The notes under the pieces were generated by a model. The model did not search any database. It worked only from the letters and a program-made list of their open reading frames with translations, and was not told the origin of the DNA. The translations under genes were made by a program, and so were the position numbers. This document shows, piece after piece, positions 1 to 34,658 of a stretch of DNA of 34,658 nucleotides. The stretch comes from a virus, in the IMG/VR virus record IMGVR_UViG_3300027971_000129, positions 1 through 34,658 of that record. One strand, written 5' to 3'. Each line of letters begins with the position of its first letter. Within the stretch, counting starts at the first letter, position 1.

Positions 1-75
1 TCTTGCGAGGTATGTACCTGCTGCGATCAATTCTCTCTGAGATGATTCGCCTGAACTTTTTGCGATAATTGCCAT
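1..75 (-). CDS. SSB-like protein, N-terminal fragment (cut by window edge)
   Basis: The first 25 codons (MAIIAKSSGESSQRELIAAG...) are identical in DNA and protein to the start of the complete gene at 33711-34370. The rest runs off the left edge. If the genome is circular, this is the same gene seen twice, not a second copy. Confidence 0.8.
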   Translation of the reverse strand, partial: MAIIAKSSGESSQRELIAAGTYLAR

Positions 76-95
76 GTTTGGTTTGTTTATAAAAA

Positions 96-191
96 TTAAA
101 AGGATGTGATAGCCATTGCGAAAATTAAGAAGGCAAAGAATCTTAAGAGGTGATAAAGATTCTCTTTGAAAGGTGTTTCAGGAAGTTGCAT
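96..191 (-). CDS. 31-residue membrane micropeptide, left allele
   Basis: The ORF encodes MQLPETPFKENLYHLLRFFA followed by a short hydrophobic C-terminus ending AMAITSF. A hydrophobic stretch at about residues 15-29 suggests one membrane segment. The second allele at 34391-34486 differs at eight bases, but these change only two residues (24 and 28). Five of the seven changed codons are silent, which supports real translation. It lies directly upstream of the SSB-like gene on the same strand, with 20 bases between its stop and that start, so the two probably share a transcript. The function is unknown. Confidence 0.6.
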   Translation of the reverse strand: MQLPETPFKENLYHLLRFFAFLIFAMAITSF

Positions 192-217
192 GATGGTAAG
201 GAGAAAAATGGGAGGTG

Positions 218-418
218 TTATTTCAAAGTTGAATAACCCATTAAATTGCAATAAGCCTGTATTGTAAGCACATTGTGACTATTAGCAATTCTATAATATT
301 TAATCACCTCTAAGGCTTTACGATAAAATTCTTTAGGAGATTCTTCAGTTTTGCGATTAATAGCTGAATTGTGATAAGCTACTTGTTTGCAATTATTAAT
401 CCATTGATCAATTGTCAT
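218..418 (-). CDS. Hypothetical 66-residue early protein
   Basis: A small protein starting MTIDQWINNCKQVAYHNSAI. It looks helical and soluble, with no signal peptide or membrane segment, and I do not recognise the family. Its start is preceded by an A-rich leader (AACCAAACAAAAAA) and, 50 bases further up, by a good Bacteroidetes-type promoter (468-475). On the other end allele this position is occupied by an unrelated gene (34489-34658), so this is a variable accessory slot next to the conserved micropeptide and SSB-like gene. A+T content is high. Confidence 0.6.
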   Translation of the reverse strand: MTIDQWINNCKQVAYHNSAINRKTEESPKEFYRKALEVIKYYRIANSHNVLTIQAYCNLMGYSTLK

Positions 419-467
419 TTTTTTGTTTGGTTATGTTTTGAACTTGTGCTGCTCCGTTGCAGTGAGA

Positions 468-498
468 CAAAAGTAATACTTGTTTTTATATCTGCAAA
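468..498 (-). promoter_or_regulatory. Bacteroidetes-type promoter for the 218-418 gene
   Basis: On the minus strand TACTTTTG (468-475) matches the -7 consensus TAnnTTTG exactly. TTTG at 495-498 sits 19 bases upstream, the expected position of the -33 element. The -33 region (TTTGCAGATAT) is present twice in tandem (about 488-498 and 500-511). The same element occurs at the promoter near 28600. Confidence 0.55.
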
Positions 499-499
499 T

Positions 500-521
500 A
501 TATCTGCAAAAATATTTTAAG
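500..521. repeat. 22-bp promoter-upstream repeat, copy 1
   Basis: This 22-base stretch (plus strand starts ATATCTGCAAAA and ends TTTTAAG) is identical to 28593-28614. Both copies lie at the -33 side of a minus-strand promoter. A partial extra copy of the ATATCTGCAAA core directly precedes this one. It may bind an activator or repressor. Confidence 0.7.
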
Positions 522-879
522 TTTTTTTTCGGTAGATCCTCCCATACTTCAAAAGGGCATAATTCTGCTTGCTGTCCACAATCATCATCTTGCCATCCAA
601 GTTTTCCAGGTGCAACCTGTGCCACACTTTTTGGAAGTGATCAACAGTCAGATTATACTTTGACTTGTATGCCTCATAAGTCAGCCTATCTTTTTTTGGC
701 CTTGTGCCTTTGATAGATAGAATCTCCTTGACCATTGCCTTGTTATATTCATTCACAAGCACCCAAGGCTTTTGAAAGCCCTCCATTGCAATCATAGCAA
801 AGGCTGACTTGTATCTGCTGAATCTATGCTGAGGAATGTTAAACTTCCGGCAGAAGTCACTCATTTTTAAAGATATCAT
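517..879 (-). CDS. Hypothetical protein, possible DNA-binding
   Basis: A 120-residue basic protein, or 115 residues if translation begins at Met6 (MSDFCRKFNIPQHRFSRYKS). Two helix-rich segments (about residues 6-30 and 60-95, with 'TYEAYKSKYNLTVDHFQKVW') resemble helix-turn-helix units, but I do not recognise a family. It reads away from the nuclease gene at 929. The 49-base divergent region contains paired TTGCAA sites and a minus-strand TACATTTG. Its stop codon overlaps the 22-bp repeat. It could be a regulator of the divergent early operons; that is inference from position and composition only. Confidence 0.55.
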   Translation of the reverse strand: MISLKMSDFCRKFNIPQHRFSRYKSAFAMIAMEGFQKPWVLVNEYNKAMVKEILSIKGTRPKKDRLTYEAYKSKYNLTVDHFQKVWHRLHLENLDGKMMIVDSKQNYALLKYGRIYRKKT

Positions 880-903
880 TTTTTAATTCTAATTGGCTTA
901 GGT

Positions 904-921
904 TTGCAAATGTAATTGCAA
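904..921. promoter_or_regulatory. Paired TTGCAA sites in a divergent intergenic region
   Basis: Two copies of the palindrome TTGCAA (904-909 and 916-921) lie 12 bp apart centre to centre, between the divergent genes 517-879 and 929-1375. A minus-strand TACATTTG (907-914), matching the Bacteroidetes -7 consensus, overlaps them. This looks like an operator overlapping a promoter; no clear -33 element is visible. Confidence 0.35.
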
Positions 922-928
922 GAAATTT

Positions 929-1375
929 ATGGCAGGGTTCTATTTTGAATTTTTACACAATAAGCCACTGATTGACCTATCCGGTGGCTTTAAGAAATAT
1001 GTGGGCAAAGAGGATGACTTTCAGAAATCTGTTGCCAAGTATTTAGACAATCTACAGGCTACTTGGTTTCATTGCCCGAATGGAGGAAGTAGGAATGCCA
1101 TAGAGGCAAGTAAACTAAAAGCAATGGGAACTAAACCAGGAGTGCCTGACTGTCTCATTCTTGATCAGCTTAAAGGCTTCTCAGGATTAGCCATAGAATT
1201 AAAGGTAGGCTACAATAAGCCATCAGAGTTACAATTGGCTTTTCTTGATAAATTAGTAGCGCAGAATTGGCTTGTGCTTGTGAGTTGGTCACTGGATGAA
1301 GTTATTACTGTTATTGATTGGTACTACAACATAAATCAGAATGAAAATAAATCAGAAAGGCTTTTGGGAGAATAA
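929..1375 (+). CDS. VRR-NUC domain nuclease
   Basis: A 148-residue protein of the VRR-NUC branch of the PD-(D/E)xK nucleases. The family signature is visible: an early acidic residue with FQ (about 28-32), HCPNGGSR (48-55), KLKAMG (62-67), GVPD (71-74), the catalytic IELK (89-92) and a conserved Gln (102). Phage VRR-NUC proteins are thought to act on DNA structures during replication or recombination, and many occur as short stand-alone proteins like this. It is the first gene of the plus-strand early operon and overlaps the methyltransferase start by 35 bases. Exact substrate is unknown. Confidence 0.85.
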   Translation: MAGFYFEFLHNKPLIDLSGGFKKYVGKEDDFQKSVAKYLDNLQATWFHCPNGGSRNAIEASKLKAMGTKPGVPDCLILDQLKGFSGLAIELKVGYNKPSELQLAFLDKLVAQNWLVLVSWSLDEVITVIDWYYNINQNENKSERLLGE

Positions 1376-1892
1376 AACTGCTGAGGGTCATCATCATGAT
1401 GTAAAACTTGCAAGGGCTATTCTTGCAATGCTCAAGAAAGAAGAGTTAAAAACTCTTGTGGATTTTGGCTGTGGCATGGGTTACTATCCTGAGTTGTTCA
1501 GACTTGCTGGAATTTATTGCCAAGCTTATGATGGCAATCCTAACACCTATGCTCTTACATTAGGCACTGGAAGAACTCAGGACCTATCAGTTGAATTTGA
1601 CTTAGGCGAGAAGTTTGATTGTGTGATGTCTTTGGAAGTTGGTGAGCATATCCCGGAAGAGTTTGAAAGTATCTATCTTGATAATGTTGCCAAGCATGCC
1701 AAAGGTTTAATTATACTTTCTTGGGCAGTTCCTGGGCAGAATGGTGATGGTCATGTAAATTGCCAAACCAATGAATACATCATTGATCAAATGCATCTAA
1801 GAGCATACACACTTGATGAGGCAGCCACTAAGGCACTCCGCAATTCAGCAAGTCTATGGTGGTTTAAGAACACCATTATGGTTTTCAGATAA
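1341..1892 (+). CDS. Class I SAM-dependent methyltransferase
   Basis: A 183-residue protein with the class I methyltransferase core. Motif I VDFGCGMG (40-47) binds S-adenosylmethionine, followed by an acidic residue after strand 2 (D64 in AYDGNP). Then come the EFDLGEKFDCVMSLEVGEHI region typical of small-molecule/methyltransferase-11-like folds and a C-terminal ILSWAVPGQNGDGHVN. No DNA-methylase motif such as DPPY or NPPY is visible, so the substrate may not be DNA. The start lies inside the end of the nuclease gene, suggesting translational coupling. Confidence 0.8.
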   Translation: MKINQKGFWENKTAEGHHHDVKLARAILAMLKKEELKTLVDFGCGMGYYPELFRLAGIYCQAYDGNPNTYALTLGTGRTQDLSVEFDLGEKFDCVMSLEVGEHIPEEFESIYLDNVAKHAKGLIILSWAVPGQNGDGHVNCQTNEYIIDQMHLRAYTLDEAATKALRNSASLWWFKNTIMVFR

Positions 1893-1897
1893 TTTAT

Positions 1898-1929
1898 TTT
1901 GATTGTTGGCTTAATTGGTTTTTTATTTG
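1898..1929 (+). promoter_or_regulatory. Possible promoter upstream of the 1948 gene
   Basis: TTTG (1898-1901), then 20 bases, then TTTATTTG (1922-1929), one mismatch from TAnnTTTG. The downstream start codon is at 1948 after an A-rich leader. Confidence 0.4.
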
Positions 1930-1947
1930 CAAAAAAATAAATCAAAC

Positions 1948-2205
1948 ATGAGCCAAGAACTTTATGACAAGCTTGCTGAGTGCAGGCGAATCTCTGACAA
2001 TCACAGAAGAGCAAGAGATTATCACAAAGAGCAGAATGCTAAGGTCAAGCAATTGAATCAGGACAATCTGCTCAAGCTTAACCATACGAATCAAGACTAT
2101 TTAAAACTTCAAAAGGAGTATTACTACTGGAGATTAGTAACCTTTTCCATCACTGTTTTTGCTCTTGCCATGACTGTTCTATTTTTTCACTGCCTCAGAA
2201 AATGA
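1948..2205 (+). CDS. Small coiled-coil protein with a C-terminal membrane segment
   Basis: An 85-residue protein starting MSQELYDKLAECRRIS. Residues 1-60 are charged and heptad-like, suggesting a coiled coil. Residues 63-82 (LVTFSITVFALAMTVLFF) form a clear transmembrane helix near the C-terminus, so the charged part probably faces the cytoplasm with a tail anchor. An in-frame upstream Met at 1915 was rejected because it lies in the promoter-like A/T-rich leader. The stop overlaps the next gene by 4 bases. The function is unknown. Confidence 0.6.
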   Translation: MSQELYDKLAECRRISDNHRRARDYHKEQNAKVKQLNQDNLLKLNHTNQDYLKLQKEYYYWRLVTFSITVFALAMTVLFFHCLRK

Positions 2206-2507
2206 AAAACGATTTTAGCAAATTCACATGCTTTGTTCGGGGCATCATTGAGACCGGATTTGTCATCAAGCATTCTGATAAGGCTCTAAGGCATGATGTT
2301 AAGCTTCACTTCAATAGGCTTCTTCATCACTCTGTTGAGTTTGAGAAGTTCCTGCACCAGCAATTAGGACAAGACATGGCAGAGGCTGAGGATACTATTA
2401 ACAGTTCAATCATTGACTTGGTTTGGCAGATATTTGATATGGAAGAGGATGAGGTCAATAAGTTCATTGAGTACATCAATAATTTTGATGAGCATTTGAA
2501 AAAGTAA
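2202..2507 (+). CDS. Hypothetical 101-residue protein
   Basis: A soluble, helical, acidic protein starting MKNDFSKFTCFVRGIIETGF. It has no recognised domain. Its start overlaps the stop of the previous gene (ATGA), so the two are probably translationally coupled. Immediately after its stop comes a promoter-like element for the candidate RNA at 2523-2647. Coding is supported by the tight overlap and ordinary codon use. Confidence 0.65.
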   Translation: MKNDFSKFTCFVRGIIETGFVIKHSDKALRHDVKLHFNRLLHHSVEFEKFLHQQLGQDMAEAEDTINSSIIDLVWQIFDMEEDEVNKFIEYINNFDEHLKK

Positions 2508-2516
2508 TTATATTTG
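2483..2516 (+). promoter_or_regulatory. Promoter for the structured RNA candidate
   Basis: TATATTTG (2509-2516) matches TAnnTTTG exactly. TTTTG (2483-2487) lies 21 bases upstream as the -33 element. Initiation would be near 2522-2524. The next annotated coding start is at 2650, and a terminator-like hairpin intervenes. Confidence 0.5.
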
Positions 2517-2522
2517 CATGTC

Positions 2523-2647
2523 GAAAGACCCCGATTGAGACCCGGGTTAAATAAATCTATGAAGACATTAAAATCCCCATTCGGTCGTACTGTGCAGCGT
2601 AATAGGTTCGCTGGTCTCACACAGGAAAGCCGGATGGGGTTTTTTAT
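2523..2647 (+). ncRNA. Candidate structured RNA (promoter to terminator, about 125 nt)
   Basis: Between two hypothetical genes lies a GC-richer island framed by a promoter-like site and an intrinsic-terminator-like end. CCCCATTCGG (2575-2584) pairs with CCGGATGGGG (2630-2639, one G-U pair), followed by T6. TGAGACC (2536-2542) pairs perfectly with GGTCTCA (2613-2619). These two helices cross, giving a potential pseudoknot or two alternative states. ACCCC (2528-2532) could also pair with GGGGT of the terminator arm. A 33-codon ORF (2560-2661) overlaps it, so a leader peptide or attenuator is an alternative. I know of no family with this sequence. Confidence 0.45.
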
Positions 2648-2649
2648 TT

Positions 2650-2853
2650 ATGGAACTTAATGACATTATTAATCAAATTAGGCAAGAGCCTGAATTTATT
2701 AAAAGTTTACAAAGGCAAACTAATGGCCTTTATGATCGGGAGTTAGTCCTGATTTATCGATTGCTTATAGATAAGTATTCTGATCATTTGGACAAATTAA
2801 GTCCAAAGGAGGCAATCTATCTTTTTAAACAATTAAGCAAGATGTTGGCATGA
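2650..2853 (+). CDS. Hypothetical 67-residue protein
   Basis: A small helical protein starting MELNDIINQIRQEPEFIKSL with a leucine-rich C-terminal half. Its ATG lies four bases after the T-tract of the RNA terminator hairpin, so its expression may depend on read-through or on the alternative fold. Its stop overlaps the replication protein gene by 4 bases (ATGA), suggesting coupled translation and a role near replication, perhaps as an accessory factor. I do not recognise the family. Confidence 0.6.
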   Translation: MELNDIINQIRQEPEFIKSLQRQTNGLYDRELVLIYRLLIDKYSDHLDKLSPKEAIYLFKQLSKMLA

Positions 2854-3689
2854 ATGGGTATCAATTAACAGATGCCTGGTTTGAGTTTAGATTCCAGCAT
2901 CCTGAGAAAGTAAGTCATGCTCACACTGAACTTTATTTCTATTTGGTTTACCATTGGAACAAATTAAGCCAAAAGGAAAAAATTGGTTTGCCTTCATCAA
3001 TTACAATGGAGGCAACTGGAATCCGTAATTATAAGACCTATCGAAAATGCATAAAAGACCTTGCTCAATTTGGGTTCATTCGGATAATTTCAGAAGCAAT
3101 AAATCAGCATCAAGCTATGGTAGTTGCTTGGGGCAAAAATACCAAAGCAGATACTGAAGCACTAACTGAAGCACTAACCAAAGCACAGTCTGAAGCACTG
3201 ACCCACATAGTAGAACTAAGTAACTATAGAACTAAAGAACTAAAGAAAGGGAGTGGTGAAAAAAAAATTAAAGAGGTAAAGAAATTTATTGCTCCATCCA
3301 TTGATGAAGTAAGAAGCTATTTTGACGAGAAAGGATTTCCTTTAGACCTGGTTCAGCAAGTTTACAGTCATTATGCAGATGCTGATTGGACAAAAGCAAA
3401 TGGAGGGAAAGTTCTTGATTGGAAAAGGACTATAAGCAACAATTGGCAAGAAAAGTTTGACAGGCATAAGTCAAAACCTAATTATCAGAATGCAAATCAG
3501 AGTTATTATCCGCCAAAGCCTGAGAATGACCCAATCTTACTTAGACAGGAAGTTCATAGCAACTATGAGGATTATGTTAGGCATTGCTTGAAAGTAAATC
3601 ATCAGCCTGAAAAACCTAAATATCCTGAGCTTGTCCCACCGGACTTTGATCATATTGCGTTCATAAACCAAATTAAAGCTAACCTATGA
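2850..3689 (+). CDS. Replication initiator / replisome organiser-like protein
   Basis: A 279-residue protein. The N-terminal 100 residues ('LPSSITMEATGIRNYKTYRK', 'LAQFGFIRIIS') look like the winged-helix domain found in phage replication initiators. A low-complexity linker follows with three copies of the EALT motif (about residues 103-117). A C-terminal part contains 'SIDEVRSYFDEKGFPLDLVQ' and 'ADWTKANGGKVLDWKRTISN', a conserved tail in many phage replication proteins of Bacteroidota, similar in layout to DnaD/O-type loaders. It directly precedes the primase-helicase with a 4-base overlap, as expected for an initiator/loader. The precise mechanism is inference. Confidence 0.65.
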   Translation: MNGYQLTDAWFEFRFQHPEKVSHAHTELYFYLVYHWNKLSQKEKIGLPSSITMEATGIRNYKTYRKCIKDLAQFGFIRIISEAINQHQAMVVAWGKNTKADTEALTEALTKAQSEALTHIVELSNYRTKELKKGSGEKKIKEVKKFIAPSIDEVRSYFDEKGFPLDLVQQVYSHYADADWTKANGGKVLDWKRTISNNWQEKFDRHKSKPNYQNANQSYYPPKPENDPILLRQEVHSNYEDYVRHCLKVNHQPEKPKYPELVPPDFDHIAFINQIKANL

Positions 3690-5575
3690 CAGTTACATTT
3701 TTTGACAATTATCGAAAGGTTGATGACCCTAAGTTTTTTCCGGTTGATATGATACTGGACAGAATTAAAAACGGAGCATCAAAAGACTTGATAGAAAAAC
3801 TAAGGTCAATTCAAGACCCTGAAGAGCAGAAAGATTTTAAGCTAAACAAGCTGCCATTAATTTGCTTCTCAGGAAGGTTCACAAGAAGGGCTGCCGTTGC
3901 TTTTAAAGAAGCTTCAGGACTTGCCATCATGGATTGGGATGATGTGCAAACAGAAAGCCTTAGAGACTTACAAACAATTATTATTTCAGAGCCTTACACC
4001 TATGGTTGCTGGATTTCTCCAAGAGGAGGATTGAAAGCACTTATCAGAATTGCTGATGCCGAAAAGTATAAAGAGCAATATGAAGCCTTGCTGGATTATT
4101 TCAATGCTTTAACTATTGATTATTGCCCTGCAGATAAAGCAAACAAAGACATTGCCAGGGGATGCTTTGAAAGTTATGATCCTGACCTATATCTAAACAA
4201 GGAAGCAATACCGTTTAAACTTTACATAAAGCATGAAAGGTTACAAATGCCTACCTATGAAAGTAAAGTTGAACTTATCCCAAAAATTCTAAAATGGACA
4301 GCAAGCAAAAACCAATATTTTCAAGATGGGCAGAGAAATCACTTTATTCTTTGCTTTGCCGGAGCATGCTGCCGTTTTGGAGTTAATCAATATGACTGTC
4401 TTGCTTTTTGCGATAATCAGTTCCTGGCAAATGATACAAGCTTTAGCAGAAAAGAATGTGAGCAAACCATAGCAAATGCTTACAGATATTGGCAGAACCA
4501 GTTTGGAACTGCTGAGATGACTGCCGGAAAGGTTATTGATAGTAAAACATTAATGGAAATTGATGTTGCGCCACCTGCTGAACTATTTGATACATCGATA
4601 CCTGCAAAAGATGTTGTCTATGGTACTTCTGTTATGGATAAAGCCTTTGACCTTTTGGAAAATGGGCTTCCATTTCTTGATAATGTCGGCATACCAATGC
4701 TTGATGATTTGTTTAAGTTTAGAAGAGGAGAGATAACTCTTTTATCGGGACATGGTAATCATGGCAAGTCAAGCATTATGAAGTTTATGATGCTTTGCCA
4801 TGCTGCTCTATTTGGCAGAAAGTTTGCAATATTCCCTCCTGAAGATAATCCAGCCGAGATGTTTTACCATGATCTTGTGGAAATGCTTTTAGGTCAAGAA
4901 TGTTCTCCTAAAAATCATTACAGACCGACAAAGGAAGCTTACGAAAAAGCATATCGATGGGTAAGCGACCATTTTTTCTACATTTATCCTGAAACAGAAA
5001 GTCCTACACCTGCCTACATCAAACAAAGATTTCTTGAATTAATTATCAAGGAAAAAGTTGATGGATGTGTTATTGACCCATTCAATCAAATGGATAATGA
5101 CATAAGCAGAGCAGGCGGAAGAGATGACCAATATCTTAGCCAGGTACTTGGCGATTTTGCAAGATTTGCAACTGCCAACAATGTTTACTTCATGATTTTA
5201 AGCCATCCAAAAGGAGGCAGTAAAAAGAACAATGCAGATAATTACCCTTGTCCTGATGTTTATGATTTAGCTGGCGGAGCAATGTGGAACAACAAAATGT
5301 GGAATATTTTAATATATCATAGGCCTATGTTCTACACTCATCCAAATGATCCTATTTGTGAACTTCACGCTAAAAAAATTAAGCGAAAGGAGGTAGGCAA
5401 AAGAGGGTTTATCCAGTTTGAATATAACTACCCAAAAAGAAGGTTTATTTTTAATGGTTTTGACCACATGAATAGAATCTTGGGAGTTTTAAACTTAAAT
5501 GCTTACTTGCCTACTCCTGAAATTTTAGCACCTGACTTAAACGATAACTTTAACATTGATGACTGCCCATTCTAA
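3686..5575 (+). CDS. Primase-helicase (BT4734/VirE-N-like domain plus DnaB-type RecA domain)
   Basis: A 629-residue replication protein with two parts. Residues about 50-170 ('LPLICFSGRF', 'SGLAIMDWDDV', 'SPRGGLKALIRI') match the BT4734-like/VirE N-terminal domain, an archaeo-eukaryotic-primase-related fold common in Bacteroidota phages. Residues about 330-600 are a RecA-like helicase core: Walker A GHGNHGKS (355-362), a Walker B-like VIDPFNQMDN (about 465-475), and FMILSHPKGG (sensor region). It probably unwinds the fork and primes DNA synthesis. No DNA polymerase is encoded, so the host enzyme is presumably used. The first and last few bases overlap its neighbours. Confidence 0.85.
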   Translation: MTVTFFDNYRKVDDPKFFPVDMILDRIKNGASKDLIEKLRSIQDPEEQKDFKLNKLPLICFSGRFTRRAAVAFKEASGLAIMDWDDVQTESLRDLQTIIISEPYTYGCWISPRGGLKALIRIADAEKYKEQYEALLDYFNALTIDYCPADKANKDIARGCFESYDPDLYLNKEAIPFKLYIKHERLQMPTYESKVELIPKILKWTASKNQYFQDGQRNHFILCFAGACCRFGVNQYDCLAFCDNQFLANDTSFSRKECEQTIANAYRYWQNQFGTAEMTAGKVIDSKTLMEIDVAPPAELFDTSIPAKDVVYGTSVMDKAFDLLENGLPFLDNVGIPMLDDLFKFRRGEITLLSGHGNHGKSSIMKFMMLCHAALFGRKFAIFPPEDNPAEMFYHDLVEMLLGQECSPKNHYRPTKEAYEKAYRWVSDHFFYIYPETESPTPAYIKQRFLELIIKEKVDGCVIDPFNQMDNDISRAGGRDDQYLSQVLGDFARFATANNVYFMILSHPKGGSKKNNADNYPCPDVYDLAGGAMWNNKMWNILIYHRPMFYTHPNDPICELHAKKIKRKEVGKRGFIQFEYNYPKRRFIFNGFDHMNRILGVLNLNAYLPTPEILAPDLNDNFNIDDCPF

Positions 5576-5813
5576 CATCAGCATTAGCCAAGTGCCTACC
5601 ATGTGGGAAGGCATTGCAACCTATTCTCAAGATTTAATTTATACTGAAGAACCTAAACAGATGACAGTCCAAGACATTAGATTTTTTTTAAATCGCAAGT
5701 GCAAGCAGCTTAGGGCTAAACTTGAAAAGAACCTTATTCCTGGTTATCAATCAAGATGGCAGAATCAACTTGACTTGTATGAGTCAATCTTAAAACACTT
5801 ACCTTTGCAATAA
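5556..5813 (+). CDS. Hypothetical 85-residue protein
   Basis: A small protein starting MMTAHSNISISQVPTMWEGI. Its C-terminal half ('TVQDIRFFLNRKCKQLRAKL') is basic and helical. It overlaps the helicase stop by 20 bases; starts at 5559 or 5601 (Met16) are also possible. The position suggests a replication accessory protein. Its last codons contain the -7 element of the next promoter. Confidence 0.55.
   Translation: MMTAHSNISISQVPTMWEGIATYSQDLIYTEEPKQMTVQDIRFFLNRKCKQLRAKLEKNLIPGYQSRWQNQLDLYESILKHLPLQ
5775..5807 (+). promoter_or_regulatory. Promoter before the 5826 gene and packaging genes
   Basis: TACCTTTG (5800-5807) matches the Bacteroidetes -7 consensus exactly. TTG at 5775-5777 lies 22 bases upstream, slightly longer than the ideal. 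The ATG at 5826 gives a leader of about 13 bases. It probably drives the small basic proteins and the terminase genes. Confidence 0.5.
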
Positions 5814-5825
5814 ATCAATAAAGCT

Positions 5826-5978
5826 ATGCCATTGAAAAAGGGATATTCGCAAAAAACTATAAGTTCAAACATTTCTACAGAACTTAAGAAACATCCAAAA
5901 ATGAAGCAAAAGCAAGCCGTTGCCATTGCTCTATCTGTTGCTAAGAAGGCCAAGAAAGCATCTAAAAAGAAAATGTAG
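5826..5978 (+). CDS. Small lysine-rich protein (DUF6496-like)
   Basis: A 50-residue, very basic protein: [20 protein letters not shown], then [16 protein letters not shown] and a lysine-rich tail. Short proteins of this pattern (LKKGxSQKTxSxNI...KQAVAIAL) recur in phages and match the DUF6496 type as I recall it. The role is unknown; the charge suggests nucleic-acid binding. It has its own promoter and ends 2 bases before the next gene. Confidence 0.7.
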
Positions 5979-5980
5979 TA

Positions 5981-6235
5981 ATGGAAGTTAAAAAGAAAGT
6001 TGGAAGACCCAAGAGTAACAAAAAAGAAAATGAAGTAATCAAAGTTAAAAAGAAGTTGGGAAGACCCAAGAGTGGCAGAAGAGACAAATATGTAAGCATG
6101 CCACTTAATAATTCAGAATTCGAACATTTAAAGCAATATTGTAAGTCAATAAATACCAATGTTTCAGTTACAATTAGAACTTTAATTTTTAAAGGATTAG
6201 AATCAATTAAATTATCAACCACAAATCAAGGCTGA
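5981..6235 (+). CDS. DNA-binding protein: two AT-hook-like motifs plus ribbon-helix-helix
   Basis: An 84-residue basic protein. The N-terminal part has two near-identical units VKKKVGRPKS and VKKKLGRPKS (residues 3-12 and 22-31), each with the GRP core of an AT-hook. The C-terminal part (about 38-72, 'YVSMPLNNSEFEHLKQYC' then 'VSVTIRTLIFKGLE') has the strand-helix-helix pattern of Arc/CopG ribbon-helix-helix proteins. It is likely to bind A/T-rich DNA as a transcription regulator or nucleoid-like factor. The DNA of the two hooks is a 30-base imperfect repeat. It lies just upstream of the terminase genes, where it may control early-to-late switching (inference). Confidence 0.65.
   Translation: MEVKKKVGRPKSNKKENEVIKVKKKLGRPKSGRRDKYVSMPLNNSEFEHLKQYCKSINTNVSVTIRTLIFKGLESIKLSTTNQG
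5987..6073 (+). repeat. Tandem duplication encoding the AT-hook-like units
   Basis: Bases 5987-6016 and 6044-6073 are two 30-base copies with few differences, with a period of 57 bases (19 codons). The duplication stays in frame and doubles the GRPKS motif. Confidence 0.8.
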
Positions 6236-6250
6236 GAAGCCGGTACTACT

Positions 6251-6712
6251 ATGGCAGCACCAAAAGGAAATCAATGTTGGATGTTAAGGCTTAAGCATGG
6301 CCTTGATGGTAAGTTTAAAACTCCTGAGGAAATCCTTGAGAACTTTGAACAGTATGTTCAGTGGGCTGAGGAAAACCCTCTAATTGAGGTAGACTTTCGC
6401 GGTAAGGATGCAACTGAGGTTAGATTGCCTAAAAAAAGATTGCTTACAAAAGAAGGTTTTGCTCTTGCTTGTGGATTCTCCTGCTGGACTAAGCTTTCTG
6501 AATACAAGACCAAATCAAAAGATTTCGGTAGTGTCTTTACACGCATAGAGCAAGCGATTTATACAAGCAAGCTGGAAGGGGCTGCAAGTGGCCTATTCAA
6601 TCACAATATCATAGCAAGGGACTTGGGACTCATGAACCAGGAGCAAGTCACCATGCAGATGACAGAGGTCATCAGACCTACAAGTCCAAAAGAGGCTAAA
6701 GTAAGAGATTAA
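6251..6712 (+). CDS. terS: Terminase small subunit (gp3-like DNA-packaging protein)
   Basis: A 153-residue protein starting MAAPKGNQCWMLRLKHGLDG. This opening and the following 'FEQYVQWAEENPLIEVDF', 'RLLTKEGFALACGF' and 'SGLFNHNIIARDLGL' match the GP3_package family (phage P22 gp3-like small terminase). It recognises phage DNA and stimulates the large subunit during packaging. It lies directly before the large subunit with one base between stop and start, so the two are surely co-expressed. Confidence 0.85.
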   Translation: MAAPKGNQCWMLRLKHGLDGKFKTPEEILENFEQYVQWAEENPLIEVDFRGKDATEVRLPKKRLLTKEGFALACGFSCWTKLSEYKTKSKDFGSVFTRIEQAIYTSKLEGAASGLFNHNIIARDLGLMNQEQVTMQMTEVIRPTSPKEAKVRD

Positions 6713-6713
6713 C

Positions 6714-8048
6714 TTGGCAAAGATTGACTTGTCAAGTCCTGACCTTTGGCAGGAGAAATATCTTGATGCAGTAACAGACCCAAAGACCTACAACATCCTT
6801 TGGGGGGGTGCTGGAAGTGGCAAGAGTCAGACCATGATTCAGATGCTACTGGCTGAAATATGCGACCATAGGAACAATGAGTTTCAGACTTACTTTGTGA
6901 TTCGCAAAGTTGCCAGCACTCTGAGGAACTCAGTCTTTGCTGACTTCCAAAATAAGATAACTCAGTGGGGGTTGAATAAACTGTGCAGAGTTAAGACTGG
7001 ATACTTAGAGATTCAATCCGGTGGCAACAAGATTATATTTCTTGGCTGTGATGATCCTGAAAAACTAAAGTCATTAAGCCAGGCTAAATACATTTGGATT
7101 GAGGAGGCAACAGAATTAACTCTTGAAGACTTCACTCAGATAACATTAAGACTTCGGGGCAAGTCAGAACATCCAAAGAGATTCTTCTTGACCTTCAATC
7201 CGGTCTCTGATAGCCATTGGATTAAAAAGAGGTTCTTCGATGATGTGCCAGCAAAGGAGGCCAATGATGTGCTGAGACTTCATGGCACTTACTTGGATGC
7301 CTTAGACTTCTTAGATGACCAATACCCAATCCGGATGGAGGCACTAAAAGAAGTATCTCAGACTTACTATGAGGTTTATGCCTTGGGGCAGTGGGGCATT
7401 TGGGACAGGGAGTCGCTTTTTGCGACCTCATTTGACTTTAGCAAGCATGTCTACCAGGGCTATATCAAAGCCTCACCGATTCACAATCTTTATCTTGCCT
7501 TTGACTTCAATGTGACCAATACATGTGTGGTAAGCCAATACATCAAGAACTCATCCGAGGGCTTGTTTTATGCCACCATTAATGTCATCAAGGTTTACCG
7601 GGTTGGTGATCTTGCAGCTCTTTGCCAAACCATCAAGCAAGAGTTTCCTGATATGACTTACATCATCAATGGTGATGCCTCCGGAGCAAGTAGAAATGCC
7701 TTCACTCAGGATAACATCTCAGCTTATGCTCTAATCAAGAATTATCTTGGCATTGGTGACATGCAGATACAAGTGCCAAGGTCTAACCCAAGCCACATTG
7801 CAAGCAGGCTGGTCACAATCTTGACTCTTCAGAAGGCCAAGGTTCAGATTAGTGGCAAAAGGTGTGATGAGTTAGTAATTGATCTAAAGGAAGCAAAGGT
7901 GAGCAGGCAAGGAAGCCTTGACCCTTGGAAGAACAAGAATCCTGACAAGTCACATGCTTTAGATGCCTTTCGTTATTTTATTTTCTCTAATTTTGCAGAG
8001 ATAACCAGTAACTTCAATCTCGAAAAGTATGGCACAATGTTGCAATAA
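6714..8048 (+). CDS. terL: Terminase large subunit
   Basis: A 444-residue packaging motor ATPase/nuclease of the PBSX-like Terminase_3 type. Walker A is GGAGSGKS (31-38); Walker B YIWIEEA ends in E130-E131. The C-terminal RNase H-like nuclease shows D264 (FDFNVT), D321 (NGDASG) and D417 (HALDAF). The start is TTG at 6714: no ATG or GTG occurs before the Walker A motif in this frame that would retain a full N-terminus, and TTG follows the small-subunit stop after one base. The end overlaps the next gene by 20 bases. Confidence 0.95.
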   Translation: MAKIDLSSPDLWQEKYLDAVTDPKTYNILWGGAGSGKSQTMIQMLLAEICDHRNNEFQTYFVIRKVASTLRNSVFADFQNKITQWGLNKLCRVKTGYLEIQSGGNKIIFLGCDDPEKLKSLSQAKYIWIEEATELTLEDFTQITLRLRGKSEHPKRFFLTFNPVSDSHWIKKRFFDDVPAKEANDVLRLHGTYLDALDFLDDQYPIRMEALKEVSQTYYEVYALGQWGIWDRESLFATSFDFSKHVYQGYIKASPIHNLYLAFDFNVTNTCVVSQYIKNSSEGLFYATINVIKVYRVGDLAALCQTIKQEFPDMTYIINGDASGASRNAFTQDNISAYALIKNYLGIGDMQIQVPRSNPSHIASRLVTILTLQKAKVQISGKRCDELVIDLKEAKVSRQGSLDPWKNKNPDKSHALDAFRYFIFSNFAEITSNFNLEKYGTMLQ

Positions 8049-8442
8049 TTGTTTCAAGGCCTGTGAGCCTCTCAACAGTTGTCCTGATGCTTTATTGATT
8101 CTTGTGCCACCATCTTACCCCGAAGATTCAATCATCGTCAACATCAATAAGCCTGGGGTAAATGCTCGCATCAGCCAGCAGCTTGAGATTGATTACCTTG
8201 GCTACATTGAGATTGATTTGGCTGGCTGCCCTGATGGATTTTTCAATCCTTATGGTGGTCAATATGAATTAATGTTCATAAATCCCACCAATCAGAAGGT
8301 GTATGAGTTCACTGCTGTTGATGGCTTAACATACTCAACTATCTGCTTCTCATTTGCTCCAACCTATCGAAATGATGAGGGCATCAATGAGGTAATCCTA
8401 AACATATTCAACGATTTAATCCCTGACCCATATTATGTATGA
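8029..8442 (+). CDS. Hypothetical Cys-rich N-terminus protein, late region
   Basis: A 137-residue protein starting MAQCCNNCFKACEPLNSCPD, with six cysteines in the first 18 residues, followed by a beta-rich body. I do not recognise the family. The cysteine cluster could bind metal or form disulfides. Its start lies inside the end of terL and its stop overlaps the next gene by 4 bases, so it belongs to the same transcript. A minor virion protein is a guess from position. Confidence 0.6.
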   Translation: MAQCCNNCFKACEPLNSCPDALLILVPPSYPEDSIIVNINKPGVNARISQQLEIDYLGYIEIDLAGCPDGFFNPYGGQYELMFINPTNQKVYEFTAVDGLTYSTICFSFAPTYRNDEGINEVILNIFNDLIPDPYYV

Positions 8443-8834
8443 TGAACTTATTGCTTCCTGTGGTGGCAAGCGAAGAGGCTGCTGCATTATTGAACTCCCA
8501 CATGATTCTCAGCCTGCTGACATTGACTCTGATTGCTCTGATCAGTGCAGCTTTTTCCTTGTTCTTGGACTATCTGCTGGACGACCATCCGATTGGGCAG
8601 TGGTATCTGTTCCAAATTCAGAAATTGCCGACCTTGTGGGCCAAGCCACTTGGTGAGTGTCCCTATTGCTCAGGAGCATGGCAGTTCCTGGTTATCTCTT
8701 GTCTAATCTTTAACCAACCATTTTACTTATGTTCAATATTTTTAGGAGCAAACCATCTCTTCCTCCTCCTCCTGTCGTTAATGCAGAAACGGATGTTGTC
8801 AATCATCCGGAAAAACCAAGGTATTCGGGAGTAG
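8439..8834 (+). CDS. Putative membrane protein with CPYC motif
   Basis: A 131-residue hydrophobic protein with two predicted membrane regions (about 23-46 and 82-118) separated by a loop carrying GECPYCSGAWQ (C74, C77). A Cys-x-x-Cys beside a membrane helix, followed by Gly-Ala-Trp, is typical of a small family of phage and bacterial membrane proteins (DUF1360-like in pattern); its function is unknown. It overlaps the next gene (8729) by 106 bases in another frame, unusually long for this genome, so the C-terminal 35 residues should be treated with caution. The start at 8439 or 8442 is uncertain. Confidence 0.55.
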   Translation: MMNLLLPVVASEEAAALLNSHMILSLLTLTLIALISAAFSLFLDYLLDDHPIGQWYLFQIQKLPTLWAKPLGECPYCSGAWQFLVISCLIFNQPFYLCSIFLGANHLFLLLLSLMQKRMLSIIRKNQGIRE

Positions 8835-9478
8835 CCCCGAAAGACAGATGGGATCAGATAGAGTATGCCTTCACAAGTGGAGGTGTCAAATACTTTAAAT
8901 TCGTATCTGAGGTTAATGTCCCATTCCAAAGGGCAGTAGCTGCCAGGGATATCTTCACCGAGGAGTTATGGCAAATAAATCCTGACTTCCTAAGAGGCTG
9001 GAACAATGGGCTAATAAACCTTCTCATTGACAAGAAGAAGAAGGATGATAAGAAGCTTTATGAGGTGGGCATCATGGCCTCAAGGCTTAAGGAGCAGATG
9101 GAGATGTCTGTGAGCCTGCTTAGGCAGTTGAAACTTGCAACAGTTGTCTACTTTGATGAGCAAGAGAACCCACTTGACTACCAGTATCCATACAACAAGC
9201 AAAAGCTTGAGCATTGGATGAAGTCCAATGATGTAGAAGGTTTTTTTTTGAATCTGCCGGAGTACGCTTATCTTCCCTCTTTGACAGAATACAGCACGAA
9301 TTTTCCGACCTATTTGCAGGCAGAAACTCTCCAAAGCCTAAACAACCTGAAGCACATTATTGGACTTCAGTTGTCAGACAGCACAGACATCGATTTAGCG
9401 AAGTCCTTAGAATCGCAGCTGGAGATGCTCAAAGAGCTAAATTCTTGGTCGAAAGGCCAATCTATGAATACTATTTAA
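8729..9478 (+). CDS. Putative tail assembly chaperone, short (unshifted) product
   Basis: A 249-residue protein starting MFNIFRSKPSLPPPPVVNAE. It sits directly before the tape measure gene, the classical place of tail assembly chaperones (lambda G). The body (35-165) contains 'WDQIEYAFTSGGVKYFKFVS', 'AARDIFTEELWQINPDFL' and 'LLRQLKLATVVYFDE'. Codons 171-174 span a run of nine T (9241-9249). In the unshifted frame translation continues 75 residues to the stop at 9478; after a -1 slip it continues to 9526-9528. I infer the chaperone role from gene order and the slippery site, not from sequence identity. Confidence 0.65.
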   Translation: MFNIFRSKPSLPPPPVVNAETDVVNHPEKPRYSGVAPKDRWDQIEYAFTSGGVKYFKFVSEVNVPFQRAVAARDIFTEELWQINPDFLRGWNNGLINLLIDKKKKDDKKLYEVGIMASRLKEQMEMSVSLLRQLKLATVVYFDEQENPLDYQYPYNKQKLEHWMKSNDVEGFFLNLPEYAYLPSLTEYSTNFPTYLQAETLQSLNNLKHIIGLQLSDSTDIDLAKSLESQLEMLKELNSWSKGQSMNTI

Positions 9479-9528
9479 TCTATTCTACTTGGATTGCTGA
9501 TCAGAAGTCCAGGAGAAGTCAGAAGTAA
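8729..9528 (+). CDS. Putative tail assembly chaperone, -1 frameshifted product
   Basis: Translation of the first 173 codons, then a -1 slip within T9 (9241-9249), would continue in a frame that stays open for 93 codons. This gives a product of about 266 residues. The new C-terminus begins FESAGVRLSSLFDRIQHEF and ends with an aromatic-rich 'FLVERPIYEYYLIYSTWIAD' followed by a basic tail, with codon use like the rest of the phage (AGA arginine, GAA, CAA). The -1 frame has a TGA just 12 bases before the T-run, so it cannot be a separate ATG-started gene. The +1 frame stops immediately. A homopolymer sequencing error is the main alternative. Confidence 0.55.
9241..9249 (+). promoter_or_regulatory. 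Slippery T9 run, candidate -1 ribosomal frameshift site
   Basis: Read in the 8729 frame as GGT TTT TTT TTG, this contains the slippery heptamer T TTT TTT. Slipping back one base gives TTT TTT TTT GAA and a long open frame. This is the usual arrangement for tail assembly chaperone genes just upstream of the tape measure gene. Confidence 0.55.
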
Positions 9529-9566
9529 AATACTTTTTTTTTATGTGTTTCATTTAAGTTCAAAGA

Positions 9567-9590
9567 GCCTCCCAAATTGGGGGGCTTTTT
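9567..9590 (+). terminator. Intrinsic terminator after the chaperone gene
   Basis: GCCTCCC (9567-9573), loop AAATT, GGGGGGC (9579-9585), then five T. The stem is 7 bp with one G-U pair. Confidence 0.75.
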
Positions 9591-9594
9591 ATTG

Positions 9595-9602
9595 TAACTT
9601 TG
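9595..9602 (+). promoter_or_regulatory. Promoter before the tape measure gene
   Basis: TAACTTTG is an exact match to TAnnTTTG, placed 16 bases before the ATG at 9619 and just after a terminator. The -33 element is weak (TTG at 9577-9579, 15 bases upstream, inside the terminator). Confidence 0.45.
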
Positions 9603-9618
9603 CCACAAATAGAAAGAC

Positions 9619-12024
9619 ATGGCAACTATTTCAAATAATGATATTAAGATTAGATATGTTGTTGAGACATCCAATCTTGAAGCTGCTGCTCAAGCCTTTG
9701 ATAAGTTAAGCAATGAGGAGAAGCAGGCACTTGCTGACTTAAAGAAGTTTAACCAGGAGAGCCAAAGTACCAACAAGTCAATGGGCGAACTTGGTAGCAT
9801 TGCTGGCAAAGTTGGCGGTGTTCTTGGTGGTCTATTTGCTGTTAGTCAAATCAAACAGTTCGCTTCTGCTGTGGTTGATACAACTATCAAGTTTGAATCA
9901 ATGCGAAAGGCTATTGATTTTGCTTCAGGATCAATGGAAGCAGGGGCAAAGAACTTTGAATTCATTAGAGACTTAGCCAATAGACTTGGACTTGATTTAA
10001 GAGCAACTGCTGAAGGTTATAAGACCTTTGCATCAGCATCTAACTTAGCAGGCCAAAGTAGTCAAGAAACAAACAGACAGTTTGCAGCAGTTGCTAAGGC
10101 TGCTCAGGTAATGGGCTTATCTGCTGAGGACACTAAAGGAGCATTTTTAGCACTTGGACAAATGATGTCCAAAGGCAATGTGCAGGCTGAAGAACTTAGA
10201 GGCCAATTAGGAGAAAGGCTTGTTGGGGCATTTGGGATTGCTGCTAAAGCAATGGGAGTGACTACTGGAGAACTTAATAAGATGCTTCAGAAAGGTCAGG
10301 TACTTGCCTCTGACTTTTTACCTAAGTTCGCCACTGAACTTGAAAACACATTTGGAAAAGGCAATACTCAGGTTACTACACTTGCTGCAAGCCAAAACAG
10401 ATTTAATTCAAGCATTGATAGCTTAATCCTTGCCATAGGAAACAAGCTAAACCCATTCCTTAAAGGTGCTTATGATTTGGCTGCTGGCATTGCAAAACAA
10501 TTACAATCAGCTGCTGGAGGTGCAGAAGCAAAAAAGGCAACTGATGAACAGATTGCAGCTAAAAGAGTAGAATCTGAATTGGCTCAAAAGATTCTTGACA
10601 TAAGTATTAAACAAGGTATTTTTATAAGTAGGCAGTCAGCTGCAAGGTCTATGCTTGGGGAAGTAGACAAAAAGATTGAACAAGCAATGATTAGACAATC
10701 AGATGCAAGGATTGAAAGAGATAAGCGCAAACTTGATGCAGCAACTAAAGAAGTTGCCATTTTAAAAGAACAAGAAAGCATTTATGAAAAAATAGCCGGA
10801 GTAATTGTAAATACTCCTCCTCCTCCTCCAATTGAAGATGAGAAAGCAAAAGCCAAATTGTTAAAGCAAGAATATGATGATAGGCTTAAATTGCTTGAAT
10901 TGTTAAAGCAACAGCGCATACTTACCGGAGAGTTATTTGGTGATCCACTTGCTAAGATTGGAGCAGAGAAAGCATTTCAGGAGGCTAAATTGAGTTTACA
11001 AAAAGAATATGCAAAAAAAGGACTTGATATTACTCAGGCCGAAATAAAAGTTACCAATCTTGAAAGACTCAATGCAGAGCAAGACTTTATCCAGCAGGCA
11101 AAAGAACTCCGGATGGAGAACTATAAAGATATTCAAAAGACTGAGGAGGAAATAAGAAAGGAAAGGGCAAAGACAATGCAAGAGGGAGTCAAGAATGCTA
11201 TTGATGCCAATAAAGCAATTGAGGCTAATAATGCGGAGATGGTTCGGATTATGAAAAAAGGAGAGGAAGAAAAGCAAGAAGCAATCCAAAAGACATTTGA
11301 ATTAGCAACAACTATATCTGATGGAGCATTTGGACTTTATCAGGCCAATCTTAACAATGAAATGACCTTGCTCAACAAAAGATATGAAGAGGAAATTAGA
11401 CTTGCAGATGGTAATCAACAAAAGATTGACCAACTCAATCAACAAAAAGATGCAAAAGAAAAAGAAATTAGGACTAAACAATTCAAGGCAGAACAAGCTG
11501 CTGCTATTGCAAGAGTAATATTTGAAACTGCTTCTCAAGTTGCTAAATGGGCAACAAATCCTGTTACTGCTCCTTTAGCTGCTTTATCTTTAGCAGTCCA
11601 AGCTGCTCAGATTGGCTTTATATTGGCTCAACCAGTGCCTGAGTTTGCAGAAGGAACTAAGGGAAAAGCATTCAAAGGAGGTAAGGCCATGGTTGGAGAA
11701 AGAGGAGTTGAGAAAGTAATTACTGAATCAGGCAAAGTTTACTTTACTCCACCAACTGCTACCCTGGTTGATTTGCCTAAAGGCTCTCAGGTAATTCCTA
11801 ACCATGCTCTAAGCAAGCAAGAGATATATTGGGGCAGTATGCAATCAGGAAGACAGGCAAGCAGTGGCAGTCCTGTTGTGGGCGAAATAAGGGAACTTGG
11901 AAGCATACTAAAAGGCTTGCCAATTACTCAACTTAACATGGATGAAAGAGGCTTTGAGAAGTTCATCAGAACACCAAGAAGGACAACTAAGATTCTTAAT
12001 AATAGGTTTAGAACTGAGAATTAA
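9619..12024 (+). CDS. Tail tape measure protein
   Basis: An 801-residue protein that sets tail length and is later ejected with DNA. The N-terminal region carries 'SIAGKVGGVLGGLFAVSQIK', then the TMP_3-type tape measure domain (about 90-290) with 'AEGYKTFASASNLAG', 'ALGQMMSKGNVQAEELRGQL' and 'GAFGIAAKAMGVTTGELNKM'. A long charged coiled coil follows (about 310-620, interrupted by a PPPPPP stretch near residue 400), then an Ala-rich hydrophobic segment ('AAIARVIFETASQVAKWATN'). At roughly 1.5 angstroms per residue this length predicts a tail of about 120 nm, so a siphovirus- or myovirus-like long tail; no sheath gene is visible, favouring siphovirus. Confidence 0.9.
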   Translation: MATISNNDIKIRYVVETSNLEAAAQAFDKLSNEEKQALADLKKFNQESQSTNKSMGELGSIAGKVGGVLGGLFAVSQIKQFASAVVDTTIKFESMRKAIDFASGSMEAGAKNFEFIRDLANRLGLDLRATAEGYKTFASASNLAGQSSQETNRQFAAVAKAAQVMGLSAEDTKGAFLALGQMMSKGNVQAEELRGQLGERLVGAFGIAAKAMGVTTGELNKMLQKGQVLASDFLPKFATELENTFGKGNTQVTTLAASQNRFNSSIDSLILAIGNKLNPFLKGAYDLAAGIAKQLQSAAGGAEAKKATDEQIAAKRVESELAQKILDISIKQGIFISRQSAARSMLGEVDKKIEQAMIRQSDARIERDKRKLDAATKEVAILKEQESIYEKIAGVIVNTPPPPPIEDEKAKAKLLKQEYDDRLKLLELLKQQRILTGELFGDPLAKIGAEKAFQEAKLSLQKEYAKKGLDITQAEIKVTNLERLNAEQDFIQQAKELRMENYKDIQKTEEEIRKERAKTMQEGVKNAIDANKAIEANNAEMVRIMKKGEEEKQEAIQKTFELATTISDGAFGLYQANLNNEMTLLNKRYEEEIRLADGNQQKIDQLNQQKDAKEKEIRTKQFKAEQAAAIARVIFETASQVAKWATNPVTAPLAALSLAVQAAQIGFILAQPVPEFAEGTKGKAFKGGKAMVGERGVEKVITESGKVYFTPPTATLVDLPKGSQVIPNHALSKQEIYWGSMQSGRQASSGSPVVGEIRELGSILKGLPITQLNMDERGFEKFIRTPRRTTKILNNRFRTEN

Positions 12025-12048
12025 TGTTTGGTTTAGATAGAGGAAAGA

Positions 12049-12075
12049 GGGGTAGCATTGCTATCCCTTTTTTTT
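12049..12075 (+). terminator. Intrinsic terminator after the tape measure gene
   Basis: GGGGTAGC (12049-12056), loop ATT, GCTATCCC (12060-12067), then T8. The 8-bp stem has one G-U pair. Confidence 0.8.
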
Positions 12076-12086
12076 ATCTATTTTTG
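12058..12086 (+). promoter_or_regulatory. Promoter with very short leader before the 12091 gene
   Basis: TATTTTTG (12079-12086) matches TAnnTTTG. TTG (12058-12060) is 18 bases upstream, inside the preceding terminator stem. The ATG begins only 4 bases after the -7 element, so the transcript should be leaderless or nearly so. Confidence 0.5.
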
Positions 12087-12090
12087 AACC

Positions 12091-14379
12091 ATGGCAGGAT
12101 GGAATTTTTTTCTCAATGGTATTGAGGTTGAAGAACCAATAGGCTGGGATGCCATAGAGTTCACAGCCATCAGGATGGAGTCTCATGGGATAGATCAGCC
12201 TTTCTCCACAGAGATGAGGTTCTATGAGAGAGGAGCAAAGCTTATCAAGGCTCTTTATGACCAATATTTCATCAATGCCGAAATCACCATACAAATTACT
12301 TCAGATGTTGGCTATGGTGGTGTGCCTTATGAGTTCAATGGCATGCTTAACCTTGCCATCTACCAGGAGCATAATGTATGCGACACAGATAGCTGGGAGA
12401 TAACCGTTGGCATTATTGATGATAACTTTAGGGAGCAGTTTAAGGCTCGTCAAGATGTAGAGATTGACCTTACAGCCATCAAAGACTTAAATGGTGATTC
12501 TATTGCTGCTCTAACAGAAAAGGAAATTAGGCTACACAGGCAGGACTTATACCTTCAGGCCAATGGTAAGAACTTAGCTGATAGTAGCACCTATTTGACA
12601 AGAGGCCCATCAGGGCCAAGTGCTAATAGATATGCAATTGTGCCTACTTATTGGCAGCAAAAGGACTTCACGGAAAATTATGGGAGTGTATTTGACACAA
12701 ATGTCATATTTGTTGTAGGCGATGGAAATCTACCTGGCTCACCTATTTTTAAAAATAATCAAAGTAATAGTAGAACTTTAAGTTATGAAATAACTATTGA
12801 ATTTACTCTTACAAACAATGATTTAACAGGGCCAATAGATGTTGAATTTGATTTAGTTCAATTTAATGGAAACATTCCTCAATCATATCCTCCTAGCTTA
12901 GTTCTTTACAATACTACATTAGCTGCAGGTGCTTCAGTAACTATTAGCAACACCTACACAGGATCATTTACAATTGCTACAGGCATTACACTTGCGCTTC
13001 TTTTTGCTCAAACATCATTTAGCACAGTTACTGCTGCTGTTACCGTTGATATAGAAAAAGGCTACACCATAAACCTTAACGAGATTAATTCAGGAGAATA
13101 TGCCTCAATAGCCAACTGCTTAACGATTGAGCAATGGCTTAAGAGGGCAATCTACATGATGACAGGAAGCAATAATAAGTTGCTTTCAGATGTTTTTAAT
13201 GAGGATGAAGGAGGGTGTTATTGGAACAATGCTTTGACCAATGGGCTTAGAATTAGGCAAGCAGATAACCAGGATGACCTTGGCGCACTTAAGACAACTT
13301 GGAAAAAAACCTTTGAGGCACTTGATAGAATCTTCTGCCTTGGATGGGCATTTGAATGGACAGGAACAGAATGGAAAATAAGAGTTGAGCCAAGAGAATA
13401 CTTCTATCAGAACTCAATCAGCCAAACCTTTACAAATGTTGGAGAGGTAACGACAATGGCTAAGGTTGATATGTTAGCTAATGCCATCCAGCTTGGCTAT
13501 GATGAGAAGTGGAAGAATATTCAACTATCAGGAACATTTGCCATCCATACTGATCGCAATTACTTTGTCAATAACAGAGCAATGGCTGAAAACTCATCAG
13601 GCAAGTTGGACATCAGGACAGAGATAATTGCTGAGGGCTATGCCATTGAATTTAGCAGAAGACTATCAGACATAAGTTTTGGGGGTGCAACGTCAGATAG
13701 GCCTAATGATTATGAAACTTTTATCATTTGGCTAAATAGGCAAACCATTGAATTAGAAGATGTGGAAGACACTACTTTTAATTTATTTCAAGAGACAGGT
13801 GCAGTTACATTTCTTGCCGGCACTGTGAGCCTGCCAAGCAACTTGATTACCTTTTCAAGTAGTCCTTTGAATAATCTTTACAATATCTTTCACACACCTG
13901 TTCGCATTGCATGCAGATGGTGGAAGGTTTTAGGGATGCACACTTATGGCCTGACTAATCCAAGGCTTCAGTTTCAGGTAGGTGAATATCAAACAGCCTA
14001 TGAGAGTGCAATATCTGACGCAGATGAGCCATGCATTCAGATACCTTCTGAAGTTACCATTGCGGAGAACTCAGACATCTATGCAGACATCATTGTTCCT
14101 GAAGCTGCTGAATATTTATTTAAGCCTATCGGGGTTGAATTTAGTTATCCACAAAGTCTATGCGATTTCTTAACTTTGTCTCAAGATGAGCAATATCGGA
14201 AAGTCAGGCTCACTTCAGGCTCTTTGGACATTCAAGGCTTTATCATGGAGGCCACCAATCAGCCGGAGGATGCTTCCGGAGGTACGACAAAGTTTACACT
14301 TCTTCAGGCCAATCAACTTGCAGCAACAGGCGCAGCATTTGATGAAGGCTTTGATGATGGTTATCAAATAGGTGATTAA
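12091..14379 (+). CDS. Tail-tip / baseplate structural protein candidate
   Basis: A 762-residue protein starting MAGWNFFLNGIEVEEPIGWD, directly after the tape measure gene, where distal tail and tail-hub proteins usually lie. The N-terminal 160 residues ('SHGIDQPFSTEMRFYERGAK', 'DSWEITVGIIDDNFREQFKA') look like a distal-tail beta domain. Residues about 204-330 form a Thr/Ser-rich beta domain ('SVTISNTYTGSFTIATGITL') encoded by visibly more A/T-rich DNA than its flanks. The C-terminal half resumes the earlier composition. I cannot assign a family. It ends with TAATGG overlapping the next start. Confidence 0.55.
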   Translation: MAGWNFFLNGIEVEEPIGWDAIEFTAIRMESHGIDQPFSTEMRFYERGAKLIKALYDQYFINAEITIQITSDVGYGGVPYEFNGMLNLAIYQEHNVCDTDSWEITVGIIDDNFREQFKARQDVEIDLTAIKDLNGDSIAALTEKEIRLHRQDLYLQANGKNLADSSTYLTRGPSGPSANRYAIVPTYWQQKDFTENYGSVFDTNVIFVVGDGNLPGSPIFKNNQSNSRTLSYEITIEFTLTNNDLTGPIDVEFDLVQFNGNIPQSYPPSLVLYNTTLAAGASVTISNTYTGSFTIATGITLALLFAQTSFSTVTAAVTVDIEKGYTINLNEINSGEYASIANCLTIEQWLKRAIYMMTGSNNKLLSDVFNEDEGGCYWNNALTNGLRIRQADNQDDLGALKTTWKKTFEALDRIFCLGWAFEWTGTEWKIRVEPREYFYQNSISQTFTNVGEVTTMAKVDMLANAIQLGYDEKWKNIQLSGTFAIHTDRNYFVNNRAMAENSSGKLDIRTEIIAEGYAIEFSRRLSDISFGGATSDRPNDYETFIIWLNRQTIELEDVEDTTFNLFQETGAVTFLAGTVSLPSNLITFSSSPLNNLYNIFHTPVRIACRWWKVLGMHTYGLTNPRLQFQVGEYQTAYESAISDADEPCIQIPSEVTIAENSDIYADIIVPEAAEYLFKPIGVEFSYPQSLCDFLTLSQDEQYRKVRLTSGSLDIQGFIMEATNQPEDASGGTTKFTLLQANQLAATGAAFDEGFDDGYQIGD

Positions 14380-16346
14380 TGGCAAATTTAAACAGAGCCA
14401 ATCTAATAACTGAGAGTGCAACACTCTTCCCTGACAACAACACGCAAGAGATTTCTCCGGCTGACTTGAGGTCTTGGCTTGCTGATGGCACTGCAAGCTT
14501 TGTGACTCAGAAGGACAAATCAACTCTTGAGAATGCAATCTTTGAGGCTAAAGGCACAACCTTAGCATCAGCAGCAACAGTTGATCTTAACACTGCAACA
14601 GGAAATTACTTACAGATATCAGGAACTGCAACAATCAATTCATTTGGCACTTGTCCATCAGGAGCAAGATTCATCCTAATGTTTCAAGGTATTGCAACCT
14701 TGACTTACAATGCCACAAGCTTAATTATTCCTGGTCTTGCTAATAAGACAACGGCAGCAGGAGATTGTTGCATGATTGTCTCTGAAGGCTCAGGCAATTG
14801 GAGGATTGTTGGATACTTTGCAATTAGTGGAGGAGGAGGTGGAGGAGGTTCAGTTACTGCGGTAACAGGCACTGCTCCAATTGCATCAAGTGGAGGAACT
14901 GCTCCTGACATAAGCATTCCACAGGCTAATGGCTCAACTGATGGCTTTTTAGATAGTGCAGATTGGACTACATTTAATGGCAAGCAGGATACTCTCAGTG
15001 CAGGAACAGGCATAAGCATTATAAGCAATGTAGTAGCCAATACTGCACCCGATCAAACTGTTTCTTTAGCTTCAGGAACTGGAATAAATGTTACCGGAAC
15101 TTATCCTTCATTTACAATTGCCAACACTGCTCCATCAAGTGGAGGAACTGTAACAACTACAGGCACTCCTTCATCCGGTCAAATCACAAAGTTTAGCGGA
15201 GCAACAAGCATTACAAATGCTACTGCCGGGGCAGGAGGTGATTATGTAGCACCTGGTGCAGCAACTGGTTCAGGTCTTACAATGGCAACATCAAGATTGC
15301 TTGGAAGGACAACGGCATCAACAGGAGCAATTGAGGAGATAAGTTTAACTACTACTGGCACAAGTGGTGCAGCAACTTTAACAGGAGGTAATCTCAATAT
15401 CCCACAATATAGTGGAGGAGGTGGAAGTGGAACAGTAAACTCAGGCACATCAACAAGGCTTGCTTATTATGCAAGTACTGGCACGGCAGTGTCAGAAACA
15501 ACAAACATGGCTATTGATAATACCAATGGCAGAATGAATGTTGGAGGCACTGGAGTTCCTACCGCAAGAGTTCAAGCTGCTGCTGGTACTGCTGCTAATG
15601 GTCAGGTTTTACTTACTCCTTCTGTTTTAGGTAGTGCAGGACTTACTGCCACAACTGATGGCATGATGTGGTATGATACCACAAGCAATAACTCATCACT
15701 TTACTTGAGGAAGTTGTATGCTGCTTCCACATCAATCCTTACTAAGTTTATTACTTTAGATAGAAATCCTGACTTAGCGACAAGTGGTTCAGGAATAATT
15801 CAGGCAGATGCTAATGGAACATTGAGCAAAGGTGCAGACCTTACTGCCTTGGGAATATTTGCCCAAACATCAACAGTTACTGTTGCCAATACTGCAACTT
15901 CCATTACCTTAATTGGGACAGTTACCGGAGTAACAACACTTCCTGCTAATTTCTTTGCAATAGGTAAGACAATAAAAATATTTGTATCAGGAACTTACAA
16001 TCAAGCAAGTGGTAGTCAAGATTGTGCATTAAAATTGACTATTGGTGGGGTAGCAGTTGGAACAATAACTTTTAATCACAATGGAGGTTTAACGACTGTT
16101 TATTATGATGCAGAGTTTACATTAACTTGTAGAACCGCAGGAGCATCAGGAACTCTTCAATTTATGGGAATCGGTAGACTAAATCATACTGGAAGTAGTT
16201 TAAACAACTATTTTCAGGTAAGCAGTACCTCTGCATCAATCAATACCACTGGAACACTTGCCATTGATTTGCAAGCCGATTGGGTAACGGCAGATCCTTC
16301 CAATTCAATTACTGCATCAATTCTTACTGCAACCTATTTAAACTAA
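14379..16346 (+). CDS. Tail fibre-like protein with glycine-rich hinges
   Basis: A 655-residue protein of low complexity, rich in Gly, Ser, Thr and Ala. The N-terminus ('LITESATLFPDNNTQEISPA', 'WLADGTASFVTQKDKSTLEN') is typical of fibre attachment regions. A run of seven glycines (about residues 150-156) leads into repeated 'TAPIASSGGTAPDISIPQ' and 'SADWTTFNGKQDTLSAGTGI' units like those in many tail fibres. A second SGGGGSG hinge lies near residue 347. The C-terminal third is a beta-rich domain that probably carries receptor-binding or trimerisation function. It is followed with a 1-base overlap by a likely partner gene. Confidence 0.7.
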   Translation: MANLNRANLITESATLFPDNNTQEISPADLRSWLADGTASFVTQKDKSTLENAIFEAKGTTLASAATVDLNTATGNYLQISGTATINSFGTCPSGARFILMFQGIATLTYNATSLIIPGLANKTTAAGDCCMIVSEGSGNWRIVGYFAISGGGGGGGSVTAVTGTAPIASSGGTAPDISIPQANGSTDGFLDSADWTTFNGKQDTLSAGTGISIISNVVANTAPDQTVSLASGTGINVTGTYPSFTIANTAPSSGGTVTTTGTPSSGQITKFSGATSITNATAGAGGDYVAPGAATGSGLTMATSRLLGRTTASTGAIEEISLTTTGTSGAATLTGGNLNIPQYSGGGGSGTVNSGTSTRLAYYASTGTAVSETTNMAIDNTNGRMNVGGTGVPTARVQAAAGTAANGQVLLTPSVLGSAGLTATTDGMMWYDTTSNNSSLYLRKLYAASTSILTKFITLDRNPDLATSGSGIIQADANGTLSKGADLTALGIFAQTSTVTVANTATSITLIGTVTGVTTLPANFFAIGKTIKIFVSGTYNQASGSQDCALKLTIGGVAVGTITFNHNGGLTTVYYDAEFTLTCRTAGASGTLQFMGIGRLNHTGSSLNNYFQVSSTSASINTTGTLAIDLQADWVTADPSNSITASILTATYLN

Positions 16347-17212
16347 TGCCAGTAACAACAATATATGGTGATGGGACAAGAATAGTTGGTGATGCCAATG
16401 CCATAGAGCAGACTTTGCATCCAACTGTAATGGACTATATAAACATAATGCAGTCTGCAAGTGGTGGTAATTATGCTATGTCTGTGAATGAGATTGATGC
16501 AGTCAATAACATGGTTCAATCATTAGTAGCTAATGGCTTATGGAACAAGATTCAAGTTATTTATCCATTTATAGGGAATAGTGCTAATGCCATGAAGTTT
16601 AATTTGAAGGATGCATCAACTACAAACACATTTAATATAACATTTAATGGAACAGATTTTACATTTTCAACTGCTAATGGTATGCGAAAAACTTTAGCGA
16701 CTAATGGTAGTTGGGCAAATACAAATTATATTCCAAACACTCATCAGACAACCAATGACACTCATATGTCGGTGTATATGGGTACAACACAATCAGGAAC
16801 TTCCGTACCATTAGGCTGTTTACAAGAAATTTCTATTGCTTGGTTTGCACTTAGTAGTGCAAATACTCCACCTTTACAGGCATATTACACTATTCAATCA
16901 CCTGCTTCACCCGCACAGTATAGTTATCCTGGTGGGGCTAATACTGGTTTTTTATTGGGGACAAGAAGTGGAAATAATAATAAAATTTTTTTTAATGGTA
17001 TTTTAGGAGGTACATCAACAAACTCTGGAACTAACAAAGCAAATCTTGCAGCAACAATAGGAGTTTATAATACAACTTTACAAGGGAGGCTTTTTCCATG
17101 TACTCAAGCTTTAAGAATTATAACAATAGGAGCAGGGTTGTCTGATGTAGAAGCTAAAGCATTTAGTACCATTGTTCAGGCTTATCAAACAAAATTAGGA
17201 AGACAAGTTTAA
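16346..17212 (+). CDS. Tail-associated protein, possible LamG-like receptor-binding protein
   Basis: A 288-residue protein when started at the ATG overlapping the fibre stop (16346), a better choice than an in-frame Met at 16280 inside the fibre gene. Contents such as 'MKFNLKDASTTNTFNITFNG', 'LQEISIAWFALSSANTPPLQ' and the C-terminal 'SDVEAKAFSTIVQAYQTKLG' resemble concanavalin/LamG-like domains found at the tips of phage fibres. It is more A/T-rich than nearby genes, as expected for an adsorption module that is often exchanged. Function is inferred from position and composition. Confidence 0.55.
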   Translation: MPVTTIYGDGTRIVGDANAIEQTLHPTVMDYINIMQSASGGNYAMSVNEIDAVNNMVQSLVANGLWNKIQVIYPFIGNSANAMKFNLKDASTTNTFNITFNGTDFTFSTANGMRKTLATNGSWANTNYIPNTHQTTNDTHMSVYMGTTQSGTSVPLGCLQEISIAWFALSSANTPPLQAYYTIQSPASPAQYSYPGGANTGFLLGTRSGNNNKIFFNGILGGTSTNSGTNKANLAATIGVYNTTLQGRLFPCTQALRIITIGAGLSDVEAKAFSTIVQAYQTKLGRQV

Positions 17213-17216
17213 AATT

Positions 17217-17606
17217 ATGAATCAAAAAGAATATCAGGGTTATACACTCTATCAAATCAGTAACCATCCTACCATTTCTGAAATGGAAAGATGGGTAAGT
17301 TGGGCAGGATTAGAAATCCAAACGGATGCAAACTATGGATTTTACATCCGGATGAAATATCGGACTTGGGCATTCATAAGTGATGTTGAGATTCCGGTAA
17401 GCATTAGTGCAGCCTATGTGAACTTGACTGCTGATAATTCAACTTGTGTAAATTCATCGGGTCAAATAGTTGAATGCGGAAGTCCTGATTCAATGGGTGA
17501 ATATGATTTTTATATTGCCATGATGAATGAGCCAGTAATCATTCTTGATTTCGTAACAAGCAAAATAACTTGGGCAGATTCTGAAGGCAGATTTAACACT
17601 TTTTAA
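17217..17606 (+). CDS. Hypothetical tail-region protein, 129 residues
   Basis: Starts MNQKEYQGYTLYQISNHPTI and contains beta-rich stretches with aromatic residues ('WVSWAGLEIQTDANYGFYIR'). No domain is recognised. It lies 4 bases after the previous gene and ends immediately before the next start, so it belongs to the tail operon. A small virion component or chaperone is possible. Confidence 0.6.
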   Translation: MNQKEYQGYTLYQISNHPTISEMERWVSWAGLEIQTDANYGFYIRMKYRTWAFISDVEIPVSISAAYVNLTADNSTCVNSSGQIVECGSPDSMGEYDFYIAMMNEPVIILDFVTSKITWADSEGRFNTF

Positions 17607-19742
17607 ATGCCTAATTCATTCTACCGATTTGAGCCTGCTTGGAATGCAGGGTTCTATCCTGACAACCAAATCACTTCCAATCTGCTTAATGAATTAGCAG
17701 TGACTGTTGATGCTTGGTTGCCTGGTTTCTTTCCGGGAAAGACCTTAAGTCAATTGGTTGCAGGAGTTAGAGGTCAGATGGAGTCATTTAATATCTCTCC
17801 TTACTTTGGAGGCTTTACATTGACCTATCAAACAATATTTGATATTCCGAATTATGAGTACAACATTAATATCAGGAATGCTGACTTAAGTGAAACAGAC
17901 AATGGTCAAGTTGTGACTATCAATGGCTTTTTTAATTTCACTACTAAGGAGGTTTTAAATGCCAATGTCATAGCCTTTACTCCCGGCAGTTACTCAGGCA
18001 GTTTTGACTTTTCAGCCATTCCAGTTGAGGCAGAGGTTAATCGGGCATTGCAGATTGTTGATCAGAATGGTTCAGCCTTCTTCCCAATGACTTACTCTTA
18101 TGATTCCATTACGGGCATTGCCACAAGTGGACTTGCAAGAGGCAAGAACTGGCAGCTTGATTCTTCAGGCAATCCTACAAGGCTTCCTGCTGACACATTG
18201 CCTAAGCAGAATGCAAGGACATTTAATCTTGCAGTTCAAACTGCTGAGGATAGGTATTGCATCAGCTTAATGGAGAAGGTTATTAACTTCAGCTTTACAG
18301 AAACTGATGAGACATTGATTCAGGCTTACTTCAATACATTTACTGTTCCTGATGGTTGGACTGATTCATTTACAATTGTATCAGGTACTTACATAAGGGT
18401 TTTCTGCTTGTTGTATAGAGATGACAGAAGCTTGTTAATGATTGGCAGGCTTGATACGAATTGGCTCTGGCAGAGGTTTGTTAGTGATACCACTTCAGAT
18501 GATTCTTACTTTAATGGATATGCATCAACGACTCCATTGCCTTACTTGCCATTATTAAGCTATCAGTGGCTTTATGATGAGTGGTATGATATGGAGTTTG
18601 TGGAGTTCAATTCGGGGTGCTATGTGAGTCCTGAGTTCTATGCTATGCCTGCAATACCAGGAGACAATTGGCAATTTAATGTGCCATCTCATTCAGGAAA
18701 TCTCACAGGGCTTACAACAGCATCAGTAGGCTTGTTCACTCAAGATGGACAATTCATTCAGCAAGTAGGTGAGGCTGATTTAGCAGTTGTAACTTTAACT
18801 GAATATGGAATGTATGCCAATTTTGGAGTGAGAGGTACTTACCAAGATTGGTTTGATGCAGTTTATAATCCAGTTTATACAGTTAATTTTCAAGCAACTG
18901 ATTGCAATGGAGATTTAATTGGAGATATACTTGCCACAATCCCTGAAAATGGGATTACCACTGATGACTTTAATGAGTTTAAATCAGTAGTTGAAGGGCT
19001 TGCATTTCCTGATTGGCTTTCTGTTGTAGTTGAGTTAGATGATACAGGTAGGGTTGAATTTTATTTCACTTTTACCAATGCTCCTGTTTGTTTCTGTTCA
19101 ATTACCGCATGGACTTATTATGAAGGATCGGGAGAAACTTTATATTTTATTAAGCCAGCAATTTTTGAAAATCAAGGTAGGCCAACTCAATTCCAAGCCA
19201 CAACATTAATCCCTGCTGTTGCTACTGGTTGCTATCGTTTAGGCTTATATGCCGAAACAGAGGAAGGCTTTTACCTTTACTCATTAAGCAATATCATCAA
19301 CATTGATGCCTCTGATTGTTTTTCTACAATGCTTGAATTTTGGGCAAATAGCAATTCAATTGCTCAAGGCTTTGAGTACTTTAATGATTGGAAGCAAAGA
19401 GTAAGGCTTGGAATTAATGGAGGAGGAGCAAAACCTGTAATTGAGGAAAATCTATACAGGCAATCGAATGGAGTTCACAGAAGGCCACAAAACAAGCAAG
19501 ATTTATCATTAGATTTGCATACTGATTTTATTGATGAACAGACTCAGCTTGCGCTTGTTGATGCCACTCGACATCCGTACTTAGTTTGGAACAATAAGTC
19601 AATCTTTGTGAAGGGAGATATTGATGTTGCCACGATTCAAGATTTCACGACACAGTCATCATTTGAAACCTTGGCTCAGGTCAAGTTTTCGGCACTTCTT
19701 CAGGGCTTTCAGCCCAAAAACTCAAGTTGTTTAACTTGCTAA
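17607..19742 (+). CDS. Large tail/virion protein, unknown
   Basis: A 711-residue protein starting MPNSFYRFEPAWNAGFYPDN, dominated by beta strands with many Tyr, Phe and Asn residues, as in virion adsorption proteins. The C-terminus ('NGVHRRPQNKQDLSLDLHTD', 'VDATRHPYLVWNNKSIFVKG') is more charged and may form the attachment part. Starts directly at the stop of the upstream gene. No family is recognised. Placement between fibre genes and the tail tube/portal candidates suggests a tail protein. Confidence 0.6.
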   Translation: MPNSFYRFEPAWNAGFYPDNQITSNLLNELAVTVDAWLPGFFPGKTLSQLVAGVRGQMESFNISPYFGGFTLTYQTIFDIPNYEYNINIRNADLSETDNGQVVTINGFFNFTTKEVLNANVIAFTPGSYSGSFDFSAIPVEAEVNRALQIVDQNGSAFFPMTYSYDSITGIATSGLARGKNWQLDSSGNPTRLPADTLPKQNARTFNLAVQTAEDRYCISLMEKVINFSFTETDETLIQAYFNTFTVPDGWTDSFTIVSGTYIRVFCLLYRDDRSLLMIGRLDTNWLWQRFVSDTTSDDSYFNGYASTTPLPYLPLLSYQWLYDEWYDMEFVEFNSGCYVSPEFYAMPAIPGDNWQFNVPSHSGNLTGLTTASVGLFTQDGQFIQQVGEADLAVVTLTEYGMYANFGVRGTYQDWFDAVYNPVYTVNFQATDCNGDLIGDILATIPENGITTDDFNEFKSVVEGLAFPDWLSVVVELDDTGRVEFYFTFTNAPVCFCSITAWTYYEGSGETLYFIKPAIFENQGRPTQFQATTLIPAVATGCYRLGLYAETEEGFYLYSLSNIINIDASDCFSTMLEFWANSNSIAQGFEYFNDWKQRVRLGINGGGAKPVIEENLYRQSNGVHRRPQNKQDLSLDLHTDFIDEQTQLALVDATRHPYLVWNNKSIFVKGDIDVATIQDFTTQSSFETLAQVKFSALLQGFQPKNSSCLTC

Positions 19743-19746
19743 CAAA

Positions 19747-20640
19747 ATGTCAATATTTTCATTAACCTGTCCGGATGTAGGATGCTATCAGAACTTTCTG
19801 TGTGATCCTGAGTTCCAAAATAAAATCATTGCAGTGGCCTATGTAAAGAAGTCATCTGCTCTTACTTCCGTTGAAAAGGCAACTGCTGATTCATGGATTG
19901 CTGCTCTCTATGAGAGATACCTTGATGGTGAGGGATATTTAGTCCTTAACACATCAGGAGAGAAGCCTAAGCCTGATACTGCAACAACAGCAGGCCGAGG
20001 CATGCAGAATACTAAGGCTCTTGCTAAGACTCATACCCTAACTTACCAGGATATGCAGGGAGTTGTACAAAATAATGTACAATTCTACAATGATATCCTT
20101 GGTTCAAGTCAGAATTACGACTTTTACTATTTTACTCCAGGCAGAATTTGGGATGCTTCAGGATACTATGTGACTGTAATTGGTGATCCAATCATCACAG
20201 CAGAACTGAACACCTATCAGATGGCTGAGGTGACTGTGAACTGGGTTTCTAAGGTCAATCCTTTGCCTTATGAGTTTGACACTGATACATTCCTTGAGGG
20301 CTTATATTACATCATCAGCTTCACAGGTTCAGGAAACACTTACATTGGCAACACTATTACAAGTGGATGTGGAGCAACAGAATCAACCACTTTTTCTGCT
20401 GTGTTAAACATTGGCGCAATTTCAGGCGCACCTGCTCAAAGTTGGTCAATTGATGAGGTTAGCGGAAGTGAGCCTATTGCTGATATTGCTCTTGGAATTG
20501 ATGCAACAACTGGACTTTTAACTTGGACTCCTGGCGGTGGGGCTTATGATGGCACATACATTTTCACGGTTACTGTAACCAATGAGTATGGTTGTGTATT
20601 TGGTCAGGAGACTATCACACTTAATGTTCTTTGCGACTAA
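19747..20640 (+). CDS. Virion protein with C-terminal Ig-like domain (tail tube candidate)
   Basis: A 297-residue protein. The first 200 residues ('TTAGRGMQNTKALAKTHTLT', 'AELNTYQMAEVTVNWVSKVN') show the mixed beta pattern seen in tail tube proteins, but this is weak. The last 90 residues form a putative Ig-like/cadherin-like domain, with 'IDATTGLLTWTPGGGAYDGT' and 'YIFTVTVTNEYGC' matching the He_PIG style repeat. C-terminal Ig-like domains are frequent on major tail and capsid proteins and are thought to hold the virion to surface glycans. It precedes the portal gene by 11 bases. Confidence 0.45.
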   Translation: MSIFSLTCPDVGCYQNFLCDPEFQNKIIAVAYVKKSSALTSVEKATADSWIAALYERYLDGEGYLVLNTSGEKPKPDTATTAGRGMQNTKALAKTHTLTYQDMQGVVQNNVQFYNDILGSSQNYDFYYFTPGRIWDASGYYVTVIGDPIITAELNTYQMAEVTVNWVSKVNPLPYEFDTDTFLEGLYYIISFTGSGNTYIGNTITSGCGATESTTFSAVLNIGAISGAPAQSWSIDEVSGSEPIADIALGIDATTGLLTWTPGGGAYDGTYIFTVTVTNEYGCVFGQETITLNVLCD

Positions 20641-20651
20641 GTAAATAAGGG

Positions 20652-22457
20652 ATGGAGGAGTTAATTGGACAATTATTTTCAACTCTTATGGATCGGGAGA
20701 TCCGTGAGGGCAAGCTGGAGTACATTGAATGTGCGAGAGAAAAAGCTGAAGAGTTAGAGTATCACTTTGAAAATGAGTATCCAACTAAACTCCTCCATAC
20801 TCAACATCCGAGTGAAGAGCCTTGGATGAAGGAGTACAGAAGACAGAGATGGCAAGCACCAACAACCACAGCCACAGGAAGAGTATTTAACTTCTTACAG
20901 AAGATTCAGCAAGCTGATGACTTCAAGATTACATTTGAATCTGATTTTAAAAAGACTGGTGTAGCTGAGAGAATAGGATTGCAGGACAACACATTGCAAT
21001 TCTATGTGGAGAATGCTTTGCCAAAGTTTGGAAGCCTTGAGACTTGGGCTTTCAATGTCTTCTTAAAGACATATCTGCAAGACTCAAATGCAATTGTGGC
21101 AGTGTTGCCATATTATGAAGACTTTGTTAAGAATCCAGCAGGGGTAACGACATTAGATTGGTCAAAGCCTTACCCACAAACTATCTTCTCAGAGGATTTA
21201 ATATTCGAGGAAGAATCTTTTGTGATTTTTAAGGCTGAGGATTACGAGGACATGAACCGCAAAAAATGGGATCAATTCTTGTGCATTACTATGGAGGGCT
21301 TAGTCCTCTTTAGACAAGTCAATGAATATACTTATGACAATCCTTTCCAGGTTTTTATTCTCCCTTATCAATTCTCCTACCTCCCTGTGGTTAAGGTTGG
21401 AAGCGTTATTTATGAAGAGGAAGATGGTCATTTGGTTTTTGATTCAGTGCTTGCTCCTTGCCTTCCTGCTTGGAATGAAGTATTATTTCGGACAGATGAC
21501 CTGAACATCCTTTGGGCAACGCATGCTCTGCCTCAGAAGTGGGCATTAAAGATGTCTCCTTGCAAGACCTGTAATGGCACAGGACAAAGGACAAACAGAA
21601 AGGAAGAGAGAGTAGGATGTAATGATTGCCAAGGCTCAGGAAGAGCCTCAAGCAGTCCATTTGGATTGATGGAGATTAACATTGATAGAGTTTCGGCTGT
21701 TAATCCTAATCCCATTGTTCCACCTGTGCCTCCGGCTGGATATATTGAAAGACCTACTGAGACTGTCAGGTTATTCCAAGAAGATATTGTTCAGAAAGAG
21801 TTTCAAGGGTTTAAGGCAATAGGCTTGGAATTGCTTGGTCAGATTCCTGCTGCTCAATCAGGAATTGCAAAGGAGTACGACAGAAAGGAACTAAACACCT
21901 TCTGCTACTCTGTAACTGTTCACTTGGCTCAGGTTTACAATAAGGTTTGCTTTCACATTCTTTACCAAAGATATAATAGCCTCTTTGCTTCCTCTTTAAT
22001 GGATAGCGACAAGGTCAAAGCAGCATTGCCTCAGATTACAGTACCTACTGACTTTGATGTCATGACTACTGACATGATTGGTGAGATGCTTACTAAGGCG
22101 AGACAAGGCAACTTTAACCCATTGATTATTTCAGGCATTGAGAATGATTATGTGGAGAAGCTTTATGGAGAGAACTCAATCCAGCAGTCTTACCTTAAGA
22201 TACTTAAGCAGCTTGATCCTTTGCCTTATCGGACAGTTGATGAAAAGACATTGCTACTAAACAGCCAAGGTTGCACTCTCCAAGATTATGTCTTGAGTGC
22301 TAATCTTCCAGCATTTGTGATGCAATTAGTAGATGAAAATGCGATGTGGTATGATATACCTATCAATATCCAAAGGGCGCAAGTAGATGCAATGGCAGCA
22401 GCCAAAGTTGCTCAGATTAAGTCTGCTGTTGTTCCCATTATGCCTGAAGGAATGTAA
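20652..22457 (+). CDS. Portal protein with a DnaJ-like zinc-binding insert
   Basis: A 601-residue protein. The assignment rests on length, an adjacent Mu-F-like head gene, and a C-terminal region ('VQKEFQGFKAIGLELLGQIP', 'AQSGIAKEYDRKELNTFCYS') like portal proteins of other phages. Residues 304-326 carry CKTCNGTG...CNDCQGSG, two CxxCxGxG units identical in pattern to the DnaJ zinc-binding region (C304, C307, C323, C326). The insert is followed by a proline-rich linker ('VNPNPIVPPVPPAGYIERP'). The stop overlaps the next start (TAATG). Confidence 0.75.
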   Translation: MEELIGQLFSTLMDREIREGKLEYIECAREKAEELEYHFENEYPTKLLHTQHPSEEPWMKEYRRQRWQAPTTTATGRVFNFLQKIQQADDFKITFESDFKKTGVAERIGLQDNTLQFYVENALPKFGSLETWAFNVFLKTYLQDSNAIVAVLPYYEDFVKNPAGVTTLDWSKPYPQTIFSEDLIFEEESFVIFKAEDYEDMNRKKWDQFLCITMEGLVLFRQVNEYTYDNPFQVFILPYQFSYLPVVKVGSVIYEEEDGHLVFDSVLAPCLPAWNEVLFRTDDLNILWATHALPQKWALKMSPCKTCNGTGQRTNRKEERVGCNDCQGSGRASSSPFGLMEINIDRVSAVNPNPIVPPVPPAGYIERPTETVRLFQEDIVQKEFQGFKAIGLELLGQIPAAQSGIAKEYDRKELNTFCYSVTVHLAQVYNKVCFHILYQRYNSLFASSLMDSDKVKAALPQITVPTDFDVMTTDMIGEMLTKARQGNFNPLIISGIENDYVEKLYGENSIQQSYLKILKQLDPLPYRTVDEKTLLLNSQGCTLQDYVLSANLPAFVMQLVDENAMWYDIPINIQRAQVDAMAAAKVAQIKSAVVPIMPEGM

Positions 22458-23326
22458 TGCCTACAGAGAAGCAGTTAGCCATCATCAGGAAAATCCAGCA
22501 AATTCAGTTGGATATTGAGAATGGGATGGCTGATGCTTTGCCTAAAGTTTTTAAGACTCTTAGCAATGAAGTAATTGATTTAGCCTCTGAATTAAGTCTT
22601 AATCCTAAAGATAGGGCTAAGACTTTAAGAGAGATGGTTAAGCTAAAGAAAGACATTGCTGATACAATAGTCAATAATGCAGCATATCAGACAGAGGTTG
22701 TGGCTGTCATTAATGGCTACAAGGCACTTGCTGAAGCATCTAATGAATATCTAAGTCTTATTCTCGATGACTTTTCCCCGAAAACTGAACTTTATAAAGC
22801 CATTCTTGAGACCAATATTGAACTTACTAAGGATGCTCTTATAGGTGGTGGAATCAGAAACAATTTTGGAAATGCCATTCAAGAAGTCCTAAAGAGCAAC
22901 ATTGCCGGAGTAAGCAATAGGGCTGAACTTAACAAAACTCTTAGGCAGTTCATTGAAGGCACACCGGAGGATTTGCCTTTTTTAAATAGATACATCAAGC
23001 AGACAACTAATGACTCTGTAATGGCCTTCAATGCAGAGTACATTCAGACAGTAAGTGAGGACTTAGGTGTAGAGTATTATCTCTATGCCGGAACAATAAT
23101 TGAGGACACAAGACCATTCTGCTCTGCAAGGACAGGCAGATTCTTTACTACTGATCAGGTAAGGGATTGGGCTAACCTAAAAGGATGGCAAGGGAGAATG
23201 TCAGGGACTAATGCAAACACAATCTTTATCTATCGAGGTGGCTATAATTGCAGGCATCAACTTTGGCCTGTGAGCAAAGAGCAATATGAGTCAGCCAAGG
23301 AAGCTGGCAGAACCGGAGTCAAGTAA
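22457..23326 (+). CDS. Phage head morphogenesis protein (Mu gpF-like)
   Basis: A 289-residue minor head protein. The C-terminal part shows the family signature: EDTRPFC (216-222), a Phe/Trp-rich spacer ('RTGRFFTTDQVRDWANLKGW') and RGGYNCRH (260-267). This region is conserved in the phage Mu F-like family (PF04233), probably acting in capsid assembly and in some relatives linked to toxins. It is normally encoded next to the portal gene, as here with a 1-base overlap. The N-terminal 200 residues are helical. Confidence 0.85.
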   Translation: MPTEKQLAIIRKIQQIQLDIENGMADALPKVFKTLSNEVIDLASELSLNPKDRAKTLREMVKLKKDIADTIVNNAAYQTEVVAVINGYKALAEASNEYLSLILDDFSPKTELYKAILETNIELTKDALIGGGIRNNFGNAIQEVLKSNIAGVSNRAELNKTLRQFIEGTPEDLPFLNRYIKQTTNDSVMAFNAEYIQTVSEDLGVEYYLYAGTIIEDTRPFCSARTGRFFTTDQVRDWANLKGWQGRMSGTNANTIFIYRGGYNCRHQLWPVSKEQYESAKEAGRTGVK

Positions 23327-23337
23327 TTACATTAAGC

Positions 23338-23874
23338 TTACAAAGACTTATCATAATTGAGCAAGTCTGAAATTGGAAGCAGATGTTTCTGCTCAACAAT
23401 AATTCTTAGACCATGTCCAAGATCTTTGACTTCAGAAACAGAGTCAATTGAATCCTTCTTGATATATCCTAATATTTGTATATACATTTCAGGCTCGGAA
23501 CAGTAGCACAATACAAACAAGTCAGCAGCAATCTCCTTCTTATTATTAAAGACAAGCCTTCCAGTCTTATACTTGGTGGACTTGACTTGCACATTAAGCT
23601 TGCCTAAGTAGATGTCAGTTTCTCCTCCATCACCTTGGAGATTGATGGTTGTGTCAAATGGCAAACCGAGATATTTAGCGACTCCATATTCACCCATTAC
23701 TCCAAGCATGTCTGCTTGTTCTTGGGTATTTCCCCATCGAGCAACTGAGCTTCTATTAGGCTTTACTATATCCTTGAGATAATGTCTACCTCCAGCTAAT
23801 ACTTTGAGAAATTTGATTTCTCTATCCGTAAAGTTAATCGACACTTCATAAAGTAGTTTGCAATAATAAGACAT
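23338..23874 (-). CDS. Putative PD-(D/E)xK-type nuclease on the opposite strand
   Basis: A 178-residue protein starting MSYYCKLLYEVSINFTDREI (an upstream in-frame Met at 23964 would overlap the basic gene at 23893 and is rejected). The core 'GEYGVAKYLGL...ETDIYLGKLNVQVKST' shows E62, D87 and QVK (96-98), the layout of a PD-(D/E)xK nuclease with Gln in place of the usual acidic residue. Being a single minus-strand gene inside the late region, it may be a cargo gene or a stand-alone endonuclease. Without homologues, activity is uncertain. Confidence 0.55.
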   Translation of the reverse strand: MSYYCKLLYEVSINFTDREIKFLKVLAGGRHYLKDIVKPNRSSVARWGNTQEQADMLGVMGEYGVAKYLGLPFDTTINLQGDGGETDIYLGKLNVQVKSTKYKTGRLVFNNKKEIAADLFVLCYCSEPEMYIQILGYIKKDSIDSVSEVKDLGHGLRIIVEQKHLLPISDLLNYDKSL

Positions 23875-23892
23875 AAATTCTGATATTTGGGT

Positions 23893-24024
23893 ATGAAAAA
23901 AGCAAAAAGTGGTGGAGGTTCGCCTGTCAAAATCACCTTTGGCAAGAGAAGGGAAGGCAAGCATTCAAAAAGTCGGAAGCCTAAAGGAAGCAGATCAAAA
24001 AAGTATATTGGACAAGGAAGATAA
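23893..24024 (+). CDS. Small Lys/Arg-rich protein, 43 residues
   Basis: Encodes MKKAKSGGGSPVKITFGKRR followed by EGKHSKSRKP and a basic C-terminus ending YIGQGR. The highly basic, glycine-serine-rich composition suggests nucleic-acid binding or a virion-internal DNA-associated role. I recall similar short proteins in Bacteroidota phages. Just upstream is GATATTTG (7 of 8 to the -7 consensus) 3 bases before the start codon. The stop overlaps the next start by one base. Confidence 0.65.
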   Translation: MKKAKSGGGSPVKITFGKRREGKHSKSRKPKGSRSKKYIGQGR

Positions 24025-24254
24025 TGGCAGAAAAAAAGTTTAAGGCTAAGGTCAATGGCAAAACTGTCAAGTTCGGGGCTAAGGGTTATTCTATTGCTCC
24101 TGGCACTGCTAAAGGTGATTCCTATTGTGCAAGATCGGCAGGGATTAAGAAGTGTGCAAAGCCACCATGTGCCAATGACCTTAGCCGGCAGGCTTGGGGC
24201 TGTGTTGGAAAGAAGTCTGTTAAAAGTGCTGCCAAGAAATTCAAAAGGAATTAA
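24024..24254 (+). CDS. Small Cys-containing basic protein, 76 residues
   Basis: Starts MAEKKFKAKVNGKTVKFGAK. The middle part has four cysteines in 'SYCARSAGIKKCAKPPCAND' and 'LSRQAWGC', which could bind a metal, and the tail is lysine-rich. I recall similar proteins in Bacteroidota phages, but know of no function. It overlaps the preceding basic protein by one base, so they are co-translated, and it ends 12 bases before the endolysin start. Confidence 0.65.
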   Translation: MAEKKFKAKVNGKTVKFGAKGYSIAPGTAKGDSYCARSAGIKKCAKPPCANDLSRQAWGCVGKKSVKSAAKKFKRN

Positions 24255-24262
24255 TAACTTTA
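24255..24262 (+). promoter_or_regulatory. Possible promoter for the lysis genes
   Basis: TAACTTTA (7 of 8 to TAnnTTTG) lies 4 bases before the ATG at 24267, the same short spacing as at 12091 and 27149. Confidence 0.35.
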
Positions 24263-24266
24263 CACA

Positions 24267-24626
24267 ATGCAACTGAAGCATTTTACACTTGCGGAATTTG
24301 ATTCTCCTGATGCTCCTGGTTCAGGTGCTAAGATGAAGCCTGAGTTTTTGCAAAGACTTGACAATGCTCGGTCAATTGCTAAGATTGCTTTTGGAATTAA
24401 CTCAGGATATAGGACTGCTGCTCATAATGCTAAGGTTGGTGGTGTTGATTCAAGCAGTCATACACAAGGTTGGGCAGCAGACATTTCATGTAAAGATGGG
24501 GCTAAGAGATGGACAATAATTAATGCTCTTCTCAAATCCGGTATAAATAGGATAGGGGTTTCAAGCAGCTTCATTCATGCTGATTCTGATCCTACTAAGC
24601 CTGCCAATGTAATTTGGACTTACTAA
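24267..24626 (+). CDS. Endolysin, Peptidase M15 family (zinc D,D/L,D-peptidase)
   Basis: A 119-residue compact protein of the M15_3 type. Zinc-binding and catalytic motifs are visible: SGYRT (46-50), SSHTQGWAAD (63-72, with H65 and D72 as ligands) and FIHAD (102-106, with H104). It should cleave peptide cross-bridges of host peptidoglycan at lysis. There is no signal peptide, so release needs a holin; candidates follow at 24626, 24913 and 25254. It starts 12 bases after the previous gene and its stop overlaps the next start by one base. Confidence 0.9.
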   Translation: MQLKHFTLAEFDSPDAPGSGAKMKPEFLQRLDNARSIAKIAFGINSGYRTAAHNAKVGGVDSSSHTQGWAADISCKDGAKRWTIINALLKSGINRIGVSSSFIHADSDPTKPANVIWTY

Positions 24627-24916
24627 TGACTGCCGAATTAAAAGAAGAGTTGATTAAGTTTGGGTTTGACCTTCCAGCTTATGGGGCTATTATGCTCACC
24701 AAGATTGCTGACATCAATACCAGCAACTATTCAGACCTTGAGAAGTATATGTATGATCATGGATGGCTTTGGCTTCTTGTGCTTCGCTTTGGAAATGTTC
24801 TTTGGGATTTGCATCACAAACTAAGTAAGCCTGTGACAATCTATGAAGCCGGAGAGGCCATCAAGATTACAGGATATGGTAAAATATTTATAGAGTTAAA
24901 AAAATTACTAAAATGA
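24626..24916 (+). CDS. Small protein with one hydrophobic segment, lysis region
   Basis: A 96-residue protein (start MTAELKEELIKFGFDLPAYG; an upstream Met at 24614 inside the endolysin end is less likely). A hydrophobic region around residues 45-60 ('GWLWLLVLRFGNVLW') may be a membrane segment or amphipathic helix. It overlaps the endolysin by one base and the next gene by four, so it belongs to the lysis cassette. It may be a regulator of lysis or holin partner, but I cannot tell. Confidence 0.5.
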   Translation: MTAELKEELIKFGFDLPAYGAIMLTKIADINTSNYSDLEKYMYDHGWLWLLVLRFGNVLWDLHHKLSKPVTIYEAGEAIKITGYGKIFIELKKLLK

Positions 24917-25230
24917 AGAATAATGAAACTATTTGGCTATTTGCCTTTTTCATGATTTATATCACTTATGATCGTTACCATGCCTATGATGTCGAATCGA
25001 AGATTAGCAATGATGTTCAGTACCTTGCAAAGAGTTGTATCACTTCAGGATTTGACTTGGCGAACATTCATCAAAGGGTGGACACAGTTCACAATCAGAA
25101 CATGGCATTGGCTAAGACTGTCTTATATTTGGATTCATGCAACCAGGTCAAGGCACAAAAAGCAGACAAAGCGGAGAGAAGAGGCAAGTTCGTGGGAGGG
25201 CTAATCAAAGGTCTATTTCCGGGGATTTAA
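24913..25230 (+). CDS. Membrane-anchored helical protein, possible i-spanin-like
   Basis: A 105-residue protein starting MKNNETIWLFAFFMIYITYD: a transmembrane helix (about 7-21) with few charges, then a helical, heptad-rich periplasmic part ('DVQYLAKSCITSGFDLANIH', 'VDTVHNQNMALAKTVLYLDS') and a basic C-terminus. N-terminal anchor plus coiled coil next to an endolysin resembles inner-membrane spanins, but there is no partner lipoprotein embedded or following, so this is tentative. Confidence 0.45.
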   Translation: MKNNETIWLFAFFMIYITYDRYHAYDVESKISNDVQYLAKSCITSGFDLANIHQRVDTVHNQNMALAKTVLYLDSCNQVKAQKADKAERRGKFVGGLIKGLFPGI

Positions 25231-25253
25231 ATCAACACCTCTACTCAAAGAGG

Positions 25254-25454
25254 ATGCAAGTCTATGCCTATACTTGCACCTCTGTTGTTCTTGTAGGCAT
25301 GCTTTTTGGCACTGGGTATTTATACCAAGTAGAGAAAGTAAGTGCATCTGACAGCGTGCTGATGTTCATTCTTGGGCAAGTACTCGGTGCTTGGGTAGCA
25401 TTGACTAACAAGATTTTCCGAATTACTACACCTGCAATTTCTCAAGAAACATAA
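25254..25454 (+). CDS. Putative holin, two transmembrane segments
   Basis: A 66-residue protein starting MQVYAYTCTSVVLVGMLFGT. It has two predicted membrane helices (about 8-25 and 34-53) joined by a short charged loop ('YQVEKVSASDSV') and a hydrophilic C-terminus, the usual pattern of class II holins. I chose this start because an earlier in-frame Met at 25137 would add 39 polar residues overlapping the upstream gene. It follows the endolysin by two genes. Function is inferred. Confidence 0.5.
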   Translation: MQVYAYTCTSVVLVGMLFGTGYLYQVEKVSASDSVLMFILGQVLGAWVALTNKIFRITTPAISQET

Positions 25455-25467
25455 CTAACTTGCGTTC

Positions 25468-26505
25468 ATGAATTGCTTACAGAATTACATTGGCTTACAG
25501 GGTTGTTCGACTGATGTGCCATTGTCAGGAATCTATATCAATGATTATCCTGGCATGTCTTCAGAATTGCTTGAGAAGATTGCAACTCCTGAGCAGGCCT
25601 CTTACATTGGCATGTGGAACTCTGCACAAGCTGTCTCTTATGTAAGAATCAAAAGAGACATTCAGCTTGCCTTATTTCAATCAGCAGAGGCGCAGCTTGA
25701 TCAAGTGCTATTTCAGACCAGCAAGAACTTTGTCCAGCAGTGGCAACAGATTCAAACAGTTCCTCAAGAAGCAATCTTGAAGGGCGCATTTGTAAGCATT
25801 CAAGGCAGTAAGTATTTAAGCCTCCGCATTAAACAATTGTTTGTCTATAATGCAGGCAGTACAGTTGTTACTGCATGTCCTTGGTATATCTATCAGACTC
25901 AGGATGGAAGCATACTTGATCAAGGCACTTATGACATGCAACCAGGAATGAATTATGTTCCTATCAATAATGAGTTCTATTCTGATTTTGATAAGATTAA
26001 CATCATGGCTGCTGTTGATTGCACCAACTTAGAAACCACCACCGGGATGTTCATTGATTGGGGCTGGAATCAAATGGACTTAGAGTGCGCAACAAGATTC
26101 ACTTACCTATGGCGCAATGGCTGGAGCATCTTCCCTGTGATTGCTCCATTAGGGTATGGTTTTGGAGATAGTTGGAGTCAGGACAATAGTCAATCAGGTG
26201 TTTACATGGATGCTCAATTGCTTTGCTCACTTGATAGCTTTATTTGCCAGCAGAAAGAGTTTCTTGTTGATGCATGGGCTAACCTGCTTTGCTATCAGAT
26301 TCTTTGGGCTAAGGTTGCAAGTCCAAGGGCTAACTATTTCAGCCAAGGCAACAGAGAGTTCACCGAAAGGGCTATGGCTACCTTCTTAGATGGTTACAAT
26401 CAGTCGCTTGCTATTTGGGCAAGACAGTTAAACCTTAGAGGAGAAGGTCTTTGCTTTAATTGTGACAATGCCGGACTTATCCAGCAGGGATTTGTCAGGC
26501 CATAG
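25468..26505 (+). CDS. Virion-region protein, unknown (345 residues)
   Basis: Starts MNCLQNYIGLQGCSTDVPLS. It is a beta-rich protein with many aromatic residues and cysteines ('VVTACPWYIYQTQDGSILDQ', 'FIDWGWNQMDLECATRFTYL') and ends 'NCDNAGLIQQGFVRP'. I do not recognise the family. Size and composition fit a structural or adsorption protein. It is the last gene before a strong terminator. TAACTTG lies a few bases before the start, possibly a short-leader promoter. Confidence 0.55.
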   Translation: MNCLQNYIGLQGCSTDVPLSGIYINDYPGMSSELLEKIATPEQASYIGMWNSAQAVSYVRIKRDIQLALFQSAEAQLDQVLFQTSKNFVQQWQQIQTVPQEAILKGAFVSIQGSKYLSLRIKQLFVYNAGSTVVTACPWYIYQTQDGSILDQGTYDMQPGMNYVPINNEFYSDFDKINIMAAVDCTNLETTTGMFIDWGWNQMDLECATRFTYLWRNGWSIFPVIAPLGYGFGDSWSQDNSQSGVYMDAQLLCSLDSFICQQKEFLVDAWANLLCYQILWAKVASPRANYFSQGNREFTERAMATFLDGYNQSLAIWARQLNLRGEGLCFNCDNAGLIQQGFVRP

Positions 26506-26526
26506 AATTCAGTAATTAACGGCAAT

Positions 26527-26605
26527 TCCATCGAATTAGATGGATTTAGTGTAATAAGACCCCTCAAGCCTCTTTACAATGCTCACCCGGAGGGGTTATT
26601 TATTT
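26527..26605 (+). terminator. Terminator region between convergent gene blocks
   Basis: The main hairpin is ACCCCTC (26559-26565) with GAGGGGT (26590-26596), followed by TATTTATTTT. A smaller hairpin, TCCATC-loop-GATGGA, precedes it at about 26528-26545. They end plus-strand transcription; the A-rich 5' side may also serve the convergent minus strand. Confidence 0.7.
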
Positions 26606-26613
26606 TATATGCG

Positions 26614-26666
26614 AAAGGGTATAATTTCTGCAATTATGCTCAAACTATATCCTAAAGGGTATAATT
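26614..26666. repeat. Direct repeat AAAGGGTATAATT, two copies
   Basis: The 13-base sequence occurs at 26614-26626 and 26654-26666, 40 bases apart, between the terminator and the end of the minus-strand DUF3310 gene. The second copy covers that gene's stop codon. Function unknown. Confidence 0.6.
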
Positions 26667-26931
26667 AAAACTTTTCTGCTTGCTCAACTGCTCGGTTCAT
26701 ATACCACTGAGCCTTTTTTAAATCTTCCAACTTGCTTCCCTTCTTGCCTGCCCGATTGATATACTTAACCACATTGCCCAAAGCAAAGTCAAGATTCCAA
26801 GATTCAATCACCTTGATTGCCTCATAAGGGTTATCGTCTCCACCATAGTGCTGAGGATGGTCAATTAAAATATTAGTCTTAGAAGTAGTCTCTGCCCCGA
26901 AGTAGTCAGTTATTGCGCCCATAGTTACCAA
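26665..26931 (-). CDS. DUF3310 family protein (phage nucleotide-kinase-like)
   Basis: An 88-residue protein with the family signature DHPQHYGG (24-31), 'NPYEAIKVIESWNLDFALGN' and 'KYINRAGKKGSKLEDLKKAQ'. DUF3310 proteins are widespread in phages and sometimes labelled nucleotide kinases, but they are short and their activity is unproven. The start may be Met1 or Met4. It overlaps the upstream gene by 7 bases and is the last gene of the minus-strand early block. Confidence 0.85.
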   Translation of the reverse strand: MVTMGAITDYFGAETTSKTNILIDHPQHYGGDDNPYEAIKVIESWNLDFALGNVVKYINRAGKKGSKLEDLKKAQWYMNRAVEQAEKF

Positions 26932-27149
26932 GAATAAAAAAGTGGTTTAGGATCATCAACATCATTCATTGTAGAGAGCCTAAATTCATCTATTGATTTG
27001 TAAAGTTTTCCGTTATAAAGGTAGCCTGCAATCCTTGGTCTTGACCTCATGTTTATTAGTTCAGCCTTAATTAAGACATCATTGCAATCAATGTGACCTT
27101 CATGGTCAATTATCCAGTCAATTAGTTCCTGAATCTGAGTTGCTTGCAT
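26925..27149 (-). CDS. Hypothetical 74-residue early protein
   Basis: Starts MQATQIQELIDWIIDHEGHI and continues with mixed charged and beta segments ('SRPRIAGYLYNGKLYKSIDE'). No domain is recognised. A very good -7 element, TACTTTTG, lies only 4 bases upstream of the start, so this gene should be transcribed with little or no leader. It overlaps the DUF3310 gene. Helical N-terminus and Asp-rich C-terminus suggest a soluble regulatory protein, but the role is unknown. Confidence 0.6.
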   Translation of the reverse strand: MQATQIQELIDWIIDHEGHIDCNDVLIKAELINMRSRPRIAGYLYNGKLYKSIDEFRLSTMNDVDDPKPLFYSW

Positions 27150-27153
27150 AGTG

Positions 27154-27161
27154 CAAAAGTA
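27154..27161 (-). promoter_or_regulatory. Promoter with very short leader for the 26925-27149 gene
   Basis: On the minus strand TACTTTTG matches TAnnTTTG exactly and ends 4 bases before the ATG at 27149. No clear -33 element was found at the usual distance. Confidence 0.45.
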
Positions 27162-27164
27162 TAA

Positions 27165-27404
27165 TTATTTGCAATCCACTGATAAAATTTTAGTGACTAA
27201 AGTATCACTAAGGATAAACCTCTGCACATTGACTTGGTTGCCTATCCAAGAATTGTTTGGGCCACAAGAATAGTAACTGCTTGAAGTAGTCTTTGGATAA
27301 CCATCCCTTGCCGGATAGTAATCTTCAGAAAGCATCTGTGTGCAGGTTTGGCAATTATCTTTTTTGCAGGATATAAATAGCAGAGCAATCAAGAGCCATT
27401 TCAT
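27165..27404 (-). CDS. Putative phage lipoprotein
   Basis: A 79-residue protein starting MKWLLIALLFISCKKDNCQT. A short hydrophobic signal ends in FISC, close to the lipobox consensus, with C13 as the lipid-modified residue. The mature part has a CxxC pair (NCQTC) and many Ser, Tyr and Asn. Phage lipoproteins in early regions often block superinfection by binding receptors or DNA-entry machinery, or act as spanins; here the distance from the lysis genes favours exclusion. The start overlaps the previous gene's stop by 4 bases (ATGA). Confidence 0.6.
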   Translation of the reverse strand: MKWLLIALLFISCKKDNCQTCTQMLSEDYYPARDGYPKTTSSSYYSCGPNNSWIGNQVNVQRFILSDTLVTKILSVDCK

Positions 27405-27616
27405 TTCTTGTATGTTTCGTTGTAATAGTCTTCTGCTCTGTCTGCCGACCTAAAAGATAAATTCATATCAATGTAAGCCTTTTCATGAGCATCCATTATC
27501 TGCTCCTTCTCCATTGCTTTGGCTTGTTCAATGATGTCTGTTGGTATCAACCCCATAAAATCTTCTACTTGGTCAACCAACCATTCTACTGCTGTCTGTT
27601 TACTTTCCATTGACAA
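27401..27616 (-). CDS. Hypothetical 71-residue protein of Bacteroidota phages
   Basis: Starts MSMESKQTAVEWLVDQVEDF and continues 'DIIEQAKAMEKEQIMDAHEK'. The pattern QTAVEWLxxQ...IEQAKxMEKxQI is, as I recall, common in Flavobacterium-type phages, but no function is known. It is fully helical and acidic. Start may be Met3 (27610). It overlaps its upstream neighbour by 17 bases and the lipoprotein gene by 4, so all are one operon. Confidence 0.65.
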   Translation of the reverse strand: MSMESKQTAVEWLVDQVEDFMGLIPTDIIEQAKAMEKEQIMDAHEKAYIDMNLSFRSADRAEDYYNETYKK

Positions 27617-27812
27617 TGTCTTTAAGTTGGTTCATAATGCTTGCTTGAATATCTCCATAAAACCAATCGCAAATAAATTGTAGATCTTCATCAAGTTTTC
27701 CAGGAACATTAACAAAGTATGACTGCCTGTACTCATTAGGCTTAGATGTGAACCTATCACATTGGTCTTTTATTGGACAATCAGTGCCATCGCACATGGT
27801 AATGTCTGCCAT
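27600..27812 (-). CDS. Small Cys-rich protein, 70 residues
   Basis: Starts MADITMCDGTDCPIKDQCDR. Cys7, Cys12 and Cys18 in a C-x4-CP-x4-C arrangement suggest a metal site, although a fourth ligand is not obvious nearby (C49 is possible). The remainder is helical. It lies 17 bases downstream of the tRNA gene in transcription order. No function is known. Confidence 0.6.
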   Translation of the reverse strand: MADITMCDGTDCPIKDQCDRFTSKPNEYRQSYFVNVPGKLDEDLQFICDWFYGDIQASIMNQLKDIVNGK

Positions 27813-27828
27813 TGTTTAATTGTTTAGG

Positions 27829-27917
27829 TGCTGGTGGAAGATTCGAACTTCCATCTGCCGATTATGAGTCAGCCTGTTACCCAAGGTGCTATTTATTCGC
27901 ACTTACACCAACCAGCA
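27829..27917 (-). tRNA. tRNA-Met(CAU) with an 18-nt insertion in the D region
   Basis: On the minus strand the 5' half of the acceptor stem is TGCTGGT (27917-27911), paired with ACCAGCA at the 3' end (27835-27829). The anticodon stem GCTGA/TCGGC encloses CTCATAA, a canonical loop with anticodon CAT (27864-27866). The variable loop is AGAT and the T-arm is GGAAG-TTCGAAT-CTTCC. The D region is 37 nt instead of about 19: bases 27885-27902 form an extra hairpin (GTGC, 9-nt loop, GCAC, then CC). Without it the D-arm reads like a normal one. The 3' CCA is not encoded in full (CC then T). Confidence 0.75.
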
Positions 27918-27923
27918 TGATCC

Positions 27924-28109
27924 TTACTTATCGCTAAGTTTAAGCTTCTTTAATTCCTCCTTCTTTGTCTCCTGCTCAATGCAGTACTCTCTTATAATCT
28001 TTCTCAGCACCATTGCTGCCGATTGCTGACCTACTGCCACAAGCCATCTATCTTTTTCTTCATCCGTGCAGCTTGCTGTAATCTTGTTGTATAATCTTTC
28101 CTTAGCCAT
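27924..28109 (-). CDS. Hypothetical 61-residue protein
   Basis: Starts MAKERLYNKITASCTDEEKD, followed by 'RWLVAVGQQSAAMVLRKIIR' and a Lys/Glu-rich end. The ITASCTDEEKDRW...GQQSAAMVLRKII pattern resembles plasmid/phage small ribbon-helix-helix proteins (a beta strand, then two helices), possibly a regulator. It ends 7 bases before the tRNA 5' end and probably shares its transcript. Confidence 0.55.
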   Translation of the reverse strand: MAKERLYNKITASCTDEEKDRWLVAVGQQSAAMVLRKIIREYCIEQETKKEELKKLKLSDK

Positions 28110-28118
28110 AATTATTTA

Positions 28119-28241
28119 TTATTTTTGAAAAACATATGCCACAAACTTGATTATTAGCAATGATGCTAAGATTAGGTAAACCGAATAGGTAAAGCCTACT
28201 ATGACTGCTTTTTTAAGCAAGTCTTTAATTTCCCGATTCAT
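28119..28241 (-). CDS. 40-residue single-pass membrane peptide
   Basis: Encodes MNREIKDLLKKAVIVGFTYS followed by a 20-residue hydrophobic C-terminal part ending VAYVFQK. A charged N-terminus followed by one transmembrane helix (about 13-36). Its start overlaps the upstream gene by 17 bases, as with other genes of this operon, which supports translation. No known function; perhaps a membrane effector like the micropeptide at the window ends. Confidence 0.5.
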   Translation of the reverse strand: MNREIKDLLKKAVIVGFTYSVYLILASLLIIKFVAYVFQK

Positions 28242-28548
28242 GCTCTAAAAAATAAAGGTTATCAATAAGGACTAATTTAGTGCCTTTTTTAAAATCTTTT
28301 ACCTGACCCCCGAAGGCTCTGACTTGGCAATCATATTGGCCCTTGTTGATGTGAATGCCATAGATCATCATTGAGAATGGATGGGCATTTAGTGTGTAAG
28401 AAATTCTAAATTCATCTCCAATCTCATAAACTATGACATTACCACCATAGCGGTAGACAGCCTCTTGAATCTCTTTCAGGTCTTCTGTGATTAGGTCAAT
28501 GAATATTGCATCCATGACATCTATTACTTTTGCATGTTTTGTGTTCAT
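28225..28548 (-). CDS. Hypothetical 107-residue early protein
   Basis: Starts MNTKHAKVIDVMDAIFIDLI and contains a beta-rich body ('GNVIVYEIGDEFRISYTLNA', 'QYDCQVRAFGGQVKDFKKGT'). No domain is recognised. As the first gene of the minus-strand early block, it has a Bacteroidetes-type promoter just upstream that includes the 22-bp repeat, and a leader ending AACCAAAAAAAA before the ATG. It could be an early regulatory or host-takeover protein. Confidence 0.6.
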   Translation of the reverse strand: MNTKHAKVIDVMDAIFIDLITEDLKEIQEAVYRYGGNVIVYEIGDEFRISYTLNAHPFSMMIYGIHINKGQYDCQVRAFGGQVKDFKKGTKLVLIDNLYFLEHESGN

Positions 28549-28571
28549 TTTTTTTTGGTTAGATTTGGATG

Positions 28572-28603
28572 CAATACTAAGCCATTGGTTTTATATCTGC
28601 AAA
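28572..28603 (-). promoter_or_regulatory. Promoter of the minus-strand early block
   Basis: On the minus strand TTTG (28600-28603), 20 bases, then TAGTATTG (28572-28579; one mismatch to TAnnTTTG). The ATG at 28548 follows an A-rich leader. The -33 side lies in the 22-bp repeat shared with the promoter at 468-498. Confidence 0.5.
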
Positions 28604-28614
28604 AATATTTTAAG
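28593..28614. repeat. 22-bp promoter-upstream repeat, copy 2
   Basis: Identical to 500-521. It lies at the -33 side of the minus-strand early promoter and ends 4 bases before the plus-strand start at 28619, so it could affect both directions. Confidence 0.7.
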
Positions 28615-28618
28615 AATT

Positions 28619-29158
28619 ATGCCAGTTTATGATTCTACATCTGCTTTCCTGAGGCAACAGTTCAAGAACTTTAAGGATGCCTCACAAGCTTCTAAGGTTC
28701 TCAGAGAGGCTGCTTTGTATGCTGCTTCAGCAGTTCAGAGCAGAGTGCAACAGGAAGGCAAGAAATCAGATGGCACAAGTTTGCCTCCTTATGACTCAGG
28801 CAAAAGCTTTAGCACATCAAGCCCAATAGGTAGAAGGTTTGGAGATGTTGCAAATCAGAGGCAACAAAGAGCCTTTGGTGGTGGTGATTCCTTTGGAAGT
28901 TATAAGGAGTTCAGGCAGAAGTTAGGCAGGCAGACTGCTTACATGGACTTAACTCTTACCGGAGACATGTGGGCAACTTGGAGGCCAATCCCTATTTCAG
29001 ATCAAGCTTATGGTGTTACCTTTGTCTCAGCAGAACAAAATAAAATTGCAGGTTATTTAGAACAAAGATTTGGGGCTATATTTGAACTCACAGACAAAGA
29101 GTTAGAGCAGAGCCTGCAAACAATAAACAGGCTTGCCATTCAATATTTGAGCAGATGA
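28619..29158 (+). CDS. Neck / tail-completion protein candidate (HK97 gp10- or Mu gpG-like)
   Basis: A 179-residue protein starting MPVYDSTSAFLRQQFKNFKD. An in-frame Met at 28487 was rejected because it lies inside the divergent early gene. The C-terminal 'LTLTGDMWATWRPIPISDQA' and 'NKIAGYLEQRFGAIFELTDK' resemble the end of minor tail/neck proteins of the virion-morphogenesis group ('...tGxLr...f...r.f.g.sd.d...i...'). It precedes another probable head-tail connector with a 4-base overlap. Assigned from pattern and position. Confidence 0.6.
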   Translation: MPVYDSTSAFLRQQFKNFKDASQASKVLREAALYAASAVQSRVQQEGKKSDGTSLPPYDSGKSFSTSSPIGRRFGDVANQRQQRAFGGGDSFGSYKEFRQKLGRQTAYMDLTLTGDMWATWRPIPISDQAYGVTFVSAEQNKIAGYLEQRFGAIFELTDKELEQSLQTINRLAIQYLSR

Positions 29159-29643
29159 CATTGACCAAGGTAACCGTAGAGAGTGCAATTGCAGACCTAT
29201 GCAATAACTTGGCTGGAACTTATCCGGGCAATCAGATGCTCAATTATGGTGAAGCAGTTGAGAGCATTATTGAAAATCAGGCTGGCAATTATGTGACTAA
29301 GGATGGAACAACTTACTGCGCTGTCAATGATGGTTACAAGTTAGTCATGTTCCTGGTCAGGGAATCAGCCTCAGTTCAGCAACAGCCAGCCGGAGGCAGA
29401 GCCAATAGCCTGCTTAGGACAGTAACAATTAAACTTGTGGCAAATACCACTTTAGAAAGTGCAGAGTTTGCCATTACTTCTATTATCAACCGAACAAAGG
29501 GAATAACTTACGAATCCACAGATTATGATTCAAAGGCAATCGCAAGACAATTCTTCGGCCTCGAAGAAAGGAATTTTGAAACAGCCTTCTTCACCATCAA
29601 TCTCTCAGTCACAGAGAGAATCAATTGTGAATTTGCCTGTTGA
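29155..29643 (+). CDS. Tail terminator-like / connector candidate
   Basis: A 162-residue protein starting MTLTKVTVESAIADLCNNLA. The mix of an N-terminal helix, a beta sheet ('LRTVTIKLVANTTLESAEFA') and a second helix ('IARQFFGLEERNFETAFFTI') fits tail terminator proteins, usually encoded between connectors and tail tube, but I see no diagnostic motif. It overlaps the upstream gene by 4 bases and is overlapped by the GT25 start at its end. Confidence 0.5.
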   Translation: MTLTKVTVESAIADLCNNLAGTYPGNQMLNYGEAVESIIENQAGNYVTKDGTTYCAVNDGYKLVMFLVRESASVQQQPAGGRANSLLRTVTIKLVANTTLESAEFAITSIINRTKGITYESTDYDSKAIARQFFGLEERNFETAFFTINLSVTERINCEFAC

Positions 29644-30292
29644 TGCAATCTATTATATAAACCTTAAGAAGACACCTATTAGAAAGTTGAAATTGATTCA
29701 GCATCTAAAGGCAATTGGCTTAGTTGATAAGTATGGTAATGAGGCTCAGTGTCATGTTGCAAATGATGGTAATTTTATCAAGCATCGAGTAGACAACAGC
29801 CTAAAGATAAAGCATAAAAGGTCTAAGATGAGTCTATCAGAAATTGGATGCTGTGCTTCTCATCGTGAAGTATGGCAGAAGCAAATTGATCATGGGCTTG
29901 AATATGTTTTAGTTTTGGAAGATGATGCTCGGTTTGATGTTGATAAACTTAATCAACTATCGACAAACTGGAGACAGTTGCCTGAGTTTGATCTATTGCA
30001 TTTAGGTTGGGAGTATTATGCAGGCTATGGAGAGCAGATTATTGAGAAGGTAGAAATTGATGGCCTGCCTAACCTTTGGAAAGGAGATGGCATGTGGCTG
30101 ACTCATGCCTATATTTTAAGCCTTAATGGGGCTAAGATTTATGAGGAAAGAACAAGGGTTCAGAATAATGGGCTTGATGGAATGGCCTCGGTTATTCAAT
30201 CAGATATGCTTGCCTATGGCTTTAAGCCTTACATAGCAAGCCAAGAAACAGTAAACGGAAAATTTCGTTCTACAATTCATCACACAGGGTAA
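29627..30292 (+). CDS. Glycosyltransferase family 25 protein
   Basis: A 221-residue protein of the GT25 (LPS-type galactosyltransferase) family: YYINLKKTPIRK (9-20), LSEIGCCASHR (70-80) and the acidic metal-binding VLEDDARFD (96-104) are hallmarks. It should transfer a sugar from a nucleotide-sugar to a glycan or protein. There is no ATG before these motifs in this frame except at 29525, which lies deep in the previous gene; GTG at 29627 (or TTG at 29633) is the likely start, overlapping the previous gene by 17 bases. It sits between connector and capsid genes, so virion glycosylation is possible. Confidence 0.8.
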   Translation: MNLPVDAIYYINLKKTPIRKLKLIQHLKAIGLVDKYGNEAQCHVANDGNFIKHRVDNSLKIKHKRSKMSLSEIGCCASHREVWQKQIDHGLEYVLVLEDDARFDVDKLNQLSTNWRQLPEFDLLHLGWEYYAGYGEQIIEKVEIDGLPNLWKGDGMWLTHAYILSLNGAKIYEERTRVQNNGLDGMASVIQSDMLAYGFKPYIASQETVNGKFRSTIHHTG

Positions 30293-30311
30293 TTTTTAAA
30301 CAATTTATAAA

Positions 30312-30758
30312 ATGGATAATTTACAGTACATCCGTGATGCCATCAGAGATAAAGGCAATCGGACTCAGGTTACAGTTGTAAGATGGGAAATTAACCCAGT
30401 AACAGGCGCACAAGACATGCCATTTAATGTGAATGTTAATGCTGCGATTGCTCTCAGGGAGTTGTCTAAGCCAGTTAATAAGCGTTCATTCAGTTGGGCA
30501 AGGATTAGACCTACTGGTGATGTTTACATTGGCAGAGCAGCTAAATTAGGAGATCAAAATTCCCTCAGCAGTCCTGAATTGCTTTCTAAACTTAAGGAAG
30601 AACTTAAGGCACAAGTAAGAGCAGAACTTGAGGCTGAATTGGCTGCTGAATCTGAGGAGAAACCTAAGCGCAAAAAGAAAGTAGTTGAAGAAGTAAGTGA
30701 TGAGCCTACTTTGGACACAACTGAATTATTTGAATCATTTTCTAATCCACAGATATGA
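30312..30758 (+). CDS. Hypothetical head-region protein, 148 residues
   Basis: Starts MDNLQYIRDAIRDKGNRTQV. The N-terminal part is mixed ('AIALRELSKPVNKRSFSWAR'), the C-terminal part is charged and helical ('LKAQVRAELEAELAAESEEK') with a KRKKK patch. It might be a scaffold helper, but no family is recognised. It overlaps the next gene by 4 bases. Confidence 0.55.
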   Translation: MDNLQYIRDAIRDKGNRTQVTVVRWEINPVTGAQDMPFNVNVNAAIALRELSKPVNKRSFSWARIRPTGDVYIGRAAKLGDQNSLSSPELLSKLKEELKAQVRAELEAELAAESEEKPKRKKKVVEEVSDEPTLDTTELFESFSNPQI

Positions 30759-31663
30759 GCATGAATATTAAAGAATTTTTGATTGCTCAGGCCAAAAGAG
30801 CCGGGGTGTCAGATGATCCTGAGTTTAACTTGATGATTTCAGCATCTGTTCTGAATGATATTCAAGTACCGGAGGCAGTTAGCAATAAGTTCAACACCAA
30901 TCTTTATGATTTTGAACTTGCCAAGACAAGCCTTGACCTTAAAAAGCACTTCATCAGCAATTACATGATGGGCTATGATGAGGAAATTGTCAGGATGGCT
31001 AAAGAGTATGGTCTTGATGGAAATGCTGTCGAAGAGTTAAAAGTCACTAAGAACTCAGGGGATAAAATCAAACTTGCTCTCAAGAAAATGAAGGAACTTG
31101 AAGAGAAGGCTAAGAACTCAGTCAATTCCAACCAGTCTGAGGAGTTCTTAAAGAAAATGTCAGAGGCTCAATCCAAGTATGATGACCTGGTTAGTAAGGC
31201 AGAGGCCGACAAGTCGCTTATCGAGCAGAGATATGTCAGCAAGATGAAGCAACTTTGGGAACAGACTCAGCTTAATGGCATTCAATGGAATGATCAGATA
31301 CCTGATGCTGCTCGAATCCCTGCTTACCAGGCAGTACTTGAAAAGAAACTTCATCAATTAGATGGTCAAATAATTTATGATGCCGAAAGGAATGCTGCTA
31401 AGTTGGTGAATGCCAAAGACCCATCATTACCTTTGGTGCATAATGGAAGAGAGTTTAGTTATTCTGACCTTTCTGCATTAGTTTTGCAAGAGAATAAGCT
31501 GTTAAAAGAGCAAGGACAAGGTGGCACTACTCCTTCTCAATTACCAGCAGGCACACCCACAATTCCGGCTTATGCTCAAGGGCAAAGCCAAGGCACACCA
31601 ATCCCTGCCTCAATCAGAGGCGCACTCGCAGACATATCTAATGTGGCTGCACAAATGCGTTAA
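30755..31663 (+). CDS. Probable capsid scaffolding protein
   Basis: A 302-residue hydrophilic protein directly upstream of the major capsid gene. Its centre (about 100-215) is an extended coiled coil rich in Lys, Glu and Ala ('KLALKKMKELEEKAKNSVNS', 'MSEAQSKYDDLVSKAEADKS'), and the C-terminus is Pro/Gln/Gly-rich and flexible, ending 'SIRGALADISNVAAQMR'. This layout is typical of scaffolds that template procapsid assembly; no protease motif is visible. It ends 5 bases before the capsid start. Confidence 0.65.
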   Translation: MSMNIKEFLIAQAKRAGVSDDPEFNLMISASVLNDIQVPEAVSNKFNTNLYDFELAKTSLDLKKHFISNYMMGYDEEIVRMAKEYGLDGNAVEELKVTKNSGDKIKLALKKMKELEEKAKNSVNSNQSEEFLKKMSEAQSKYDDLVSKAEADKSLIEQRYVSKMKQLWEQTQLNGIQWNDQIPDAARIPAYQAVLEKKLHQLDGQIIYDAERNAAKLVNAKDPSLPLVHNGREFSYSDLSALVLQENKLLKEQGQGGTTPSQLPAGTPTIPAYAQGQSQGTPIPASIRGALADISNVAAQMR

Positions 31664-31668
31664 ATAAT

Positions 31669-32790
31669 ATGTCATTATCAACAGCTAACATCTGTCCAGC
31701 GATTCTAACATCGCTTTCAGATAACCTAATAAACAACCCGGCTAATGTTGCCATCCATGGTGGAACACTTGCAGCTTTGAATGACCCATCTAACCTTAGA
31801 AGTGGTCAAATCATTCGCCAAGCAAACGACAATGGAACTGGAACAAGCCGTGAGGTTCGTGTAACTTTCAAACAGCGTCAGATTGCTTCCGATGCAGTTG
31901 ATACTAAAAACTGCACACCTGGTGAGCAGATGAACTACATTGAGTCTACCTTTCAGGTAAACAACTATCGTGGTGTTTCTTTTACATTGTCTGAGGCTCA
32001 ACTTCGTACCTATTGCGCTGCTTATTCTGAACTTGTTACTTTGACAGGCTCAACTGATCCTAATCAGATTGTAACTCGTGCAAATGCTATCGGTGCTGCT
32101 GGTGGTGCTTTGTCTGTTGTTCGTGAGATGTTCGTAGACTTCCAATTGTCTGCAAATGCTCTTGTTCAAGCTATGAATGCCGACCTTCTTGCTTCAATCT
32201 CCGGTTCAGTTGGTAACTGGTATGGTGGTGCATCCAACCCTACTTATGTAGTAGAAGGTACAGATGGTTCAATCTATGCTGCTGGTCTATTCGGCATGAA
32301 GCAGAACTATATGAACACCGGTTTCAATGGTTCTCCAATCATCGTTGGTGGTGCTGGTGCATTGCAAAGAGTATGGATGAACGATAGTCGTTACTTCGGT
32401 CAAGGTGCTAATGGTATCAACTTCTCAACTGTTCGTGACAACACTGGACTTGCTGAGTTCTATTTTGACACCAATGCAGCAACTGCTCTTACTGATGAAG
32501 ATTCTGCTGTTGTATTTGCTCCAGGTTCACTTGTTTACACTCCGTTCCTTCAATATGTAGGTTCTTATGGTCAGATTGGTGTAATGAATCGCTTTACTAT
32601 GCCAATCCCAGGATTGCCACAGGTGAAGTGTGATGTTCGCATCTTGCCTGATGAGTGCAATGAAACTTATGCAGTTTGGATGGAGTGCTACTTTGATGTA
32701 TTCGCTGCACCAACTACTCTATTCCCTGCTGGAGACAGCAATGAAGGAGTGAATGGTATCTTTACTGCTCAGTTCACAACTGCTGCTTAA
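31669..32790 (+). CDS. Major capsid protein
   Basis: A 373-residue protein, assigned from its position after the probable scaffold, its size, and strong codon bias: arginine is largely CGT and glycine GGT, unlike the AGA/AGG preference elsewhere, as expected for the most highly expressed virion gene. Content such as 'TRANAIGAAGGALSVVREMF' and 'SLVYTPFLQYVGSYGQIGVM' with an ordered C-terminal domain is consistent with an HK97-type or related fold, but I cannot confirm the fold from sequence. A strong terminator follows. Confidence 0.8.
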   Translation: MSLSTANICPAILTSLSDNLINNPANVAIHGGTLAALNDPSNLRSGQIIRQANDNGTGTSREVRVTFKQRQIASDAVDTKNCTPGEQMNYIESTFQVNNYRGVSFTLSEAQLRTYCAAYSELVTLTGSTDPNQIVTRANAIGAAGGALSVVREMFVDFQLSANALVQAMNADLLASISGSVGNWYGGASNPTYVVEGTDGSIYAAGLFGMKQNYMNTGFNGSPIIVGGAGALQRVWMNDSRYFGQGANGINFSTVRDNTGLAEFYFDTNAATALTDEDSAVVFAPGSLVYTPFLQYVGSYGQIGVMNRFTMPIPGLPQVKCDVRILPDECNETYAVWMECYFDVFAAPTTLFPAGDSNEGVNGIFTAQFTTAA

Positions 32791-32832
32791 TCCTAAAACT
32801 GCTGATTAATCCTAATCTTTAGGAAATGAAAG

Positions 32833-32860
32833 AGGGAGGCCAAAAACCTCCCTTTTTTTT
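32833..32860 (+). terminator. Intrinsic terminator after the major capsid gene
   Basis: AGGGAGG (32833-32839), loop CCAAAAA, CCTCCCT (32847-32853), then a T-run to 32860. A weaker CCTAA-TCT-TTAGG hairpin precedes it near 32812-32824. Confidence 0.85.
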
Positions 32861-32893
32861 GTCGAAAAACTGTTCAAACTAACCAAATTAACA

Positions 32894-33397
32894 CTACCTA
32901 ATACTCAGTGATAAATTCTCTTTCAGTTGTGCGCCTGGTACATACTCACCATCCTTGATGGCTTTACTTATCTCCGACTTCCAAGGCTCTTTCTTAATCA
33001 GCCAATAAGCTGGAGGTAAATTGCCTTCCTCAAGAATCTCTACAGAAACACTTTTGCGAGTCGATAACTTAGCAAGTGGAGTTTCATATCTCCTGACTCC
33101 TTTGCTATCCTCTTGACCAAATAACATAAGCGCAGCAAGCAATGTCTCTTTAAGTCTGTCCACTGTCTTATCCTTGCTTTTCTTAATGGCCTGAATCCGC
33201 TTGATCTCATCAGCTGCCTGCTCAGACTCAGATTCAAGCTTTAGTATAAACTTAGCATAGGCTTCAGCCTTGTGCTGGAAGTTATCTCTACGGATTGCTA
33301 AGTCTTCGAGAAGTTCATCTGTAACTTCTCCACCATTCTCCTCCATCAAGCTGATAAAGGAGAGTTCTTCTTGGGTTAATTGCCAAAGTGATGCCAT
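32894..33397 (-). CDS. Siphovirus Gp157 family protein
   Basis: A 167-residue protein starting MASLWQLTQEELSFISLMEE. Features of the Sipho_Gp157 family are clear: an N-terminal acidic region, a long helical segment with 'KAEAYAKFILKLESESEQAA' and 'IKRIQAIKKSKDKTVDRLKE', and a C-terminal beta part ('VSVEILEEGNLPPAYWLIKK'). In streptococcal phages this family has been linked to phage resistance phenotypes, but its molecular role is unclear. It is the last gene of the minus-strand early block and lies 2 bases after its upstream neighbour. Confidence 0.85.
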   Translation of the reverse strand: MASLWQLTQEELSFISLMEENGGEVTDELLEDLAIRRDNFQHKAEAYAKFILKLESESEQAADEIKRIQAIKKSKDKTVDRLKETLLAALMLFGQEDSKGVRRYETPLAKLSTRKSVSVEILEEGNLPPAYWLIKKEPWKSEISKAIKDGEYVPGAQLKENLSLSIR

Positions 33398-33399
33398 GA

Positions 33400-33708
33400 T
33401 TATGATAAATGTTTTTTCATGTATGGATATTTCTTAACTGTCTCCAAGTACTGGCTTAATTGGTACTCTGAGAAATAACTTCTCCCATTTACAATGTGAG
33501 GAGTAATACCTAATTTTTCAGCCTTATAGGAAAACCTATATTTATTAACTCCTAAAATGTGGCAGGCTTTGCTCAAAGGAATTAAATTGATTCTCTTAGG
33601 CTGAGGAAAAGAGGCAGGATATAATGCTCTTTTTATGCATGACTGGATTATGAGTTCCAGTTCTTCAAAAGAAACTGGATACCCATCTACATCAATTACC
33701 TTTCCCAT
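33400..33708 (-). CDS. Helix-turn-helix protein (excisionase/MerR-like)
   Basis: A 102-residue protein. Residues 42-88 ('LIPLSKACHILGVNKYRFSY' followed by GITPHIVNGRSYF) match the helix-turn-helix of small excisionase- or MerR-type DNA-binding domains: a first helix, a short turn, a recognition helix, then a wing. It may regulate early transcription. It starts 2 bases after the stop of the SSB-like gene, in one operon. Confidence 0.65.
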   Translation of the reverse strand: MGKVIDVDGYPVSFEELELIIQSCIKRALYPASFPQPKRINLIPLSKACHILGVNKYRFSYKAEKLGITPHIVNGRSYFSEYQLSQYLETVKKYPYMKKHLS

Positions 33709-33710
33709 GA

Positions 33711-34370
33711 TTAAAAAGGGAGATCATCAATTAGGTCATCAACTGAATTAATCACTGGTGCTTGTGCCATTGGTGTCACTTGTGCCACTGGTTTAGGCTG
33801 AAGCATTTGCTGAAACTCCTTTGAGCCTCTGACCATCTCCTTGAGAAACTCCGGCATAGTGTCAAACTTAGCCTGGTTATATTCGCCTACTGAGAACTCA
33901 AAAGATGGATTAACCTGAGGAGGGCATTCCATGCCTTTCATCACCGGACTTATAGAAGCTATGCGTTCATAACTCTTTTCGGGGTTGCTCTTGCTGGCCT
34001 GATGGAAGATGCTAATCATGCATGGCTTTCCAAGAAGCTTAGTAACATCAAATTCCTTTGCCTCATCATCTGTGAATGCCTTGCCTCTCCAGCCTGTGAG
34101 CAATGCTCTGAGAGTTGATTTCTCATTCATTGACAAAGTAACTTCCTTGCTTATTACACAAGGTTGCTCTCCTTTGTCTGCGTTGAAGCAGCGGAGTTCT
34201 GTGGGTAGTTCCCATGTAATGCGGACAAGATTTGTCCATTTTTCTTCACCGAGGTAAGACTGCTTAACAGTACCTAAGTGAACCATTGAATAACATCTTG
34301 CGAGGTATGTACCTGCTGCGATCAATTCTCTCTGAGATGATTCGCCTGAACTTTTTGCGATAATTGCCAT
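33711..34370 (-). CDS. SSB-like phage single-strand DNA-binding protein
   Basis: A 219-residue protein. The N-terminal 140 residues ('GTYLARCYSMVHLGTVKQSY', 'WTNLVRITWELPTELRCFNA') have the beta-rich pattern of OB-fold phage replication proteins, and the C-terminus ends in the acidic tip DDLIDDLPF, closely resembling the SSB C-terminal motif (DDDIPF) that recruits replication partners. It probably protects single-strand DNA and interacts with the primase-helicase. Its leader ends AAACCAAAC before the ATG. The N-terminal 25 codons occur also at 1-75. Confidence 0.7.
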   Translation of the reverse strand: MAIIAKSSGESSQRELIAAGTYLARCYSMVHLGTVKQSYLGEEKWTNLVRITWELPTELRCFNADKGEQPCVISKEVTLSMNEKSTLRALLTGWRGKAFTDDEAKEFDVTKLLGKPCMISIFHQASKSNPEKSYERIASISPVMKGMECPPQVNPSFEFSVGEYNQAKFDTMPEFLKEMVRGSKEFQQMLQPKPVAQVTPMAQAPVINSVDDLIDDLPF

Positions 34371-34489
34371 GTTTGGTTTGTTTATAAAAATTAAAAGGAT
34401 GTGAGTGCCATTGCGCCAATTAAAAAGGCGAAGAATCTTAAGAGATGGTAAAGATTCTCTTTGAAAGGTGTTTCAGGAAGTTGCATGAT
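34296..34489. repeat. Right copy of end repeat (pairs with 1-194)
   Basis: Bases 34296-34404 are identical to 1-109, and 34405-34489 match 110-194 with eight substitutions. The following 169 bases are unrelated to the left end. Confidence 0.9.
34391..34486 (-). CDS. 31-residue membrane micropeptide, right allele
   Basis: Encodes MQLPETPFKENLYHLLRFFA followed by FLIGAMALTSF. It is the second allele of the peptide at 96-191; changes between the two are Gly24 to Phe and Leu28 to Ile, all others silent. It is probably a single-pass membrane peptide, co-transcribed with the SSB-like gene downstream. The first ATG overlaps the stop region of the partial gene at 34489. Confidence 0.6.
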   Translation of the reverse strand: MQLPETPFKENLYHLLRFFAFLIGAMALTSF

Positions 34490-34658
34490 TACTTAGGATT
34501 AATGATATGACCACCTAAATCAAGTCTGATGATTGTCCAGCCACACTTCTTGAATCTCTTGTAGTCGGTTGAACTAAATTGACAAGGGAAGCCTAAAGCA
34601 GCCTGTGCTTCTTCCCTGTTGTGGAAGTGCTGATTAAAGCCAGCAATAAAATTAACGA
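34489..34658 (-). CDS. Hypothetical protein, C-terminal part (cut by window edge)
   Basis: Fifty-five codons remain before the stop at 34489-34491. The readable part contains 'FNQHFHNREEAQAALGFPCQ' and ends 'RLDLGGHIINPK'. The sequence looks like a normal coding frame with a charged helix and a beta hairpin. It occupies the place that the unrelated 218-418 gene holds on the left allele. Family not recognised. Confidence 0.5.
   Translation of the reverse strand, partial: VNFIAGFNQHFHNREEAQAALGFPCQFSSTDYKRFKKCGWTIIRLDLGGHIINPK

Follow-up and report, generated by a model that had tools for sequence, protein, structure and literature searches.

Organisation of the locus

The window analysed here is the whole virus record, with a length of 34,658 bases. 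On its plus strand, an ORF at 8729-9478 (gene 8729) encodes a product of 249 residues and crosses a run of nine T's (T9, 9241-9249), the proposed slip site, in the reading GGT TTT TTT TTG. The region of the run holds U_UUU_UUU (9241-9247) and, together with G9250, U_UUU_UUG (9244-9250), both of which are 0-frame heptamers of the form X_XXY_YYZ. An N-terminal part of 173 residues (8729-9247, plus strand), defined by the ORF and its translation, would be common to both products. It is followed by a 0-frame tail (9248-9478, plus strand) of 76 residues and a stop, with a net charge of -5, and by a -1 frame tail (9247-9528, plus strand) of 93 residues and a stop, with a net charge of +6. A -1 slip in T9 results in a fused product of 266 residues, ending at the TAA at 9526-9528. 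The -1 frame is closed on its 5' side by a TGA (9229-9231) and has no start codon of its own in the window, and the +1 frame is shut right after the run by a TGA at 9249-9251 (plus strand). Between the slip site and the 0-frame stop the two frames overlap by approximately 228 nt (approximately 76 codons), so that the shift exchanges the final third of the protein, an acidic tail for a basic one, instead of extending it. On the position and reading of the run, the startless frame of 93 codons, the immediate stop in the +1 frame and the similar length of the two endings (249 versus 266 residues), our results agree with a preliminary description of this DNA.

That description had also placed the gene just before the tape measure gene, correctly, as the latter starts at 9619 (9619-12024, plus strand; PF20155, E = 7e-31; PHROG tape measure, E = 1.5e-56). 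Gene 8729 directly precedes it, and this order was kept in every relative with enough sequence. An intrinsic terminator (9562-9590, plus strand) lies between the two genes. Its stem consists of 13 pairs, 5 of them with compensatory changes, in 14 relatives. Downstream of the terminator is TAACTTTG (9595-9602, plus strand), a likely promoter box of the tape measure gene, which is kept as TAnCTTTG in nearly all aligned relatives and resembles the Bacteroidetes -7 promoter element (TAnnTTTG). Boxes resembling TAnnTTTG were not enriched over the whole window, and as a promoter of the tape measure gene the box is suggestive only. A second terminator-like hairpin is present at 12041-12075, 3' of the tape measure gene. 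Given the terminator and promoter-like box before it and the terminator-like hairpin after it, the tape measure gene may form its own transcription unit. The tape measure protein is similar to those of Polaribacter and Leeuwenhoekiella phages; this similarity and the -7-like box suggest a Bacteroidetes host.

Upstream of gene 8729, a terminase gene is located just before three ORFs (8029-8442, 8435-8656 and 8439-8834) without a recognisable family, and no major tail protein was recognised there. ORFs 8435-8656 and 8439-8834 (plus strand) overlap in different frames; 82 of 82 relatives keep both of them open, and purifying selection acts on each (z = 5.6 and 10.2, respectively; 1.7 for the third-frame control). 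ORF 8439-8834 is membrane-protein-like, contains a CPYCSGAW motif and extends over the initial 106 nt of gene 8729. With these doubly selected ORFs, the region 8029-9528 is a nest of overlapping genes. The order of modules at 6251-23326 (plus strand) is unusual, with the terminase subunits just before the putative tail chaperone gene and the tape measure gene, and portal-like (20652-22457) and protease-like (22457-23326) genes at the far end. Elsewhere in the window, a run of nine A's (3259-3267, plus strand) is located inside ORF 2850-3689, which has weak replication-initiation matches, and a Mu Gam-like end protection protein (32894-33397, minus strand; PHROG, E = 2e-31) is encoded near the end of the record.

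Conservation of the T run

Five scans of IMG/VR gave 272 loci with the shared N-terminal part. Since many of these were the same contig fetched repeatedly, the count used is that of the 99 distinct sequences, with distinctness judged over 200 bases before and 240 bases after the slip site. In these relatives the shared part was between 99% and 72% identical in amino acids to that of the window, and the changes in it fell mostly on third codon positions.

Across the IMG/VR relatives GGTTTTTTTTTGA was invariant, whereas codons for other invariant Gly and Phe residues varied freely. Within the shared part, the invariant Gly at 8879 was encoded by GGA (32), GGT (26), GGC (2) and GGG (1), and the invariant Phe at 8894 by TTT (31) and TTC (30); codons for invariant Leu residues varied too. 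At the slip site, GGT, TTT and TTT were the sole codons used in 61 distinct sequences. Only 9 of the 95 invariant residues with degenerate codons used a single codon, and 3 of these 9 make up the slip site. GGTTTTTTTTTG was found in all 99 distinct relatives, with A as the next base in every one, and the comparison of homologous phages that had been proposed to check the run gave a length of nine in 99 of 99 and never eight or ten. The TGA at 9249-9251 was conserved to the same extent (99/99), which could be a by-product of constraint on the amino acids of the two other frames. Judged from these alignments, T9 is under selection as DNA. The wobble base of the Gly codon, T9241, is fixed, though it is silent in frame 0 and lies upstream of the shift. 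Such fixation suggests a requirement for the 5' end of the run, in which case the P2-type heptamer U_UUU_UUG at 9244-9250 would be insufficient alone. The residues encoded in both frames could be what keeps the last two T's in place, and the data therefore fit a requirement for either seven or nine T's.

Almost all relatives share the position of the 0-frame stop; in one clade it lies two codons further on. The -1 tail has a length of 90-95 codons among complete relative sequences. The exception is L024/L096 (IMGVR_UViG_3300007169_001207), which has a 1-nt insertion approximately 30 nt after T9. In this sequence the shared part continues directly into what is elsewhere the -1 tail, and the 0-frame tail of the other relatives is open in a different frame. 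The insertion may be an error in a single metagenome contig or a re-phased variant; the changed arrangement counts against the explanation that we prefer. No relatives of the fused protein were found among the INPHARED phage records, and a prophage search of genome contigs returned 52 pattern matches with no relative among them.

Selection and codon use in the two downstream frames

Parsimony mapping on a tree built from the distinct overlaps gave 490 substitution events. For each change, the expectation was derived from the opportunities in the same ancestor, at sites that had the same base and codon position and belonged to the same class with respect to the other frame. In the -1 frame, given frame 0, 217 changes were synonymous where 149 were expected (z = 11.8), and 3 created a stop where 27.8 were expected. 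In frame 0, given the -1 frame, 268 were synonymous against 218 expected (z = 8.3), with 2 stops against 15.5. The controls gave z = -0.6 for the +1 frame within the overlap and z = 1.4 for the -1 frame in the single-frame region upstream, where 118 stops were found and 111 expected. The z values treat changes as independent, and the contrast with the controls is large. Changes at third positions of frame 0 amounted to 8.9 per codon upstream versus 3.7 per codon in the overlap, where the first position is surpassed by the second, which corresponds to the third position of the -1 frame. By these counts both downstream frames are coding and under purifying selection, for which a test had been proposed in the preliminary description, and because both are under selection, both tails are taken to be functional. 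There was no position in the -1 frame at which more than half of the distinct relatives had ATG, GTG or TTG. The -1 frame is thus most simply entered from the shared part.

Codon use had been described as phage-like in the -1 frame, which holds in part: codon preference of the -1 tail in the overlap was 0.05-0.06, compared to 0.21-0.34 for real genes (two scales). The 0-frame tail was clearly atypical, with a synonymous codon preference of -0.23 versus 0.21 (sd 0.11) for real genes, and in 98 of 98 relatives the -1 tail had the higher preference of the two. Of the two, the 0-frame tail may be the more recent, having arisen by overprinting. This is a hint only, because the -1 frame of real genes itself averages 0.11. 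As a possible origin, an ordinary G/GT gene may have lost its early 0-frame stop.

Explanations for the two-frame arrangement

Chance as the origin of the arrangement at T9 was rejected on the invariance among the 99 relatives and the dual constraint. Homopolymers are error-prone, and in L024/L096 a single frame does lead from the shared part to the -1 tail, as an ordinary single-frame gene broken by a sequencing or assembly error would. However, the identical T9 occurs in contigs from many metagenomes and both frames 3' of it are under selection, which makes such an error extremely improbable. Phase variation, in which T9 would be a mutable tract that toggles the gene between two DNA forms, would suit a homopolymer that lies within coding sequence and has a usable frame to one side of it. 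It is refuted at the level of assembled contigs by the constant run length in all distinct relatives, and we give it as little credence as the error. Hardly more probable is an internal start, by which the -1 frame would be made as a separate small protein without a shift. The -1 frame is indeed selected as a protein and an unusual start codon is compatible with the sequence, but no conventional start is shared by a majority of the relatives, and this reading gives no account of the invariant T9. We are therefore highly confident of two-frame expression at T9. We infer that both proteins are made, and their ratio likewise: most of the message of gene 8729 would be decoded to the 249-residue protein, and a fraction of decoding, shifted -1 at T9, would yield the 266-residue protein, which begins with the same 173 residues and has a different tail.

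The preliminary description had proposed a programmed -1 frameshift. That the -1 frame is entered at the T run by a programmed event is strongly supported; the ribosomal part is in doubt, as an invariant T9 is also the classical motif for transcriptional slippage in bacteria and no ribosomal stimulator was found. Transcriptional slippage would place the event in RNA polymerase: addition of one U at T9 would give a U10 mRNA that reads the -1 tail, and a U8 mRNA would stop at the TGA right after the run, yielding only the shared part. Under this mechanism the same two proteins would have the same role, at a ratio set by RNA polymerase. Such sites have been described as conserved A/T homopolymers of some nine bases where the frames join (PMC1088944, PMC3711429), a description that T9 matches. 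Selection against slippage appears at nine A/T in many bacterial genomes, and in Shigella a U added at a U run yields a longer MxiE (PMC1088944); slippage motifs are often homopolymers of at least 8 (PMC3711429). U_UUU_UUU is also far less shift-prone than A_AAA_AAG in E. coli (PMC5009743). In our data, the fixed 5' end of the T run points the same way, as does the lack of a ribosomal stimulator: no downstream stem-loop or pseudoknot was found (consensus -1.67 kcal/mol over 100 columns; window z-scores of at least 0). Such a stimulator is frequent but not obligatory in -1 ribosomal frameshifting. A hairpin upstream of T9 was rejected as a stimulator of slippage, being present only in part of the window's own clade. 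A/T runs of at least 8 are depleted in the coding sequence of these phages (10 versus 27.8 expected), which is compatible with slippage at such lengths and also with mutational causes, and the counts come from related sequences; for runs of at least 9 the depletion is weak (4 versus 7.0 expected). Against slippage by the polymerase, the tail chaperone frameshifts in the cited literature are all treated as ribosomal, and amino-acid constraint in both frames can account for the last two T's, so that the full T9 may not be required. Transcriptional slippage is thus a serious, if somewhat less probable, alternative. Because tail chaperone genes are known to use ribosomal shifts, we lean slightly towards a ribosomal slip, at little better than even odds. 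It would take place by tandem tRNA slippage on U_UUU_UUU (9241-9247) and perhaps also on U_UUU_UUG (9244-9250).

A probable role in tail assembly

A -1 shift before the tape measure gene is a signature of tail assembly chaperones, whose frameshifts are widely conserved among long-tailed phages; the chaperones bind the tape measure protein and the extended form binds the tail tube protein (PMC5009743). Gene 8729 has the position, and it has a slip-prone site joined to a startless -1 frame, conserved in the relatives, as in genes of the G/GT type. From position and recoding, the pair probably acts as a tail assembly chaperone pair of this kind. The shared part would bind the tape measure protein and one of the tails would recruit another tail component. 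Taken together, two-frame expression at T9 and a chaperone-like role, whichever machine slips, have a probability of roughly 0.73.

The identification as "the G/GT pair" in the preliminary description is in this way supported by the neighbouring tape measure gene; no similarity in sequence or fold and no recognisable major tail protein upstream were found, and the long, doubly selected overlap is unlike that of lambda G/GT. The distance from slip to stop is short in genes of the G/GT type and 228 nt here; published sets average 26 and 36 nt from the shift to the first-frame stop (PMC10885494). Sequence searches of Pfam, PHROGs and the PDB with the shared part, both tails and the relatives gave no convincing match of any kind, known tail assembly chaperones included; such proteins diverge widely. 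AlphaFold modelled the 249-residue product with a pLDDT of 41 and the shared part without a confident fold. Models of the -1 tail reached a pLDDT of 80.6 in the best of five and 51-62 in the others, and its predicted structure had no Foldseek match. The terminator and promoter-like box between gene 8729 and the tape measure gene also count against a chaperone role.

Comparison with known systems

A close comparison is with gpE/gpE+E' of phage P2. As with gene 8729, the gene precedes the tape measure gene (T), and the -1 shift takes place in GGT TTT TTG, a run of six T's, where the present gene has nine in GGT TTT TTT TTG. The first frame of P2 stops 20 nt past the shift, in contrast to 228 nt and two long tails here, and its products show no sequence similarity to those of gene 8729. 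Phage lambda gpG/gpGT likewise has a shared N-terminal part, a -1 shift and the tape measure gene next to it. Its frames overlap by 18 nt, whereas here approximately 228 nt are read twice and the last third of the protein is replaced, and the major tail protein V lies directly upstream where this phage has a small unrecognised membrane-like protein. For slippage by RNA polymerase, Shigella mxiE (a U run) and Thermus dnaX (nine A's) have a conserved A/T homopolymer comparable to T9, and an added U leads to a longer product in mxiE (PMC1088944). Those are cellular or plasmid genes; the present one is a phage gene with both tails selected over a long overlap, and its slip by RNA polymerase is hypothetical.

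Polaribacter phage P12002L and Leeuwenhoekiella phage Arctus_1, both phages of Bacteroidetes, have hypothetical genes directly before a related tape measure gene, annotated as single ORFs of 208/209 aa that overlap it. The shared part looked alike by eye, but hhalign gave no profile similarity to it for either gene, and the genes are not detectably related. For the -1 tail, the comparison covered the Leeuwenhoekiella gene only and gave no profile similarity either.

In the usual picture, the frameshift of a tail chaperone gene extends a short protein now and then. What is new here in comparison with the known shifts is the length of the overlap, which is selected in both frames, and the invariance of T9: approximately 76 codons are read in two frames, both kept by selection across a large family of uncultivated phages. 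The more specific combination, a tail chaperone pair produced by RNA polymerase slippage at T9, with doubly encoded tails of which the 0-frame one was overprinted, is doubtful at present. The locus is nevertheless a natural system in which to ask whether phages use transcriptional slippage for their tail chaperones, what function the short form's own ending has and how so long a dual-coding overlap originates. In routine annotation of these phages the 266-residue protein would go unnoticed.
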